From: Terrimicrobium sacchariphilum
GTDB taxonomy: Bacteria; Verrucomicrobiota; Verrucomicrobiia; Chthoniobacterales; Terrimicrobiaceae
Length of the DNA: 64,000 nucleotides
Assembly: GCF_001613545.1 (NCBI RefSeq)
Contig: NZ_BDCO01000002.1
Location: 2,294,001-2,358,000, forward strand
Direction: 5' to 3'
Shown here one piece after another: positions 1 to 64,000 of the stretch. Under the pieces are notes generated by a model. It saw only the letters and a program-made list of their open reading frames with translations, did no database searches and was not told the origin of the DNA. A program made the translations under genes and the position numbers. Position 1 is the first letter of the stretch, and each line of letters opens with the position of its first letter.

Positions 1-413
1 TTGTTGCCGGTGAGGCTCCAGAGTAGCGCGTGGCCATAGGCTGCCGTTGCATCCTTCATGAGGTAGCCGACGGTCTTGTCGTGAGGGTTGATTACTGGAG
101 TGATCTTGGGTTGGTAGTCCAGGGCGGTGTATTCGCTGGCTTGTAAAGCCTTCAGCGCGGAGGTCCAGGGTTCTTCTCCGGCGGCAAGATGCTTGCGGAT
201 CTGGTCAAGTTCCGCCTGGGTGTGCAGAATGCCAGGGTGGACGAAAGCCTGATTGGCAGGCAATTCCAGGGCCGGAAGGGGCTCTCCCGGCGCGGCGGGG
301 CCCGTATAGTTTGTATCAAGGTACGCGGGCTTTTTCACTCCCTCGGTCTGCGCAAGGCACACGCTGGCAAAACACGCGGAAAGAGTAAGGCAATACAGTG
401 TTGAGGATTTCAT
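1..413 (-). CDS. Secreted alginate-lyase-like polysaccharide lyase, N-terminal part
   Basis: The complement strand is open from an ATG at 413 to the window edge, so only the first ~137 residues are visible. The start MKSSTLYCLTLSACFA is a typical Sec signal peptide ending near CLAQ. After a proline-rich stretch comes HPGILHTQAELDQIRKHL, the opening usual for secreted alginate-lyase/heparinase-type (alpha/alpha)-barrel proteins. The catalytic residues lie outside the window, so the substrate is unknown. It follows the 2-hydroxyacid dehydrogenase on the same strand after 58 bp. The two probably share a transcript starting in the 1510-1660 gap, which carries two copies of the TCAAWCYRTTGA motif. 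The family call rests on the N-terminus only. Confidence 0.6.
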   Translation of the reverse strand, partial: MKSSTLYCLTLSACFASVCLAQTEGVKKPAYLDTNYTGPAAPGEPLPALELPANQAFVHPGILHTQAELDQIRKHLAAGEEPWTSALKALQASEYTALDYQPKITPVINPHDKTVGYLMKDATAAYGHALLWSLTGN

Positions 414-471
414 GGGAGGTTGTCTGCCGGAGGCTGGCGGACGATATTTTACCGGAAAGCGATTTCCGAGG

Positions 472-1509
472 TTAAGTCGCGCGGTCGTAAATTTCCAGGG
501 TCACCTTGGCAGAAACCGGATCTCCCCGGAGGAAAGCGGCGATGTTGTGCAATGCAAGCTCCCCGCAGCGGGGGAACTGGTCTGCAGTCGGGCCTGCGAT
601 ATGGGGAGACTTTACGATGCTGTCGACGGCGTGAAGTGGTGAATCGGGCGCGATGGGATCGACCTGATAAACGTCGAGCGCGGCGTATAATCTACCGGAG
701 GCGGCGAGATCAGCAATGGCTGTCTCATCGGCGATAGCACCCCGGCCGACATTGACGAATAGTGCGCCGGGGGGCATCAGCTCCATGATCGTGCGGGAGA
801 CTGTGCCGATCGTGCGGGCGTTGAGAGCCTCGCAGTCGACGATGATTTCATTTGATGCGAAAAGCATCTCCAGGCTTTCACATGGGGCGACGTCGTACTC
901 GGTGAAGTAAGATAAGGGTACGCCGGTCGAAAAGGCGGAGACACGAGCGGCAAACGGGCGGAGGAGTTGCACGAGGGATCGTGCGACGTTTCCAAAACCA
1001 TGGATGCCAACCCGCTTCCCATACAGGGTACGGGTTCGAATCGGGGAGGGCTGCCAGCGTCTTTTGCCCGCGATAATATCGGGCCACTCGGGCGTGCGGC
1101 GAAGGCCGGAGAGGATAAGAAGCAGGGCGTGTTCCGCAACCGTGTCGGCGGCGAGAGTTCCCCAGTTTGTCACGAGCAATCCCTGCTCGAGAAGTTCGCG
1201 TGGAATAAGGTTACGTACCGAGCCACTCGCATGGCAGACATACTGGAGGGTGGGAACCTCCGCGAGAGTTTCCTTTGGAAACGGAGGCGTCGACCAGCTG
1301 GTGACTGCCACTTGAGGAGCAATGCTCCTCAGGAGTGAGAGATCGAGATATCCATCACGCTCCGCCTCGGCAGCATCGAAGATTTCAGCTCCAGGCAGTG
1401 AAAAACCAACTGGGAAAAACAGGTCGCTTTCCTTCTTGTTGATCAACAACGCGACTCGGCCGCTGGCAGCGGCCTGCGGGTTGCGATCGGAGGTCAGGGT
1501 CTGGAGCAT
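472..1509 (-). CDS. D-isomer-specific 2-hydroxyacid dehydrogenase family protein
   Basis: The product (345 aa) should be a cytoplasmic NAD(P)-dependent oxidoreductase acting on a 2-hydroxy or 2-oxo acid. The Rossmann motif VGIHGFGNVAR is at residues ~167-177, the substrate-binding Arg is in NVGRGA (R256) and the catalytic His is in SPHIAG (H303). The third triad residue is normally Glu in an E-P pair after the DV(F/Y) motif. Here that segment reads DVYQVDP, with Asp in its place, which may be a conservative change. It is transcribed away from the LacI gene and precedes the secreted lyase, so a role in catabolism of lyase products is plausible. The substrate cannot be predicted. Confidence 0.85.
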   Translation of the reverse strand: MLQTLTSDRNPQAAASGRVALLINKKESDLFFPVGFSLPGAEIFDAAEAERDGYLDLSLLRSIAPQVAVTSWSTPPFPKETLAEVPTLQYVCHASGSVRNLIPRELLEQGLLVTNWGTLAADTVAEHALLLILSGLRRTPEWPDIIAGKRRWQPSPIRTRTLYGKRVGIHGFGNVARSLVQLLRPFAARVSAFSTGVPLSYFTEYDVAPCESLEMLFASNEIIVDCEALNARTIGTVSRTIMELMPPGALFVNVGRGAIADETAIADLAASGRLYAALDVYQVDPIAPDSPLHAVDSIVKSPHIAGPTADQFPRCGELALHNIAAFLRGDPVSAKVTLEIYDRAT

Positions 1510-1561
1510 CGAACTCTCCTAATAAGCCTCGCTCTCGGATCGGTCGCGAGAGTCAATCAAG

Positions 1562-1573
1562 TCAAACTGTTGA
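1562..1573 (+). promoter_or_regulatory. Operator candidate 1 (TCAAACTGTTGA)
   Basis: This is an exact match to the repeated intergenic motif TCAAWCYRTTGA, in the gap between the dehydrogenase/lyase genes (minus) and the LacI gene (plus). A degenerate copy with the same AACAGTTT core follows at 1580-1591. Binding by the LacI product of 1661-2755 is inferred from the repeated pattern, not demonstrated. Confidence 0.6.
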
Positions 1574-1647
1574 TCGCTGCGAACAGTTTCGGTCGATAAT
1601 TTATCTTGGGTGGAGCTAGTGAAGGGTTGACTTGCCATTGGTTCAGC

Positions 1648-1659
1648 TCAAACTGTTGA
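1648..1659 (+). promoter_or_regulatory. Operator candidate 2, abutting the LacI start codon
   Basis: A second exact TCAAACTGTTGA lies one base before the LacI ATG at 1661 and 86 bp from operator 1. It occupies the place where a ribosome-binding site would be, and no purine-rich Shine-Dalgarno element is present. Autorepression by the LacI protein is the likely role. The paired spacing would allow DNA looping. Confidence 0.6.
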
Positions 1660-1660
1660 C

Positions 1661-2755
1661 ATGATCCAGCGAGTAACCTTGCGCGATATCGCGAAGGAGG
1701 TGGGCGTGCATTACAGCACAGTCAGCATGGCCCTGCGGGACAACCCCCGGATTTCCTCGGAAGTCAAAGCCCACATCAAGGCCGTGGCGGATCGTCTTGG
1801 CTATGTCCCTGACGCTGCGTTGTCAGCGCTGAATGCCTATCGGAAGGCTAAGCTTCAGGCGCATTATCAGTCGACAATAGCCTGGATCGATAACTGGTCC
1901 GGCGAATATCGTCTGCGCGATCAGCCGACGTTTGATGAATATTTTCGGGGGGCTTCCGAGCGGGCGAGGGAGCTCGGATACAATGTGGAGGAGTTCAGTC
2001 TCAAGAGAGATAAACTCACGCCTGACCAGCTTTCCCGAATCCTGCGAAGCCGCGGGATTCGCGGGCTGCTGCTTGCGCCCCAGCCCTCGGCCGGGACATG
2101 GCTGCAGCTGGCATACGAGTGGTTTTCTGTCATCACATTTGGCTACAGTCTGTATCCTCGTATTTTCAACCTGGTGACGAATCATCAGATTCACTCCGCC
2201 AATCTCGCTTTTGCGACGCTGAAGGATCTGGGCTACAAGCGTATCGGCTTATATGTGCATAAGGATCACGATGACAAAGTGGAGAACGCCTATTCCATCA
2301 GTCATTGGCTGTATCACAAGAAGCATCCCTGGGAGCAGCGCATCGAGCCTTGTTTCGATCCGTCTAGGACTCCGCCGGAGGAGACCTTTGAGCGCTGGTT
2401 TAAGAAAGCGGCTCCGGATGTGGTTTTGTTTCTAGGAGGGTTTGATGTCACGAACTGGATTCGACGGATGGGAGTGCGCGTCCCGGAAGATGTAGGTGTG
2501 GCCAATCTGAGTCTTGCGGGAGATGACGAGACGCTTTCGGGTGTTTATGAGAACGGAATTACGATCGGACGCACGGCGGTCGACAATCTGGTCGAGATGT
2601 TACAGCGCGGCGAGCAGGGTCCGCCGACCACGCCGATCCGCATTCTGGTGGAAGGAGTTTGGCGTGATGGTACGACGACGCGGCCGCAGCTTGGAGGGGA
2701 GCCTCCAGGGGCGATACCGGCCAAGGTTTCCCGCAGTAAACGACGCGCCGGATGA
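1661..2755 (+). CDS. LacI-family transcriptional regulator
   Basis: This is a DNA-binding transcription factor of 364 aa, with an N-terminal helix-turn-helix at residues ~5-55 (TLRDIAKEVGVHYSTVSMAL, then the hinge-side LGYVPD) and a periplasmic-binding-protein-like effector domain to the C-terminus. The effector is probably a sugar or oligosaccharide, as is usual for the family. The ATG at 1661 is the only good start: the upstream frame has a stop (TGA) at 1628-1630 and no ATG, GTG or TTG after it. The gene sits among the genes carrying the TCAAWCYRTTGA motif and has a copy against its own start, so it is the best candidate regulator for that motif. It converges on cassette gene A, ending 7 bp before that gene's stop. 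Confidence 0.92.
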   Translation: MIQRVTLRDIAKEVGVHYSTVSMALRDNPRISSEVKAHIKAVADRLGYVPDAALSALNAYRKAKLQAHYQSTIAWIDNWSGEYRLRDQPTFDEYFRGASERARELGYNVEEFSLKRDKLTPDQLSRILRSRGIRGLLLAPQPSAGTWLQLAYEWFSVITFGYSLYPRIFNLVTNHQIHSANLAFATLKDLGYKRIGLYVHKDHDDKVENAYSISHWLYHKKHPWEQRIEPCFDPSRTPPEETFERWFKKAAPDVVLFLGGFDVTNWIRRMGVRVPEDVGVANLSLAGDDETLSGVYENGITIGRTAVDNLVEMLQRGEQGPPTTPIRILVEGVWRDGTTTRPQLGGEPPGAIPAKVSRSKRRAG

Positions 2756-2761
2756 GAGTTG

Positions 2762-5700
2762 TTATGGTGCGAACTGATGGTTCGCAATGACGCGAAATCG
2801 ATAGTAGTCTCCCAGTGGCTGGCTGGGAGGAAACGAGCTGCTGCTAATGACGGTCGCGTAGTCGGGAATGCTGTCGCCCGGGTCAATATAGCGCTCGATC
2901 GTCTGGGAACCGCGGAGCTGTCCGAGGACCGTGTCTCGGTCTTCCCTCCAGGTTGAGTAGTCGCTACCAGGAGTCTGTTTCAGGCTCTGCACGCGGTAAT
3001 GAACGGTGTAGGTATTGGATTTGGTGGTGAGCAGAGAATAGAGGTTGGTATAGGGGCGCTCACGCACATTGTCCCCTGTGACCGGGTAGGAGTTCCAGAA
3101 GGCATCCATATTCGCGCGCGTGATCGGGAGGGCTGGCGCGGAATTATGCGCTGGGACCAGGTCAATACTGCAAATCTCGGAGGCCGAACGAAAGATATCG
3201 CCAGTCGCGAATCGGGACGCAAACTGTGAGAGCGTCTTGTCTGCATCGACCGGGAAACGCACGTCGATATTGGAGGGTTTGTTTCCGCTGCTCGGGGAGC
3301 CATTTGGGTTCTGGTATGTTTTGTAGAGGCCTGTACCAGGTGAGGGAATAACGGTTACCATCTGGCTCTTCATGGCCGCGCGCAGACCGGTATCGCGGTT
3401 GATATAGGTAAATGGGACGATCAAATGGTTCATATTGATACGACCAGCTGTGGCGAGTGGCGTGCTGATCGCATAGGGTTCAACGACCGGCATGGTGAAG
3501 AGGTCGAGGATCAGATGATCGGGCGGCATGGTGGCCGAGCCGAGTCCGGGGTGGTTGGCCGGACCGGGGCGGAACAACAAGGTCTGCCAGGGTTTGTTCG
3601 CGAGCACTCCGGTGGGGAGGGAGCCGAGCATGCCCGGGGACGGGATCATGCGATTGGGAGAGAAGAAGGTATCTCCTGCGAGCGCGGCACCGTAGTCGAG
3701 CTCGAAATATGGACGTCCGTTAACATCGTTGCGGCCTGCGTCTCCTTCGTCGGGCTTGTTGATGAGCGGGCCATCCACATTGTTGGCGATGCCATTGTCC
3801 CAGTCTGCCGGGACTCCCGATGAGGTGGTCGCGCCAGTCAGCGAAGGGACCGATGTGTCCTTGCTACGATAGTAGGTAGCGTTTCCCGGCCCTCCGTAGA
3901 AGTCCGTGTCGTTGATGTTCCGTCCCGCGGATACTTCAAACTTGGGTTGGTAGTTGGAGTAGTTGACATTGACGAGCTTGCCGCCCGATGCCCCGTACAC
4001 CGGATAGGCGAGGCCGAAACGCAGCATATGGGAATGCCTTTGGGTCGACGACATGTAGTCGGCACTGGTCATTGCGCTGGTCAACGGCTGGAGCATGGAT
4101 GATGGGACCTCTGCGCGAGCAGCGAGCAGGCGGGCATCGCCGGGAGTGGCTACGAGGGCACGGACGACATCGCGACTGCTGATCCATGAGATGTTTTTGT
4201 TAAAGTTGAGACGGCCGAACGGAGACGAGCCATTGTCGTAGAATGAGCGGAAGTTGTAGCTTGTCGCGTTGGAGTTGAGCGCGGTCGCGGAATCGGCCAC
4301 TGTATCCGGCACGGGAAGTGTCGCGGCGGGAAAGTTCAGGTTGACGGTCTGGATGGGATCAGTCGATATGCGATTGCCAGATGCATCGAGCGCGAAGATC
4401 TTGGCAACGGTCGAGCCGCCCTTGAAGTAAATCTGCCCGTTGTTCATATCTGGACAACCGACGAGGGCGGGAGGGGCTCCCGATTGTGCTCCCGTAGGGC
4501 GGGTAATGAAGGGATACCGATTGGCCGCGGAGGCTTTATTCTTTCCGTAGGTGAAGATGCGATAATCGGTGATGCCACCGTAAAGGGACATCGACAGGCC
4601 GACTGCGCCATTAGGGCGTATGACGCCGCTCGATGGAAATGTCATCGCATGCGAGGTCGAGTTGTCATTGCTCCACGCCAGCGTATCGAGGCCTTCCACC
4701 TGAATTTCATACCAGGGATAGGTGAATGGCGTCCCGCTAGTCGGGTCATACATCTGGAGAAAGAAGCCAGCCTGGACCCTCTGGGTCCCATTGGCCGTGA
4801 TGGCGGGGAATGTGAATCCGGTGAACCCCGGATATCCAGAGACTGCGGGATTAAATGCCGGACTATTATTGCCTGCTCCGATGAAGACGAGGAACGCCTG
4901 CTGAATCGTGGGAAATCGACCAAAGCCTCGCGGGTGGGAGGGTTTTCCGGTGGCAGCGTCGGAGACCGTGGTGGCCATGTCAACGATGGGAATGACCTGA
5001 CCTTTCCCTGGTTCGCCATCGGTGGCATTGGAAAAGAGCGCCCGGGCGTAAGGAGTGGCGCCCGTCGTGCTGTCCTGAAGGTTCGTCGACCGAATGTAGT
5101 CGAATATCTCGGTGAGAATCTGGTTGCGATCATCGCCATACTTGCCAGCAAATGATCCCGTACTGAACCCTGGAGCGGGAAGTGCAGTAAGGGCGCGAAG
5201 ATACTCGAGGAGCTGACGATTACGGCCGAGGCCGGTCTGTGAACCTCCGGCCGGGAGGTCCACGGTGGGACTATTCGCATCCTGGCGCTGAAAGTGAAAA
5301 ATGTGGTTGTTTACGGTCGTGCAAAAGGCGATGAGCTTGTCAAAGGGCGTCATGGCGCGAGTCCCCGACGAGTTGAGGGTGATCGGCCACATCGAGACCC
5401 TGGGGAGATTGTAGATGTTGACGTCTGGCGCCTGGCTGCTGGCAGTGAGGAAGAAGCTGGCACGGCGGAGCGTGGCGGGATCGAGCGCAGTCGGGGAGGC
5501 GAGCAGGGTTCCATTTTCCTTGCGCGCTCCGGAGGCGTCCAGGGCGGTTTGGAAAAGGAACTCGTCTACGGTGCTATATAACCGGGTGACGCTTGCAGGC
5601 AGGGTGTTTGATGTCGGTGAGGTATCCGTGTTTCCTCCTTTTGACCCGCCAGGCTTGGTGGCCGGCGTGATCGGGTACAGGTCTTCCAGGCCGAGATGGC

Positions 5701-6679
5701 TTGCGGGATTGGATGGTGTCCATCCGGTGGAGGTAATACCGAGGCCCATGACTGTGCTCAGGCAGATCGTGGCAGGATGGCCGGGATAGCGTTGAAACTC
5801 GCCCTGCACAGGCTGTCTCGTCGCGAGGTAGAAGTCCTGCGTTGTATAAGTGCGAGGGGTATCCCAGAAGGTTCCTTCCGATGCCGTGTTAATATTGATC
5901 TTGGTCGTCTCGTCATCTGTCCAGAATGCGATGCGCCCGACGATCTGATTGGTCGCGGAAGGTTGCGCTCCGGAGGAATTGAAGGAGACGACCCCATTCG
6001 CGCTTGAGGACGGCGTGATGATCTTGCCGTCTTGCAGGACGTAGAGCCACTTCACCGGCATGGGCGCCTGATTTGGGGATTTCGGATCGACCGGCGCATT
6101 GTTAAGCCAGAATCCCTCGACGGATGGTGTGCCGCTGGTGATGGGTGCATATGCCTTGGCATTTGCGGCGAGGGGCGAGTTATAGCTGGCGAGGTCGGAG
6201 GCATCGCCGACCAGGATCGGGTAATAATTCGTCGAGCCGATGCGGACAGGTTGATTTAGATCGGTGTAGATGCCTCGTTGGGAATACCAGTTTGCTGGCA
6301 CGCCATTGGTGGATGTGGTGTGGTCAAACTTTCCCGGTCCCTGCATGCCGGAGTCGGAGTACAGCTTGTAATAGCCGGAGGGTTGTCCCGACGTGGCGTA
6401 GGTACGGATCATTCCGGGCTGCGAGGCCCAGTTCAGCGAAGGGTTTCCTGTGGCGACGCGGATCTGCCCTTCGACGAGGTTGACAGCGTTATTGGCGAGT
6501 AATTTAAGCGATGCTCCGCTGGCATAGACCTTGGAGCTCTGCACTTCCGTGCGCACGGTGGCAAGGAAGGCCAGAAGGAGGATCGAGATCAGCGTGATGC
6601 CAATCAACACGAGGACGAGTGATGCGCCGCGATTGTTTCCAGAAGGGCTTCCGGCCGGGGACCAGAGAGGGCAATTCAT
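2762..6679 (-). CDS. Verru_Chthon cassette protein A (giant GspK-like pseudopilin)
   Basis: This is a very large exported protein of 1305 aa. The N-terminus has a short basic leader ending NNRG, then a hydrophobic helix ASLVLVLIGITLISILLLA and a polar helix, as in prepilins and the GspK/PilX class. There is no Glu at mature position 5 (sequence ASLVL), which matches GspK and differs from the three partner proteins. The rest is a long Asn/Ser/Thr/Gly-rich extracytoplasmic region with no domain I recognise beyond the Verrucomicrobia-restricted family of ~1200-residue 'cassette A' proteins. It lies downstream of the B gene on the same strand (106-bp gap). I infer that it caps or decorates a pseudopilus. 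The family assignment is from memory of the family's size and N-terminus. Confidence 0.8.
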   Translation of the reverse strand: MNCPLWSPAGSPSGNNRGASLVLVLIGITLISILLLAFLATVRTEVQSSKVYASGASLKLLANNAVNLVEGQIRVATGNPSLNWASQPGMIRTYATSGQPSGYYKLYSDSGMQGPGKFDHTTSTNGVPANWYSQRGIYTDLNQPVRIGSTNYYPILVGDASDLASYNSPLAANAKAYAPITSGTPSVEGFWLNNAPVDPKSPNQAPMPVKWLYVLQDGKIITPSSSANGVVSFNSSGAQPSATNQIVGRIAFWTDDETTKININTASEGTFWDTPRTYTTQDFYLATRQPVQGEFQRYPGHPATICLSTVMGLGITSTGWTPSNPASHLGLEDLYPITPATKPGGSKGGNTDTSPTSNTLPASVTRLYSTVDEFLFQTALDASGARKENGTLLASPTALDPATLRRASFFLTASSQAPDVNIYNLPRVSMWPITLNSSGTRAMTPFDKLIAFCTTVNNHIFHFQRQDANSPTVDLPAGGSQTGLGRNRQLLEYLRALTALPAPGFSTGSFAGKYGDDRNQILTEIFDYIRSTNLQDSTTGATPYARALFSNATDGEPGKGQVIPIVDMATTVSDAATGKPSHPRGFGRFPTIQQAFLVFIGAGNNSPAFNPAVSGYPGFTGFTFPAITANGTQRVQAGFFLQMYDPTSGTPFTYPWYEIQVEGLDTLAWSNDNSTSHAMTFPSSGVIRPNGAVGLSMSLYGGITDYRIFTYGKNKASAANRYPFITRPTGAQSGAPPALVGCPDMNNGQIYFKGGSTVAKIFALDASGNRISTDPIQTVNLNFPAATLPVPDTVADSATALNSNATSYNFRSFYDNGSSPFGRLNFNKNISWISSRDVVRALVATPGDARLLAARAEVPSSMLQPLTSAMTSADYMSSTQRHSHMLRFGLAYPVYGASGGKLVNVNYSNYQPKFEVSAGRNINDTDFYGGPGNATYYRSKDTSVPSLTGATTSSGVPADWDNGIANNVDGPLINKPDEGDAGRNDVNGRPYFELDYGAALAGDTFFSPNRMIPSPGMLGSLPTGVLANKPWQTLLFRPGPANHPGLGSATMPPDHLILDLFTMPVVEPYAISTPLATAGRINMNHLIVPFTYINRDTGLRAAMKSQMVTVIPSPGTGLYKTYQNPNGSPSSGNKPSNIDVRFPVDADKTLSQFASRFATGDIFRSASEICSIDLVPAHNSAPALPITRANMDAFWNSYPVTGDNVRERPYTNLYSLLTTKSNTYTVHYRVQSLKQTPGSDYSTWREDRDTVLGQLRGSQTIERYIDPGDSIPDYATVISSSSFPPSQPLGDYYRFRVIANHQFAP

Positions 6680-6785
6680 TGTTTTGAATGCTCAGGGAGT
6701 GCAGGGGAGTATGCTCGACTTCGTCGCGGTATCCGTAGCGGATCTCGGACAGCGCGGGGATTATGTTTCCGCTGGTGTAAACCGG

Positions 6786-7268
6786 TCAGGGCGAGGCGTG
6801 GCCTCGTTTGTTGGCGACAATCAGGGAGTACTGGTTGATCTGCTGTGTTTGATTGACGCGCGAAATCTGGATGCGGACATTATAGGCCTCGTTGCGAGAG
6901 GCGGAATCTTGCAATCGCACAGGGTAGGAGGAAAGACTGTCGACAGGTTCGAGCTTCACGGTGGCAGTGTAGATCGTGGCCGGGTCGCCTGTCCGGGTGG
7001 TGACTCCGCTGTTATCGTAGGTAAACTTCCTGCCTTCCAGATCTGCGAGATTGGAGAAATCGGTAAGCGCGATCTCCTCCGATAATCCCTGAACAATCTG
7101 CGACTCGATCGTCTGCGACATCGCCATCCGGAAGTTGCTAAGTCCTGCAGGCAACAGTCCCACAAGGCTAACCATGGCAAAGGCCACGATGCCTAGCGAG
7201 ATCGTGACCTCGATCAGCGTAAAGCCGGAGCGACGGAGTGCCCGGGAATCATTTCGGGAGGAAATCAT
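6786..7268 (-). CDS. Verru_Chthon cassette protein B (GspI-like prepilin)
   Basis: This is a 160-aa protein with a type IV prepilin signal: leader MISSRNDSRALRRSG, cleavage before FTLIEV, Glu at mature position 5, and the hydrophobic helix TISLGIVAFAMVSLVGLLPAG. That start resembles GspI/PilV minor pseudopilins. It is expected to be processed by a prepilin peptidase (none in this window) and to assemble in the inner membrane/periplasm with protein A, whose gene follows on the same strand. The promoter region, shared with the divergent esterase gene, holds two TCAAWCYRTTGA copies (7318 and 7369), so the B-A arm is probably controlled with its neighbours. Confidence 0.82.
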   Translation of the reverse strand: MISSRNDSRALRRSGFTLIEVTISLGIVAFAMVSLVGLLPAGLSNFRMAMSQTIESQIVQGLSEEIALTDFSNLADLEGRKFTYDNSGVTTRTGDPATIYTATVKLEPVDSLSSYPVRLQDSASRNEAYNVRIQISRVNQTQQINQYSLIVANKRGHASP

Positions 7269-7317
7269 TACACAGACAGATTACTCTGCGGGGAGCATGA
7301 CTCAACTTACGGGAATG

Positions 7318-7329
7318 TCAAACTGTTGA
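7318..7329 (+). promoter_or_regulatory. Operator candidate 3 (TCAAACTGTTGA)
   Basis: An exact copy of the motif, 50 bp upstream of the cassette B start (complement strand) and 90 bp upstream of the chosen esterase start. It is well placed to act on either divergent promoter. Confidence 0.6.
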
Positions 7330-7368
7330 CGCGTCGCGATTGTGCCGCAGTAATCTTCCGCCGTGAGG

Positions 7369-7380
7369 TCAACAGATTGA
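7369..7380 (-). promoter_or_regulatory. Operator candidate 4 (TCAATCTGTTGA on complement)
   Basis: An inverted copy of the motif, 51 bp centre to centre from operator 3, in the same divergent gap. Two copies in one divergent region, as at 1562/1648, suggest cooperative or looping repression of both transcripts. Confidence 0.58.
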
Positions 7381-7418
7381 GTTCCGACCGGCTGGCGAGA
7401 ACTGACGTTTTGAATAGG

Positions 7419-9536
7419 ATGAGATCTCTTCCTTATCGGATGTCTCCTAAAGCCCACTCCTCCCTTATGCAGAGTTCTCATCTTTGTGATTCCTGGTTTC
7501 TGCGCGTCGGTTCCCTAATCCTGGGTGGCGTTCTGGTGTGTGTCTCTGCCCGGGCGGAGATTACTCTTCCTCGGATTTTTTCCGATCATGCCGTATTGCA
7601 GAAGTCGGATTCGGTGCCGGTATGGGGAAAGGGCACTCCCGGCGAGGCCGTCACAGTGACTCTCGACAAGGCGGTGGCTCAGACGGTGGTTGGTGAGGAT
7701 GGGAAATGGAAGGTGGTGCTGGACCTTGATACTGCAGGGGCGGGACCGCATGAACTGATCGCGCAGGGGAAAAATACCCTGACGGCCCATGACGTGCTGG
7801 TCGGCGAAGTCTGGCTTTGCTCCGGGCAGTCAAACATGGATTTCCCGTTGGGAGCCTTTCCGATCGCGAAGACCGAGGTGCCAGTTTCCGCGAATACCAA
7901 TCTTCGCCAGTTCTTGGTCAAACGCGGTTCATCGGCTGACCCTTTGGATGAAGTAGAGGGTGAGTGGATGGTGGCCGGCCCCGCCACGGCTGGAAAGTTC
8001 TCTGCCGTGGCATACTTCTTTGGCAAGCAGCTCCAGAGGGATATCAGCGCTCCCGTCGGTTTGATCAACTCCGCCCTCGGAGGTACGATGATTGAAGCCT
8101 GGATGAGCAATGATGCGCTGGCCGCCGATCCGGTGCTCAAGGAGGGGGCTGAGAAGGCGCAGAACGACCGCCGGGCATTTGATCAGTATTCCGAACGCTA
8201 CAAAAAGTGGCAGAAGAAATATGGGCGCGAGGACAGGAAGCAGGGAGACCCGGCGACCTTTGCCGGACCCGACGTGGATACCTCGGACTGGAGGCCTGTC
8301 ACGCTCCCGGGATTCTTTGCAGAGGCAGGATTGCCCGAGGCGGGGGCGATCTGGGTGCGGCGCAAGGTGCCGGCTCCATCGGCTCCAGATATCACGCCCA
8401 GAAAGGGCATTGACATGTTCCTTGATAACATTCGCGATTCCAATGAAGTCTACTGGAATGGCAGACGGGTCGGGAGCAGTCCGATCGACAGCGTCGTGCA
8501 TCGCTATGGCGTTAAGGGAGAGTATGTGAACGAGGGGGAGAACGTACTCGCATTGAGAGTCTTTAGTGCCGGAGAATCGGGCGGAGTTGCACCGGGAGGC
8601 TCGCGGTTTCAAGGAAATCATGTGCCATTCAAGGGAGAATGGCTGGCGAAGGTGGAGTATGCGTTTCCTCCGCTCGACAAGGCGGCGATGGATGAGTTTC
8701 CTAAGCGCCCGGCCACGCCCATCGACTCCCAGAACGTTGCCGGATACCTGTACAATGGCATGATTCACCCACTCATCCCGTATGCGATTCGCGGTGTGAT
8801 CTGGTATCAGGGCGAGGGAAATTGGAATCGCGGGTATCAGTATCGTGCGGCATTTCCCGCCATGATTGCCGACTGGAGGGCGAAATGGGGGCGCGGGGAT
8901 CTGCCCTTCTATTATTGCCAGATCGCCAATCTCGGGGCTCACAGCAAACAGCCGGAAAGGACATCAGCCTTTGCCGAGGTGCGAGAAGCTCAAAGCATGG
9001 CGCTATCGCTACCGAATACCGGTCAGGCAGTCTTGATTGATGTCGGTGAGGAGGAGGATATCCACCCTGCCGACAAGATGTCGGTGGGCGACCGGCTGGC
9101 GCGTATCGCGCTGGCGCAGACCTATGGCAAGGCCGTCGTATTCTCTGGTCCCGTGTTTGACTCCATGACGCTGGAGGGTGACAAGGCGCGGATTCGCTTC
9201 AAGCACGCGGCTCCGGGCCTTTTGGCCAGACCCATGCCGGAGACATATGCTCCCAACTCCAAGTCGGGGCGGATGGTTCCGCTCGTCCGCAACTCCCCGC
9301 GATCGGAGATCGAGGGTTTCGCCATCTGTGGAGAGGACAAAAAGTGGGAATGGGCCAATGCCAGGATCGAAGGAGAGACCGTCGTAGTCTGGGCGGATGC
9401 CGTGCCGAAACCGGTTGCCGTGCGGTATGCCTGGGCGCAGAACCCGTTCTGCAACCTGTACAACACAGCAGGACTGCCGGCGAATCCGTTTCGCACGGAT
9501 GATTTCCCGCTTGCTTCGAGGAATGCGAAGTATTGA
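7419..9536 (+). CDS. Secreted sialate O-acetylesterase (SASA/SGNH family)
   Basis: This enzyme is predicted to remove O-acetyl groups from sialic acids or other acetylated glycans outside the cytoplasm. I chose ATG 7419 because the frame opens at 7326 inside the operator region; ATG 7440 and 7467 are alternatives. A signal peptide (hydrophobic core VGSLILGGVLVCV, then SARAE) precedes the mature start ITLPRIFSDHAVLQ, typical of the family. The nucleophile Ser is in WLCSGQSNM (near residue 138), followed by GVIWYQGEGN and the Asp/His-containing block EEEDIHPADK. A beta-sandwich insertion (~280-380, containing VYWNGRRVG) looks like the galactose-binding domain seen in long members. It is the first gene of a three-gene secreted block between the two cassette arms. 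Confidence 0.88.
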   Translation: MRSLPYRMSPKAHSSLMQSSHLCDSWFLRVGSLILGGVLVCVSARAEITLPRIFSDHAVLQKSDSVPVWGKGTPGEAVTVTLDKAVAQTVVGEDGKWKVVLDLDTAGAGPHELIAQGKNTLTAHDVLVGEVWLCSGQSNMDFPLGAFPIAKTEVPVSANTNLRQFLVKRGSSADPLDEVEGEWMVAGPATAGKFSAVAYFFGKQLQRDISAPVGLINSALGGTMIEAWMSNDALAADPVLKEGAEKAQNDRRAFDQYSERYKKWQKKYGREDRKQGDPATFAGPDVDTSDWRPVTLPGFFAEAGLPEAGAIWVRRKVPAPSAPDITPRKGIDMFLDNIRDSNEVYWNGRRVGSSPIDSVVHRYGVKGEYVNEGENVLALRVFSAGESGGVAPGGSRFQGNHVPFKGEWLAKVEYAFPPLDKAAMDEFPKRPATPIDSQNVAGYLYNGMIHPLIPYAIRGVIWYQGEGNWNRGYQYRAAFPAMIADWRAKWGRGDLPFYYCQIANLGAHSKQPERTSAFAEVREAQSMALSLPNTGQAVLIDVGEEEDIHPADKMSVGDRLARIALAQTYGKAVVFSGPVFDSMTLEGDKARIRFKHAAPGLLARPMPETYAPNSKSGRMVPLVRNSPRSEIEGFAICGEDKKWEWANARIEGETVVVWADAVPKPVAVRYAWAQNPFCNLYNTAGLPANPFRTDDFPLASRNAKY

Positions 9537-9548
9537 GCATGGTCCGCT

Positions 9549-10955
9549 ATGCGGATTCCCCTTTGGTATGCAGCAGTCGCTGGATTGATGAGCCTGACCG
9601 TGATCGGTTCCGCGCAGGCGGAAACTACTGGATATTTTCATGTGGAGAAACGGGATGGTCGGTGGTGGCTGATCACTCCGAAGGGAGAGCCGTTCCTCTC
9701 CAAGGGAGTGTGTGCGGTGCGATATGCTCCGGACCCTATCCTGGGCACCGGACCCTCGCTCTACGGAGAAGCCAATGCGAAGAAATATCCCTCCGTCAAG
9801 GCATGGGCGGAGGCGAAGACCTCGCAATTGCTCGCATGGGATTTCAATACCCTCGGGGCGTGGTATGATGAAGGGATGGTGTTCGGAAAGGGTGACAGGC
9901 TCGCACGCACGCCTATTTTGAACATAGCGGCCGATTATGCCCGCAAACACATCGAGGCAGGCGGCGGAAAAAAGAGCGCCTGGGAGATGGGCGTGTTTCC
10001 GGATGTCTTCAGCCCAGACTTTGAAACATTTGCCCGCGAACGAGCACATAAGGTCTGCACCCCGCAGGCACAGGATTCCAATATACTGGGATGGTTTATC
10101 GACAATGAACTACGATGGGGACCCGACTGGCGCAGCCAGGATGAGCTGCTGGTGACTTTTCTGAACAGCTCGAAGGAGGCTCCAGGCCGGCATGCTGCCA
10201 TCGGTATGCTGCAAAAGCGCTACAAGGACATTGTCGCATTTAACGAAGTATGGAAAACCGGGGCGGCTTCTTGGGCGGAGTTGGTGCAGGGCGGAGAGAT
10301 CAAGAGCCCGTTTCCGCACAGGGAGAAGTCTAAACAGAACGAGGAGATCGAGCGGGTGGGGGATGACTCGGCTGGGAGACGTAAATTGTATGTGGCAGAT
10401 TGCGACGCGTTTCTTGGTCTGCTGGCTGAGCAGTATTTTGCCGTGACGCAAAAAGCGGTGAGAGAGGCTGCGCCCCATCACATGGTGTTTGGGTGCCGTT
10501 TTGCCTATACTCCGGCAAAGCCCGTACTCGAGGCTGCCGCCCGCCATGTGGATGTGATTTCCTTCAACTCCTACTCCACGGATCCCTCGGGGATCACGGA
10601 AAACTATGCAACATATGGCCGCCCGCTGATAGTCGGCGAGTTTGCCTTTCGAGCGGAGGATTCCGGACTGCCCAATACCAAGGGCGCCGGCCCGAAAGTG
10701 GCCAATCAAAAGGAACGTGCGGCAGCTTATGAAAAGTATGTGCGCGCGCTCGTATCGAATCCCTCGGTCGTCGGTTATCATTGGTTCAAGCATGTCGATG
10801 AGCCTGCCGAGGGGCGGTTTGATGGAGAGAATTCCAACTACGGTTTGCTGAAAATCAACGATGAACCCTATGAAGGATTCGTTGAAAAGGTGAAGGAGTG
10901 CAACGGCAAGGCCGATACCTGGCATGCGAACGCGCCTGTGACCGGGCGAAAGTAG
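9549..10955 (+). CDS. Secreted clan GH-A glycoside hydrolase (agarase/beta-galactosidase-like)
   Basis: This is a 468-aa exported hydrolase with signal peptide MRIPLWYAAVAGLMSLTVIG ending SAQAE. It has the two Glu residues of a retaining (beta/alpha)8 hydrolase: the probable acid/base E187 in WFIDNELRW and nucleophile E364 in LIVGEFAF. The sequence GYFHVEKRDGRWWLITPKG at the mature start is common in GH50/GH42-like proteins of Verrucomicrobia and Planctomycetes. I cannot fix the family or substrate. It starts 12 bp after the esterase stop, so the two are probably co-transcribed and may act on the same acetylated polymer. Confidence 0.72.
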   Translation: MRIPLWYAAVAGLMSLTVIGSAQAETTGYFHVEKRDGRWWLITPKGEPFLSKGVCAVRYAPDPILGTGPSLYGEANAKKYPSVKAWAEAKTSQLLAWDFNTLGAWYDEGMVFGKGDRLARTPILNIAADYARKHIEAGGGKKSAWEMGVFPDVFSPDFETFARERAHKVCTPQAQDSNILGWFIDNELRWGPDWRSQDELLVTFLNSSKEAPGRHAAIGMLQKRYKDIVAFNEVWKTGAASWAELVQGGEIKSPFPHREKSKQNEEIERVGDDSAGRRKLYVADCDAFLGLLAEQYFAVTQKAVREAAPHHMVFGCRFAYTPAKPVLEAAARHVDVISFNSYSTDPSGITENYATYGRPLIVGEFAFRAEDSGLPNTKGAGPKVANQKERAAAYEKYVRALVSNPSVVGYHWFKHVDEPAEGRFDGENSNYGLLKINDEPYEGFVEKVKECNGKADTWHANAPVTGRK

Positions 10956-11011
10956 CTGGCCTTTCCCGGTGCTGCATTGAGGGATGCCGTAGGTTTACGG
11001 GGGGTGATTGC

Positions 11012-11023
11012 TCAATGGTTTGA
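11012..11023 (-). promoter_or_regulatory. Operator candidate 5 (TCAAACCATTGA on complement)
   Basis: A copy of the motif in the gap between the GH-A hydrolase and the deacetylase, 82 bp before the chosen deacetylase start. It is identical to the variant at 22680. Confidence 0.55.
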
Positions 11024-11104
11024 GCTGGGTGTGCGTTTGCATATTGTGTGGAGACGTCCAAAGTGGACAGCAGGTTTTTCCGTCGTTCCCAAATTCCCCA
11101 AGAT

Positions 11105-12550
11105 ATGAAATCTCCTCTTTTCGCCCGTTGCCTGTCGGCGGCGTTTCTTTCGCTAGGAACCCTCGGTATCACCACATTATGTCCGGCCCAGGCTGACGCT
11201 CCGAAAATCACCACGACATACGTGATCCTGAAGCTGGATGATGTGACTAATGGTACGCCACAATGGAAACGAACTCTGGACTACCTGAAGAGCAAGAATA
11301 TCAAGTCATCTGCCGGCATCATCTGCAACTCGCTGGAAAGTGGTAAGCAGGCTTATTACGACTGGCTCAAGGAAGTGCAACAGTCGGGGGTGGTGGAGTT
11401 CTGGCTCCATGGTTACGACCACAAGCAGTGGAAGGAAGAGGGCAAAGACGTCTGGGAATTCAGCGGACCGTCCTATGAACAGCAGAAGGAGCACATTGCG
11501 AAAAGCCAGCAGCTTGCCAGGCAAATCCTCGGTGCGCCTTTTGCCGCGTTTGGTGCGCCTTTTAACAAGACGGACGAGGCAACGGTGAAGGCTTTGGCCG
11601 AGGACCCAGACATCAAGATCGTACTCTATGGGAATACCAAGGACGCCGCAGCGCTGCCGGGCAAGCTGATCCTGGATCGCACGGAGATGAACATTGAGGC
11701 TCCGCTTTTTCTCCCCAATTCCCAGAAGGTGAAGCACGACTACGAGGTGATGGCTGGTACGCGTGATTGTTTCGTGATCCAGGGGCATCCGAATCAATGG
11801 ACAGATGAGCGGTTTGCCGAGTTTCAGAAACTGGTGGAGTACCTGCAATCGCAGGGAGTCGTCTTCACGACGCCGACCGAATATCTCAAAACCCGCGATC
11901 CTGGTTCGCTCAAGGTGACGGTCGTAAATACGAAGGCAGTGGCTCCGCAGGCAGCCGCACCGATCGCAACCGAGCCACCGCCTCTCTCGGAGAATCTCCT
12001 GGCGAATGGAGACTTTGAGAGTGGCTCCCGGGGATGGTCTCTTTACGATCCGGAAAAGTCCTCATCCGCGGGCTGCCAGTTTCAGGTGGTGGCGGATAAC
12101 CCGCACGAGGGCAGTGGCACGATGGAACTCTCGTCGGCGGCGAATTCGCGCTATGCGGTGCTTCAGTACCTCAAGGGCGCTAATTTTATCGAAGGCCAAA
12201 AATATCGCGTTTCAGCCTGGGTGCGGGCCGGGGAGGATTTCGTAGCCGCATCAGGCACTCCGGGATTCCTGCTGCGGGTATCGATGTTTGGGCCAAACTT
12301 TAGCAACAGCGGAATGTACTTTCTGGGTTTCAATGGGATGGGGGGTGACAGTCCCTCGGTCCTGGCTGGACAGGAGGTGCCTCGGACATGGACCAAAGTC
12401 GAAGGTGTGTTCGAGATGGCTGCCGGTGTCGAAAAGGTTAATGTCTGTCTGTTGGTTGATCGCGGGGTGGGGCACGTGTACGTCGACGACGTCTCCATTG
12501 AACGCGTGGAGGACGCCACTCCTGTCGGTGCCGTAGCCACAACGAAATAG
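11105..12550 (+). CDS. Secreted polysaccharide-deacetylase-like protein with C-terminal CBM
   Basis: The chosen ATG at 11105 gives 481 aa with a clean signal peptide (MKSPLFARCLSAAF to CPAQA). An in-frame GTG at 11048 would put 19 polar residues before it. The N-terminal half fits the NodB/DUF2334-like deacetylase fold: the Asp pair in ILKLDDVTNG (D45/D46) and the metal-ligand-like FWLHGYDH (H102, H106). The C-terminal third (from NLLANGDFESGSRGWSLYD) is a CBM4/9-like beta-sandwich carbohydrate-binding domain. It should remove acetyl groups from a polysaccharide outside the cytoplasm, next to a sialate esterase and a glycoside hydrolase. The polymer is unknown. It has its own upstream copy of the motif. 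Confidence 0.75.
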   Translation: MKSPLFARCLSAAFLSLGTLGITTLCPAQADAPKITTTYVILKLDDVTNGTPQWKRTLDYLKSKNIKSSAGIICNSLESGKQAYYDWLKEVQQSGVVEFWLHGYDHKQWKEEGKDVWEFSGPSYEQQKEHIAKSQQLARQILGAPFAAFGAPFNKTDEATVKALAEDPDIKIVLYGNTKDAAALPGKLILDRTEMNIEAPLFLPNSQKVKHDYEVMAGTRDCFVIQGHPNQWTDERFAEFQKLVEYLQSQGVVFTTPTEYLKTRDPGSLKVTVVNTKAVAPQAAAPIATEPPPLSENLLANGDFESGSRGWSLYDPEKSSSAGCQFQVVADNPHEGSGTMELSSAANSRYAVLQYLKGANFIEGQKYRVSAWVRAGEDFVAASGTPGFLLRVSMFGPNFSNSGMYFLGFNGMGGDSPSVLAGQEVPRTWTKVEGVFEMAAGVEKVNVCLLVDRGVGHVYVDDVSIERVEDATPVGAVATTK

Positions 12551-12590
12551 CAGGCCGCCGCGATGTCCGGCAAGCGGTGCATTGAGCGAT

Positions 12591-12602
12591 TCAACAGATT
12601 GA
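12591..12602 (-). promoter_or_regulatory. Operator candidate 6 (TCAATCTGTTGA on complement)
   Basis: A copy of the motif in the gap before cassette genes C and D, identical to the variant at 7369 before the B-A arm. Both halves of the split cassette therefore carry the same site type. Confidence 0.58.
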
Positions 12603-12711
12603 TCGGGAGGGTTCTTGAGGGCTTCCGGTGAGTCACATAGGATCAGATGATCCCCTCCCAATCATGAACGATTCCTGGATTCCGGCAAATGAGGCGGGAA
12701 GGGCAAAAGCG

Positions 12712-13818
12712 ATGGATCAGGCTTTGGTGACAACTGACGAGCTTCCAACCATGCTGACACGCCTGGACCGGCGGGGTCGGCGATCTCTTCGAGGATTTTC
12801 CCTCCTGGAGATGCTGGCTGCAAGTGCTGTGTTCCTTTTGCTAATCGGCCTGGTCCTGAAGATGACGCAGGCGACGGCGGACTCATGGTCCAGTTCGACA
12901 GGCAAGACCGAGGGGTTTCGCGATGCTCGTGCGGCCTTTGCCACGATCACCAAGGCAGTCAGCCAGGCCACGCTCAATCCCTATTTTGACTACGCCGATG
13001 CGGGCGGAAATTTCCGAGATCAGGTTTCCTCGGCGAGCTTCACGCCAACACAATATATTCGTCGGTCGGATCTCCAGTTCATCACAGGAAAGAGTCTCGT
13101 CGACGCCGGAGTGCAGAATCCTGTTTCGCATGCGATCTTCTTTCTGGCTCCGCTGGGGTATTCCCTTGAGGCGAATTATCGCAACATGGATGGCTTCCTT
13201 AACGCCTGTGGATTCTATGTGTTTTATGGGGAGGACCCCGCCATGCCCGCCCGCCTTTCCGGCGCGATCCCAGCTTCGCGAAACCGATTCCGGCTCATGC
13301 AGTTTTTGCAGCCCACGGAGAATCTCTCGATCTACGACGTCTCGGTGACTGGGGGATCTGCCAACTGGCGAAATACGAAGTGGTTCGGCAGCGCTCTCGC
13401 CAGAAACTCCGCTCCCGTCTCCCAACTGGCGGAGAATGTGGTGGCGCTGGTGATCCGCCCCAAGGCATCTGATGCAGACGAGGCAAAAGCGACCGCCACA
13501 CTTGCCCCGGATTACGAATACGACAGCCGGGACCCTGCATCGGCAGAGAGCGTGAATCAACTGCCGCCCGTGGTTGAGATTGTAATGGTGGTGATAGACG
13601 ATACATCCGCGCAGCGGCTCGGGAATGAAACGACGCCCCCCAATCTCGGGTTGAACAACCTCTTTCAGGATGCTTCCAGGCTCGATGCCGATCTTTCCGA
13701 ACTGGAGAAAAACCTTGGCGCAATCAATGGCAACGCGGCGGGGAACAAGATTCCGCTCAGATACCAGATATTCCGTACGGAAGTTGCGTTGCGGAGTGCA
13801 AAATGGAGTAGTCAATGA
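12712..13818 (+). CDS. Verru_Chthon cassette protein C (GspJ-like prepilin)
   Basis: This is a 368-aa prepilin-like protein. ATG 12712 is preceded at a suitable distance by GGGAAGGG, a good ribosome-binding site. ATG 12664 (no such site) and ATG 12751 are alternatives. The leader ends RSLRG, with cleavage before FSLLEM (Glu at mature position 5) and the helix LAASAVFLLLIGLVLKM. Length and the SLLEML helix start resemble GspJ. The remainder is a globular extracytoplasmic domain, found in my recollection only in the Verrucomicrobia cassette C family. Its stop overlaps the start of D (ATGA), so C and D are translationally coupled. The partner arm B-A lies 5.4 kb away on the other strand. Confidence 0.8.
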   Translation: MDQALVTTDELPTMLTRLDRRGRRSLRGFSLLEMLAASAVFLLLIGLVLKMTQATADSWSSSTGKTEGFRDARAAFATITKAVSQATLNPYFDYADAGGNFRDQVSSASFTPTQYIRRSDLQFITGKSLVDAGVQNPVSHAIFFLAPLGYSLEANYRNMDGFLNACGFYVFYGEDPAMPARLSGAIPASRNRFRLMQFLQPTENLSIYDVSVTGGSANWRNTKWFGSALARNSAPVSQLAENVVALVIRPKASDADEAKATATLAPDYEYDSRDPASAESVNQLPPVVEIVMVVIDDTSAQRLGNETTPPNLGLNNLFQDASRLDADLSELEKNLGAINGNAAGNKIPLRYQIFRTEVALRSAKWSSQ

Positions 13819-14495
13819 CCCTGCAAACCGGCATTCGAGACTTCCGAAACATGGACTTCAGAGAGGTGCCTCGCCCATCTCCAGGGGGCTTTTCTCTTGT
13901 CGAACTCCTTATTGTGATTGCCATCATGGGAATACTGACAGCCCTGGTCATGCCCGCGGTGTCCAGTATCTCCCGCGGTTACGGATTGACGACGGCAGGG
14001 CACGCCGTGATGAACAACCTCGTGCAGGCTCGTCAGGCCGCGTTGACCAGGGGATACCCGGTGCAGGTGCGAATCTACAAACTGCCCCCTTATAGTCAGC
14101 CGAATACGGCGACTCCGGAGACATATCGCGCGATGCAGGCCTTCATCGAGAGCGACCCGATCGTAACCAACGGAACGACATCGGTCACAGTCACTCCGCT
14201 TTCGCGTCCCGTCTTTTTCAATGCACCAGTTGAGATCCTAAATGATACAAAAAGCTCGCCGATCCTTGGTCTGGCTTACGAGTCGGCTCCGCAGGAAGTG
14301 CTCCCGGGTTATGGCAAGAACTACGGTTATGTCTCATTTCGCTTTAAGCCGAGCGGGCAATCAGACCTGCCAGCCGATGCTGCGGGATTGACTCTCGTGC
14401 TCGGCCCGAGCAGCAACGGCGGTGCTCTGCCCGGGAACTTTCGGGCCATTGAGATCGATACGATCACCGGAGCGGTGAGAGATTATTCGCCATAG
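13815..14495 (+). CDS. Verru_Chthon cassette protein D (GspH-like prepilin)
   Basis: This is a 226-aa prepilin-like protein with leader ending PSPGG, cleavage before FSLVEL, Glu at mature position 5 and a classic pilin helix LLIVIAIMGILTALVMPAV. The following NNLVQARQAALTRGYPVQV is typical of GspH/FimT-type minor pseudopilins. It would be handled by prepilin peptidase and the general secretion/pilus machinery, neither of which is in this window. It overlaps C by 4 bp. An internal ATG at 13851 would give a shorter, more usual leader. With A, B and C it completes the four-protein cassette. Confidence 0.82.
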   Translation: MTLQTGIRDFRNMDFREVPRPSPGGFSLVELLIVIAIMGILTALVMPAVSSISRGYGLTTAGHAVMNNLVQARQAALTRGYPVQVRIYKLPPYSQPNTATPETYRAMQAFIESDPIVTNGTTSVTVTPLSRPVFFNAPVEILNDTKSSPILGLAYESAPQEVLPGYGKNYGYVSFRFKPSGQSDLPADAAGLTLVLGPSSNGGALPGNFRAIEIDTITGAVRDYSP

Positions 14496-14540
14496 GGTGC
14501 ATCCGGCTGAAGGGAACTGCGCTGGCTCGCTCTCGATCTG

Positions 14541-14552
14541 TCAACAGTTTGA
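14541..14552 (-). promoter_or_regulatory. Operator candidate 7 (TCAAACTGTTGA on complement)
   Basis: An exact copy of the commonest motif variant, 71 bp before the PEP-CTERM gene. It places that gene in the same putative regulon as the cassette. Confidence 0.6.
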
Positions 14553-14623
14553 ACTCAGGTCGCCTTGCGGGACCATGACTTAATTAAGAGAGTTCGTTCG
14601 TTCCTAAAAGCTAACACCCCACC

Positions 14624-15946
14624 ATGATAAAAGAATCCCTCTCCTCTCGCTCCGCGAGGCATTTGGTTTATGCGCTAGCCGGCGCTGCTTCACTCGCGGT
14701 TCATTCAGCAGCGGCAGCAACCTATTCCTGGGTTCCCTCGACGGGTGGAAACTGGGATCTGACTACTGCCAACTGGAATGATGGCGTTTCGACAACTGCA
14801 TGGGTGAATGGAGTTGGTAATGCGGCATCGTTTGGCGCATTCGGAGCCGGTCCGACGATTTCACTCACCACGAATATCGTTGCCGGAACGTTGACGACCA
14901 ATGGCGGTGCGACACTCGTGCTTAATGGTGCCGGAACTCTGGATGTCACAACGATTACAACGGGAAACAGCGGGAGCATTGATCTTTCTGTAAAACTGAC
15001 CGGTAGTCACGGCTTGACGCTGACTAGTACAGGCGCCGCCGGTAGTCAGGGACGCCTAAACATAAAGGCTGCTGCCGATTATACCGGGGATACGACGTTG
15101 TCTGGAACGGCCTACCTGCTGTCGGACAATGTGAGCAATGCTCTTCCGATAACGACGACGTTGAACATGTCCTCGGGAACGACGTTCCGATTTGCAAAGA
15201 ACGGCGTTACGCAGGAAATCGCCGGACTCGCCGGTAACGGCACGGTGACATCGAGCGCGACGGGTAGCGTCTTGACACTGCGGACGAAATCCGGAGTAAC
15301 GACTGCCTATTCGGGTTCCATGGGCTTTACTGGAGGCGGTGTTCTCAGTGTTGTTGTAGCCGGCTCCGGAACCCAGACGTTGAGTGGTGGAAACTTGAAC
15401 TACAATGGTTCTACAACGGTTTCATCAGGAACGCTGCTCCTCGGTGCAAGTCTTAATAACTCATCGTCCGTCACAGTAAGTGGAGGCACGCTGAACAGCA
15501 GCGCTCTTGACACCAAGCTTGGCGCGGGTGCAGTTTCCATGAGTTCCGGAACCATTGATATTCGCGGCTCTGCTGCGGGCAAGTTCACCCTTGCGGCAGG
15601 GCAGAATTTCACAACGACTGGAGGAACCATCAAGTTTGATCTCGGCACGGGCACTGATCAAATTATCGGTTCCGGGGTGGGAGCGTTTAGCCTGACGAAT
15701 ACGACGCTGGCATTAATCTTGGGAACGGGTTTTGACTATAGCAATAGCTACACGCTATTCTCTGGATTTTCCGGTGGTTCTCTTTCTGGCTTGGTTGTTT
15801 CCGGTTACGATACGACCAACTACACGGCATCATTGAGCAATGCGGGCGTCCTTTCGTTTGCCGCGGTGCCGGAGCCATCGACGATCGCGCTTGGTGCGCT
15901 GGGTGTCGCCTTGATCGCATTCCGACTCCGTCGGCGTGCGATCTGA
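14624..15946 (+). CDS. PEP-CTERM protein with autotransporter-associated beta-strand repeats
   Basis: This is a 440-aa surface or exported protein. An N-terminal signal peptide ends near HSAAAATYSW, and the opening WVPSTGGNWDLTTANWNDG is typical of autotransporter-associated strand-repeat proteins. The body is Gly/Ser/Thr-rich with alternating hydrophobic residues (for example GTLTTNGGATLVLNGAGTL), as expected for a right-handed beta-solenoid. The C-terminus has the sorting signal VPEPSTIALGALG, a hydrophobic helix and the basic tail RLRRR. PEP-CTERM proteins are processed by an exosortase, and none is encoded here. The gene follows cassette C-D on the same strand and carries its own copy of the motif. 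Adhesin or matrix protein is a guess. Confidence 0.88.
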   Translation: MIKESLSSRSARHLVYALAGAASLAVHSAAAATYSWVPSTGGNWDLTTANWNDGVSTTAWVNGVGNAASFGAFGAGPTISLTTNIVAGTLTTNGGATLVLNGAGTLDVTTITTGNSGSIDLSVKLTGSHGLTLTSTGAAGSQGRLNIKAAADYTGDTTLSGTAYLLSDNVSNALPITTTLNMSSGTTFRFAKNGVTQEIAGLAGNGTVTSSATGSVLTLRTKSGVTTAYSGSMGFTGGGVLSVVVAGSGTQTLSGGNLNYNGSTTVSSGTLLLGASLNNSSSVTVSGGTLNSSALDTKLGAGAVSMSSGTIDIRGSAAGKFTLAAGQNFTTTGGTIKFDLGTGTDQIIGSGVGAFSLTNTTLALILGTGFDYSNSYTLFSGFSGGSLSGLVVSGYDTTNYTASLSNAGVLSFAAVPEPSTIALGALGVALIAFRLRRRAI

Positions 15947-15965
15947 GATGCTGTTTGTCTCTCGC

Positions 15966-16013
15966 CAAGGCAGAGGTGCGAGCGGTTTGGGGGGATTGCT
16001 CGCCTTTGCCTTG
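15966..16013 (+). terminator. Stem-loop after the PEP-CTERM gene
   Basis: CAAGGCAGAGGTGCGAGC (15966-15983) pairs imperfectly with GCTCGCCTTTGCCTTG (15998-16013) around a 14-base loop, 20 bp after the PEP-CTERM stop. Only a short mixed T-rich stretch follows, so it is either a weak intrinsic terminator or a 3'-end stabilising hairpin. Confidence 0.5.
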
Positions 16014-16079
16014 TTGCCTTTTGGGTCAATTGTGAATAATGAGTTATCCGTCCTTCCCCAAAGGTAAGATTCATCCCTT

Positions 16080-16760
16080 ATGAACACGCGTCCACTGCTG
16101 GTTGCATTTTCATTCCTCGCTGTCACCGCATTTGCTGATGAGGCGATTTTCCAAGAGTCCATCCTTGAACTGCCGAAAACAAAGGGTTGGAAGACCCTGG
16201 GAACGGTCCAGGCGCAAGGAGGCCGACTTGTGCTGAACGCGGCGGGGGATGAGGGAAATTTCGCAAACGGAGTCTTGATGACTACCGAGGGAGTCGAGGC
16301 GCTGAATTTTACCGAGCATCCTTTGCAGATCAAGCTCTCCGGACTTGAGATGAGCGGTGACGCCCCCGAATCCAAGAAAGCCTTTGTCGTTTTATTGAGC
16401 ACGGATCGAAACTCGGAGACTTCCTCTGCCTATGTGAGGTTTTGCCTGAACGGCGATGGGTCTTTCAATGTGGCGAGCCCCAGGGGAGGAGGTGGCGAGA
16501 ATGTCCCGCCAGTTGATGTGCTGAACGGAAAGGTGATGCTGCCTGTCTCCATGATCACCATTTCGCTCAGCCGGGAGCAGGTGACGGTGAAGATCAAAGA
16601 CGCGTCGGGCGAGCAGGAGTTTAGCGGGGAAGTCGGTGACAAAATCGACCTTTCGCTCTGGCAGGGGACGTCTCCGTATTTTGTCCTAAAGGCGGTCAGG
16701 CGCCCGGCAGCGGGATTTTTTGAGGCTTCGGTAGGCGGGCTGGAGGTTGTTTCCCAGTAG
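16080..16760 (+). CDS. Secreted protein of unknown function
   Basis: This is a 226-aa protein with signal peptide MNTRPLLVAFSFLAVTAFA, then DEAIFQES. The mature part is rich in short beta-forming stretches (RLVLNAAGDEGNFANGVLMT, SMITISLSREQVTVKI) and has the overall look of a concanavalin-like or carbohydrate-binding beta-sandwich. I recognise no motif or catalytic residues. It stands after the PEP-CTERM stem-loop and 18 bp before the sugar MFS transporter, so it may belong to the MFS/GH1 transcript. A glycan-binding role would fit but is only contextual. Confidence 0.6.
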   Translation: MNTRPLLVAFSFLAVTAFADEAIFQESILELPKTKGWKTLGTVQAQGGRLVLNAAGDEGNFANGVLMTTEGVEALNFTEHPLQIKLSGLEMSGDAPESKKAFVVLLSTDRNSETSSAYVRFCLNGDGSFNVASPRGGGGENVPPVDVLNGKVMLPVSMITISLSREQVTVKIKDASGEQEFSGEVGDKIDLSLWQGTSPYFVLKAVRRPAAGFFEASVGGLEVVSQ

Positions 16761-16778
16761 ACGGTCTGGAAGTGCGCG

Positions 16779-18191
16779 ATGTCTCACGTTTCGCCTCCTG
16801 ATCGTTCCCTCGGTGGATCCGGAGGTGCGCCTTCCGGGGAGGTTGTGGCGCTTTCGCCCTCTGGAGCGAGAGTGTGGAAGGTCGGTTCACTTCAGTATAC
16901 TGCGGGCGGGCTGGTTGTTTTGTTCCTCCTGCTGTTGCTGGGGGACTTTTCCTGGTCGATGCGAGATCGTTCGGTGGGGCCGATGGCCCAATGGTATCTC
17001 AAGCACCTGGATGTTCCGAATTATCTCTTCGCTCTTCTGATCAGTTCTTTTCCGGCCTTGGTGGGACTAGTCCTCGGGCCAATTATCAGCGTCAAATCCG
17101 ATAGGCACCGCGGTCCCCGCGGGCGGCGTATTCCCTTCCTTCTCGTCACAACTCCGATCGCTGCTGCGGGAATGATCGGTCTCGGGGTCACCCCGCATTT
17201 GGCTCGCTGGGTGCATGGACATTTCCCGGGACAGAGCGAGGTTTTTGTGGCGGTCGTCTGTTTCGGCGTTTTCTGGGCGATATTCGAGTTTGCGACCATT
17301 GCTGCGATGGCGATCTTTGGCGGCCTCATCAATGACGTGGTGCCCCAGGAGTTTCTTGGTCGTTTCTATGGGCTTTTTCGTGCGGTAAGCCTCATCGATG
17401 GGATGATTTTCAACTTCTGGATCCTGGGGAAGGTCGAGACGTACTACACCGTGATTCTTGTCATTATCGGATTCTTTTACGGCCTTTCGTTCTACTGGGT
17501 GTGTCTGAAGGTGAGGGAGGGTGACTACCCACCTCCAGAGACACACGCGAACACACACCCGCTGGCCGAGGTGAAGACGTATTTCCGCGAGTGCTTTCAC
17601 CGTCCCTATTATGTCGGCGTGTTTGTCATGATGATGGCGGCCTCGCTCGTTTTCATGCCGGTGAATATCTTCATGATTCCCTACGCGGACAGCCTGGGAA
17701 TGAGCATGGACACCTACGGGAAATGCCTTGCATTGACTTTCCTTATCTCGCTCATCCTTGCCTATCCGCTCGGCTGGCTGGCCGATGTCTTTCATCCGCT
17801 ACGCATGTGCATCTTCAGCCTGGTCGGGTACGCTGTCGTGACGGGCTGGGGCGCTCTGAATGCGAGGACGCCGGAGACCTTTGCCATCGCGCTGGTGCTT
17901 CACGGCGTACTGTCGGGATGTTACTTCACCGTGGGTGCGTCGTTGGGTGCGCGGCTTTTTCCGCGGACCCGCTACGCACAGTTTGCCAGCGCCTCGGGTA
18001 TCGTTGGTTCTCTCGGTGCGATGACGGTCGGTCCGCTGGTTGGCGGTTTGGTGGATGCGACGGGCAATGCCTACTATCATACGTTCACGGCAGGTTGTGT
18101 GATGGCCGTGATCGCGCTGCTGGCAGCGATCGGTGTTTACCTCCGGTTCCTGAGCCTCGGGGGACCCCGGGGCTATGTGGCACCGGAGTAA
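16779..18191 (+). CDS. MFS sugar transporter (GPH/SLC45-like)
   Basis: This is a 470-aa inner-membrane protein with about 12 hydrophobic segments. The loop between segments 2 and 3 reads SDRHRGPRGRRIPF, which matches the conserved RGRRxPF-type loop of glycoside-pentoside-hexuronide and sucrose/maltose-type symporters. The N-terminal ~35 residues are polar and cytoplasmic. The GH1 gene begins 11 bp after the stop, so the pair probably imports a disaccharide or glycoside and splits it inside the cell. Proton or sodium symport is likely by family. The sugar is not identifiable. Confidence 0.82.
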   Translation: MSHVSPPDRSLGGSGGAPSGEVVALSPSGARVWKVGSLQYTAGGLVVLFLLLLLGDFSWSMRDRSVGPMAQWYLKHLDVPNYLFALLISSFPALVGLVLGPIISVKSDRHRGPRGRRIPFLLVTTPIAAAGMIGLGVTPHLARWVHGHFPGQSEVFVAVVCFGVFWAIFEFATIAAMAIFGGLINDVVPQEFLGRFYGLFRAVSLIDGMIFNFWILGKVETYYTVILVIIGFFYGLSFYWVCLKVREGDYPPPETHANTHPLAEVKTYFRECFHRPYYVGVFVMMMAASLVFMPVNIFMIPYADSLGMSMDTYGKCLALTFLISLILAYPLGWLADVFHPLRMCIFSLVGYAVVTGWGALNARTPETFAIALVLHGVLSGCYFTVGASLGARLFPRTRYAQFASASGIVGSLGAMTVGPLVGGLVDATGNAYYHTFTAGCVMAVIALLAAIGVYLRFLSLGGPRGYVAPE

Positions 18192-18202
18192 TTTTTTAAA
18201 TC

Positions 18203-19588
18203 ATGGCAAACTTTCCAAAGGACTTCTTCTGGGGTGCGGCAGCGGCCGCTTATCAAATCGAAGGATCGGCACCCATCGATGGCAAGGGTGCCTGTGTCTG
18301 GGATATGTTTAGTGCAATCCCGGGCAAAACCTTTGAGGGGCATTCCGGCGCGAGCGCCTGCGATCATTATCATCGATATGAGGCGGATGCTGCGATGATG
18401 AGCGAACTGGGCATCCCCAACTATCGTCTCTCCATTTCATGGCCGCGCATTTTGCCCGCGGGTCGCAGTGCGATTAATGCGAAGGGGGTGGATTTTTATG
18501 ACCGCCTCGTTGATGTTTTGCTTGCGAAGGGCATTCAGCCCTGGGTGACTCTATTTCATTGGGACTATCCCTATGAACTCTACAAGCTCGGAGGCTGGCT
18601 GAACCCGGAGAGTCCGCAGTGGTTTGCCGAATATGTGCAGATCGTGGTTGAAAAGCTGTCTGATCGTGTGTCGCGGTGGATGACGATTAACGAGCCGCAG
18701 TGTTTCGTGGGCCTTGGACATCAGACCGGCTATCATGCGCCCGGTGACCGGCTAGGATTGAAAGAGGTTCTTCAGGCGGCCCATCATGTGTTGATCGCTC
18801 ATGGTCGGGCTGTTCAGGTGATACGGAGTCACGCTCGCACTGGGCCGACCATCGGGTGGGCGCCTTGCGGAGCGATGGCGATGCCGGAGGATGAATCCAG
18901 TTCCGCCGATATCGAGGCGGCCCGAAAGGCAGTGTTCTGCTTCGGCCCGGGAAATCCGCTGTATTCTCCTGCCGAACCCCTGTGGAGCGTAGCCTGGTGG
19001 TCCGACGCGGCTGTGCTCGGGAGGTATCCGGAAGGGGAACTCGAAGTCTACGGAGGTGCTGCGCCGATGTTTACGGAGGAAGAAATGCGAACCATCGCAC
19101 AGCCACTCGATTTTTACGGAGTCAATATTTATAACGGAACCGTCGTGCGGGCGGGTGGGGACGGCGGGATCGAGCGAGTACCACGTGCACCCGGCGCGCC
19201 GGTGACCGCCCTCAAGTGGCCGGTTACGCCGACGAGTCTGTACTGGGGGCCGAAATTCCTGAACGAGCGCTACAACCTGCCCGTGGTCGTGACGGAGAAC
19301 GGCCTGTCCGGCATGGATTGGGTCTCGCTCGACGGCCGGGTGCATGATTCCCAGCGAATCGATTTCCTGCAACGTTATCTGCGTGAGCTCGACCGGGCGA
19401 TCGGGGACGGTGTGGATGTGCGGGGGTATTTCCAATGGTCTATCATGGATAATTTTGAATGGTCGGAGGGCTACAAGGAGCGTTTTGGCCTCGTCCATGT
19501 CGACTACGAGACCCAGAAACGCACGCCGAAGGATTCCGCCTATTGGTATCGTGATGTCATCACGACCAATGGCCGTGTGCTTTACTAG
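18203..19588 (+). CDS. GH1 beta-glucosidase
   Basis: This is a cytoplasmic retaining beta-glycosidase of 461 aa, the usual GH1 length, without a signal peptide. The start FPKDFFWGAAAAAYQIEG is the GH1 N-terminal signature. The acid/base is E164 in TINEP, the nucleophile E365 in VVVTENG, and the late motifs FQWSIMDNFEWSEGY and RFGLVHVDYET are intact. It hydrolyses terminal beta-linked glucose (or galactose or fucose in some members) from oligosaccharides. It is linked to the upstream MFS transporter, which probably supplies the substrate. It converges on the alpha-glucosidase gene, which ends at 19590. Confidence 0.95.
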   Translation: MANFPKDFFWGAAAAAYQIEGSAPIDGKGACVWDMFSAIPGKTFEGHSGASACDHYHRYEADAAMMSELGIPNYRLSISWPRILPAGRSAINAKGVDFYDRLVDVLLAKGIQPWVTLFHWDYPYELYKLGGWLNPESPQWFAEYVQIVVEKLSDRVSRWMTINEPQCFVGLGHQTGYHAPGDRLGLKEVLQAAHHVLIAHGRAVQVIRSHARTGPTIGWAPCGAMAMPEDESSSADIEAARKAVFCFGPGNPLYSPAEPLWSVAWWSDAAVLGRYPEGELEVYGGAAPMFTEEEMRTIAQPLDFYGVNIYNGTVVRAGGDGGIERVPRAPGAPVTALKWPVTPTSLYWGPKFLNERYNLPVVVTENGLSGMDWVSLDGRVHDSQRIDFLQRYLRELDRAIGDGVDVRGYFQWSIMDNFEWSEGYKERFGLVHVDYETQKRTPKDSAYWYRDVITTNGRVLY

Positions 19589-19589
19589 A

Positions 19590-21260
19590 TCAGAGCCGGG
19601 CCGCGGTGAATATGACCGCTTCCCAGGGGCGCAGATGGGAATAGGCAATGCCTCCGTGATTTGCGTACAGAATGCCGTCGGCCGATGGTATCGGGCAAGG
19701 CCAGGGCTGAGCGGATGATCCCCAGTTCAAAATGACACAGACGGCGGGATGGCTGCCCCACTCTCCGCGTCGATAGGCGAGGACCTGCCCTGACTCCTTG
19801 ATGGGAGTGAAGTCACCGTAAACAAGAGATTTCACCTGCTTGCGCAATGCGAGCAGCCGGGCATAGGCGTGAAAGATGGAGCCGGGATCATCGACCTGTC
19901 CGGCAGCATGGAAAGGACGATGATCTCCGGCAATGGGCAGCCATGGGACTCCACGGCTGAACCCCGCTCCGGGGGTGGCATCCCAGGGGATGGGTGAGCG
20001 ACCGTTGTCCCGGCTCGTCACTCGTACCTCGGCAAGGGCCTTTTCCGGTGAAACTCCGGAGGCAACGAGTTCCTGGTAGCGATTCACCGTCTGGATGTCG
20101 CGATAGTCCGTGATCGTGGAATATGCATGGTCGGTGAGGCCGAGTTCCTCGCCTTGGAAAAGGAAGGGAGTCGCCGGCAGGGTGAGCAGCCAGGTGGCTA
20201 GAAGCGAGGCGGATGCATGGCGATAATTCACGGGATCGCCGAACCGTGACAGACTGCGGCGGGAGTCGTGATTTCCGAGCGTGACGGTGAGCCAGCTTTT
20301 CCCGCGGGTGGCCTCGTAGAGATTGGAGAAGTTTTCGAAATGAGCCTGGCCGCTGGCGCACTCGTGGAAATAGAAGTAAAAGGCGGCATTGAGTTCCCGG
20401 CGGTGGTATCCGGTGAAGTCGATGGTATTGTGCGCACCCACCCACCACGTCTCGCCAACCGAGTAGAGATCGCGGCCAGCGAATACGGCATCATGCATTT
20501 CCCTCAGGTACTCGTGAATGGGCGGCTGGTTCACCCCGTATTCGTCGAGATTGAGGAATGGCTCGGTATTGCCGGCGGGGCGGGGTACGTCGGGGTAGCC
20601 CTCTGCCTTGGCAATCATATTGATGACGTCGAGGCGAAAGCCATCCGCTCCCCGGGTGGCCCAGGTCGTCAGGACCTCGTAGAGTGCACGTCGAACGTCG
20701 GGATTGCGCCAGTTCAGGTCAGGTTGTTTGCGGGAGAAACAGTGAAGGTAATACTGCTGTGTTGAGGCTTCCCATTCCCAAGCCGAGCCGCCGAAGACGG
20801 AACGCCAGTTGTTTGGCGGGACCGGGCGATCTCCCTCTCCATCCGTCCTGGCGTCGAGCCAGTGATACCAGTCCCGTCTGGGGTTTGCTCGTGAAGAGCG
20901 ACTCTGGTGAAACCACTCGTGCTCGTCGGAGGTGTGATTGAGGACCTGGTCGAGGATCAGCCGCAGGCCCCGCTCTTTTAGCCCGAGCGAAAGCTCTTGA
21001 AAATCCTTGAGGGTTCCGTACTCCGGCCCGATCGCCAGATAGTCGGAGATGTCGTAGCCATTGTCATCATTGGGAGATGCATAGATGGGAGACAGCCAGA
21101 GACCATCGACGCCGAGGCGCTTCAGGTAGTCAAGTTTGCCAGTGATGCCGGGCAGATCTCCGATGCCATCGCCATTCGAGTCGGCGAAGCTTCTTGGATA
21201 GACCTGGTAAAAGACGGCTTCCTTCCACCATGCTGGGGACTCTGGCTGCGGCACGGTCAT
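19590..21260 (-). CDS. GH13 alpha-glucosidase (oligo-1,6-glucosidase-like)
   Basis: This is a cytoplasmic 556-aa alpha-amylase-superfamily enzyme. I chose the ATG at 21260 because family homology begins at WWKEAVFYQVYPRSF; the longer frame adds 30 unrelated residues overlapping the trehalase gene. Motifs are LNHTSDEHEWF, the nucleophile D211 in GFRLDVINM, the acid/base E270 in SVGETWW and GNHDSRR (D332). The set fits alpha-glucosidase or oligo-1,6-glucosidase acting on short alpha-glucosides. It starts 5 bp after the trehalase stop on the same strand, so the two form an operon controlled from the gap that carries motif copy 8. Confidence 0.9.
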   Translation of the reverse strand: MTVPQPESPAWWKEAVFYQVYPRSFADSNGDGIGDLPGITGKLDYLKRLGVDGLWLSPIYASPNDDNGYDISDYLAIGPEYGTLKDFQELSLGLKERGLRLILDQVLNHTSDEHEWFHQSRSSRANPRRDWYHWLDARTDGEGDRPVPPNNWRSVFGGSAWEWEASTQQYYLHCFSRKQPDLNWRNPDVRRALYEVLTTWATRGADGFRLDVINMIAKAEGYPDVPRPAGNTEPFLNLDEYGVNQPPIHEYLREMHDAVFAGRDLYSVGETWWVGAHNTIDFTGYHRRELNAAFYFYFHECASGQAHFENFSNLYEATRGKSWLTVTLGNHDSRRSLSRFGDPVNYRHASASLLATWLLTLPATPFLFQGEELGLTDHAYSTITDYRDIQTVNRYQELVASGVSPEKALAEVRVTSRDNGRSPIPWDATPGAGFSRGVPWLPIAGDHRPFHAAGQVDDPGSIFHAYARLLALRKQVKSLVYGDFTPIKESGQVLAYRRGEWGSHPAVCVILNWGSSAQPWPCPIPSADGILYANHGGIAYSHLRPWEAVIFTAARL

Positions 21261-21265
21261 CAGGA

Positions 21266-22624
21266 TCAGTGACTGTGCGGGAGCGGGTTGAGCCAATACT
21301 TTCCGCCCGCCAGAAAGTCCTGGGCGTCGATGAAGACGCCGGCCGTCCATCCCATCATGGAAGGCGTCTCCGCCTCCGGAATATCGTCCCCTCCTGTTGC
21401 CAGGTTGACCGGATTTTTGAAATATCCAGCCTCATTTCTGGCTATATGGGAGCCATCGGCGACATTGTACTTTTCCCAAAGATCTCCGGTCAGATTGAAA
21501 GCCCGGGTGACGCAGTCGATATATTTTTCCGCAATACGCCGGCCTTCGGCAATGTATCCATATCGCGCGAGACCGCGATAGACGATATGCTGTATGGGAG
21601 GCCACATGTTGGGATGGTCCCACTGGAAGGGAGTGGCGTTTTCCGGTGGAAGGGTGGCGGTTATGCCATGGTCAAACTCCAGTTTCGGCAGAGCATTGGC
21701 AACAACCGACGCTGCCTGCTCCGGGGTGGCGAGTCCGACCCAGAGAGGCTGAAACAGGCCGGCATTCCACACGACGGATCGCCGGCGATTCACATGATCA
21801 TAATCGAACCATGCGCCTTGCTCCGCATCCCAGCAGAGAGAGTTGATGAGGGTTCGTCGACTATCGGCCCGCTCAGCCCAGCGTACGCTTTCCTCCCCTT
21901 CGGTCCATCGGGCGAGGAGTGTCTCGTAGAGCCAAAGATTGCTATTGAGGTCGACCGGGAAGAAATCGGGACAGCGCTTGGCGAATCGCGAGTTCATATC
22001 CCAGCCAGTTTCACATTCGGACATCACCCGGGCGACGAAGTCCAGATCGTCCTCTGCACATGCCTCGGGCAATCCGAGGCGATCCCTTACGGTGGGGAAG
22101 AATTCGATTAGCTCCTCGCGGGTAGCGTGGCAGCCATGGTGAGCGAGGCCGGGAGAAACGGTGCGGCGCTTAACCCAGAATTCATACTCCCGCTTGAGCA
22201 ATGGTATCGCCTCTTGCAGGAACTCCGTATCCTGACTGGACTCCTCAGCCACGAGACCTACCAGCGGAGCGAGATAGGGAGACTGGGAGCGGCTGAGGTA
22301 ATACGTGCGGTTGCCGTTGGGGACGAAGCCAAACCTTTCTACTTCGGCAAGAAGATTGCGTGCATTGTTAAGAGCAAGGTCCCTCCTGCCTGTGGCGGCC
22401 AGGCCCAGACAGGTGAAATAGGTGTCCCAGTAATAGAGCTCCTGGAAGACATCTTTGCGTGTTGGAATCGTGTAGGGGTAAGGCAGCCCGATCAGCGTCT
22501 CGTCGTCTCTCGGCGAAAAGCGAACGGTATCGTCCCAATGGGATGCGATGAACGCCCGCACCTGATCGGGAGACGATGGGGGCATCGATTGGGATGTGGC
22601 AACGGGGAGAGCAGTAACCGGCAT
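21266..22624 (-). CDS. GH37-type trehalase
   Basis: This is a 452-aa (alpha/alpha)6-barrel hydrolase without a signal peptide, predicted to split trehalose into two glucose molecules in the cytoplasm. The family landmarks are YYWDTYFTCLGLA (~88-100), PNGNRTYYLSRSQSP, the signature-like ETGWDMNSRF (usual form ESGWDFSSRF, with the catalytic Asp) and QWDHPNMWPPIQH near the C-terminal third. It is first in an operon with the alpha-glucosidase, so the operon handles small alpha-linked glucosides. A motif copy lies 56 bp upstream of the start. The Met and Asn changes in the signature leave some room for a related alpha-glycosidase activity. Confidence 0.85.
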   Translation of the reverse strand: MPVTALPVATSQSMPPSSPDQVRAFIASHWDDTVRFSPRDDETLIGLPYPYTIPTRKDVFQELYYWDTYFTCLGLAATGRRDLALNNARNLLAEVERFGFVPNGNRTYYLSRSQSPYLAPLVGLVAEESSQDTEFLQEAIPLLKREYEFWVKRRTVSPGLAHHGCHATREELIEFFPTVRDRLGLPEACAEDDLDFVARVMSECETGWDMNSRFAKRCPDFFPVDLNSNLWLYETLLARWTEGEESVRWAERADSRRTLINSLCWDAEQGAWFDYDHVNRRRSVVWNAGLFQPLWVGLATPEQAASVVANALPKLEFDHGITATLPPENATPFQWDHPNMWPPIQHIVYRGLARYGYIAEGRRIAEKYIDCVTRAFNLTGDLWEKYNVADGSHIARNEAGYFKNPVNLATGGDDIPEAETPSMMGWTAGVFIDAQDFLAGGKYWLNPLPHSH

Positions 22625-22679
22625 ATCAAATATGCCGTCAAAATCGCAGCAGCCTTCGGACTCTCAATCGAGCCTTTGG

Positions 22680-22691
22680 TCAAACCATTGA
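22680..22691 (+). promoter_or_regulatory. Operator candidate 8 (TCAAACCATTGA)
   Basis: A copy of the motif in the 78-bp gap upstream of the trehalase gene (minus strand) and after the esterase stop. It is identical to the site before the deacetylase (11012, complement) and suggests that the regulon includes intracellular disaccharide hydrolases. Confidence 0.55.
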
Positions 22692-22702
22692 GCGGCAGGG
22701 TA

Positions 22703-23641
22703 TCAATCCAGCTGGTTTTCTGCAGGCAGATTCTGTCCCAGGTATTTTGCCAGGAACGCAAAGACTTCGGCGCGGAGATCCTTCTGTGGCGGTGTCAGGC
22801 CAAAAGCATGTTTGGCGCCGGGCACCTCAATGTATTCGTAGGGAACCCCCAGCTCCTTGAGCTGGGTGATCAGCCGGCGGCCAAAGGAGACCGGGACGAT
22901 GTCATCGGCGTCGCCCTGCACGGCCAGTACAGGCGGCATCTTTGATGTGAGATGAGTGGCGGGGGAGGCTGCGATGACATTGGATTCGGTTTCCTCCTCT
23001 GTCGCTCCGGCGAAGTGGGGGCGCCGATCGACGGTGACATCATGCCGTCCATAGAACTCGATCACAGCGCTGATGTCGTTGCTCTGATCCAGATAAAGGC
23101 CGCCTTTGTTCCATTGATCAGAGTCTTTGGTCGCGGCGACCAAAAGGGCCAGATGGGCGCCAGCAGAGGCTCCCATGATGGCGAGGCGGTCCGGATCGAT
23201 CCCGAAATCCCTGGCATTTTTCCGAACGAAACGCACCGCTGTCTTGCAATCGAGAAAGTTCTGCGGCCAGGCGACCTTGTCAAAATGGGTCTTTCCATCG
23301 ATATCCTTGCGCGCCTTGTTCAGCAGATAATCGATGGAAACAGCGACATATCCTTTTTCGGCCAGGGCATTGCAAAACTCCTTGGAAAGTTGATCGCTCT
23401 TGCTCCCGCCGCTCCATCCTCCGCCGTGAATGAAGATGACCGCTGGGCGAGGACGAGGGAGTCCCACGGCAGGGAGGTAAACATCCAGTTTCTCCGTACG
23501 GTCTGCGCCGAGGTATGGGATGTCTGATTTGAACGAGATATCCTCTCCGGCGGGCAGGGCTGCGGTGAGAAACCCGAGGACGACAGCTGCGGCGACGAGA
23601 GTGCGGGAAGCGCGCGAGAAACTGAGGATGCCTGGAGTCAT
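22703..23641 (-). CDS. Secreted alpha/beta-hydrolase esterase
   Basis: This is a 312-aa carboxylesterase/BD-FAE-type hydrolase. A signal peptide (hydrophobic LVAAAVVLGFLTAALPAG) is followed by the oxyanion motif IHGGGW (71-76), the nucleophile S159 in GASAG, an Asp in QGDADDIVPV and a His in PGAKHAFG. Such enzymes remove acyl or phenolic esters from plant polysaccharides or short lipids. It is upstream of the trehalase gene on the same strand, but the 78-bp gap and the motif copy between them suggest separate promoters. A role in deacylating a glycan fits the neighbourhood. Confidence 0.85.
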   Translation of the reverse strand: MTPGILSFSRASRTLVAAAVVLGFLTAALPAGEDISFKSDIPYLGADRTEKLDVYLPAVGLPRPRPAVIFIHGGGWSGGSKSDQLSKEFCNALAEKGYVAVSIDYLLNKARKDIDGKTHFDKVAWPQNFLDCKTAVRFVRKNARDFGIDPDRLAIMGASAGAHLALLVAATKDSDQWNKGGLYLDQSNDISAVIEFYGRHDVTVDRRPHFAGATEEETESNVIAASPATHLTSKMPPVLAVQGDADDIVPVSFGRRLITQLKELGVPYEYIEVPGAKHAFGLTPPQKDLRAEVFAFLAKYLGQNLPAENQLD

Positions 23642-23839
23642 TTTGTGACATTATCGGAGTATCGCTGCCTGGAACACTGGAAGTTGCCGGGGCGATACAA
23701 CTACGTCGTGACTATTTTCGGGGAAATCGCGTAAGGCCGGAACTTTAGGCTCAAAACGAAGGCATATGTAACCCTTCTGCTGCCAAATATCTCGACATTT
23801 GAAACAGGTTGCGGCACGAGGGTGGAAATCACGTGCTCA

Positions 23840-25477
23840 ATGAGTTCCCCTGATAAGGTAGCCCGTCGCAAAGAAAAACTGGAAAGGGTCGCGAAGGTGT
23901 TTGGGCCGGGCAAAGTCATCCCCGCTGCGCGTACCGTGGAGTTTCTGGAACTCATTCTCTCGCCCGGCGACCGGGTGGTGCATGAGGGCGATAACCAGAA
24001 GCAGGGCGACTTTCTGGCAGAGAAGCTCGCTCAGGTCGATCCGAAGAAAGTCAACGGACTCAAGCTCGCCGTCTCTTGCATCGGTCTGCCCGAGCATCTG
24101 GATCTTTTTGAAAATGGCATCGCCGAGGTTGTCGACTTTGCCTACGCTGGGCCGCAGGGCGGGCGTCTCGCGGAACTGGTCGGCAAGGGCACGGTGAAAA
24201 TCGGCGCGGTCCACACCTACGTGGAACTCTATGCCCGCTATTTTGCGGAGTTACGCCCCGATGTGGCCTGTCTCGTCGCGATAGATGCCGACGCGCAGGG
24301 CAATCTTTACACCGGATCAAATACCGAGGAAACGCCTGCACTGGTTGAGGCAACAGCCTTCGGCGGAGGCATCGTGGTGGTACAGGCCAACGAGCTCACC
24401 GACAGTCTCCGCCGAGTAGACATCCCGGGCGAATGGGTCGACTTTGTCATCGAGAGTCCGAAACCGTTTCATCTCGAGGCGTTGTTTACCAAGGACCCTG
24501 CGCTCCTCGACGAGACGCGCATCCTCATGGCCATGATGGCGATGAAGGCGATTTATCAGAAGTACCTGCCGAAGGTGCTGAACCACGGCGTGGGTTTCAA
24601 TACCGCTGCCATCGAGCTTCTCCTGCCGACTTATGGCGAGGAGCTTGGGCTTAAGGGCAAGGCCTGCACGCACTGGGCGCTGAATCCGCATCCGACCATG
24701 ATCCCCGCCATTGAAAGTGGCTTCGTAGAGGCCATTGCCTGCATCGGCGGCGAGGTCGGCATGGAAGACTATGTCGCCTCAAAGCCCGACATCTTCCCGC
24801 TAGGTCGCGATGGAAGCCTGCGGTCCAATCGCTTTTACGGTCAGATGGCCGGTCACTTTGCCGACATGTTCGTCGGAGCGACGCTCCAGATCGACCCGTT
24901 TGGCAACAGTTCCACCGTCACGGCGGACCGGTTGGCCGGATTTGGTGGCGCTCCGAACTTTGGCGCGGAGAATCGTGCGCGTCGCCATCTTTCCGAGGCC
25001 TTTCTGCGTGCCGGAGCCGAAGCTCATGCGGGCGATTATATGCCGCAGGGTCGCAAGCTGGTTGTGCAGATGGTTGAGACCTTTCAGGGGGCGAACAAGC
25101 CGACTTTCGTGGAACGGCTGGAGGCTTGGGATGCGATGAAGACGGCGGGATTTGAGGTGCCGCCCGTGATGATTTATGGCGACGATGTGAGCCACATCGT
25201 GACCGAGGAGGGAGTGGCAAATCTGCTGCTCTGCCGCACGATGGAGGAGCGCGAGCAGGCCGTGCGCGGCGTGGCGGGATTTACCCCGGTCGGTCTCAAG
25301 CGCGATCACGCGATGGTGGCCAGTCTCCGCGATCGCGGCGTCATCCAGCGCGCCGAGGACCTCGGCATACGCAAGAGCGATGTTTCGCGCGACCGACTCG
25401 CCGCCCGTAATATCCACGATCTCGTTCGCTGGTCGGGCGGGCTCTACAATCCGCCGAGCCGATTCCGTAACTGGTAA
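23840..25477 (+). CDS. mdcA: Malonate decarboxylase alpha subunit (acetyl-S-ACP:malonate ACP transferase)
   Basis: This is the ~545-aa CoA-transferase-like subunit that exchanges acetate for malonate on the acyl carrier protein. ATG 23840 is preferred over an in-frame GTG at 23822. The stretch PGDRVVHEGDNQKQGDFLAE near the N-terminus is characteristic of MdcA. The size matches the family (~550 aa). It is the first gene of a tightly packed operon (7 bp to mdcC) whose 198-bp leader (23642-23839) must hold the promoter; I see no regulator gene beside it. The cycle yields acetate and CO2 from malonate in the cytoplasm. Confidence 0.93.
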   Translation: MSSPDKVARRKEKLERVAKVFGPGKVIPAARTVEFLELILSPGDRVVHEGDNQKQGDFLAEKLAQVDPKKVNGLKLAVSCIGLPEHLDLFENGIAEVVDFAYAGPQGGRLAELVGKGTVKIGAVHTYVELYARYFAELRPDVACLVAIDADAQGNLYTGSNTEETPALVEATAFGGGIVVVQANELTDSLRRVDIPGEWVDFVIESPKPFHLEALFTKDPALLDETRILMAMMAMKAIYQKYLPKVLNHGVGFNTAAIELLLPTYGEELGLKGKACTHWALNPHPTMIPAIESGFVEAIACIGGEVGMEDYVASKPDIFPLGRDGSLRSNRFYGQMAGHFADMFVGATLQIDPFGNSSTVTADRLAGFGGAPNFGAENRARRHLSEAFLRAGAEAHAGDYMPQGRKLVVQMVETFQGANKPTFVERLEAWDAMKTAGFEVPPVMIYGDDVSHIVTEEGVANLLLCRTMEEREQAVRGVAGFTPVGLKRDHAMVASLRDRGVIQRAEDLGIRKSDVSRDRLAARNIHDLVRWSGGLYNPPSRFRNW

Positions 25478-25483
25478 AGAGCA

Positions 25484-25792
25484 ATGGAAAACCTATCTTT
25501 TGAATTTGATGGCGGCCCGAATGCGCCGAAATCCGGGAAGCCGTATTCCGTCTCCGGAGTGGTGGCCTCCAGCAACCTCGAGGTGCTCGCCCAGCCGATG
25601 GATCTTGGCGGCAAGGTGCGCTTTGAGGTAAATACGACGGTTGCGCATTTTGAAGACGCGTGGCGCGCTGTCTTCGCCGATTTCGTTGATCGCAGCCAGC
25701 CGCGTGACGTGCTTTTCTCCATCAATGATTTTGCCGCGATCCCACCGGTGGTGAGCCTGAGGCTGGATCAGGCCTGGGAGGCTCTCGCATGA
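25484..25792 (+). CDS. mdcC: Malonate decarboxylase acyl carrier protein (delta subunit)
   Basis: This 102-aa carrier protein holds the 2'-(5''-phosphoribosyl)-3'-dephospho-CoA group on which malonate is decarboxylated. The segment GVVASSNLEVLAQP (~25-38) corresponds to the GVVGSGDMEVL region of known MdcC proteins, whose Ser carries the cofactor. Here two adjacent Ser are present, so the exact site is open. The C-terminal INDFAAIPPVVSLRLDQA is also typical. The stop overlaps the start of mdcD (ATGA). Confidence 0.9.
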   Translation: MENLSFEFDGGPNAPKSGKPYSVSGVVASSNLEVLAQPMDLGGKVRFEVNTTVAHFEDAWRAVFADFVDRSQPRDVLFSINDFAAIPPVVSLRLDQAWEALA

Positions 25793-26667
25793 AATTGACT
25801 CCGCGTATTTCCTTTTACGAAGCCTCGGCCCGTCAGCGTGTGGCGGGGATTCTCGATGCCGGTTCTTTCCGCGAAATCCTGCCTCCCACCGAGCAGAGAA
25901 TCAGTCCGCATCTCGGCATGTTCGGAGCGCCGGTCGCCTTTGACGATGGTGCGGTGGTGGGCGAGGGGACGCTCGGCGGAAAAGAGGTTTATATTTTCGC
26001 CCAGGAGGGCAAGTTTCGCGGCGGTTCACTTGGTGAGGTGCATGCGGCCAAGATCACCGGCCTGCTGCGGCTCGCCGCCATTCGCAAGCCTGCGGCAGTG
26101 CTTGGGCTTTTTGATTCCGGTGGAGTGCGCCTGGAGGAGGCGAATGCCGGCGAGATCGGCTCGACGGAAATCATGCGCGCCATCCTGGAAGCGCAGTGCG
26201 CCGGCATACCCGTCATCGGGCTGCTTGGCGGGAGTTGTGGATGTTTTGGCGGCTCGGGCATCACGAGCAGTTGCTGCGATGCGCTCGTCGCCTCGGAGGA
26301 GGCGCGGCTCAGTGTCTCCGGGCCCGAGGTGATCGAGACCGTGATGGGCGTGGAGGCGTTTGATTCGCGTGATCGAGCCCTCGTCTGGCGTACCACAGGA
26401 GGGAAGAATCGTTTCCTTTTCGGCAAGGTCGCCACGCTCGTCGATGATCACATTCCTGCGTTCCGTGCGGCTGCTGCTGCGCTGATCCAGCCCAGCGAGC
26501 CGCTCACCGTGGAAAGTCTCCGCGCCGAGCGTGTACGGCTGGCCCGACGTATCGACGACTACGGCTCCTGTACGGATGCCCGGCAGGTCTGGCGGAAGAT
26601 GGGCCTCGATGCCGATCGCGTGCCGGACATGACCGCTGCTGAATTGACCGCCGCTAAACCCGCCTGA
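25789..26667 (+). CDS. mdcD: Malonate decarboxylase beta subunit
   Basis: This 292-aa crotonase-fold carboxyltransferase-like protein forms the malonyl-S-ACP decarboxylase with MdcE. The sequence opens FYEASARQRVAGILDAGSF, as in biotin-independent malonate decarboxylase beta chains, and contains the Gly-rich oxyanion region GLLGGSCGCFGGSGITSSCC and the downstream SGPEVIETVMGVEAFDSRDR. It overlaps mdcC by 4 bp and is 3 bp from mdcE, consistent with equimolar synthesis. Confidence 0.93.
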   Translation: MKLTPRISFYEASARQRVAGILDAGSFREILPPTEQRISPHLGMFGAPVAFDDGAVVGEGTLGGKEVYIFAQEGKFRGGSLGEVHAAKITGLLRLAAIRKPAAVLGLFDSGGVRLEEANAGEIGSTEIMRAILEAQCAGIPVIGLLGGSCGCFGGSGITSSCCDALVASEEARLSVSGPEVIETVMGVEAFDSRDRALVWRTTGGKNRFLFGKVATLVDDHIPAFRAAAAALIQPSEPLTVESLRAERVRLARRIDDYGSCTDARQVWRKMGLDADRVPDMTAAELTAAKPA

Positions 26668-26670
26668 GAC

Positions 26671-27366
26671 ATGGAACTCCCCATCCTGCTTGATCAACTT
26701 TTCCCTGAAGGCCACCGTGTCGCCGCCGAAGACTGGCTCGTCTCCGGCGAGGCCACGCTCGGCGGGCGCCCTGTGGCTGTGCTCGGCACCACGAATCATG
26801 TCTTCATCGGTATCCGGGAATCGATCGCTCTTTCCGGAAAGCTCCTGGATATCGTGGAAAGGAGTCCCGGCATGCCCATCATCATGCTGGTCGACAACAA
26901 CGGCCAGCGCATGGCCCTCGACGAGGAGCTCCTTGTCCTGCCCGAATACATCGCCCACCTCTTGCGCGCCCAGCAGTTGGCTCGCAATAACGGCCACAAG
27001 CTGATCGCAGTCGTCTATGGCAATTCCATCGCCGGTGGCTTCATCGCCTTTGGCATGCTGGCCGATCGCATCGTCTCTGTTCCCGGAGCGGAAACCTCGG
27101 TGATGAAACTCGAGGCCATTGCCCGGGTGACGAAGATGCCGCTGGAAAAACTTCAGGATCTCGCGAGACAGGTGTCTGTCTTTGCTCCGGGCTGCGAGAA
27201 CTTCTTCCGTATGGGCGGACTGCACGAGATGTGGGCGGATGATTTCTCGAGTCGCCTGCAAAAGGTCCTCGAAAGCGATGACGCACAGGACAACCGCGCT
27301 ATCCTCGGCAAGGAACGCGGTGGTCGCAACGTGGCCCTCGCGGTTATCGAGGAAGTCCGCGGTTAA
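26671..27366 (+). CDS. mdcE: Malonate decarboxylase gamma subunit
   Basis: This 231-aa partner of MdcD belongs to the same carboxyltransferase superfamily and completes the decarboxylase. Typical segments are IIMLVDNNGQRMALDEELL and VVYGNSIAGGFIAFGMLADR (oxyanion-hole Gly pair). The length is close to other MdcE proteins. mdcG begins 2 bp after its TAA. Confidence 0.92.
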   Translation: MELPILLDQLFPEGHRVAAEDWLVSGEATLGGRPVAVLGTTNHVFIGIRESIALSGKLLDIVERSPGMPIIMLVDNNGQRMALDEELLVLPEYIAHLLRAQQLARNNGHKLIAVVYGNSIAGGFIAFGMLADRIVSVPGAETSVMKLEAIARVTKMPLEKLQDLARQVSVFAPGCENFFRMGGLHEMWADDFSSRLQKVLESDDAQDNRAILGKERGGRNVALAVIEEVRG

Positions 27367-27367
27367 C

Positions 27368-27940
27368 GTGTTCCGACGCCACGCCTTTGTCCGGCTCGCA
27401 GAGGGTGCATGGTGCGAAGCGACTCCGGAGGGCGGTGACGTTGAGGTTCTTCGTGAGTGGGTCGCACATGGGCGCCCACTTATTGTGCGGCGACCGTGTT
27501 TGTCGGATGAGGGACTAGAGGTCTATCTCGGCCTGGCTCTGCCCGGCAAAAAGCGAATGGCCTTTCGCGTGCCGGTTGCGGGCATCAAGTCCATCGAACC
27601 TCCGCCGGTTTGGGAAGGTGAGGGAATTCGCGCGCCGGGATTCGTCTTTCGCCTCTATGGCAGCCGTGCTTGGGAACTCCTCACGGGCCTGCCCTATGTG
27701 ACCCCCGACTCCGATCTCGACCTGCTCGTGGATATCGATTCCTCGGCTGATTGGATGTCCTTTCTCTCCGCCGACCTCCGGCTTCCGGATGAACTCCGGG
27801 TCGATCTCGAGGTGATTTTTGGCGGTGATGCCTCGTTTAGCTGGCGGGAATATCTCGGACCCGCCGAAGACATTCTCATCAAGTCCAATCGCCGCGTCTG
27901 GCTTGAGCGCAAGAACCATCTCGCAACACTGTTCACATGA
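27368..27940 (+). CDS. mdcG: Malonate decarboxylase holo-ACP synthase (phosphoribosyl-dephospho-CoA transferase)
   Basis: This 190-aa nucleotidyltransferase attaches the phosphoribosyl-dephospho-CoA group, made by MdcB, to apo-MdcC. The metal-binding motif of the nucleotidyltransferase fold is in TPDSDLDLLVD (D114, D116, D118). I assign the GTG at 27368: it follows the mdcE stop by one base, and homology starts with FRRHAFVRL. The frame remains open upstream through mdcE, but the earlier residues have no family character. It overlaps mdcB by 4 bp. Confidence 0.88.
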   Translation: MFRRHAFVRLAEGAWCEATPEGGDVEVLREWVAHGRPLIVRRPCLSDEGLEVYLGLALPGKKRMAFRVPVAGIKSIEPPPVWEGEGIRAPGFVFRLYGSRAWELLTGLPYVTPDSDLDLLVDIDSSADWMSFLSADLRLPDELRVDLEVIFGGDASFSWREYLGPAEDILIKSNRRVWLERKNHLATLFT

Positions 27941-28740
27941 CGCTATCCGCCGAGGAAATCGCCCTGTGCGCTGCCAAGGCGCTGCGCGAGGAATTGGAAA
28001 CCTATCCCAAGCCAGGGCTGGTGAGCCTGGTCGACCAGGGTAGCCATCCCGACATGGATGCGCCGTGTTTCCTGGCATCCATTGAGGCGATCACGCCGGG
28101 TTTCGCCGAGATGGCTGCTTGTGCTGCCGGCTCGCTGGCCGACCTCCAGAGGATCGGGGTGACAATGGAACAGGCAATGCGTAAAGCGACGAATGGCCGC
28201 AACGCCCATCGCGGCGCGATTTTTTGCCTCGGCTTGCTTTGCGCAGCAGCGGGCGTGCAAATTGCAGGGGCGACCGAGTCACTCGGGCAGGTCGTCGCCA
28301 CGCGGTGGGGCGGCGAGATACCTCAAGCCGAGGCCCTTGAGCCATCCAGCGATGGCGTAGCCATGTGCCGTAGGTTTCACCTGGGGGGCGTCCGGCGCGA
28401 GGCCGCACTCGGATTCCCTTCGGTCTATCAATTCGGCCTGCCTGCTTATCGGGAAGCCCTTTCGCTTGGTCGTCCTGCCGCCCGGGTCCAGGCGTTCTTT
28501 GCTATCCTGGAGCACTGTGAGGATACGACGCTCCTAAAGCGAGGAGGGCTGGATGGACGCGATTTTGCCCGGCAGTGCGCACGGCGGTTTTTGGATGACG
28601 GTGGGGTCGCGAACCCCGAGTGGTGGCAGCGCGCACAGGAAATGCATCGCGAGTTTGTCCGGCGAAATCTGACGGCGGGAGGAGTCGCGGATTTGCTGGC
28701 GGCCACTCTCTTTGTTGAGGATATGGAGAGGAAACAATGA
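27937..28740 (+). CDS. mdcB: Triphosphoribosyl-dephospho-CoA synthase
   Basis: This 267-aa CitG/MdcB-family enzyme makes 2'-(5''-triphosphoribosyl)-3'-dephospho-CoA from dephospho-CoA and ATP, the cofactor precursor for MdcC. The family signature ELETYPKPGLVSLVDQGSH is at ~17-35, followed by DMDAPCF and the NAHRGAIFCLGLL helix. It sits between mdcG, which consumes its product, and mdcH, with ATGA overlaps at both ends. Confidence 0.92.
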   Translation: MTLSAEEIALCAAKALREELETYPKPGLVSLVDQGSHPDMDAPCFLASIEAITPGFAEMAACAAGSLADLQRIGVTMEQAMRKATNGRNAHRGAIFCLGLLCAAAGVQIAGATESLGQVVATRWGGEIPQAEALEPSSDGVAMCRRFHLGGVRREAALGFPSVYQFGLPAYREALSLGRPAARVQAFFAILEHCEDTTLLKRGGLDGRDFARQCARRFLDDGGVANPEWWQRAQEMHREFVRRNLTAGGVADLLAATLFVEDMERKQ

Positions 28741-29666
28741 GCCAGTTTGCCATCGTATGTTCCGGACAGGGCGCGCAGACGCCCGATCTCTTCACGAGCT
28801 TTCCTTTCACGGAAAAGGGTTTCGCTCTCAGGCAACGGATTCTTGATGCCCGTTGTGTGGGCTCCGATGTGAACGACTGGATGGCTGATCCAGCCCGCGA
28901 ACCGTCGGCGATTTTTCAGAACCATTTTTCCCAACCCTTGATTTGTCTCTATCAGGCAATGGTGTGGGCCGAGATTGCTGACCTGCTGCCTGCTCCTGCC
29001 ATGATCGCAGGCTACAGCCTGGGCGAACTCACCGCTTACTTTTGCGCTGGAGCGCTCTCGCCGGAGGATGTCGTGCGGCTGGCCGGAATACGTGCCCGAG
29101 AAATGGATGCCGCTGGGCCTGGTGGCAAGCTGATCGCAGTTACCGGCCTGTCGCCATCCATGGCGTCGTCACTCGATGGAGCTTTGCTGGCCATCGTGGT
29201 CAGCGACGATCATTGTGTAATCGGCTGTTCTGCCACCCGCGCCGAGTCTCTGGCTCGGGAGCTTGGCGCGGCAGGAGCTCGTGACGTCGTCATACTCGCT
29301 GTAAGCGTGGCCTCTCATACTGCGCTGCTGGATGCCGCGGTCGAGCCGTTTCGATCCGCTTTGCAGCAGGTGGGCTGGTTTGATCTGAAAACTCCGGTGC
29401 TCGCAGGCATCAGTGCCGTCAAGGTCATGCGACGCGAGCAGATGGAGCAGGTATTACCTGAGCAGATCCACCATACAGTCCGCTGGGATCGCGTCCAGCA
29501 ACGCATTCAGGAATCCGGCTGCCGGGTTGTGCTGGAGCTCGGACCCGGTAATCAACTTTCCCACATGGCAATGGCCCGGGGTATCGAGGCTCGCAGCGTC
29601 GACGAGTTTCGTTCCGTGGAAGGCATCGGCGAATGGGTGAGGGCGACCCTGGCTCGGCTGGGATAG
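28737..29666 (+). CDS. mdcH: Malonate decarboxylase epsilon subunit (malonyltransferase)
   Basis: This 309-aa FabD-like acyltransferase primes the system by moving malonyl from malonyl-CoA to the carrier protein. It has the opening FAIVCSGQGAQTPDLF, the nucleophile Ser in GYSLGELTAYF (near residue 90) and a conserved His in the SVASHTALLD segment. It is the last mdc gene. The operon contains every enzyme needed for biotin-independent malonate breakdown but no MdcF/MdcLM/MatC-type transporter and no MdcR-type regulator within the window. Confidence 0.9.
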   Translation: MSQFAIVCSGQGAQTPDLFTSFPFTEKGFALRQRILDARCVGSDVNDWMADPAREPSAIFQNHFSQPLICLYQAMVWAEIADLLPAPAMIAGYSLGELTAYFCAGALSPEDVVRLAGIRAREMDAAGPGGKLIAVTGLSPSMASSLDGALLAIVVSDDHCVIGCSATRAESLARELGAAGARDVVILAVSVASHTALLDAAVEPFRSALQQVGWFDLKTPVLAGISAVKVMRREQMEQVLPEQIHHTVRWDRVQQRIQESGCRVVLELGPGNQLSHMAMARGIEARSVDEFRSVEGIGEWVRATLARLG

Positions 29667-29725
29667 GAAATCTTTTCGGAAAGCAGACTACGGGCGAGGT
29701 TGACTAGGCACCTCTGATACTGAAA

Positions 29726-30694
29726 ATGTCTGCCATGGAATCCTCCCGGAGAATCTTCCTCAAAACAACTGCCCTTGCTGGAGTTTCGTATGCGATTTCG
29801 GGAGCATCCGGCCAAGCGGCCAATCTCGCTCAGCTTCCCCGGCGGCGGTTTGGCCGTCATGAGGATGAACTGTCGATCATCGGATTTGGCGGGATCGTGG
29901 TCCGGGACGCTGACCCTGCTGATGCGGCGCATCGCGTGGCCGAGGCTTTTGAAAAGGGCGTCAACTACTACGACGTCGCGCCATCCTATGGCGATGCCGA
30001 AGTGAAGCTCGGTCCGGCCCTCGCACCGTATCGCAAGCAGTCCTTTCTTGCGTGCAAGACTGGGAAACGCGATCGCGCTGGCGCTGAGCAGGAATTTCAA
30101 CAGTCCCTGCAGCATCTTCAGACAGACTATTTCGATCTCTACCAGCTTCATGCCATCACTGATGTGGCCAGGGATGTCGATGCTTCGTTTGCACCGGGCG
30201 GTGTGATGGAGTTTTTGATCGAAGCCAAGAAACAGGGTCGCGTCCGCTATCTTGGCTTTTCCGCGCATTCGATCGAGGCCGCGCGGGCTGCACTGGACAG
30301 GTATCCGTTTGACTCGATTCTCTTCCCGGTCAATTTCGCCAGTTATGTAGCGGACGACTTTGGCCCCCAGGTTCTCAAGCTGGCGGAGGAAAAAGGAGCG
30401 GCACGTCTCGCTCTCAAGGCTCTGGCCAGGCAAAGCTGGCCCAAGGATGATCCGTTGCGCGAGGAATACAGGAAATGCTGGTATCAACCGCTGACTGATC
30501 CCCGGCAGGCGGCGTTGGCTCTGCGCTTTACGCTGAATAAACCCGTCACTGCTGCCATCCCTCCAGGCGACGAAAGACTTTTCCGCCTCGCTGTTGATCT
30601 CGCTCTGAAAGATATTCAGCCACTTGACACAAATGAGGAGAAAGAGCTCTACGCCTTGATCGATGGGCTAAATCCGATCTTCCGCAAGGTATAG
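29726..30694 (+). CDS. Tat-exported aldo/keto reductase
   Basis: This is a 322-aa NAD(P)H-dependent aldo/keto reductase with a twin-arginine signal (SSRRIFLKTTALAGVSYA), so it is probably exported folded with its cofactor. Recognisable parts are RRFGRHEDELSIIGFGG, the catalytic Asp/Tyr in NYYDVAPSYG, the Lys in SFLACKTGKR and the His in YQLHAITD. Tat-type members of this family are common in Planctomycetes and Verrucomicrobia and are often of unknown substrate. It stands 59 bp after mdcH and is probably a separate unit. Confidence 0.85.
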   Translation: MSAMESSRRIFLKTTALAGVSYAISGASGQAANLAQLPRRRFGRHEDELSIIGFGGIVVRDADPADAAHRVAEAFEKGVNYYDVAPSYGDAEVKLGPALAPYRKQSFLACKTGKRDRAGAEQEFQQSLQHLQTDYFDLYQLHAITDVARDVDASFAPGGVMEFLIEAKKQGRVRYLGFSAHSIEAARAALDRYPFDSILFPVNFASYVADDFGPQVLKLAEEKGAARLALKALARQSWPKDDPLREEYRKCWYQPLTDPRQAALALRFTLNKPVTAAIPPGDERLFRLAVDLALKDIQPLDTNEEKELYALIDGLNPIFRKV

Positions 30695-30703
30695 GTGTTT
30701 CGA

Positions 30704-31162
30704 TCATGTGGGGCGCCAGGCATCCCGCCACATATCGGGATACCAGCGACCTTCGTCCATTTCGATGAGGTCAAAGTCCGTGAGTACCGAGCCGTTCTCG
30801 GGCAGCCCATACTCGCGGATCATTGCCGGGATGAACTCATCAGTCTCATCATCGTGCCAGCCTCGCTTGCTCATGAAGCTGTTGTAGATGAGTATCTCCT
30901 CCTCCGTGAGGTGGCGACCGTTTTCATAGCACCATGCCAGCGCCTCGCGATCCGAGGCGCCGGCGAGAACCTGATCGCGCAGGGCTTCGTAGGTGATCTT
31001 CAGGTAGCGACAGGTCCGACCGTCGAAACCTCGCCCCAGCATTTCCCAATATTCCGCTGGCAGCGAGCCATGAGCATGAAGCCGGATTTTCGAGCACATG
31101 CGGGCGAAGTAAAAGAGTCCGCCAGTTTTCTCAAAGCAGCCTGCGAGACCTTCGATTTTCAT
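30704..31162 (-). CDS. DUF5069-family protein
   Basis: I place the start at ATG 31162 (152 aa). The frame is open further upstream, but that part overlaps the promoter and start of the divergent photolyase gene. The sequence (GLFYFARMCSKIRLHAHGSL, then GRGFDGRTCRYLKITYEAL and EEEILIYNSFMSKRGWHDDE) matches my recollection of DUF5069, a small cytoplasmic family of unknown function. No catalytic motif is evident. It converges on the aldo/keto reductase with 9 bp between stops. Confidence 0.75.
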   Translation of the reverse strand: MKIEGLAGCFEKTGGLFYFARMCSKIRLHAHGSLPAEYWEMLGRGFDGRTCRYLKITYEALRDQVLAGASDREALAWCYENGRHLTEEEILIYNSFMSKRGWHDDETDEFIPAMIREYGLPENGSVLTDFDLIEMDEGRWYPDMWRDAWRPT

Positions 31163-31268
31163 TCGTTGGAATAGAGTTTGCAGGTCACTGTAGCCCAGGA
31201 AACGGGACTTCCCAAGCTCGTCGTAATAGACAAAACCGACTCCGCCATCCCTTTTCGTTCGTATTTTT

Positions 31269-32759
31269 GTGAGAATGGAGTGTGTCCTGATCTTTCCCCA
31301 CCAACTCTTTGACCCGCATCCTGCAATCGGTCCGGGTCGCAAGATCTTCATGTTGGAGGATCCATTGTTCATGGGCACGGACGAGCGGTGGCCCATGCGT
31401 ATGCATCGGCAGAAGGTGATCCTGCACCGTTCCTCCATGCAGGCTTACGCGAGCAGGCTCGAGACGCAGGGGAATTCCGTGAACTATCTCGCCTGTCCCT
31501 CGGGAACGGGACGGACGGAGTCTATCCTCGAGTCGGCTTTGCCTGCGCAAACGGTCGGGTTGCACGTCGCCGATCCGGTGGATGAAATCCTCTCTCGCCG
31601 TCTTCACCGGATCTGTGAGCGCAAGGGCTGGCGGCTCAAGGTGCACGACACGCCTGCGTTTCTTAGCCCGGCCTCCTTTCTCGATGAATGCTTCGGTGGT
31701 CGACAAAAACCGTTCATGGCCCGCTTTTATCAGCGGCAGCGAGTGCGCATGGGGTTGCTGGTCTCACCCGAGGGGAAACCCTTGGGAGGAAAGTGGTCGT
31801 ACGATGAGGAAAACCGCAGGCGACTGCCGGCACACGAGCCTGTGGCCCCGGCTCCATGGCTACCCCGGAATCGGCTCGCTCCTGATCTTCTGGAGGAGAT
31901 CGGGCGCTTTTTTCCGAAGGCCAGTGGCGTCCCGGCACCGTTTGTTTATCCCTCGACGCATGAGGAGGCTTCCGAGTGGCTGGATGAGTTTCTTGAGCGG
32001 CGGTTGCTTCGATTTGGAGACTATGAGGATGCGATTTCGGCGAAATACGCCGTCATCTTTCACTCCGTGCTGACGCCTGCGTTGAACGTTGGCCTGCTCA
32101 CCCCCGGTCAAATCGTGGAAAGAACTCTACGGGTCGCCCAGGCGAAGAGAACGCCGCTCAATTCACTGGAGGGCTTCATTCGCCAGATTGTCGGCTGGAG
32201 GGAGTTCATCCGGGCGATGTACGTGCGTGGGGGGAACTCAATGCGGGGCCAGAACTTCTGGGGGTTCAGTCGGCGTATGCCCAAGGCGTTCTACAACGGG
32301 ACGACAGGTATCGAACCTGTGGATACCGTGGTTGAGAGACTGCTGGAAACGGGCTATTGCCATCACATTGAGCGGCTTATGTTGCTCGGCAATATCATGC
32401 TGCTTTGTCGCATTCATCCGGACGAAGTTTACCGGTGGTTCATGGAGATGTTTGTGGATTCCTACGATTGGGTCATGGTTCCCAATGTTTACGGAATGTC
32501 GCAATTCGCTGACGGCGGGGGATTTACCACAAAGCCCTACCTTTCCGGGTCAAATTATCTGCTCAAGATGTCTGACTTCCGTCGGGGTCCGTGGTGTGCC
32601 ATCTGGGATGCACTTTTCTGGACCTTTATCGCCGATTACAAGGACGTCTTTCTCGCAAATCCCAGAATGAACATGATGGCTCGGCTCGTGGAAAAACAGG
32701 GGGCGAAGCTCGGCGAGCAACGCCGGATTGCGGAGCGATTCATTTCGAGTCTGGAGTAG
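31269..32759 (+). CDS. Photolyase/cryptochrome-related protein (FeS-BCP-like clade)
   Basis: This is a 496-aa flavoprotein relative of the prokaryotic (6-4) photolyase group. The N-terminal domain starts with CVLIFPHQLFDPHPAI, as in that clade. The C-terminal FAD-binding part has GWREFIRAMY, HHIERLMLLGNIMLL, the VDSYDWVMVPNVYGMSQFAD block and SGSNYLLKMSDF. In members with a 4Fe-4S cluster, the segment after KMSD carries clustered Cys ligands. Here it reads FRRGPWCAIWDALFW with a single Cys (C443), so the cluster is probably absent. ATG 31275 is an alternative start. DNA repair or blue-light sensing are both possible. Confidence 0.82.
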   Translation: MRMECVLIFPHQLFDPHPAIGPGRKIFMLEDPLFMGTDERWPMRMHRQKVILHRSSMQAYASRLETQGNSVNYLACPSGTGRTESILESALPAQTVGLHVADPVDEILSRRLHRICERKGWRLKVHDTPAFLSPASFLDECFGGRQKPFMARFYQRQRVRMGLLVSPEGKPLGGKWSYDEENRRRLPAHEPVAPAPWLPRNRLAPDLLEEIGRFFPKASGVPAPFVYPSTHEEASEWLDEFLERRLLRFGDYEDAISAKYAVIFHSVLTPALNVGLLTPGQIVERTLRVAQAKRTPLNSLEGFIRQIVGWREFIRAMYVRGGNSMRGQNFWGFSRRMPKAFYNGTTGIEPVDTVVERLLETGYCHHIERLMLLGNIMLLCRIHPDEVYRWFMEMFVDSYDWVMVPNVYGMSQFADGGGFTTKPYLSGSNYLLKMSDFRRGPWCAIWDALFWTFIADYKDVFLANPRMNMMARLVEKQGAKLGEQRRIAERFISSLE

Positions 32760-32825
32760 CCTTCTCCAGTTGACGGAGGCGGCGGCGGCCCTCAGCATCA
32801 AGGCACATTAAAAGGAATCTATTGA

Positions 32826-33890
32826 ATGAATAAAACAGTTGTTGCCTCCCCGGATTTTGAACGCCAGATCGAGATGGACTTTCTGAGAGCCACGGAAATC
32901 GCCGCCCTCAATACTCTCCAGTGGCTCGGAAAAGGCGAAAAGGAGAAGGCTGATGAGGCCGCTTCGGATGCGATCCGAGGGATGTTCGATCTCATGGACA
33001 TCAGCGGAGAAGTCGTCATCGGAGAAGGGATCAAGGACAAGGCGCCAGGTCTCTTCAAAGGCGAGCGTGTCGGGTCCTGGAAGGAAGGGACGCCTCGCTT
33101 CGACATCGCGCTCGATCCCGTGGATGGTACGACCAACGTCAGCAAGGGCATGCCGAATTCCGTCAGTTGCATTGCGGCGACGCAGACGGCTGCCGATGGA
33201 CAACCCAGTCTTCAGGATATCCCTGCCTTTTACATGAAGAAGCTGGCGTATCCGCTCAAGGTGCGTCAGGCCTGGATGAAAGACCCGAGTCTACCGATCG
33301 ACATCGAAGCACCGATCGAGGAGGTCATCGACGTTACAGCCCGGATTTTGGGCAAAGAGGTGCGCGACGTTGTCGTCTGCGTGCTGGACCGCCCTCGCAA
33401 CGGTGAACTCATCGAGGCTGTTCGTCGCAAAGGCGCCGCCCTGCGCATGATCATCGATGGCGATATCGCAGCGGCGCTTGCTCCGGCGATGCGGACGTCG
33501 AATATCAATCTCTACGCTGGCATTGGCGGAGCCCCCGAGGCCATTCTTTCCGCGGCAGGTCTCCGGTGTCTCGGCGGTGGCATGCGTGCTCAGATCTGGC
33601 CCAAGGACGAAGAGGAGCGTCAGTCGCTCATCGCATCCGGCTGGGGCGAAATGCTCGACAAACAGTTCATGTCCCGCGACCTCGCGCGCGGCGAGAGCAT
33701 CATTTTTGCGGCGACCGGTATTAGCAATAGCCCTTTGCTCAAAGGCGTCGAGGTCGAGGGTTCCGTAGCTACAACGCATTCTGTATTGATGCGCGCCCGC
33801 AGCGGCACTGTCCGATTCATCGAGGCTCATCATAATCTGGAAAGAAAGACGATTCACCTGCGGTCCACGCAAGCGGAACGAAAAGTCTAG
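32826..33890 (+). CDS. glpX: Class II fructose-1,6-bisphosphatase
   Basis: This is a 354-aa lithium-sensitive-type phosphatase of gluconeogenesis, removing the 1-phosphate of fructose 1,6-bisphosphate (some members also act on sedoheptulose 1,7-bisphosphate). Motifs are the metal-site Glu in VVIGEGIKDKAP (~63-74), the inositol-phosphatase-like IALDPVDGTTN (94-104) and GGAPEAILSAAGLRCLGGGM. A ribosome-binding site (AAAAGGAATC) precedes ATG 32826. An intrinsic terminator follows at 33915. Confidence 0.93.
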   Translation: MNKTVVASPDFERQIEMDFLRATEIAALNTLQWLGKGEKEKADEAASDAIRGMFDLMDISGEVVIGEGIKDKAPGLFKGERVGSWKEGTPRFDIALDPVDGTTNVSKGMPNSVSCIAATQTAADGQPSLQDIPAFYMKKLAYPLKVRQAWMKDPSLPIDIEAPIEEVIDVTARILGKEVRDVVVCVLDRPRNGELIEAVRRKGAALRMIIDGDIAAALAPAMRTSNINLYAGIGGAPEAILSAAGLRCLGGGMRAQIWPKDEEERQSLIASGWGEMLDKQFMSRDLARGESIIFAATGISNSPLLKGVEVEGSVATTHSVLMRARSGTVRFIEAHHNLERKTIHLRSTQAERKV

Positions 33891-33914
33891 ATTCGAGCAA
33901 AGGCTCTGACTTAG

Positions 33915-33954
33915 GCCGGGCGGGCGGGTATTCAACCCTGCTCCCCGGCTTTTC
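33915..33954 (+). terminator. Intrinsic terminator after glpX
   Basis: GCCGGGCGGGCGGGT pairs with ACCCTGCTCCCCGGC around a short ATTCA loop and is followed by TTTTCT. The GC-rich stem, with a small internal mismatch, and the T tract make a good rho-independent terminator 25 bp after the glpX stop. Confidence 0.8.
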
Positions 33955-34006
33955 TGTGAGAATAACTGAGTGTTGCGAGAATCCATGAGTAGGATAGCAT
34001 GGATTC

Positions 34007-37000
34007 ATGTCGCCACAAAGATCGACGTTTACCAGTCGATCAGCTCCCGACTCCGGGGGACTCTCCGTGCCGTTGTGGAAAGCCATATTTCTCAGATATG
34101 GTGCGATATCTGCCCGCTGTCTTAGCGCGGGTGTCTTTGTGCTTGGGATGATGGGACTCGGGGGGTGGGTGCTTGAAAACGAGATCCTGAAGAGGGTCAT
34201 TCCGGGATGGGTAACGATGAAGGTGACGACCGCTATTGCTCTTGTCATGTGTGCCTTCGCTCTTTTCCTGTCGTTATCCGAAACCAGGTTCCGGGCGGTC
34301 CGGATGCTGGTTCGAATCATCGGGGCAGCTGTTGGCTGCTTCGGACTGTTAGTTATTGCCGAATATGTATTTGGCCTCGATCTGGGTTTTGACAGCGTTT
34401 TCTTCCGGGAAAATTTTACGCCTGAGTGGACTGTGCGTGGTCGTCCCTCGCCGTCCACGGCATTGAATTTTGTTCTGGTGGGGACAGCTTTTTTTCTGAT
34501 CAACGGGGCAGGGTTCCGTCGCAACATCCAGGTCGTAAAGTCGCTAGGGTTCACGGTCGCGGCCATCGGCTTTATTGCCATCGCGGGTTATCTTGGCGAA
34601 GCGTTTTTCGGGTATCGAGGCTGGATCTATACCGGCATGGCTTTTCATACCGCGTTATCTTTTTTTATGCTCGGATTGGGACTGGTCATCCTGACTCTGT
34701 TGAATGACGAGCTTCGATGGTCCGTGAGCATCCCGACCACGCTGGTGTTTTTTTCCGGATTGGGACTCATGGTACTCGCGGCGGAGATGACGTACGCGCA
34801 CACCCGCCATTTATATGATACCTCGACGATGCTTACGCATAGGGAAGAGGTGCTCAAGGAACTCCAGGAGGTGGAAAAGGGCATCTCGAATCTCCAGGGT
34901 GAAGAGCGGAACTTTTTGATTACCGCCGACGAGACATTTCTCGGTGGTCGCCCCGAGGCGGTCAGCGCCATCTGGGGCAACCTTCAAGAGCTGAAGAGCC
35001 TCACAGGGGACAATCCCTTGCAGCAGGCACGAGTGCTCGAGGTTGGCGTTTTGCTGTCACGGTGGTTGACCGCCGAAGACGCAGCGATTTCCGCCCGCCG
35101 ATCCGAGGGACTCGATGCGGCGGTCGAATCGCTGAAAAATGGCGGCTCGATGATTTATCGACAGAACATTGAAGCGATGCTCGCCAGCATGGAGGGTGAA
35201 GAGATCCGGCTGCGGGGCGGCGATCGAAGCGTCATGCGCGACGTGGCCGCAGATACATTCCTGCTCCTCCCTCTGGAGGCATTCCTCGGGTCGGCGATAT
35301 TTCTCGTTGCCTTGTTTTCTCTCGATGCAGGCCTGCGCAAGCGCGATCAAGCCGAACGCCATCTCCGAGAGGCCCTGAAGAAGGAGACCGATCTCCGCAA
35401 TGCGATCGGCGAGCATGCCATAGTCGCGATCACAGATACGCAAGGGAGGATAGAATTCATCAACGATAAGTTCTGCCTCATTTCAGGATATTCCCGGGAG
35501 GAATTGATCGGTCAGGATCACCGAATCATTAATTCAGGCCATCACCCTCACGAGTTTTTTCGCGATCTCTGGGCCGTCATCCAGCAGGGGAATGTTTGGA
35601 AAGGCGAGATCAAAAACCGCGCGAAGGATGGCTCCGCGTATTGGGTGGCGGCGACCATCGTCCCATTTCTTGGAGAGGATGATCGGCCAACGCATTTTGT
35701 GGGAATCCTCACAGACATCACCCAGCTCAAGGTGGCGGAGGAGTCCTTGAGACACAGCGAGGCTTGCCTCGCGCAGGAGCGGACTCTCCTTCGCACCTTG
35801 TTGGATACCATTCCTGACCTGATTTTTATCAAGGATCAGAACTGTGCTTTCGCCTATTGCAACAAGGCCTTTGAAGAGTTCTTTGGCAAGACGTCCGAGG
35901 AACTCAAGGGACTGGTAAATAAAGATGTCTTTCCCCCAGAGCATGCCGCCATGGCGCAAAGTCTGGAGATGCAGATATTGGAAACACTTCAGTCGCAACG
36001 AAGCGAAAAGACGATCGTTTCGACAACAGGGCGGAGGATGGTCGTGGAGACGGTGCGTTCTCCTCTTTCCGATGCTGCAGGGAACTGTATCGGGCTGGTG
36101 GGAATCAGCCGTGACATTACTGACCGGAGGCTCTCTGAGGCCCGGGTCCGGGCGCTGCTCGAGCGTCTTCGTATAGCTTTGCAGGCCTCTGGCGCCGGGA
36201 TATGGGAGTTGGACCTCTGCGTTGACGAGGCGGTGTGGGATGATCAGATGTTTGCCTTGTACGGTGTGGCTCCCGACATGGCGGAGAAGGGCATACTTCG
36301 CTGGTATCGGCGCATGCATCCCGACGATATCGATGTTTGCAAGCGAACGATGGACGACGTTCGCAGCGCCGGGAAGGATATCTTCGAGGTCGATTTCCGA
36401 ATATTTCGTTCGGACAACGGTGAGCTGCGTTTCATCCGGTCCAATGGCATCGTCAAACGCAACGAGACGGGCGAGGTCATAAAGGTGATCGGGAGCAATC
36501 GCGACGTGACCGAGGAACGAAAGCGGGAGCAGGAGCTGGCTGACGCCGTCGCGTTACAAAAAAACCTGGTCGCTCGTGCTCAGGAGGGGGAGAAAGCAAA
36601 AGGACAGTTCCTTGCAACAATGAGCCATGAACTGCGGACCCCGATGAATGGGATACTGGGATTCATCCAGCTCCTCGGTGATACCCCGGGCTTGTCGCGA
36701 GTGGCCAACGAGTATACCGCGATCATTCGCGAAAGTGCCGAGTCGTTGCTGCGCATCCTGGACGATATTCTCGATTTCAGTCGCATGGACGCTGGGAGGC
36801 TGGTGCTGGAGAGCAAGACGTTCTCACCGCGACAGCTTGTCACCGATGTTCACCGGCTCATGGTCAAGCAGGCGGAGGATCGCGGTCTGCGGTTCGAGAT
36901 GATGGTGGCAGATACCGTGCCGGACCGGGTGAAAGGAGATCCTGGCAGAATCCGGCAGATTCTTCTCAACCTGATCGGTAATGCCATCAAGTTTACACCC

Positions 37001-37768
37001 GCAGGCAGTGTCACGCTGGAGGTTTTGCCGACCCGTCCCGAAGACCTGCCCCCGGAAAGGGCGGACCTGACGTGCTTTGATTTTCGCGTTAAAGACACAG
37101 GCATCGGGATTTCCCAGGAAAAGCTGGCCATCTTGTTCAAGCCTTTCGTTCAGGGAGATTCGAGCATTTCCCGGCGGTTCGGAGGTACGGGCCTTGGGCT
37201 TTCGATATCCAGGAAGCTGGCGGAGTGCATGGGTGGCTCCATCTTCGTCCAGAGCGAGGAGGGACAGGGATCATGCTTTACCGCCCGGCTCCACCTGGAA
37301 TCTGCTCCTGACGAACCCGAGGCAATTTGCCTGTCGGCGATGGAGGCTCTCGATGTGACATTTGCTCAAAGGCATCCTCTGAATGTCATGGTGGTCGAGG
37401 ATGACCGGATCAACCTCCTTCTGATTCAATCTCTACTAAGGCGACTCGGATATGAATCCTCGGCGGCGGAGAATGGAAAGGACGCCATCGGGTTGTATCA
37501 GTCAGAGAAGCCCAACTGTATCCTGACCGACCTGCAAATGCCCGTGATGGATGGCGTCGAACTCACTCGGGAAATCCGCTCCATGGAGAAGCTCGAAAGA
37601 GGGTGTCGGGGGGTAGCTGTCATCGCAGTTACGGCCAACATCCTTCCGTCTGACCGGCAGCTTTGCGCTAGCGCCGGAATGGACGATTATCTGAACAAAC
37701 CCATCAAGGTTGAAGCTCTGGCCAGTGTGCTTGCCGAGGCCTCACGACAGGTCGGCGGCAATCTTTAG
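34007..37768 (+). CDS. Hybrid sensor histidine kinase/response regulator
   Basis: This is a 1253-aa inner-membrane hybrid kinase. Order: about seven hydrophobic segments (~30-250); an extracytoplasmic four-helix region flanked by membrane segments (~262-412) that resembles CHASE3 (EEVLKELQEVEKGISNLQGE); a membrane helix (~415-438); three PAS domains (~460-575, ~590-705, ~715-838); HisKA with H874 in MSHELRTP; HATPase with LIGNAIKF, DTGIGI and GGTGLGLS; and a C-terminal receiver with acidic pocket EDD (~1131), phospho-acceptor D1175 in LTDLQMP and K1231. All catalytic residues are present. No output regulator lies beside it, so the target is unknown. It has its own promoter after the glpX terminator. 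Confidence 0.92.
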   Translation: MSPQRSTFTSRSAPDSGGLSVPLWKAIFLRYGAISARCLSAGVFVLGMMGLGGWVLENEILKRVIPGWVTMKVTTAIALVMCAFALFLSLSETRFRAVRMLVRIIGAAVGCFGLLVIAEYVFGLDLGFDSVFFRENFTPEWTVRGRPSPSTALNFVLVGTAFFLINGAGFRRNIQVVKSLGFTVAAIGFIAIAGYLGEAFFGYRGWIYTGMAFHTALSFFMLGLGLVILTLLNDELRWSVSIPTTLVFFSGLGLMVLAAEMTYAHTRHLYDTSTMLTHREEVLKELQEVEKGISNLQGEERNFLITADETFLGGRPEAVSAIWGNLQELKSLTGDNPLQQARVLEVGVLLSRWLTAEDAAISARRSEGLDAAVESLKNGGSMIYRQNIEAMLASMEGEEIRLRGGDRSVMRDVAADTFLLLPLEAFLGSAIFLVALFSLDAGLRKRDQAERHLREALKKETDLRNAIGEHAIVAITDTQGRIEFINDKFCLISGYSREELIGQDHRIINSGHHPHEFFRDLWAVIQQGNVWKGEIKNRAKDGSAYWVAATIVPFLGEDDRPTHFVGILTDITQLKVAEESLRHSEACLAQERTLLRTLLDTIPDLIFIKDQNCAFAYCNKAFEEFFGKTSEELKGLVNKDVFPPEHAAMAQSLEMQILETLQSQRSEKTIVSTTGRRMVVETVRSPLSDAAGNCIGLVGISRDITDRRLSEARVRALLERLRIALQASGAGIWELDLCVDEAVWDDQMFALYGVAPDMAEKGILRWYRRMHPDDIDVCKRTMDDVRSAGKDIFEVDFRIFRSDNGELRFIRSNGIVKRNETGEVIKVIGSNRDVTEERKREQELADAVALQKNLVARAQEGEKAKGQFLATMSHELRTPMNGILGFIQLLGDTPGLSRVANEYTAIIRESAESLLRILDDILDFSRMDAGRLVLESKTFSPRQLVTDVHRLMVKQAEDRGLRFEMMVADTVPDRVKGDPGRIRQILLNLIGNAIKFTPAGSVTLEVLPTRPEDLPPERADLTCFDFRVKDTGIGISQEKLAILFKPFVQGDSSISRRFGGTGLGLSISRKLAECMGGSIFVQSEEGQGSCFTARLHLESAPDEPEAICLSAMEALDVTFAQRHPLNVMVVEDDRINLLLIQSLLRRLGYESSAAENGKDAIGLYQSEKPNCILTDLQMPVMDGVELTREIRSMEKLERGCRGVAVIAVTANILPSDRQLCASAGMDDYLNKPIKVEALASVLAEASRQVGGNL

Positions 37769-37783
37769 CCCAAAGTGGATGGC

Positions 37784-37957
37784 CTATCGGGCGAAAAAAA
37801 AGATATAGATGCCGAAGGCAAAAAACATCACATAGATCAGCCCGGTGAGGATGAGGGTGAGAAGCACTCGGGCATGGAGCAGGTGACGATACCAGGGCCT
37901 TGGTCCATTCCCGGGGATTTCCGTCTGGTTGCTCGGTGGCGCAGGGTTTGTGGTCAT
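37784..37957 (-). CDS. Small single-span membrane protein
   Basis: This 57-aa frame starts at ATG 37957 with a polar, Pro-rich N-terminus (MTTNPAPPSNQTEIPGNGPR). A very hydrophobic helix (VLLTLILTGLIYVMFFAFGI) follows, and the protein ends FFFAR. The frame is open upstream to 38026, but those residues look non-coding. It converges on the kinase gene. I do not recognise the family. Composition and length are those of a genuine small membrane protein, but the coding evidence is modest. Confidence 0.5.
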   Translation of the reverse strand: MTTNPAPPSNQTEIPGNGPRPWYRHLLHARVLLTLILTGLIYVMFFAFGIYIFFFAR

Positions 37958-38063
37958 CGCAATGTCAAGTGTTCCCCATTTCACCGGAACTGAACAGTGG
38001 CAGTTTTTTTGATAATGGACCTGCACAGATCAGCGCCCGCCGGCCATGCTGCGGGTAGTTTTT

Positions 38064-38852
38064 TCACGTGATGTGATGAATCAACCCTCCATCGACGCGC
38101 AACGCCGCTCCATTGATCGCGGCTGCTAGCGGGCTGCTCACGAAGGCGACAAAGTCGGCGATTTCCTCCGGTCGAATCAGGCGGGAAATCAGCGAGTTGG
38201 GGCGATCGCGTTTCATGAATTCCCTGCCAGCCTCCTCGACCGTGAGATCAGGGAAAAGGCCTTGCACCAGCCGGGCCACACCTTCCGTCTGGGTTGATCC
38301 CGGCATGATGGTATTGACCGTTACTTTGGTGCCCTTGGTCAGGTTCGCCAGGCTGCGGGAAAGAGAGAGTTGCATTGCCTTGGTGGCGGAGTAGGCCGCC
38401 ATGTCAGGCGGCGGGGTAAGGGCGGCTTCGCTGGCGATGAAAATGATGCGGCCGCAGTCCCTTGCGATCATCCGCTCCAGATAGTGGCGGGAGAGGCGGA
38501 CGCCGCTCAGGATATTTACCTCGAAGAGCTGGCGCCAGCTATCGTCACTTTCCTCGAAGAATGAGCTGACTTCGTAAATCCCGAGATTGTTGACCAGGAT
38601 ATCCAGATCCGGATGCAAGGCGATGGTGAGTTCCGCTCCCTCTGGCGTCCCATTATCGGCAACGAGTGGAAGCAATGCGGCATGAGGCAGAGCCGATTGG
38701 ATCGAGAAGATCGCCTTTTCGACCACGGCTGACGTCCGGCCGTTGATAATGACAGTTGCTCCCTCGCGGGCGAGGGAAGTGGCGATTTCCTGACCAATGC
38801 CGCCGCTGGATGCCGTTACCAGGGCGATTTTTCCTGCGAGCTGAAGATCCAT
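38064..38852 (-). CDS. Short-chain dehydrogenase/reductase (SDR)
   Basis: This is a 262-aa classical SDR with the cofactor motif TASSGGIG (13-20), the DILVNNLGIY motif (NNxG), the active-site YSATKA with Tyr and Lys, and a C-terminal RPEEIADFVAFVSSPLAAAI-type segment ending in VDGGLI. It is cytoplasmic and NAD(P)-dependent. The ending and NRPNSL-like loop resemble 3-oxoacyl-ACP-reductase-type SDRs of unknown substrate. It is divergent from the CydD gene with a 132-bp gap. Confidence 0.9.
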   Translation of the reverse strand: MDLQLAGKIALVTASSGGIGQEIATSLAREGATVIINGRTSAVVEKAIFSIQSALPHAALLPLVADNGTPEGAELTIALHPDLDILVNNLGIYEVSSFFEESDDSWRQLFEVNILSGVRLSRHYLERMIARDCGRIIFIASEAALTPPPDMAAYSATKAMQLSLSRSLANLTKGTKVTVNTIMPGSTQTEGVARLVQGLFPDLTVEEAGREFMKRDRPNSLISRLIRPEEIADFVAFVSSPLAAAINGAALRVDGGLIHHIT

Positions 38853-38971
38853 GTCCTCAGAAATTGGACGGGAATGTCACCCGGTGCAAATGGACTTTCC
38901 ATCGGGTGGTTGAGCGCAAGTTGCCGCCAAACAAACGCAATACCGGGCGAGCGGGTCTGTTTGTGTCGTCT

Positions 38972-38986
38972 ATAAGATAATCTTAT
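38972..38986. promoter_or_regulatory. Palindrome overlapping the cydD start codon
   Basis: ATAAGAT-A-ATCTTAT is a 7+1+7 perfect inverted repeat whose right arm includes the first two bases of the ATG at 38985. The length and AAGAT/ATCTT arms suggest a dimeric regulator site, possibly of an Rrf2-type redox or NO sensor, but I cannot assign the regulator. Confidence 0.45.
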
Positions 38987-40670
38987 GAAAGTAGCGAGTG
39001 ACTCCCTATTGCCCGGTGCGCAAAAGTCCCGTCCATCGATCTATGCGACGGCGGCCATGGGATGGGCTGGAATGAGCTGCACCATTGCTCAAGCTCTTCT
39101 TTTGGGCGTGGCGATCGACACTCTTTGGCGAGGTCAGTCCATACCGATATGGGTGTTTCTTGCTATTGGCGCGGTAATCGTCTTCCGCGCGATTTGCGCG
39201 GGAGGCGGTAGAGTTTTTGCCTTTGGCGCCTCGGCTGGTGCAAAGAGAGAAACGCGCCGTGCGATTCACCGCAAGATCCTGGAGTTGGGTCCTGCGAGAT
39301 CAGCCTCCGAGCGGACTGGAGGACTCATGCATGATGCTGTCGAGGGGGTCGAAGCTCTGGATGCGAGCAATGGACTTTATTTTCCGCAATTTCTCGTCGG
39401 ACTCAGCGCGCCAGTGGTCATCTGTGTCGTCATTGGCATCCTGGACTGGGTTGCCGGACTGGTTCTACTTTTGACCGCTCCTATTGCGCCGCTGTTGCTC
39501 GGCCTGACACAGAGTCGGTTCCGCTCCGTGTCTTCCCGGTATCACGCGGCAGCCAACGCGCTAAGTGCCAGGTTTCTCGATGCTGTACAGGGCCTTGCGA
39601 CTCTCAAGGCACTCAATGCGGGCAGAGCGCAGGGAACGGAAATGGCACAGGCAGGGGAGTATTTCCGGAAGGAAACGATGAAACTTCTCGCCGTCAATCA
39701 ACTGGCCATCTTTCTGCTGGATTGGGGGTTTGCGGTTGGCGCTACGGGGGCGGCATTTGTCGTTGCGGCCTTGCGTTGGCAAGCAGGTGCGATCTCGGTC
39801 GGCGAGGCAATAGCCATCGTTCTATTGAGTCTGGAGATCATCAGGCAGTTGAATCTGCTTGGAGCATTCTTCTTCGCCGGTGCGGGTGGGCGTGCCATGA
39901 GTCGTCGCATTTGTCAGTACCTGGAGGAGCCTGTGCCGGTACAAGATGCGGGGCAGCGGATTCACCGCCTGCCTTCCCGTCTCGGCATTAGCTTTGAGGA
40001 CGTCTCCTTCGGCTACCGCGAGGGTAGCGATGTTTTGCACGATGTGAGTTTCTCGATTGACCCGGGGGAAACGGTCGGACTGCTCGGTGCGAGCGGTGCG
40101 GGAAAGAGCTCCATTATTCATCTGCTGCTGCGCTTTGCTGATCCCCGATCGGGCCGCGTGACCCTGGGCGGATATCCTTTGCCCGACCTGCCCCTGGAGT
40201 GGGTAAGATCGCAGATGGCGTGGGTGGCCCAGGATACCTGGTTGTTTCATGGCACGGTGGCGGAAAATCTTCGCATTGCACGTCCCGATGCCAGCCTGCG
40301 GGAGATCGTGGCGGCATCCCGAGCGGCCTGTATTCACGACTTTATCAGCTCTTTGCCCGATGGCTACAGTACGCATGTCGGCGAGCGTGGTGTGCGCCTG
40401 AGCGGCGGGCAGGCCCAGAGGCTTGCCATCGCCAGAGCGCTGCTGAAAGACGCGCCCATCGTTCTCCTCGACGAGCCGACGTCACATATTGACTGCGCCT
40501 GTGAAGCGAACCTCAGGCACGCCCTGGAGCGGCTCATGGAGGGGCGTACCGTCTTGCATATCACCCATCGCCGCCACTCGCTCTCTTCTGCCTGCCGACT
40601 GCTCTACCTGGAAGGCGGGCGAATCGTTCTGAACGAGGAAAGCAGAGACAGAGAGGCCATGGCTGCCTGA
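38985..40670 (+). CDS. cydD: ABC exporter, CydD-like fused permease/ATPase
   Basis: This is a 561-aa half-transporter with six membrane segments, then a nucleotide-binding domain: Walker [10 protein letters not shown], signature LSGGQAQRLAIARALL and Walker B IVLLDEP followed by TSHID. The permease has CydD features (RFLDAVQGLATLKALNAGRA). With the next gene it should form the CydDC heterodimer, which exports cysteine/glutathione-type thiols to the periplasm for cytochrome maturation. No cydAB is visible here, so other heterodimeric exporter functions are possible. It lies 5 bp from its partner. A palindrome covers the start codon; the Met at residue 25 is an alternative start. Confidence 0.75.
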   Translation: MKVASDSLLPGAQKSRPSIYATAAMGWAGMSCTIAQALLLGVAIDTLWRGQSIPIWVFLAIGAVIVFRAICAGGGRVFAFGASAGAKRETRRAIHRKILELGPARSASERTGGLMHDAVEGVEALDASNGLYFPQFLVGLSAPVVICVVIGILDWVAGLVLLLTAPIAPLLLGLTQSRFRSVSSRYHAAANALSARFLDAVQGLATLKALNAGRAQGTEMAQAGEYFRKETMKLLAVNQLAIFLLDWGFAVGATGAAFVVAALRWQAGAISVGEAIAIVLLSLEIIRQLNLLGAFFFAGAGGRAMSRRICQYLEEPVPVQDAGQRIHRLPSRLGISFEDVSFGYREGSDVLHDVSFSIDPGETVGLLGASGAGKSSIIHLLLRFADPRSGRVTLGGYPLPDLPLEWVRSQMAWVAQDTWLFHGTVAENLRIARPDASLREIVAASRAACIHDFISSLPDGYSTHVGERGVRLSGGQAQRLAIARALLKDAPIVLLDEPTSHIDCACEANLRHALERLMEGRTVLHITHRRHSLSSACRLLYLEGGRIVLNEESRDREAMAA

Positions 40671-40675
40671 AGTTT

Positions 40676-42430
40676 ATGAATCATCGACAAACTGTCTCCC
40701 GGCTCTGGAAGGTACTGCGCCCCTTGCGTGCGACCCTGGCGCTTTCTGTTGGCATGCGTATCATGAACCATGTGCTGGCCATCATTCTCATCGTGCTGGC
40801 CGTATGGGGGATCTCCGTTATCGCCCGGGGAGGTGGCAACAGGGAGCTTTGGAGTGTGGCCCTGGCTTTGGTCGGGCTGGGCATGGTAAAAGGCGTATTT
40901 CGCTATCTGGAGCAGTTTTCAGGGCATTACGTCGCTTTTCGCCTGCTGGCCGACCTGCGGCGCCAATTGTACGACTCGCTTGAGGCTCTCGCTCCGGCGG
41001 GATTGGAGAGCGAGCGGAGCGGTGACCTGGTCTCACGAGCCATTGCCGACGTGGAGCGAGTCGAGGTATTTTATGCTCATACCATTGCTCCTGCGATAGT
41101 TGCCATGGTCATTCCATTGGCTGTGCTAGGAGCTTTGGCGGTTGTGAGTCCGGGATCAGCGTTGGTTTTACTGCCCATCGTACTCCTGGTTGGCGTGGTT
41201 ATCCCATTTGCAGCTCATCAGCTAGGTATGCATGCGGCTCAGAGAACGAGAAATGGCCTCGGAGAGATCGCCGTGCGACTGGCGGATACCATTCAGGGGA
41301 TCCGGGAGACACTGGTCTTCGGCCATGGGGACCGTGCTGAAACTCTTCTCGAGCGCGCAGGCGATGAGGTGGGAGACGCACAAAAGGGGCTGGCCCGTTG
41401 TTCGGCATTTCAGAACATGGCGACCGAACTGGCTATCGGGACAGGCGTGCTGGCCGTGATAGTCTTAGGAAGCCGGGAGGTTTTGTCGGGAACAATGCCT
41501 GTACAGGAATTTCCCCTTGTTCTTGCTCTGACGTTGAGCGTGTTCGTGCCACTGTTAGGTATAACAAATCTGATTCCCGATTTTGAGCAGGCGATCAGCA
41601 GTGCACGGAGACTCTTCGCGATAATTGATCGTCCCGAGAGCGGTCTATCATCTCGGTACTTCAGGGGCGGCCGTCCCAAGGATTCGGGAATCATTTTTGA
41701 CCGGGTGGCATTTTCCTATGAACCCGACGGAGCTCCGGTGCTGGATCGCGTCTCGTTTGCCATGGAGCCAGGGGAGATCACAGCCATTGTCGGTGCGAGC
41801 GGAGCAGGGAAATCAACATTGGTTAACCTGCTTTTGCGCTATTGGCACGAGCAGCGCGGGGATATCCGGCTCGGAGGCATTTCCCTCCGGACCCTTGCAC
41901 CGGAGAGACTGCGGGAGTTGATCGCTGTGGTTCCGCAGCGGGTGCATGTTTTTAACATGACTCTCCGGGAGAATATCCGCCTCGCCCGGCCCGAGGCAAC
42001 CGATGAGCAGATCGAGACGGCAGTTCGTCTCGCCCGGCTTCATGACTTTATCATGGAGCAACCAGAGGGATATGACACCCAGGCTCACGAGGGCGGTTCA
42101 CGGCTTTCTGGTGGGCAACGGCAGCGAATCGCCATCGCACGCGCCTTCCTGCGTGATGCTCGGGTACTGGTTTTCGATGAAGCTACCGCCCACCTTGATG
42201 AACGAACGGAGCGCGACATCATGGACTCTGCCCGTTCGTGGCAGGCGATGGCGCCGGACCGCACCGTCATGGTCATCGCGCATCGGCTGGCTTGTGTACG
42301 GGACGCCTCGCGAATCGTCGTGCTCGAGCTCGGGCAGGTCGCCGGCTTCGGCAGACATGACGAGCTGCTGGAAAGTTGCGAGGTTTACGCGGATCTCTTT
42401 GCGGCGCAGTCCTCCGGCGCGCTGGTCTAG
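40676..42430 (+). CDS. cydC: ABC exporter, CydC-like fused permease/ATPase
   Basis: This is a 584-aa partner half-transporter. The permease region [20 protein letters not shown], with [18 protein letters not shown], is typical of CydC. The nucleotide-binding domain has Walker [11 protein letters not shown], signature [17 protein letters not shown] and Walker [13 protein letters not shown]. It is co-transcribed with the CydD-like gene (5-bp gap). The two proteins are distinct enough to be a heterodimer. It converges on rarD with a 4-bp overlap of stop regions. Confidence 0.78.
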
Positions 42431-43353
42431 GCGGCAGGCTCGATTACGGGTTCCTTCCGGGCGCGGAATCGGGAAGATGCCATGAAGAGCGCGATCGCCG
42501 TCCAGATGAAGGCGAAGGCAATGCCATCGCGCAGGGTGAATCGTTCGTGAAAAACGAAGACTCCGACGAGTAGCTGCAGCGTCGGTGCGAGGTATTGGAA
42601 GAACCCCAGAGTCGACAGCGGGAGCAGCTTGGCCGCGGAGATGAACCAGATGAGGGGGAAGGCTGTCACGATGCCTCCACCCATCAGGAGCAGCGTGATC
42701 TTTGGCGTGTCTAGAAAATGCATCGAACCATGCCCGGCAAATATTCCCAGCAGGATCAGTGCGACGGGTGCCATGACAGCCGTCTCCACCAGCAGGCCGG
42801 GCAGGGGATCGATTGGCACCATCTTGCGGAGCAATCCATAGATGCCGAAGCTCGACGCAATACCCAGAGCGATCCAGGGTACCTTCCAGAGGTGCCAGCC
42901 AAAATAGATGACTCCCACCGTGGCGAGGAGCACGGCGATGATCTGCGCACGAGTGAGGCGCTCCCGGAGTACCACGGCGCCTAGCAGTACATTGACCAGT
43001 GGGTTGATAAAGTAGCCAAGACTCGTTTCCACCACCTGCCCGGTATTCACTCCGTAGACAAAGAGCCCCCAGTTGAAACTCAGCAGGGCAGCTGTGAGGA
43101 AAAGAAGGCCCACCAGCCTGGGTGAACGAATCACACGCAGACAGGGCGCAAGCTGTTTCCAAGCTGCGGCCAGAATCACCAGGAAAACCAACGACCATAG
43201 CAGGCGGTGGCAGATGACCTCGGCGGCTGGCACCGAACCAAACTGCTTCCAATATAGCGGGAAAAGTCCCCATGAGCCATACGCCAGCAATGCGTAGATC
43301 ACTCCCTGGCGACTCTTGGCTTCCGTATTCACAGCAGGCAGCGGATTCTGCAC
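42427..43353 (-). CDS. rarD: RarD-type EamA/DMT permease
   Basis: This is a 308-aa inner-membrane protein with about 10 transmembrane helices of the drug/metabolite transporter superfamily. The opening GVIYALLAYGSWGLFPLYWK and the segment EVICHRLLWSLVFL are characteristic of RarD, annotated as chloramphenicol-sensitive protein. The physiological substrate of RarD is not established. The last ~20 residues are polar and basic. It stands alone, 116 bp downstream of the GH-A hydrolase gene on the same strand. Confidence 0.92.
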   Translation of the reverse strand: MQNPLPAVNTEAKSRQGVIYALLAYGSWGLFPLYWKQFGSVPAAEVICHRLLWSLVFLVILAAAWKQLAPCLRVIRSPRLVGLLFLTAALLSFNWGLFVYGVNTGQVVETSLGYFINPLVNVLLGAVVLRERLTRAQIIAVLLATVGVIYFGWHLWKVPWIALGIASSFGIYGLLRKMVPIDPLPGLLVETAVMAPVALILLGIFAGHGSMHFLDTPKITLLLMGGGIVTAFPLIWFISAAKLLPLSTLGFFQYLAPTLQLLVGVFVFHERFTLRDGIAFAFIWTAIALFMASSRFRARKEPVIEPAA

Positions 43354-43469
43354 GCCTGCGTTTCAAAGAACAGATTCAAATCTGATCTTTTTGGACCATT
43401 ACAGATTTGCCCTTTTCCGAAGGTTGCCTGGAGGAAAGTCGAGGCAACCATTGCGGAATGTTGAATGGC

Positions 43470-45974
43470 TCAGTAATAATCGAGCTCCAGGTACGGACGC
43501 TGGTTCGCATCTGTATTCTCCGTGGTGCCGAGACTGTAGTAGTCAAACGTGGATGTGGTGCCAGTGGTAAAGACTCCGGTGGGGAGCTTGAGACGGAAGG
43601 CGAGGAACGAGCTATTGCGGGAGACGGCTCCCCGCAACGCAGATGTCAGTTCGGGCGAGTCGAAGGCCCAGAGTCCCATGCCCGCAGCCGGGGAAAATAT
43701 GTCCCCGATCTCTCGAGCCTGGGTTTGATTGGTCCAATCCCCCAACTGAACCGGGCCGCTGGACGCCTCGTAAGTTTGCAGGATCAGATCGTGCACTGGA
43801 GCGCCCGTCTTGATCCGGTTGTAGACGCCGAAACGTGCACCGGTGATCTGGGCCCCTGCTGGTATCGAGGCAAGGGGGAATTTGTAGTATGCCTGATAAG
43901 ATTCATTCAGGTTGGAATCTCCGACCCGGGACGATGGGTCAGTACTGCTTGCGACCGTGGCTGTGGAGTAGGGCGAGGGAGACTTGAGGAATCCATCATT
44001 TGCCGGAGCTGAGGCAAGGCTGATTCGTAGAGTGCGAGGGGCGCCCGCGGTGAAACTCAAGATCGGGCGCTGGGTCCCAGTTTGGTTTTTCGTCGATCCG
44101 ATATCGTAGTAGTCACCGGCGGAACTCGAACCGGCAACATAAGCGCCGCCGGCCAGTTGAAGGCGAAACGCCACATGGCGAGCTCCCCGCAGATAGGCGT
44201 CGCGGATCGCGTAGCCCAGTTGCGGATAGGTGGCGGAATCAATCGTGACCGGACCGAGCGCTCGGGCCGGGGCGATCACGCTGCCTATCGATATGAGGTT
44301 CGTCGTGTCGTTCCAGTCTGTCACCCGTGCTGCAGTATCTTCCGGCGAAAATGCCACCAGCTCAGCAGCGGCATTGGGATTGCCGGACTTGGACCGAAGA
44401 TAAACCTGCAGGGTGACATCCTGAACGACCTGCCCCTCGGGCAGACTAGGAAGATCGAATTTCAAGATCGCCCTATAGGCGCGGACGGAGTTTGGAGAAT
44501 AGCTCCCGATTTTTTCATCCGCATAGTCGGAACTGAAGATCGTTGCGTTGGCGAAATTATCGGAATACGACACGGCCGAGTCCGATGTCAGCAATGCCTC
44601 TCCCGCACCATATGCCGCGACGTCAGCGATAATCGGCGAGGTGACTGCCGTATTGGCTCCCGTGATTTTCAGGATGATGGGTTCATCCGGCACGGATAGC
44701 CCGGTGATGGCCGTTACGGAACCAGTAGGGATCGCGCTATTGGCCACAGGATTGACTCCGACTGACGGCCGGTAGCAGGTGACCGAACCCACAGGCTGAC
44801 TGAACGTGATGGAAGCCGTCTGTGCTGCCGGGGTGAGATCCGTGTAGGTGGAGGTATTGAATGAGGAGACGTTTTGCCAAAGGATCAGCCAAAACGAGCC
44901 GTCGCGTTTTTGCAACAGGACATGTCTCAAGGCCGGCTGGTTGCTGCCGGACAGCGTGAAGCCAAGGCTGGCGGGTTCGAACGAAACTCCGGGATCCTGT
45001 AAGATGGCGATGAGATTCTTGAGGCTGGAAAAGGCGGGTTTCTCCCGGGCGGTGACATTTGCACCAGGCCCGGAGACGGCGATGAGGCCAAAATGTGATT
45101 CCCGGTTGGTATTGTTGAAAGCCGCATTGCTCGTCGACCACGTGTCGATGAATTCATAGAGATACGTGCGAGCAACGCCTCGGCGAAAGTACTCCAGAAG
45201 GAGACGCGGGAGATACTTCGCCTGGGCAGCCTCGGATATTCCCTGGTTGGAAGAGTTGCCTTCGTTGAAGGTGAAATAACCCGTCTCTGTCGCAACGACC
45301 GGCTTTGGTACCCCGGTGATCAACGGCAGCCAGGAGCACCCTGAGTCGAGACCATTATCAGGCAACCCTCCGCCGGGGTAGGAGTGCAGCACTCCCGCAT
45401 CGCAAGGCACGATGCCAACCTGCTGCGGTCCTCCTCCAGTCATGAATGACGGTGCGAGGACAGCGATGTCAGCGCTTTCAGTCTTTACCGCATTATACAG
45501 TGCGGATTGGTAGGCTTGAGTGCTCTGGGGAAAGGTCTTGTTGTCATAGGAGAATACTTTTTTCGGATTGTCGGTTTCGTTGGGACCCTCAATGGAGGCG
45601 ATGGCATTTGGCATGGCATCGTAGAGCTCGTCGACGATGGCGGGCGGGACGATGAGATTGACCGAGATCGGGTTGGGGAGATTCGAGAGCCCGATCAGAT
45701 TGTTGACCATGTCGGAGTTGTAGGAGTTCATTCCATCGCGGACGTGGCGGACTCCCAGGGAGATGAGCTTCGGCTTCACGAGGTTCTCATAATTCCCGTA
45801 AGCCGTGTCGCCATAACCCAGGTGAATGTTTACGCCGATGGTATCGATGAACGCATCAGCCTCGCGCGCCGTCTCCAGGGCGAGAGATACGGAGTACGAG
45901 GAGATGGACAGCAGGGTGATAGCCAAAGCCCGGAAGGAACCTCCGAGTCGGCTGGGGGAGTGCCGAAGAATCAT
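43470..45974 (-). CDS. Secreted clan GH-A hydrolase with two C-terminal beta-sandwich modules
   Basis: I chose the ATG at 45974 (834 aa; ATG 46010 adds 12 residues) because a signal peptide (ALAITLLSISSYSVSLA) then starts close behind. The catalytic domain (~35-330) has probable acid/base E133 in IEGPNE and nucleophile E230 in VVATETGYF, with YLYEFIDTW, as in GH39/GH5-like enzymes. Two related modules follow (~450-640 and ~650-834), each with a (Y/F)Y.IG or YYSLGTT(K/E)N ending and a RAILKFDLPSLP or YYKFPLASIP segment. They look like the DNRLRE/CBM96-type beta-sandwich. It is divergent from the second LacI gene, which may control it. Confidence 0.72.
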   Translation of the reverse strand: MILRHSPSRLGGSFRALAITLLSISSYSVSLALETAREADAFIDTIGVNIHLGYGDTAYGNYENLVKPKLISLGVRHVRDGMNSYNSDMVNNLIGLSNLPNPISVNLIVPPAIVDELYDAMPNAIASIEGPNETDNPKKVFSYDNKTFPQSTQAYQSALYNAVKTESADIAVLAPSFMTGGGPQQVGIVPCDAGVLHSYPGGGLPDNGLDSGCSWLPLITGVPKPVVATETGYFTFNEGNSSNQGISEAAQAKYLPRLLLEYFRRGVARTYLYEFIDTWSTSNAAFNNTNRESHFGLIAVSGPGANVTAREKPAFSSLKNLIAILQDPGVSFEPASLGFTLSGSNQPALRHVLLQKRDGSFWLILWQNVSSFNTSTYTDLTPAAQTASITFSQPVGSVTCYRPSVGVNPVANSAIPTGSVTAITGLSVPDEPIILKITGANTAVTSPIIADVAAYGAGEALLTSDSAVSYSDNFANATIFSSDYADEKIGSYSPNSVRAYRAILKFDLPSLPEGQVVQDVTLQVYLRSKSGNPNAAAELVAFSPEDTAARVTDWNDTTNLISIGSVIAPARALGPVTIDSATYPQLGYAIRDAYLRGARHVAFRLQLAGGAYVAGSSSAGDYYDIGSTKNQTGTQRPILSFTAGAPRTLRISLASAPANDGFLKSPSPYSTATVASSTDPSSRVGDSNLNESYQAYYKFPLASIPAGAQITGARFGVYNRIKTGAPVHDLILQTYEASSGPVQLGDWTNQTQAREIGDIFSPAAGMGLWAFDSPELTSALRGAVSRNSSFLAFRLKLPTGVFTTGTTSTFDYYSLGTTENTDANQRPYLELDYY

Positions 45975-46022
45975 GCCGCACAGATTTCCGGCCCGCTTTA
46001 CTTCAGGCAACTGTTGTGTTTA

Positions 46023-46036
46023 CGTTAGCGTTAACG
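46023..46036. promoter_or_regulatory. Operator candidate for the second LacI regulator
   Basis: CGTTAGCGTTAACG is a near-perfect inverted repeat with a central CG, typical of LacI-family sites, in the gap between the GH-A hydrolase (minus) and the LacI gene at 46059 (plus). It differs from the TCAAWCYRTTGA motif. Confidence 0.45.
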
Positions 46037-46058
46037 CGGTCGCCCAGTTTCCCCAACG

Positions 46059-47036
46059 ATGTCGGACACGCCCACGCTAGCCACCATAGCTCGTCTTCTC
46101 GGAGTTACTCCGATCACGGTATCCAGAGCCCTCCGTGGGCAACCAGGTGTGGGGGAGGAAATTCGCGGCAAGGTCAGGAAGGCCGCTGCGGAACTCGGCT
46201 ATCGTCCGGACTATTTTGCAGCCGCGATGGCGGGTCGCCGCCTGGGAGGCAAGACGGTGGGCGGAGCAATTGCCTGCCTGGTGGGACATCAAAACGCCGA
46301 TCCGAGGGGCCGGTATGAACACTATGAACTCGTCTTCGGTGGTATGCGAGAGCGTTGCGCCGAGATGGGATTTTCGCTCGACACATTTTGGGTTTTCGAC
46401 CCTGGAATGTCAACGTCCCGGCTGCACCAGATCCTTCAGGCGCGAGGCATCGAGGGCTGCGTGTTAATGTCGCTCTCCCCGAATGAAATGGCTTTTCCCT
46501 GGGAGCGTTACTGCCTCGTCCAGGCTGCAGCCAATACGATGCATGCGGAGGTCGACTACAGTGCGATTGATTATTATAATGCAACGCATTCGGCATTGAC
46601 TCGGATGCGGGCTCGTTTGCGGGATGAGATCGCGTTGGTGCTGCCGCCTGATTTGAACTCCGCGCTGCGAGAACGTATTGTCGGTGCGTACCATGCCTTT
46701 CATGCCTCCACGGGCTCTCGCCATACGCGGAACATGGTGCTTTCAGCCGTGTCGGCCCGCAGACAGCGAAAGCGGTTGGGAGCAGCGCTTTGCTGGGGGT
46801 GTGAAGAGGCAAAGCTGGTGCTCGACAGCCTGATGGTTCCCTCCGGTCGTGTGGCCAGCCTGCATCTCCTGCACCGGGATGTGGAGTATCCCGGAATGCT
46901 CATTCCGTACCGCGAGCTGGGGGCTGTGGCGGTCGACCTTCTTTGGAAGAAAATGCGAGAGCGAAGATACGGCATCACAGAGGAGTGCCGCGGCCTCGTG
47001 ATCGAAGGAAAATGGGAGGGGACCGTGGCCGCCTAG
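46059..47036 (+). CDS. LacI-family transcriptional regulator (second)
   Basis: This is a 325-aa regulator with helix-turn-helix TLATIARLLGVTPITVSRAL (~6-25), hinge LGYRPDYFAAAM and a shorter effector domain (VFGGMRERCAEMGFSLDTFW, ILQARGIEGCVLMSL). It faces the secreted GH-A hydrolase across an 84-bp gap that holds the CGTTAGCGTTAACG repeat, suggesting control of that enzyme and of itself. It converges on the AraC gene with a 4-bp overlap. The effector is unknown. Confidence 0.9.
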   Translation: MSDTPTLATIARLLGVTPITVSRALRGQPGVGEEIRGKVRKAAAELGYRPDYFAAAMAGRRLGGKTVGGAIACLVGHQNADPRGRYEHYELVFGGMRERCAEMGFSLDTFWVFDPGMSTSRLHQILQARGIEGCVLMSLSPNEMAFPWERYCLVQAAANTMHAEVDYSAIDYYNATHSALTRMRARLRDEIALVLPPDLNSALRERIVGAYHAFHASTGSRHTRNMVLSAVSARRQRKRLGAALCWGCEEAKLVLDSLMVPSGRVASLHLLHRDVEYPGMLIPYRELGAVAVDLLWKKMRERRYGITEECRGLVIEGKWEGTVAA

Positions 47037-47866
47037 GCAGGCCGTCTTTCGGCACTCGGAGGGTATTTCCAAAAACGCCGGTAGAGCCGCGAAAAATAGA
47101 GGGGATCGTCGTACCCCACCTCGGCGGCGATCCGCTTCATCTGCCAGTTGCTCTCTCTCAGGAGGTAGCGGGCATGACGCAGACGCAAACGTTCAATATA
47201 CTCATGGGGGGTGCACAGCGCCGCATCGAGGAACAGACCGCGCAGGTAATTGGGACTGAGCTCCGCCACCTGCATCAGCTGGGTCAGGGCATCGCGTTCA
47301 GCAAAGTGATCGTGGACCCAGCGCAAGACCTCCTTGATCCGGGGATGAATTGTGGATGCCGCCATGGAGGGTATGACGGATGCTGCGGGCTGCGCATGCT
47401 GGAGAAACCGTGTCAGCATCACCTTCAAGGCGGCCTCAAGATGCAGCGCGCGCCAATCGTTATCCTCACTCAGGTGCAGTTTCCTCAGGCTGGCGTAGGC
47501 TGCGCTCTCGTTTTTTCGTTCGGCCGGAGAAAGACGTCGTCGCAGGAAGCCTCGAATGCTCTCGCTCGGATCGTCAAACTCGCACCATGTGATCCTACAG
47601 CCCGCGCCTGCGGCCGTCGTCCAGACTCTGCGCACCCACGCGGGTACGAGAAACTGCGTGCCAGCCCGGAGCCGGAACTCCGTCCCATCGAGAGTATAGC
47701 GCAGCTCCCCGTCAATGATGAGGATGAATCGATAGGTTGTAATGATTTCATCCCGCGTGGTTTCACCTCTCATAAAGAAGCCCCGATCAACATTGCTCAC
47801 GTCCAGCTTCTTGCGCAGGCATTCTGCTGCGAACTGGAGGTTGGTGGATGCCGGGGAGGCGAGCAT
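47033..47866 (-). CDS. AraC-family transcriptional regulator
   Basis: This is a 277-aa regulator. The N-terminal half looks like a cupin-type sensor (TYRFILIIDGELRYTLDGTE, with beta-rich stretches). The C-terminal ~100 residues are the double helix-turn-helix of AraC/XylS (LMQVAELSPNYLRGLFLDAA, MKRIAAEVGYDDPLYFSRLY). It is divergent from the FAD oxidoreductase (104-bp gap), a common arrangement when the AraC protein activates its neighbour. Sugar-responsive control is likely by context. Confidence 0.9.
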   Translation of the reverse strand: MLASPASTNLQFAAECLRKKLDVSNVDRGFFMRGETTRDEIITTYRFILIIDGELRYTLDGTEFRLRAGTQFLVPAWVRRVWTTAAGAGCRITWCEFDDPSESIRGFLRRRLSPAERKNESAAYASLRKLHLSEDNDWRALHLEAALKVMLTRFLQHAQPAASVIPSMAASTIHPRIKEVLRWVHDHFAERDALTQLMQVAELSPNYLRGLFLDAALCTPHEYIERLRLRHARYLLRESNWQMKRIAAEVGYDDPLYFSRLYRRFWKYPPSAERRPA

Positions 47867-47970
47867 TGCGAAAAATTAAGCCTAAACTGGTGGTTTTATC
47901 CATGTCATTATTTGCGTCCCCCATCCCATGGTTCTGGCGGGAGGCAGCCGCATGGGGTGATGCTGGCCAG

Positions 47971-49314
47971 ATGAATGACACGATTCACGAACCCGCCCGT
48001 GACCTGCCCGTGATCGGGGATTACGATCTCTGCGTCATTGGTGGCTCCTGCACCGGGGTGTTTGCCGCAGTGCGGGCCGCGAGGCTGGGGCTTTCCGTTG
48101 CCATCGTCGAGCGTATGGGGAGCCTCGGCGGCGTCGCGACGCTGTCTCTCGTCAATGTCTGGCACAGTCCTTACGATGAGGTCTTTCAGCGTAGAATCTT
48201 TCGGGGCCTGACTGTGGAACTCATTGACCGCCTCCGTGAACGGGGAGCGGTGAGGGAGCGGGACCGTGATCCTTCGTGGGCCTGGGCTTTCAATTCGGCG
48301 GAGATGCAGATCGATCTCGACGAACTCGTGGCGGAACACGGCATCACTTCCTGGCTCCACGTTTTGTTCTCCGGGCCGTTGATCGAAAATGACCGGCTCG
48401 TTGGCGTTGCGGTGGAAACCAAATCGGGGCGAGAGGCGATCCGGGCGCGCTTCTTTATTGATGCGAGCGGAGACGGCGATCTCTGCACGCGGGCAGGGGC
48501 GGAGACGTACAGGGCGAGCCGGCATCAACCAGCTACCGCGTGTGCGCTCTTTGGTGGATGGGACGGGTTGCGGGACACGGACTGGCAGGGACTCCTGCGC
48601 CAGCATGGTTGCGAGTTTGGCTTGCCCGAGGGCTTCGCCTGGGGCGCTATGGTCCCGGATTCCGAAGCGTACATGCTGGCAGCCACACGTGTGCATGAGG
48701 ATTGCTCAACGGCGACCGGCTTTGCGAGGGCTGAGGTGGAAGGAAGGCGGCAGGTCCGGGCGATTCATGATCTTCTGCGAAAATATGCGCCTGCCGCTCG
48801 CCTTTCTCTGCTCGCTCTGCCGGCTCGCATCGGGATTCGCGAGACTCGGCACGTTCGGTGCCTGCATCGATTGACCGGAGAGGAGGTTTTGTATGGACGT
48901 CGATTCTCCGATGCCATCGCAAACGGATCCTATCGGGTCGATATTCATCATGCGGACAAACCGGGCATTACCTTCCGGTACCTGAATGGATCGGAGGTCT
49001 ACGCCCGACCGGGCTACGCGGATGTCTGCTCGCGATGGCGTTCCGCGAGTGATGAGAACCCAACCTTTTATCAAATTCCGTACCGGTCTCTTGTCCCTGT
49101 TTCCCCTCATGGCAATCTCCTCGCTGCGGGGCGCTTTATCGATGCCGATGAGCAGGCCCACGCCGCGATTCGCGTGATGGTGAATATGAACCAGACTGGC
49201 GAGGCGGCGGGTGCGGCTGCGTTTTTGGCTCTGCGAGACAATGTGCCTGCCGCTCAGGTCGACCTGGAGAAACTCAGGTCGACCCTGGCGGAAGGCGGTT
49301 CGATAATGATCTAG
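47971..49314 (+). CDS. FAD-dependent oxidoreductase (FAD_oxidored family)
   Basis: This is a 447-aa cytoplasmic flavoprotein starting at ATG 47971; the upstream frame overlaps the AraC promoter and lacks family character. The dinucleotide-binding motif is DLCVIGGSCTGVFAAVRAAR (~18-37), followed by ERMGSLGGVATLSLVNVW and the FAD-contact DASGDGDLCTRAGA. A late segment reads GRFIDADEQAHAAIRVM. The family is common in Verrucomicrobia and Planctomycetes glycan loci, with substrate unknown. It converges on the GH30 gene, overlapping its 3' end by 4 bp. Confidence 0.85.
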   Translation: MNDTIHEPARDLPVIGDYDLCVIGGSCTGVFAAVRAARLGLSVAIVERMGSLGGVATLSLVNVWHSPYDEVFQRRIFRGLTVELIDRLRERGAVRERDRDPSWAWAFNSAEMQIDLDELVAEHGITSWLHVLFSGPLIENDRLVGVAVETKSGREAIRARFFIDASGDGDLCTRAGAETYRASRHQPATACALFGGWDGLRDTDWQGLLRQHGCEFGLPEGFAWGAMVPDSEAYMLAATRVHEDCSTATGFARAEVEGRRQVRAIHDLLRKYAPAARLSLLALPARIGIRETRHVRCLHRLTGEEVLYGRRFSDAIANGSYRVDIHHADKPGITFRYLNGSEVYARPGYADVCSRWRSASDENPTFYQIPYRSLVPVSPHGNLLAAGRFIDADEQAHAAIRVMVNMNQTGEAAGAAAFLALRDNVPAAQVDLEKLRSTLAEGGSIMI

Positions 49315-50651
49315 GCTGGATAGACGAAGGTCGAGATTGAGCGGGCTGGCTGCTGGATCAAACTCCTGTCGTTGCCGACCGAAAGCTCGATGTTGGTATT
49401 GTGCTCGAGTGGGTTCATTACCACGACAGCCAATGTTCCGTCGGGGTTCAGGTAGGCGGTGGCTTCCACGGCATCGGAGGTCGTCGCGCAGAGGGCGCGA
49501 CGTGCTCCCGGGCGGATGAAACGCGAAAAATGTCCAATGTAATAGTATGACGTCTGGAAAAGCAGGGTATCGGTCCGCGTGTCAGCCAGGATCGGAGCGC
49601 TGCAATGGTTGCCGACATGATTCGGGCCGCCCGTTTCGTCGAGCAGGAGATTCCAATCGACCCAGCCCTCGGTCCAGTGATTCAAGTCGTTGATAATGGA
49701 TCGGGCGTAGCGTTCCCCCAGCGCCCACTCACCGATATGGGGTCCTCCTTCCTGGCAGCCCTCGGTGAAGAGCAGATGCTTCTCTGGCCAGGCATCGTGC
49801 AGCAGGCGCACGTTGTCGAACTTGTCAGCAACATACCAGTGGAAGCCCGCGCCCCAGATATATTTCGCAGCTTCTGGATCGTGGTACGCGACGCTGGCGC
49901 GATGCACCAGCATGTCGCGGTTGTGATCCCAGATGATGATCTTCACATCGGAAAGTCCCGCTCGCTTCAGAGCCGGGCCAAGATGATCGCGAACGAAGTC
50001 CCTTTCTTCCTCTGCGGTGTATTCACAGGAGTCCCAGGGCTGGGTTGCGGCGGGTTCGTTCTGCACGGTGATGCCCCAGATCGACAGCCCCTCGACCTCC
50101 ATCTCGCGGATGTAGCGCACATAATATTCCGCCCAGGCGGCCCGGTGCTCAGGTTTGAGCTTGCCGCCTTCATTCATCCTTTCAGTTGTTTTCATCCAGG
50201 CCGGAGGTGACCACGGCGAGGCAAACAGGAGGACTTTTTCCCGTGTCGCGGCCAGCGCTTCCTTGATGAGAGGCAGGATTTCGCGACGCTCTCGATCGAG
50301 GGTAAAGGTTTTCAGATCAGTATCGCCGGCCTGTTCGACGCTTGCGTAGTTGCCCAGAGCAAAGTCGCAGCTGTTAATGTGTGTGCGACATAATGTGTAT
50401 CCATGGCCAACTTCATTATCGAAGTAGGCACGAACAAGCGCCTCGCGGTTCTTTGATCCCAAGCGATGAAAGGTATGTGCCGCAGCCTCGGTAAATGCTC
50501 CGCCGAAGCCGATATGTGTTTGAAAGAGAACGGACTTGTCAGCCAACACGGAGACTTTTGCCGGGCCCGCTGAACTGGTTGTTTCGAATTGCTCGCTCAG
50601 GCGTTGTGAAGAATAAGCGGCGGTCAGAAAATGACGGAAGGGACGTTGCAT
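49311..50651 (-). CDS. GH30 glycoside hydrolase (glucosylceramidase-like)
   Basis: This is a 446-aa clan GH-A retaining hydrolase. It has the GH30 start HIGFGGAFTEAAAHTF, the hallmark SPWSPPAWMKTT, acid/base E199 in ITVQNEP and nucleophile E297 in LLFTEGC, with the small C-terminal beta domain (TAYLNPDGTLAVVVMNP). No signal peptide is evident, so it may act in the cytoplasm on imported oligosaccharides. Subfamily 1-like proteins cleave beta-glucosides, beta-1,6-glucans or beta-xylosides. It is divergent from the mrp operon. Confidence 0.93.
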   Translation of the reverse strand: MQRPFRHFLTAAYSSQRLSEQFETTSSAGPAKVSVLADKSVLFQTHIGFGGAFTEAAAHTFHRLGSKNREALVRAYFDNEVGHGYTLCRTHINSCDFALGNYASVEQAGDTDLKTFTLDRERREILPLIKEALAATREKVLLFASPWSPPAWMKTTERMNEGGKLKPEHRAAWAEYYVRYIREMEVEGLSIWGITVQNEPAATQPWDSCEYTAEEERDFVRDHLGPALKRAGLSDVKIIIWDHNRDMLVHRASVAYHDPEAAKYIWGAGFHWYVADKFDNVRLLHDAWPEKHLLFTEGCQEGGPHIGEWALGERYARSIINDLNHWTEGWVDWNLLLDETGGPNHVGNHCSAPILADTRTDTLLFQTSYYYIGHFSRFIRPGARRALCATTSDAVEATAYLNPDGTLAVVVMNPLEHNTNIELSVGNDRSLIQQPARSISTFVYPA

Positions 50652-50966
50652 TGTCGAAACACGGAGAACTTCCAGAATACGAAAACCGTAGCAAGTGTCT
50701 CGCTGCTATATCCGTTGAACGGGATGTTGGACTAGTCAGCACCTCGCCCATGGCTGGCTGGATGTATGCGGGAGGGGATTCGTCGCGAGATTCCGTTGCT
50801 GCCACCCAGACAGCTCTTTGCGTGTGAATACGTTGCACATTTCCTGGGGATGATTTTTTGTTTGGAAAAATGGCCGCTAGGGGTTGCCTCGTGAGAGATG
50901 TCCGGCTACGTTTGCGCCGCCGGTCCGCCGGCAGGGTGCAAGAGCGCCTGCCTCGGAGATTTCGAC
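50652..50966. other. Gene-free divergent region between GH30 and mnhA
   Basis: These 315 bp contain no frame I would call a gene. They must hold the GH30 promoter and the mrp/mnh promoter and leader. I saw no TCAAWCYRTTGA copy. An AT-rich patch (GATTTTTTGTTTGGAAAAAT) near 50850-50870 could be a promoter or leader element. A sodium- or pH-responsive RNA leader is possible for this operon type, but I cannot fold or match one by eye. Confidence 0.5.
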
Positions 50967-53354
50967 ATGCCACCCACGACACTCACATTCAGTATGCTCG
51001 CGGTCATTTTCCTGCCGATGCTGGCAGTGCCGCTGGTGCTTGCTCTGGCCTCGAGGCTTGGGCCGCGGGTAGGGTACCTCGTGGGCAGCGTGCCGCTGGC
51101 TTCCGCTGGGATCCTGGCGTGGGTTACGGCATCTGCGGGGTCTCAACCGCGTGTGGTTCTTGAGGTTCCCTGGGTGCCTCAACTGGGAGTGAATCTCTCA
51201 TTTCTCATCGATGGGCTCTCGATTTTTTACGGCTTTGTCATTTGTACCATAGGGGCGCTCGTCTGCTGGTACGCGGCGGAGTATCTTGGCAAAAAGTACG
51301 CTCACGCCCGGTTTTACTCCTGCCTGCTGTTCTTCATGACGGCGATGCTGGGGACGGTTTTTTCCAACAATTTGCTCCTCCTGTTTGTTTTCTGGGAACT
51401 GACCGGTGTTGCGTCTTTTCTTCTCATCGGATTTTTTCACGAGAGCGATGAATCCAGACGCGGGGCGCGGCAGGCTCTGCTTGTTACTGCGACCACGGGA
51501 CTCTGCATGCTGGTCGGTATTATCCTTCTGGGACTTTCCTCGGGTACTTATTCCCTGGCCAGGTTGGCGGATGGTTCGCTGAGCGATTACAAGGATGCCG
51601 GCTGGATCACAGCTTCCTGCGTGCTGCTTCTGGTGGGGGCATTCGGAAAATCAGCGCAGTTCCCATTTCAATTTTGGCTCCCCGGTGCCATGGCTGCTCC
51701 GACACCTGTCAGCGCCTATCTGCACTCCGCCACGATGGTAAAGCTTGGCGTATTCCTGGTCGGCCGACTTTTTCCCATTTTCCATTCGCTCGAGCTTTGG
51801 TTCTGGCTTGTTTGCGGGGTCGGCTTTTTCACCATGTTGCTCGGTGCGTTCCTGGCGCTACGCTCGAATGACCTCAAGGCCATCCTGGCCTACTCGACTG
51901 TCAGCCAGCTCGGCTTTCTCATTGGAGCCTATGGGGTGGGGAGCAAGACGGGTATTCAGGCGGACATGGTCCATGTCCTGAGCCATGTGCTTTACAAAGG
52001 ATCGCTCTTCATGACCGCGGGCATCGTCGATCATTGCACGGGTCTGCGCGATGTTCGGAAACTCGGAGGACTCGGGCGTTATATGCCGGTGACAGCCTTT
52101 TCGGCGGCTATCGGTGTCGCGGCTCTGGCTGGACTTCCGCTTACCACGGGGTTTATCAGTAAAGAACTGCTACTCGCGGATCTCGTTGATGCGAGGGCCT
52201 GGGTTTGTTTCGCTCTGGTGGCCATATCCGCGACACTCACGGTGGCATTCGCCGCTCGTCTCTTCTTCAATGTTTTCACTGGCGCCAAACCCGAGGCGCT
52301 TTCGGTACATAGTCCGGGCTGGGCGATTCAGATTCCTCCGCTGATGCTTGCTTTGGCGGCTCTTGCTCTCGGGACTTTCCCTGGGGTGCTCGATGGAGCG
52401 ATCTATTCCCTCAAAGTCGCCGGACTGCATGGAGAGGAGCCGGTCCATCTCGCCTTATGGCATGGTCTCAACCTGGAGGTTATCACGACGGGGCTCGTGA
52501 TTCTTTGTGGTGGCGGCCTTTATTTTCTTTGCCAGAAAAGCGGATGGAGGTGGGCACACATTCCTTCCTTTCTTCGCTTTGATGCCGCCTTTGAGCGAGG
52601 CCTGGACGGACTATCCGTTTTTTCCAAAAAGCTCACACTTGCTCTGCGAGCCGACTGGCCGCCCGCCTATCTGCCCATCGTGATCTTTTTTCTTCTGGTC
52701 TCTTTGGCTGGAACTGTCGCTGTCTCCTCGACGAAGTTTTTTGAAGGATTCACCGCCATCGATATCAGCCTTTCACCACTTCACTCCTTTGTCGCGTTGA
52801 TGATCGCGGTTTCGCTCGTTGGCGTGATTGTGCTGCGTCGCTGGACCACCCAGTTGATCGCGCTTTCCGTTGCCGGTTTTTTCCTCACATTCTACTTCGT
52901 CCTTTATCGCGCACCGGATCTGGCGATGACACAGATCCTGGTGGAAAGCGCCTCGGTGGTGATGATCCTTCTGCTTCTCTCTCGCTTCCCGAGTTCCCAG
53001 CTTCTGCGATCCGAGGAAAAGCGGGAGGCCAAAGGGCGAATCTTTCGCGTGGTTCTCTCCGGAGGTGTTGGGCTGGTGATGACTTGTCTTGTCCTTTTCG
53101 CCGACCGGCATTCGCATCCGGAGCCTATCGGTCCGAAGTATCTCGAACTCTCCGAGCCTCTGGCGGAGGGTACCAATGCCGTGAATACGATCCTCGTGGA
53201 CTTCCGCGGTTTCGACACGCTCGGTGAGATCACGGTCCTCCTTATCGCTACCCTCGGCGCACTTGGTCTCATGATGCGCTACAAACGCGGCCGTTCGGGT
53301 AGCGATCCCGCACCAGCCCCCGGGTTTTTCCTGGAAAAGAAACGCCGGCCATGA
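50967..53354 (+). CDS. mnhA: Na+/H+ antiporter subunit A (Mrp/Mnh)
   Basis: This is the 795-aa largest subunit of the multi-subunit cation/proton antiporter. ATG 50967 follows a CGGAG ribosome-binding site by 8 bp. The N-terminal two thirds resemble complex I NuoL (FSNNLLLLFVFWELTGVASF, KSAQFPFQFWLPGAMAAPTP with the conserved Lys, LHSATMVKLG, DLKAILAYSTVSQLGF). The C-terminal part has the extra MrpA segment (FYFVLYRAPDLAMTQILVE) and the terminal NTILVDFRGFDTLGEITVL. It exports Na+ (or K+) in exchange for protons. It overlaps mnhB by 4 bp. Confidence 0.93.
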   Translation: MPPTTLTFSMLAVIFLPMLAVPLVLALASRLGPRVGYLVGSVPLASAGILAWVTASAGSQPRVVLEVPWVPQLGVNLSFLIDGLSIFYGFVICTIGALVCWYAAEYLGKKYAHARFYSCLLFFMTAMLGTVFSNNLLLLFVFWELTGVASFLLIGFFHESDESRRGARQALLVTATTGLCMLVGIILLGLSSGTYSLARLADGSLSDYKDAGWITASCVLLLVGAFGKSAQFPFQFWLPGAMAAPTPVSAYLHSATMVKLGVFLVGRLFPIFHSLELWFWLVCGVGFFTMLLGAFLALRSNDLKAILAYSTVSQLGFLIGAYGVGSKTGIQADMVHVLSHVLYKGSLFMTAGIVDHCTGLRDVRKLGGLGRYMPVTAFSAAIGVAALAGLPLTTGFISKELLLADLVDARAWVCFALVAISATLTVAFAARLFFNVFTGAKPEALSVHSPGWAIQIPPLMLALAALALGTFPGVLDGAIYSLKVAGLHGEEPVHLALWHGLNLEVITTGLVILCGGGLYFLCQKSGWRWAHIPSFLRFDAAFERGLDGLSVFSKKLTLALRADWPPAYLPIVIFFLLVSLAGTVAVSSTKFFEGFTAIDISLSPLHSFVALMIAVSLVGVIVLRRWTTQLIALSVAGFFLTFYFVLYRAPDLAMTQILVESASVVMILLLLSRFPSSQLLRSEEKREAKGRIFRVVLSGGVGLVMTCLVLFADRHSHPEPIGPKYLELSEPLAEGTNAVNTILVDFRGFDTLGEITVLLIATLGALGLMMRYKRGRSGSDPAPAPGFFLEKKRRP

Positions 53355-53881
53355 AGGCGACCACCGATTCCTTTCTCGTGCGTGCCCTCATCGGGTTGGT
53401 GTTCCTGCTGGTGAATATCGTCTCGGTGTATCTCCTGCTGCGCGGACACAACCTGCCCGGTGGCGGATTCATCGGCGGACTCATGACCGGCATGTCGTTT
53501 ATTCTCCTCGGCCTCGTGCGTGGATGGGAGGAGCTTCAGCGCGAACTCCCCGTGCCCCCACTGCGCCTCGCCTCGTTTGGGCTGCTCCTTGCCATGATCA
53601 CGGGCACGGCGCCGATGCTCTTTGGCAGGCAGTTCTTGACCCAGTATCAGCTGCACCTCGATCACGTACCTCTCATCGGTGAGGTGCATATCGGCACCCC
53701 GCTGCTTTTCGATGTGGGGGTATTTCTGCTTGTGAGCTGTATTACCGTTAAGCTGGTGATCGTTCTCGCCCGTTCCACATCGGGTCTCCCGGCATTTACG
53801 CCCGGAGAAGTGCCATATTACGCCTCGGAGCTCGAGGGACCCATCGAGGAATCCGCCAAGGAGGAGCGCCATGCAAATTGA
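53351..53881 (+). CDS. mnhB: Na+/H+ antiporter subunit B
   Basis: This is a 176-aa membrane subunit with four hydrophobic segments and the family segment LRGHNLPGGGFIGGLMTG, plus a second Gly-rich region before LLFDVGVFLLVSC. Because MrpA and MrpB are separate here, this is a seven-gene (group 1) system. The start overlaps mnhA and the end overlaps mnhC. Confidence 0.92.
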   Translation: MKATTDSFLVRALIGLVFLLVNIVSVYLLLRGHNLPGGGFIGGLMTGMSFILLGLVRGWEELQRELPVPPLRLASFGLLLAMITGTAPMLFGRQFLTQYQLHLDHVPLIGEVHIGTPLLFDVGVFLLVSCITVKLVIVLARSTSGLPAFTPGEVPYYASELEGPIEESAKEERHAN

Positions 53882-54218
53882 AACTGCACTCCTCGTTGGC
53901 CTGCTCTTTGCCGTCTCGGTTTACCTCCTCCTGCACAAGAGCTTTGTCCGCATCCTTTTTGGATTCGTCACCCTGACGAACGCGACCAACCTCTTCCTCA
54001 TTTCCATGTCGGGCGACCCCGATGGAAAGCGCGCACCGATTCTTGCGGAAGGCTCCGGGCCGATCGTTGATCCGCTGCCTCAGGCACTCGTCCTGACGGC
54101 CATCGTCATCGGTTTCGGCCTGACCATTTACCTGATCATGCTTCTCTACCGCATCTTCCTCGACGCGAAGACGACGGACGCGAGCAAGCTCTTCCTGCCG
54201 GAGGCTGACGATGAATAA
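53871..54218 (+). CDS. mnhC: Na+/H+ antiporter subunit C
   Basis: This is a 115-aa NuoK-like subunit with three predicted membrane helices. The features are VYLLLHKSFVRILFGFVTLT with the following NATNLFL, and DPLPQALVLTAIVIGFGLT, the MrpC signature containing the conserved acidic-Pro-Gln segment. It overlaps mnhB by 11 bp and mnhD by 8 bp. Confidence 0.93.
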   Translation: MQIETALLVGLLFAVSVYLLLHKSFVRILFGFVTLTNATNLFLISMSGDPDGKRAPILAEGSGPIVDPLPQALVLTAIVIGFGLTIYLIMLLYRIFLDAKTTDASKLFLPEADDE

Positions 54219-55722
54219 CCTCCTCGTGCTGCCATTTTTGCTCCCTGTGCTGACGGCGGTGATATGCTGCCTTTTCGTGGGACGCCCCGGGGTGGGGAGG
54301 CGGGTTTTCATCGCCATATCGGCTGTGGTGCAATGCGCGCTGGCGTTCTATCTTGCCATACGCGCCTTTCATGGGCCGCCCCTCGTTTTGCTCATGGGCG
54401 GATGGGCTCCTCCACTTGGGGTGGTGCTGGTTGTCGATGGACTCGCCGCCATCATGCTCTGCCTTTCGACCGTTGTCGCACTGGCCTGCATCCTGTTTTC
54501 CTATGCCGAGATACCGGTGTGGGCGGAGCAGCCGCTGCGCCTGCCGCTCATGCAGTTGCTCGTCGCGGGTATCAATCTCTCTTTCCTGACAGGCGATCTG
54601 TTCAATCTGTTCGTCGCCTTTGAGATCATGCTGGTCGCTTCCTATGCACTCCTGACCCTGGAGGCTAACGATCGGCATATTAAGGAGGCTTTTCCCTATC
54701 TGGCGGTGAACATGTTTGGCAGCGCGCTGTTCCTTGTCGCGGCAGGTCTGGCCTACTCCGTTTTCGGCACGCTCAACCTTGCCGACATTTCGCGCCGGGC
54801 GGAGGCCATGCAGGGGGACTTTGGCGTCATGGTCGTGGCTGTGCTGCTTGTTGTGGTCTTTGGTATCAAGGCGGGCGTTTTCCCACTCTACTACTGGCTG
54901 CCGAATAGCTATCCGATCCTGCCGTTTTCGCTGGGGGCGTTTTACTCCGGCATGCTGACCAAGGTGGGAATCTACGTGCTGCTGCGGACTTTTGGCACAG
55001 TCTTCCCGCACAACCTTACTCCGCTTTATACCGCTCTGGCGTGGCTGGCGGGATTAACCATGGTACTCGCCGTACTCGGTGCCGTGTCGCGGAATTTTAT
55101 TCGCGGCATCCTGTCATTTCACATTGTCAGCCAGATCGGCTACATGATCCTCGCCATCGGATTTTTCACACCGCTGGCCATTGCCGCATGTATCTTCTAC
55201 GTGATCCATCACATCATCGTGAAATCGTCCCTTTTTCTCATCGGAGGCACGGCGATGTTTTACAACCGCACGGACAATCTCGCGCGTATGGGAGGGCTGC
55301 TCAAGGCCAGTCCGATCCTCGCCACCTGCTTCCTCCTGCAGGCCTTCTCGCTGGCGGGAGTTCCGCCGCTCAGCGGCTTCTGGGGCAAATACGCCATCAT
55401 CCTCGTCGGCCTGGAGGAACATCGGTACTGGCTCGTTGTGGCCGCGCTTGTCGCGTCCGTGCTTACGCTGGTCAGCATGCTCAAGATATGGATGGGCGCT
55501 TTCTGGCAGAAACTTCCTGTCGACGGGACTGCTGCCCCTGAGGCACCTGCCGCCGCTCGCGCGATGACAGCTATTGTGTGCGCCCTGACCTTGATCTCCG
55601 TCGCCATAGGTTTCGGGGCGGAGTTTTTCTTTGGCATCGCTCAGACGGCTGCCACCTCGCTGCTTGATCCGTCGCAATATCGCGAGGCGGTTTTTTCGCT
55701 GACCGGAAAGGGGGGGCAATGA
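54211..55722 (+). CDS. mnhD: Na+/H+ antiporter subunit D
   Basis: This is a 503-aa NuoN/NuoM-like proton-channel subunit with about 14 membrane segments. It has LFNLFVAFEIMLVASYALLT (containing the conserved Glu), FGIKAGVFPLYYWLPNSYP (conserved Lys), GAFYSGMLTKVGIYVLLR and FHIVSQIGYMILAIG. With MnhA it forms the ion-translocating pair. It overlaps mnhE by 4 bp. Confidence 0.94.
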   Translation: MNNLLVLPFLLPVLTAVICCLFVGRPGVGRRVFIAISAVVQCALAFYLAIRAFHGPPLVLLMGGWAPPLGVVLVVDGLAAIMLCLSTVVALACILFSYAEIPVWAEQPLRLPLMQLLVAGINLSFLTGDLFNLFVAFEIMLVASYALLTLEANDRHIKEAFPYLAVNMFGSALFLVAAGLAYSVFGTLNLADISRRAEAMQGDFGVMVVAVLLVVVFGIKAGVFPLYYWLPNSYPILPFSLGAFYSGMLTKVGIYVLLRTFGTVFPHNLTPLYTALAWLAGLTMVLAVLGAVSRNFIRGILSFHIVSQIGYMILAIGFFTPLAIAACIFYVIHHIIVKSSLFLIGGTAMFYNRTDNLARMGGLLKASPILATCFLLQAFSLAGVPPLSGFWGKYAIILVGLEEHRYWLVVAALVASVLTLVSMLKIWMGAFWQKLPVDGTAAPEAPAAARAMTAIVCALTLISVAIGFGAEFFFGIAQTAATSLLDPSQYREAVFSLTGKGGQ

Positions 55723-56198
55723 TCCCGGGAGCAGTCATGCATCTCCTCATTGCCCTGGTGGCGATGTTCCTGAGCGGCAATACCACCCTGGGGGGACTCG
55801 CTCTGGGCCTCGTGGGTGGATTTGCCCTCATGGCGCTCTTTCGCAGTGCGCTCGGGTGTCAGCACTACATTCGACGGGTGGTGGCAGTGCTGGCCTTTGG
55901 GTTCATTTTTCTCCAGCAGGTTGTTTCATCGAATCTCCGCCTCGTCGGTGCGGTTCTGCGACGCGATGCCGGTTCGCTTGAGGGTGAGTATATTTCCTAT
56001 TCCGTGGAAGGCTTGACCAAGCTCGAGGTACTGCTCATTGCGCAATGCATCAGCCTCACTCCTGGCACCATCGTTGCGGACAAGAGTGCCGACGGTCGAG
56101 CCCTTATCCTGCATACCTTTGCATCGGGCAGTCCGGAAGAAATTCGCAACGCTCTGGACGAAGGACTAAAGCGCCCCATCCTGGCAATCACACGATGA
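55719..56198 (+). CDS. mnhE: Na+/H+ antiporter subunit E
   Basis: This 159-aa subunit has two or three N-terminal hydrophobic segments and a cytoplasmic tail. ISYSVEGLTKLEVLLIAQCI and SLTPGTIVADKSADGRALIL match the conserved MrpE core. ATG 55719 overlaps the mnhD stop; ATG 55737 is an alternative start. Its stop overlaps the mnhF start (ATGATG). Confidence 0.9.
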   Translation: MIPGAVMHLLIALVAMFLSGNTTLGGLALGLVGGFALMALFRSALGCQHYIRRVVAVLAFGFIFLQQVVSSNLRLVGAVLRRDAGSLEGEYISYSVEGLTKLEVLLIAQCISLTPGTIVADKSADGRALILHTFASGSPEEIRNALDEGLKRPILAITR

Positions 56199-56506
56199 TG
56201 ACCATAGTTGTAATCCTCGCTCTCGCGCTCTTGATTGCCGCCTCCATGCTGGCCCTGGTGCGCGTCTTGATGGGACCCACCATTATTGACCGCATCATCG
56301 CGTTCGATCTCGTCGCCATCAGCATTGTTGGAATGATGGTGATCCTATCCGTCTGGTGGAAAACCCAGCTCTTCATTGAGATCATGCTCATCTTCTCGCT
56401 GCTGGGCTTTGTCGGCACGGTCGCGTTTGTTTGCTATCTCCATAACGACCCCTCAAAGCTCAAGCGAGTGGGGAAGAAGGAGCCATCAAAAAAGGAGACG
56501 CCATGA
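56195..56506 (+). CDS. mnhF: Na+/H+ antiporter subunit F
   Basis: This 103-aa subunit has three membrane helices. ALVRVLMGPTIIDRIIAFDL is the MrpF hallmark (conserved Gly-Pro and Asp-Arg), and the tail is Lys-rich. The ATG at 56195 is preferred: an upstream extension of the frame runs through mnhE and has no family character. Confidence 0.92.
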   Translation: MMTIVVILALALLIAASMLALVRVLMGPTIIDRIIAFDLVAISIVGMMVILSVWWKTQLFIEIMLIFSLLGFVGTVAFVCYLHNDPSKLKRVGKKEPSKKETP

Positions 56507-56838
56507 TACGAGAAATCCTCATTTCAATCCTGCTGATTGTCGGAGCGCTATTGATCTTTCTGTCTGGTTTGGGGCTTATGCGGTTTTCGGACGCATTGTG
56601 CCGTTCTCACGCTCTGGCCAAGGCGAGCACATGTGGCATCTGCCTCATGCTGGCTGCACTCGTTTTCGCTCTCAATAACGAAATCTCCGGCCTCAAGATC
56701 TTCCTGGTGATGACGTTTACGCTGCTCACGATTCCGCTTGCCGGACATCTCACTGCCCAGTTGGTCTACCGGCACGAGCAGGGGAGCTTGAAGCCTTCAT
56801 CAAGGTCAAAAACAGGGAGTTCATCCGGAGGAAGCTAG
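56503..56838 (+). CDS. mnhG: Na+/H+ antiporter subunit G
   Basis: This 111-aa last subunit has three membrane helices. The family core is GLGLMRFSDALCRSHALAKA (usual form GLxRxPDxYxRxHAxxKA), followed by a basic, Ser-rich tail. It overlaps mnhF by 4 bp and ends the operon. The 77-bp gap to the GH32 gene carries a TCAAWCYRTTGA copy. Confidence 0.92.
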   Translation: MIREILISILLIVGALLIFLSGLGLMRFSDALCRSHALAKASTCGICLMLAALVFALNNEISGLKIFLVMTFTLLTIPLAGHLTAQLVYRHEQGSLKPSSRSKTGSSSGGS

Positions 56839-56851
56839 ATTTTTCCTCACG

Positions 56852-56863
56852 TCAACGGTTTGA
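56852..56863 (-). promoter_or_regulatory. Operator candidate 9 (TCAAACCGTTGA on complement)
   Basis: A copy of the motif in the 77-bp gap between mnhG and the GH32 gene, 52 bp before the GH32 start. A second repeat-like stretch (AACGTTGCTGCGTTTACG) follows at once and resembles the half-sites near the second LacI gene. Confidence 0.55.
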
Positions 56864-56915
56864 AACGTTGCTGCGTTTACGTGTGCAGCGCTGACAGCGA
56901 AAAGGCGGCGACGAT

Positions 56916-58499
56916 ATGAAATCGGTTTTGCTTTCGGTTCGGCATCGCTGGTTGCTGGTTCCCTCCAGTCGGGGCGTCACCCGGCATCGCGTGCAAATTT
57001 ACGAAGGTGGCAAACTCCTTCATGATTTCGTGTCGCCTCTTGCCAGCGCCGAGGTGGAGTGGTGGGCGCCGATCGACCTGGTCTCTTCGCTGGGGAGGCA
57101 GATAACCCTGACGTCGGAAGACGAAACACTATTCGATCTCGTTCGATGGACCCAAGAGCGTCCCAGTCCATGCGACCTTTACCGGGAGCCTCTTCGTCCT
57201 TTGTTCCATTTCTCCTGCCGTCAGGGCTGGTTGAATGACCCGAATGGCCTCGTCTGGTATCGCGGCGAGTATCATCTCTTTTATCAGCACAATCCCTATT
57301 TCACTGACTGGGGAAACATGCACTGGGGCCACGCCGTCAGTCGGGACCTTGTTCACTGGACGGAACTCGACATCGCTCTTTTCCCGGATGAGCACGGAGC
57401 CATGTTCAGCGGGTGCGCCGTCTGGGATAAGGAAAACACCAGCGGCCTCGACCCCGATGGCTCCATGGCTCTGCTCTACACCGGGGCCAAGGAAGACTCC
57501 GTCCAGTGTCTCGCTCATTCCTCCGACGGGCGGGAGTTCATCAAGTACTCCGGCAATCCGGTCATTCCCACCATCGAGAGAGGCAATCGCGATCCGAAGG
57601 TGTTTCGTGACGATGCGCGCGATCGCTGGTTGATGGCTCTTTATGTCCCGGATGGAGCTAGGCACGCGATCCATCTCCTCTCATCCCGCGACCTGAAGCG
57701 ATGGACGCCTCTGAGCCGCGTGCTGGGCGGGGAGGGGAAGGATGCTTTTCTCTTTGAGTGTCCAGACATGTTCCCTCTGCGTTGGCAGGATGAGGAGAGG
57801 TGGATCCTTATCGGAGCCGATGGGCAATATCTCATCGGCTCTTTTGACGGTACCACCTTTGTGCCGGGGACCGAGCCACTGCGTTCGATTTTCGGCACTT
57901 CCTACTACGCGGGCCAGACCTTTGATAGTGAACCCCGCGACCGCCGGGTGCTCATCGGTTGGCTGCGGGGTCCGGCAAATGGAGGGACGTTCAGCCAATG
58001 CATGTCCCTGCCACTTGAGGTGTCACTGGCTGAGGGCGACGATGGCCCTCGCATCGCTCTCAATCCCGTGAGCGAGGTGGAAACATTGAGGAAACCTGAG
58101 CAAACCTGGCCCGGGGTTTCGCTCGAGGAGGGACAGCGCGAAGTCCTGGCGGAAGCCATGGATGGCTTCGCTTTGAGTATCGTGATCAGCGAAGAGAATG
58201 ATGGGCATCTCGCCTTGCAGGTCGGAGAAATCGGGCTCCTCTACGATCCGGCTTCTCGCCAGCTCTCCTGCGGGGAAACCTCGGTGCGGATTCCCGGAAA
58301 AGCTGCTGCGCTCGATATTCGAATCTATGGGGATCGGACAACGCTGGAAATCTTCGCTGCGGGAGGCTTGATCTACTGGCCGATCGCCGATGCGGCGACA
58401 TCGCGTTCATTGAGTGTCGAAGCCCGGCGCGGGCGCGTTGATCTGGCAATGATTTCCCTGAGCAGGATGAAATCATCGTGGCCCGGCGCTCTGGACTGA
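56916..58499 (+). CDS. GH32 fructosidase (invertase/levanase type)
   Basis: This is a 527-aa retaining beta-fructosidase acting on sucrose, inulin or levan oligomers. The residues are nucleophile D108 in WLNDPNG, transition-state Asp in RDP (225-227) and acid/base E281 in ECPDMF. The C-terminal ~130 residues form the usual GH32 beta-sandwich. An N-terminal extension of ~95 residues is beta-rich, as in some levanases. No signal peptide is visible, so cytoplasmic action is likely. It follows the mrp operon on the same strand but has its own motif-bearing gap. Confidence 0.93.
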   Translation: MKSVLLSVRHRWLLVPSSRGVTRHRVQIYEGGKLLHDFVSPLASAEVEWWAPIDLVSSLGRQITLTSEDETLFDLVRWTQERPSPCDLYREPLRPLFHFSCRQGWLNDPNGLVWYRGEYHLFYQHNPYFTDWGNMHWGHAVSRDLVHWTELDIALFPDEHGAMFSGCAVWDKENTSGLDPDGSMALLYTGAKEDSVQCLAHSSDGREFIKYSGNPVIPTIERGNRDPKVFRDDARDRWLMALYVPDGARHAIHLLSSRDLKRWTPLSRVLGGEGKDAFLFECPDMFPLRWQDEERWILIGADGQYLIGSFDGTTFVPGTEPLRSIFGTSYYAGQTFDSEPRDRRVLIGWLRGPANGGTFSQCMSLPLEVSLAEGDDGPRIALNPVSEVETLRKPEQTWPGVSLEEGQREVLAEAMDGFALSIVISEENDGHLALQVGEIGLLYDPASRQLSCGETSVRIPGKAAALDIRIYGDRTTLEIFAAGGLIYWPIADAATSRSLSVEARRGRVDLAMISLSRMKSSWPGALD

Positions 58500-58523
58500 G
58501 CGCCGGATACGATTTTTGGAACC

Positions 58524-59393
58524 TTAAAGCTCGGTAATCGGCTCGTAGGTCTCCGGACGCCGGTCCCGGTAAAACTGCCACACATTGCGGACTTCCTGGA
58601 TGAGATCCAGGTCGACTGTCTCGACCAGCACCTCGTCCTTGTCGCGGGATGCCACCGCCACCATCTGGCCGCGCGGGTCGCAGATGTAGGAGGAGCCGTA
58701 GAATTCCCCAATGTTCCAGGGCTTCTCCATGCCCACGCGGTTGACCGCGCAGAGGAAGTATTGGTTCGCCACGGCATGAGCTGGCTGCTCCAGCTTCCAA
58801 AGATACTCGCTCAGGCCCGCGACAGTCGCCGACGGATTGAAGACGATCTCTGCGCCATTCAGCCCGAGGCAGCGCGCACCCTCCGGGTAATGGCGGTCAT
58901 AGCAGATATACAGGCCAACCTTGCCCACGGCAGTTTCAAAAACGGGATACCCGAGGTTGCCTGGCCGGAAGTAGAACTTCTCCCAGAAGCCAGGCTGGCA
59001 ATGCGGCAGATGGCTCTTGCGGTACTTGCCCAGCCAGGTGCCGTCGGCATCGATGATGGATGCCGTGTTGTAGTAAACCCCGGTATTCTCCACTTCGTAA
59101 ATGGGGACGATGAGCACGATGCCGAGGCGTTTGGCCGTCTCGATCATGAGTTGGGTGGTTGGGCCGTCGGGGATTTTCTCCACCATGTCGTACCACTTCA
59201 TCTCCTGCTCCGCCGCGAAGTACGGGCCAAAAAACAGCTCCTGGAGACAGACGATCTGAGCGCCGCGTTTTGCGGCCTCCTCGATGTAGCCGATATGTTT
59301 CTCGATCATCGCCTGCTTGATCACCTTCGGGTCGGCGTCACCCGAGTGTGTGCAAGTGGCCTGGATGAGGCCGATGCGAACGTTGCGTGCCAT
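58524..59393 (-). CDS. Nitrilase-superfamily amidohydrolase, probable beta-ureidopropionase
   Basis: This is a 289-aa C-N hydrolase with a Glu-Lys-Cys triad: E52 in CLQELFF, K126 in GKYRKSHLP and C164 in LYICYDRHYPEG. The sequence is of the N-carbamoylputrescine/N-carbamoyl-beta-alanine amidase type. The divergent neighbours are a PreA-like dihydropyrimidine dehydrogenase and a dihydropyrimidinase, so conversion of N-carbamoyl-beta-alanine to beta-alanine, CO2 and ammonia, the last step of reductive uracil breakdown, is the best guess. N-carbamoylputrescine amidase cannot be excluded by sequence alone. The gap to preA is 105 bp. Confidence 0.85.
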   Translation of the reverse strand: MARNVRIGLIQATCTHSGDADPKVIKQAMIEKHIGYIEEAAKRGAQIVCLQELFFGPYFAAEQEMKWYDMVEKIPDGPTTQLMIETAKRLGIVLIVPIYEVENTGVYYNTASIIDADGTWLGKYRKSHLPHCQPGFWEKFYFRPGNLGYPVFETAVGKVGLYICYDRHYPEGARCLGLNGAEIVFNPSATVAGLSEYLWKLEQPAHAVANQYFLCAVNRVGMEKPWNIGEFYGSSYICDPRGQMVAVASRDKDEVLVETVDLDLIQEVRNVWQFYRDRRPETYEPITEL

Positions 59394-59498
59394 CTGACCA
59401 TCGTTGCGATCTTCCGCGGGTGGTGCAACTGGATTTGAGAAATTGCGATGGATTCCCGAGGCAAAAGGGGGAATTCTTTCCCTTTAACCCAACGCTCA

Positions 59499-60596
59499 AT
59501 GCCCACGCTTGCCACTACCGTCGATGGCCTGAAGCTCCCAAACCCGTTCCTGATCGCCTCAGGCCCTCCAGGAACCAATTTCAACGTCATCAGCCGCGCT
59601 TTCCGGGAAGGATGGGGCGGTGTCGTGGCCAAGACCGTCAGCCTGGATGCTTCCAAGGTCATCAACGTCTCCCCGCGCTATGGCAAACTTCACGCCGCCG
59701 ATGGCCGCGAAGTTGTGGGATGGGAGAATATCGAACTCATCAGCGACCGCCCGCTAGAGATCTGGCTGGAGGAGTTCAAGAAGTGCAAGGACGCCTTCCC
59801 CGATCGCATCCTCATTGCCTCGATCATGGAGGAGTACCGTCGCGATGCCTGGGTGGAAATCATCGAGCGTTGCGAGGCGGCAGGCGTCGATGGGTTTGAG
59901 CTCAACTTCTCCTGCCCTCATGGTCTGCCGGAGCGAAAGATGGGCTCCGCCATGGGCGAGAACCCCGACATTCTTTCCGAGGTTTGTAGCTGGGTGATGG
60001 CCGCAGCCAAAAAGCCGGTATGGGCCAAAATGACGCCAAACGTCACTCATATCGAATCCCCGGCGCGTGCTTCTCTCGCGTCAGGCTGTCACGGTATCAG
60101 CGCCATCAATACCATCCGCTCGGTCATCGCGGTGAACCTCGATACACTCCGACCCGAGCCTACGGTGGAGGGTTATACGACTCCCGGCGGCTATTCTTCG
60201 AAGGCCATCCGCCCGATTGCGCTCCGCATGTGCATGGAAATTGCGACCATGATCCGCAACGAATTCCCCGGCCGAACCCTGTCCGGCATCGGTGGCATCG
60301 AGTCCGGCCACGACGCTGCACAGTTCATCCTTCTGGGTTCCGACACCGTGCAGGTTTGCACTGGCGTCCTGAAGCACGGCTACGAGCTGATCCATTCGAT
60401 GAAAGAGGAACTCCTCGCCTTCATGGAGAAACACGGCTTTGAAACGCTCGAGGACTTTAAAGGCAAGAGCCTCCAGTACTTCACCACCCACGCGGAACTC
60501 GTCCGCCTCCAGCGCGAGGCCAAGAAAAAGGCCGAGACCGACGGGGACTGGAAGAGCGAAACCTTCGTGGCGCAATCCCACGCCCTGAGTCGCTGA
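59499..60596 (+). CDS. preA: Dihydropyrimidine dehydrogenase PreA-like subunit
   Basis: This is a 365-aa FMN-binding TIM-barrel protein starting at ATG 59499 (ATG 59448 gives 382 aa). It fits the PreA/dihydroorotate-dehydrogenase family: LPNPFLIASGPPGTNF, DGFELNFSCPHGLPERKMG, MTPNVTHI and SGIGGIESGHDAAQFILLGS. It should reduce uracil or thymine to the dihydro form. The C-terminal ferredoxin-like 4Fe-4S domain of E. coli-type PreA is missing: the last ~60 residues are helical and Cys-free. No preT lies in the window. The stop is adjacent to hydA (2 bp), so the two are co-transcribed. Confidence 0.82.
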   Translation: MPTLATTVDGLKLPNPFLIASGPPGTNFNVISRAFREGWGGVVAKTVSLDASKVINVSPRYGKLHAADGREVVGWENIELISDRPLEIWLEEFKKCKDAFPDRILIASIMEEYRRDAWVEIIERCEAAGVDGFELNFSCPHGLPERKMGSAMGENPDILSEVCSWVMAAAKKPVWAKMTPNVTHIESPARASLASGCHGISAINTIRSVIAVNLDTLRPEPTVEGYTTPGGYSSKAIRPIALRMCMEIATMIRNEFPGRTLSGIGGIESGHDAAQFILLGSDTVQVCTGVLKHGYELIHSMKEELLAFMEKHGFETLEDFKGKSLQYFTTHAELVRLQREAKKKAETDGDWKSETFVAQSHALSR

Positions 60597-60597
60597 C

Positions 60598-61971
60598 ATG
60601 GCCCTCCTCATTAAAAACGGCGAAATCGTCACCGCCGACTCCCGCTACGTGGCGGATATCTGGTGCGAGGGAGAAACCATCACGCACATCGCTCCCGACA
60701 TAGAGGTTCCCGCCGGGGCGGAGGTGATCGATGCCTCGGGCAAGTACGTCTTCCCCGGTTTCATTGATCCCCACACCCATATTTATCTCCCGTTCATGGG
60801 CACCTATTCCAAGGATGACTATGAGTCCGGGACCAAAGCGGCCCTCATCGGCGGCACCACGACCATCTTCGATATGTGCACGCCGGGGCGGGGAACGACT
60901 CCGCTGGAGGGATTTGAAACCTGGACCCGGCAGGCCTCCGGCAAGGCGGCGTGTGATTACGCTTTCCATGTTGGGGTGGCGGGGTTCGACGAGAGTACTC
61001 CGGCTCAATTGCGTGAAATCGTTGCGAAGGGTATCGGGTCCTTCAAGATCTTCCTGGCCTATAAGGGGGCGTTGGGAATCGACGATGAAGAGCTTTACGA
61101 AACGTTGCGTATTGCCAAGGAACTGGGCGTCATCACCGCTGCTCATTGTGAAAATTCCACCCTTATTTCGAGCCTGCAAAAAGACCTCCTTGCGCGCGGC
61201 GTGACTGGAACGGAGGGACATCATGCCAGCCGTCCGCCACGGGTGGAAGCCGAAGGGGTGCATCATCTGATGACCTTTGCGGAGCTTACCGGGGCTTCGG
61301 TGTACATTGTGCACCTGAGTTGCGTGGAGGCATTGGAGGAAGCCCTTCGCGCCCGCCTGCGGGGTGTGGATGTTTCGATAGAAACGCTTATCCAATATCT
61401 GCTTATCGATAAAAATTACGCGGAATTAGGGAATTTTGAAGGAGCCAAATATGTGATGTCTCCGCCCCTTCGCGACGCCAGTAATCAGCCAATTTTGTGG
61501 AATGCCCTGCGTCAAGGCCTCATCCAGACCGTGGCAACCGACCATGCGCCTTTCGACTTTTTCACACAGAAGCGTATGGGCGAACATGACTTTACCAAAA
61601 TCCCCAATGGCATCCCGGCCATCGAGGATCGGGTGAATCTGCTCTATACCCATGGCGTGGCTGAGGGCCGCCTGGACCTCCAGACCTTCGTGGCGGTGGC
61701 GAGCACGAACGCCGCCAAGACCTTCAACCTCTTTCCGCGCAAGGGAACCATTCAGCCCGGTTGCGATGCTGACTTGGTGGTTTATGATCCGGCCTATCGC
61801 GGGACGATCTCCGCTGCCACCCAGACCCAGAATGTCGATTACAACGCTTTCGAGGGTTGGGAGATCAAAGGCAAGCCGACCCATGTCTCCGTACGCGGGC
61901 AGCTCGCTGTCCGGGACGGGAAGTTCGTGGGGACGCCGGGCCGGGGCCGCCTGCTCAGGACAACACGCTGA
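60598..61971 (+). CDS. hydA: Dihydropyrimidinase
   Basis: This is a 457-aa cyclic amidohydrolase that opens dihydrouracil to N-carbamoyl-beta-alanine. Metal ligands are H59 and H61 in FIDPHTHIY, the carboxylated lysine K150 in GSFKIFLAYKG, H183 in TAAHCEN, a His in EGHHASRPP and the Asp in VATDHAPFDF. The length matches D-hydantoinase/dihydropyrimidinase enzymes. It lies between PreA and the divergent ureidopropionase, giving a full three-step path. Its 3' end overlaps the convergent small gene by 17 bp. Confidence 0.94.
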   Translation: MALLIKNGEIVTADSRYVADIWCEGETITHIAPDIEVPAGAEVIDASGKYVFPGFIDPHTHIYLPFMGTYSKDDYESGTKAALIGGTTTIFDMCTPGRGTTPLEGFETWTRQASGKAACDYAFHVGVAGFDESTPAQLREIVAKGIGSFKIFLAYKGALGIDDEELYETLRIAKELGVITAAHCENSTLISSLQKDLLARGVTGTEGHHASRPPRVEAEGVHHLMTFAELTGASVYIVHLSCVEALEEALRARLRGVDVSIETLIQYLLIDKNYAELGNFEGAKYVMSPPLRDASNQPILWNALRQGLIQTVATDHAPFDFFTQKRMGEHDFTKIPNGIPAIEDRVNLLYTHGVAEGRLDLQTFVAVASTNAAKTFNLFPRKGTIQPGCDADLVVYDPAYRGTISAATQTQNVDYNAFEGWEIKGKPTHVSVRGQLAVRDGKFVGTPGRGRLLRTTR

Positions 61972-62281
61972 GCAGCGAGTCCAGGTGAATGGCCATATCG
62001 GGCCGTGTTCCCGCCCAGGGAAACACGGCGTCGATCTCCTCGGGAGAGACGGATTCCTCCAGAGGTTCGAGTCTTTTTAGTACGCTTGTAAGCGCGGGAG
62101 CGAACAAGGAAGCATCCTGACCAATACAAAAGTCGAGAACCTTGGGCGGTTTATTGTTCACCCCCATGCGTACGCGCATTCCAGACGCGTAAGCGTTCAG
62201 GCCTAAATCCCACGCCCCGCCTTCGGAGGTCAGCCGCAGGTCGCGGTAATGCTCGTTTGGCTCGATGCGGTGGAAGGTCAC
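61955..62281 (-). CDS. Small hypothetical protein
   Basis: This is a 108-aa protein with start GTG 62281, whose first base is the last base of the upstream gene's stop (TAGTG), a strong sign of translational coupling. The frame continues upstream inside the neighbour but without plausible content. The sequence (DLRLTSEGGAWDLGLNAYAS, VLDFCIGQDASLFAPALTSV) has alternating beta and helix character and no domain I recognise. Confidence 0.65.
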   Translation of the reverse strand: MTFHRIEPNEHYRDLRLTSEGGAWDLGLNAYASGMRVRMGVNNKPPKVLDFCIGQDASLFAPALTSVLKRLEPLEESVSPEEIDAVFPWAGTRPDMAIHLDSLLSVLS

Positions 62282-63036
62282 TATTCCTTGCTGCGGTCTG
62301 GGTGACCCCACCAACTGTTCTTCCGCTTGCCGTCGTAGTGTTTCTCGATCAGGCGCACGGCGTCTTCCAGCGATCCATCGGCCGGAGCCCACTCCTTCAC
62401 ATCGGGAAAGTCGATGGAGGCGTTGCGATTCTTGGCATCGCTGCGGAAACGAATCGGGCACCAGAAGGACTCAATGTTGCGAAGCATCTCGCTGCCCAGG
62501 CTCCAGAGCCCCGTCATCCAATCACAGTACCAGCACCAGAGCAAATCGTAGCCGACCAAGCCATCATATTTGTGGCGCGACAAATTGACCCACTCGCTTT
62601 GCTTGTAGGTGGGGAGCTTACCGATGCCGGCCACGATGGGGTAGAGGACGAGTTCCGTAGCGCGGATCGCCACGAAGGCGAGCACGGCCGGAGTCTGGAG
62701 TAAAAGGCACACCTGATTGCGGATCGGTCCCAGCACATGGGCCTGGGCATCGGTGAGGGTGCGCCCCTTCTTGCCGCGAATGGCTCGGTGCACCAGGCAG
62801 AAGAAATGGAGAAAGAGAAGCTGGGCGACGACGGCGGCAAAAAATCCGCGCCATCCGTCCCAGGTCGCGCCGACTGCCCACGGCACCCAGGTGTAAAGGC
62901 TGACAAAAGCGTCGAGCAGCGGAGCCTCGGTGATCTTCTCCGAGATGGCATAGGCGATTCGCGTCAGAATCGCGGCGACGATGAGTCCGCAGAAAACAGT
63001 TCCGAGGACGCAAAAAAAGGCGGTCACTTCAAGCAT
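62281..63036 (-). CDS. Membrane protein of unknown function
   Basis: This is a 251-aa protein with an N-terminal membrane segment (VTAFFCVLGTVFCGLIVAAI), a second hydrophobic region (AAVVAQLLFLHFFCLV) and a third (CLLLQTPAVLAFVAI), followed by a soluble, Trp/Asp-rich C-terminal half (DLLWCWYCDWMTGLWSLGSE). I do not recognise the family. It is coupled to the next small gene by a one-base overlap, so the two proteins probably act together. It lies 45 bp from the methyltransferase gene on the same strand. Confidence 0.7.
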   Translation of the reverse strand: MLEVTAFFCVLGTVFCGLIVAAILTRIAYAISEKITEAPLLDAFVSLYTWVPWAVGATWDGWRGFFAAVVAQLLFLHFFCLVHRAIRGKKGRTLTDAQAHVLGPIRNQVCLLLQTPAVLAFVAIRATELVLYPIVAGIGKLPTYKQSEWVNLSRHKYDGLVGYDLLWCWYCDWMTGLWSLGSEMLRNIESFWCPIRFRSDAKNRNASIDFPDVKEWAPADGSLEDAVRLIEKHYDGKRKNSWWGHPDRSKE

Positions 63037-63081
63037 CCCGCCAGCATGCCGAGGAGCTGGCTCCTCGGCGATGCAAAATCT

Positions 63082-63648
63082 CTAGCGGGCGGCTTGCGCC
63101 TTCTTGAACTCCAGCACGTTGATCGGCGGGACGTTCAGGGCGCAGTATTCCTTGTCGTGCAACTCAAAGAGGTGGCTCTCGTCGCACAGCTGGGTGGTCA
63201 CCTGATAGGTGATGAACCTGCTCTCCTCGTGCATCGCATCTGAGATGCTGCCGAGGAGCTTGCCGCGGGCTTCCTCGGGAATTACGAGGAAGGGCAGACC
63301 GGAAACGATATAGTCGCAATGTGTGATCCCATGCTCGGCGAGGACGTCGGGCATCTCGGTGGCGTTCCTGTGCAGGATCGTCACGCGCGGGTCATGGGCG
63401 AATTGCTTGCGCAGGTGCGCCACGAACTCCTCGTCCAACTCGAAGGCAAAGAGGCGGGAGTTCTTATCCATCCGCTTCACGATCTTGCGGGTATGGCAAC
63501 CCTCGCCGGGTCCGAGTTCCACCACCACACGGGGCTTGGAGAAATCCAGGCGACGGGAGGTTTGGCGGGTGAGGAATGGTGAACTGGGCACGATGTAGCC
63601 AACCTGCAAGGGATTGGCCAACACGCGCTTGAAGAAGAGTAGACTCAT
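63082..63648 (-). CDS. SAM-dependent methyltransferase, phospholipid N-methyltransferase-like
   Basis: This is a 188-aa class I methyltransferase. The start FKRVLANPLQVGYIVPSSPF is shared by PmtA-type phospholipid N-methyltransferases and by rRNA adenine dimethylase relatives. SAM motif I is VVELGPGEGCHTRKI, with an acidic residue after the second strand in FAFELDEEF. The motif-IV region reads YIVSGLPFLVIP, which fits PmtA (SGLPF) better than KsgA (NxPY). It may methylate phosphatidylethanolamine. Its ATG directly follows the gatA stop (TAAATG). Confidence 0.78.
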   Translation of the reverse strand: MSLLFFKRVLANPLQVGYIVPSSPFLTRQTSRRLDFSKPRVVVELGPGEGCHTRKIVKRMDKNSRLFAFELDEEFVAHLRKQFAHDPRVTILHRNATEMPDVLAEHGITHCDYIVSGLPFLVIPEEARGKLLGSISDAMHEESRFITYQVTTQLCDESHLFELHDKEYCALNVPPINVLEFKKAQAAR

Positions 63649-64000
63649 TTATTTAAGGGGAGCGACCTGTTTATTCCAGCCTGAGAGTCGCTCGTAGGCA
63701 TCTGCCACCCCGAGGAGCCTGCTTTCGTCGAGCGATTTGCCGAGGAATTGGAGTCCGACCGGGAGTTGCTTCCCGCCTTCTTCCACAAATCCACATGGAA
63801 CGCTGATGCCGCAGATTCCAGCCAGGTTGGCTGCAATGGTGAAAATATCCGCCAGGTACATGCGCAGCGGGTCGCTCGTGCGCTCGCCAATCGGGAAGGC
63901 CAGATCAGGCGAGGTCGGGCAGACGATGGCGTCGACCTTCTCGTACGCGGCTTCAAAGTCGCGCCGGATGAGCGTGCGCACCTTTTGCGCACGGAGGTAG
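63649..64000 (-). CDS. gatA: Aspartyl/glutamyl-tRNA amidotransferase subunit A, C-terminal part
   Basis: Only the last ~117 codons are inside the window; the frame is open to the edge. [59 protein letters not shown] and [18 protein letters not shown] are the conserved C-terminal blocks of GatA, the amidase subunit that supplies ammonia to convert Glu-tRNA(Gln) and Asp-tRNA(Asn). The Ser-Ser-Lys active site lies outside the window. A direct join to the methyltransferase gene suggests co-transcription. Confidence 0.92.

Follow-up and report, generated by a model that had tools for sequence, protein, structure and literature searches.

The gene at positions 14624–15946 (+) of the analysed stretch, a 64,000-nucleotide segment (the window) of the genome (4,751,807 bases in 3 contigs) of the soil bacterium Terrimicrobium sacchariphilum NM-5T, probably encodes a beta-solenoid surface protein that undergoes export and exosortase sorting and is one of several outputs of a LacI-type regulon for glycan utilisation. 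The gene would thus be a co-regulated, separable module and not an obligate partner of the Verru_Chthon pseudopilin cassette beside which it lies. The original prediction is partly supported: comparisons of sequence attach the gene to the LacI regulon and not to the cassette as such. Its membership of the regulon is supported by a candidate operator that congeners and genomes of other genera retain before the lacI, esterase, deacetylase, cassette, and PEP-CTERM genes.

The PEP-CTERM gene and its product

The gene immediately follows cassette genes C and D among the ORFs of the window and encodes a 440-aa protein with an N-terminal hydrophobic helix. Its beta-strand repeat region and its C-terminus, composed of VPEPST, a helix, and RLRRR, are as the original prediction had described. 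The C-terminal segment, AVPEPSTIALGALGVALIAFRLRRRAI, matches the Pfam PEP-CTERM family (PF07589) with 26.6 bits (cut-off, 20.7) and contains the PEP motif, hydrophobic helix (residues 418–439), and basic cluster of an exosortase-substrate tail. One stretch (residues 243–274) matches the beta-strand repeat TIGR02601 with 21.9 bits (cut-off, 19.85). Our protein resembles the PEP-CTERM/exosortase (EpsH) proteins of Haft 2006 (PMC1569441) in the order of PEP motif, helix, and basic cluster and, putatively, in a signal-like helix at the N-terminus; the presence of an exosortase in the genome and the apparent single-gene unit following an intergenic region are further points of likeness. A search for exosortase genes, which had been proposed along with the prediction, yielded a single PF09721 match in the genome (153.1 bits; contig C2, 146836–147621). 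This lone exosortase would have ~99 PEP-CTERM proteins to serve.

A terminator-like hairpin with a weak T tail (AAGGCAGAGG...CTTTGCCTTG; 15963–16014, +) was identified 3' of the gene, and a similar stem is predicted at the corresponding position in both congeners (fold z of -2.15 in T. sacchariphilum and of -0.62 and -0.37 in the congeners). The hairpin is not strong by folding energy alone; its presence downstream suggests that the PEP-CTERM gene may form a single-gene unit.

The AlphaFold2 model of the protein, based on 3 sequences (mean pLDDT, 68.1; pTM, 0.67), is an all-strand solenoid with helices at the N-terminus (residues 9–26) and the C-terminus (418–439); the former, which is hydrophobic and signal-like, falls in the low-confidence part of the model, in which residues 1–65 are poorly modelled. 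The protein is a predicted parallel beta-helix. The top Foldseek match of the model was the beta-helix 7JVI (E, 5.1e-4), which is the xylan-binding module CBM89 (PMC8810776), followed by autotransporter passengers. Structural alignment with 7JVI, the nearest solved fold, gave a Z of 25.7 over 313 residues with an rmsd of 3.5 and 15% identity, and alignments with the passengers UpaB and pertactin gave Z values of 22.0 and 18.0, respectively. A profile built from the three ortholog sequences retrieved 0 PDB sequences at E<=1, and so did not match 7JVI; the likeness to 7JVI is therefore one of fold, and membership of CBM89, for which sequence similarity to its founder 7JVI was the test, is not claimed. 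A type V autotransporter was rejected: the Pfam scan detected the PEP-CTERM and PATR families only, with no C-terminal beta-barrel translocator domain, and the protein terminates in the PEP-CTERM helix. What it has in common with TIGR02601 proteins and autotransporter passengers is the repeat above cut-off and the fold alignment, whereas the PEP-CTERM tail and the lack of a barrel set it apart. To our knowledge, no function is known for most PEP-CTERM proteins of the Verrucomicrobiota.

Organisation of the locus

The locus contains a LacI-family repressor gene (1661–2755, +; PF00356, 44.3 bits; PF13377, 41.3 bits), flanked by genes for a 2-hydroxyacid dehydrogenase (472–1509, -), the 1305-aa cassette protein A (2762–6679, -; TIGR02600, 1009.5 bits), and cassette protein B, a GspI-like pseudopilin (6786–7268, -; TIGR02598, 72.4 bits against a cut-off of 51.4, with a weak match to TIGR01707 gspI). 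These are followed by genes for an SASA-type carbohydrate esterase (7326–9536, +; PF03629, 62.8 bits; true start probably near 7440–7470), a GH42-like putative beta-galactosidase (9549–10955, +; PF02449, borderline at 21.2 bits against a cut-off of 21), a DUF2334 polysaccharide deacetylase with CBM4_9 (11048–12550, +; PF10096, 53.3 bits; PF01522, 39.7 bits; PF02018, 37.6 bits), cassette protein C (12628–13818, +; TIGR02599, 275 bits, cut-off 256.5), and cassette protein D, a GspH-like pseudopilin (13815–14495, +; TIGR02596, 102.9 bits, cut-off 70; weak gspH match, 31.2 bits). Downstream of the PEP-CTERM gene lie genes for a 226-aa protein conserved in the locus (16080–16760, +; 72 and 69% identity in the congeners), an MFS sugar transporter (16779–18191, +; PF07690, 81.2 bits), and a trehalase-like GH37 enzyme (21266–22624, -; PF01204, 275 bits).

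All four cassette proteins are thus present above cut-off. The A–D genes of Verru_Chthon cassettes are typically contiguous; that order is absent from the T. sacchariphilum locus, where the cassette is split into the divergent pairs A-B (2762–7268, -) and C-D (12628–14495, +). It is likewise split in the congener LR76 and is a contiguous B-C-A-D in UBA1321 (8289–14577 of its locus) and LW23, two genomes from other genera.

Operator-like palindromes

The commonest exact variant of the palindrome in the locus, TCAACAGTTTGA (n=4, against n=2 for TCAACAGATTGA), is located at 14541–14552 (+), 71 bp before the ATG (14624) of the PEP-CTERM gene, in agreement with the original prediction. Its other copies lie before the 2-hydroxyacid dehydrogenase gene (1562–1573, -), at the lacI start codon, which it abuts (1648–1659, -), and before cassette genes B-A (7318–7329, -). 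The TCAACAGATTGA copies precede the esterase gene (7369–7380, +) and cassette genes C-D (12591–12602, +), and the variant TCAATGGTTTGA precedes the deacetylase gene (11012–11023, +) and, at a distance of 56 bp, the GH37 gene (22680–22691, -). When TCAACNGNTTGA was searched with <=1 mismatch, 13 sites were found in the window against 3.5 expected, a number reached in 0 of 100 shuffles, and eight of them are the sites just listed, which precede or abut genes of the locus. One exact consensus match (TCAACGGTTTGA; 56852–56863) lies in the window outside the locus.

Most of these sites are retained in the congeners LR76 and MAG JAFKMU. The site before the dehydrogenase gene and the TCAATGGTTTGA variant before the deacetylase gene (identical in both) are found in each of them, as are sites before GH37; the site before the esterase is also kept in both, and those before B-A and C-D in LR76. 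The 12-mer abutting lacI is the same in LR76 and LW23 and has one mismatch in JAFKMU. Upstream of the PEP-CTERM gene, a 14-nt block, TGTCAACAGTTTGA, is identical at 14/14 positions in the three congeners, while the surrounding DNA has diverged. Genome-wide, exact TCAACAGNTTGA sites fall largely inside the locus (6/8 in T. sacchariphilum, 6/7 in LR76, and 3/4 in JAFKMU). A LacI HTH with a ligand domain and conserved palindromes upstream of several genes, the sequence features of a LacI regulon, are therefore all found here, and the adjacent LacI-family protein is the likely reader of the palindromes. That it would be sugar-responsive, as had been proposed, is judged only from its LacI/Peripla_BP_3 domains.

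Conservation in congeners

LR76 has the same locus (genes for LacI, A, B, esterase, GH42-like protein, deacetylase, C, D, PEP-CTERM protein, 226-aa protein, MFS, and GH37), and its LacI, cassette, PEP-CTERM gene, and operators are all kept. In JAFKMU, the syntenic locus contains genes for LacI, esterase, GH42-like protein, deacetylase, PEP-CTERM protein, 226-aa protein, MFS, GH13, and GH37; none of cassette genes A–D is present in it, and its 35 kb contain no N. LacI is 87% identical in both congeners. The GH1 gene of the window has no match in either congener locus, and the GH13 gene has none in that of LR76.

PEP-CTERM proteins of JAFKMU and LR76 are about 74–75% and about 51–54% identical, respectively, to that of T. 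sacchariphilum. The LR76 protein (17982–19352 of its locus) differs in the signal region, while the neighbouring genes are 69–97% identical; this divergence could reflect fast evolution or replacement. It could also point to a role that is changing or relaxed, and in this respect counts against our main reading.

A tie of the PEP-CTERM gene to the cassette only was rejected, because the JAFKMU locus has this gene with its operator and lacks A–D. The best cassette A of JAFKMU in the genome scan is only 43% identical, against 85% in LR76, which indicates that the missing cassette has not simply been relocated. The simpler reading would be that JAFKMU has lost its cassette, since UBA1321, outside the genus, has a cassette as well as a PEP-CTERM gene.

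Conservation in other genera

The 226-aa protein was matched in only 2 of 141 genomes of the class, T. sacchariphilum included, which indicates that the locus as a whole has a narrow distribution; the broader view was therefore drawn from cassette A. When genomes were scanned with an alignment of eight cassette A proteins, 370 relatives were obtained; the best of these make up 79 loci, 67 of them outside the genus.

The nearest of these outside the genus, UBA1321, has an orthologous locus (LacI, 50% identity; esterase, 57%; deacetylase, 58%; cassette A, 59%, in a B-C-A-D-MFS operon). Its PEP-CTERM protein is 35% identical over 432 residues to the 440-aa protein; it scored 36.4 bits with our home-built tail model and matched no Pfam family at E<=1e-3. 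The exact 12-mer precedes the deacetylase gene (2122), the PEP-CTERM gene (5958), and the cassette operon (8231), and these 3/3 sites are the only ones in the genome, while copies with one mismatch precede the esterase (8185) and MFS (14599) genes. The claim that the PEP-CTERM gene stands under one repressor is well supported by this operator beside a 50%-identical LacI gene and by the 14-nt block of the three congeners.

In LW23, the exact 12-mer precedes cassette gene B, and four of six exact copies precede genes for the LacI relative (56% identity), a dehydrogenase relative, the deacetylase, and cassette B. These genes are dispersed over the genome (loci L237, L238, and L239 on contig C45 and the cassette locus), each retaining the motif; the repressor would then have to act on the cassette in trans. 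Despite the cassette and its operator, 0 PEP-CTERM tails were found in the LW23 genome with PF07589. A PEP-CTERM gene kept without a cassette in JAFKMU and a cassette kept without such tails in LW23 indicate that the two are separable outputs.

PEP-CTERM genes near cassettes

The T. sacchariphilum genome contains 23 cassette A genes (13 loci above the TIGR02600 cut-off and 10 weaker), 99 PEP-CTERM tails above cut-off, and 44 LacI genes above cut-off. The ten weaker A genes are far under the cut-off yet full-length and mostly lie beside B/C/D-like pilins, as in a divergent second type of cassette. At least one clear tail escaped the PF07589 search, that of g302 (C2:1683016–1684857, ending ...AVPEPVTGALFVGALASLWILRRRATSQG), a 613-aa strand-repeat protein with a VPEP...RRR tail, which lies beside the cassette A gene at C2:1678838.

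The comparison was made at each of three distance cut-offs (5, 10, and 12 kb), with approximate values for the sizes of two contigs and for where the ten weak A genes end. A PEP-CTERM tail lies <=12 kb from 20 of the 23 A genes, against 9.65 expected under a uniform model or 11.9 under local shifts of 20–150 kb, and <=10 kb from 17 of 23 (local-shift P, 0.004); at <=5 kb there is no enrichment (6 of 23 against 5.6–7.0 expected). The test was repeated at 14 kb using measured contig sizes and the centres of the A genes. At this distance, a tail accompanies 19 of 25 LacI genes that lack a cassette in 25 kb and 6 of the 7 A genes that lack LacI; the share is 43% for random positions and 27% for those remote from both LacI and cassette.

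In other genera, 29 tails were found in the flanks of the 67 cassette loci (from the best 79 of 370) against 6.15 expected, and 15 lie <=5 kb from A against 3.27 expected. Co-occurrence in other genomes, on which the predicted link had been staked, is therefore seen statistically, though in only 24 of the 67 loci (12 of the 67 at <=3 kb), the other 43 having no tail in the flanks examined. The Poisson values treat loci as independent, the expected density is from Pfam counts and the flank counts from the home-built tail model, and carbohydrate islands are uncontrolled in this comparison, so that the magnitude of the excess should be taken as approximate. Two further cassette-bearing genomes resemble LW23 in having 0 tails.

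We regard the association of cassettes and PEP-CTERM genes across these genomes as real. The predicted tie to the cassette holds in this statistical sense, but not as a strict one, in view of JAFKMU, LW23, and the cassette-free LacI genes with a PEP-CTERM neighbour.

The association might arise from a direct partnership in which the pseudopilus-like tip of the cassette exports, displays, or anchors the PEP-CTERM protein as part of one machine. Same-strand PEP-CTERM genes adjoin cassette A in Prosthecobacter (L121, 86 bp), Verrucomicrobium (L125, 71 bp; L122, 651 bp; L137, 623 bp), and Chthoniobacter flavus (L131, 431 bp), and three others lie downstream of A on the same strand (L078, L089, and L093; 106–906 bp), giving eight immediate neighbours. 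In the four scanned (L121, L122, L125, and L131), the proteins contain 4–10 TIGR02601 stretches. These neighbours and the excess at <=5 kb in other genera favour a shared machine, but the PEP-CTERM gene kept in JAFKMU without any cassette, the three cassette-bearing genomes without tails, the 43 loci without flank tails, and the lack of enrichment at <=5 kb in T. sacchariphilum argue against it. Nor do the counts support a beta-repeat type special to cassette neighbours in this genome: such repeats occur in 12 of 26 near and 21 of 71 far proteins (Fisher P, 0.15; the tails at C2:256571 and C2:1518176, for which no ORF could be assigned, were left out of the 99). We consider a direct partnership unlikely.

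Even less probable, in our estimation, is a functionless proximity caused by clustering in glycan islands, with the PEP-CTERM protein serving general exopolymer or biofilm formation. The 19 of 25 cassette-free LacI genes and the abundance of tails in the genome would fit such clustering, as would the classical link of PEP-CTERM to exopolysaccharide given in PMC1569441. However, the operator before the PEP-CTERM gene is precise, locus-specific, and kept across genera, and the local-shift control reaches only 11.9 against the 20 observed.

Private palindromes at other cassette loci

Other cassettes in the T. sacchariphilum genome carry palindromes of their own. At C2:705272, ATCAAACATTTGAT occurs five times against 0.05 in shuffles, with copies 36 bp before the PEP-CTERM gene and 26 bp before the first gene of the cassette operon, which encodes 159 aa, and at C2:795528, CACATCCGGATGTG occurs six times against 0.1, the copy at the PEP-CTERM gene having two mismatches. 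Different palindromes are common to the PEP-CTERM gene and the pilin operon at C2:3496343 and C2:1145943, while at C3:591929 the palindrome is not upstream of the PEP-CTERM gene. The private sites keep their genes and near-identical spacing in the orthologous loci examined (those at 705k and 795k in JAFKMU, and that at 1145k in JAFKMU and LR76).

These palindromes were initially chosen with the upstream regions of PEP-CTERM genes included. With those regions excluded, a motif above shuffles was discovered in 3 of 23 loci, and the local PEP-CTERM gene carries it in 2 of 3, in imperfect copies with 3 and 2 mismatches; at <=2 mismatches, none of 95 and none of 96 PEP-CTERM genes elsewhere had a match. 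The same 14-mer scan did not rediscover the 12-mer of the window. A palindrome-joined PEP-CTERM gene and cassette is, on these sequence data, a recurrent architecture that has been demonstrated in only a few loci.

At C2:3491273–3501459, ATTTTATGCAAAAT joins the PEP-CTERM gene, a divergent 371-aa neighbour, and the cassette operon, and no LacI gene was mapped nearby. The 371-aa protein is a possible regulator, and some cassettes may be run by a regulator of a non-LacI type. By analogy with this cassette (C2:3496343), the motif of the window might be read by some regulator different from the neighbouring LacI protein. Such an arrangement seems highly improbable, since the motif abuts lacI in T. 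sacchariphilum, LR76, and LW23 and is kept at each of the dispersed LW23 genes.

Relation to known systems and proposed function

In PMC1569441, PEP-CTERM genes of Proteobacteria are reported to have sigma-54-associated upstream sites, whereas the T. sacchariphilum gene is apparently tied to a LacI glycan regulon; the words 'cassette' and 'autotransporter' are absent from its text. A study of Verruconatronum alginivorum (PMC13274419) reports over-expression on alginate, a polysaccharide, of a pseudopilin gene with 67 homologs in that genome; its text contains neither 'exosortase' nor 'autotransporter'. PEP-CTERM proteins in outer-membrane fractions of Akkermansia differ between mucin- and glucose-grown cells, according to PMC4960237. 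We take both reports as independent hints. The text of PMC5615132 contains none of the terms PEP-CTERM, prepilin, autotransporter, LacI, and cassette. Among open-licence PMC papers, the term 'Verru_Chthon cassette' had no match and no printed role for these cassettes was found, and the pairing of cassette and PEP-CTERM protein was not found among the matches listed for Verrucomicrobia with PEP-CTERM, prepilin, LacI, pseudopilin, or polysaccharide.

We propose that, without inducer, the LacI protein would occupy the palindromes and silence the enzymes, the cassette, and the surface protein, and that a sugar derived from the target polysaccharide would free the repressor. After export and cleavage by the single exosortase, the PEP-CTERM protein would remain at the cell surface or within the exopolymer; there its beta-helix, to go by fold similarity and a model of pLDDT 68, would most likely bind glycan or hold cells to it. 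The cassette pseudopilins may act on secreted enzymes via a type II-like apparatus. The combined adhesion and digestion surface of the original prediction would correspond to these roles, which we infer for the set of surface protein and cassette.

More broadly, and only tentatively, the Verrucomicrobiota may possess a glycan-capture architecture that replaces the SusCD type of Bacteroidetes, in which one local repressor would control enzymes, a pseudopilin cassette, and an exosortase-sorted beta-solenoid glycan-binding protein. Such sets would number about two dozen loci, some with private operators, and a surface coat and pseudopilus tip would be switched for each polysaccharide. The operator joining the cassette and the PEP-CTERM gene to carbohydrate enzymes provides a concrete and testable condition, one sugar and one repressor. 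Co-regulation, which the sequences support, can now be distinguished from working together, for which two natural genomes, each without one or the other component, may serve as controls.
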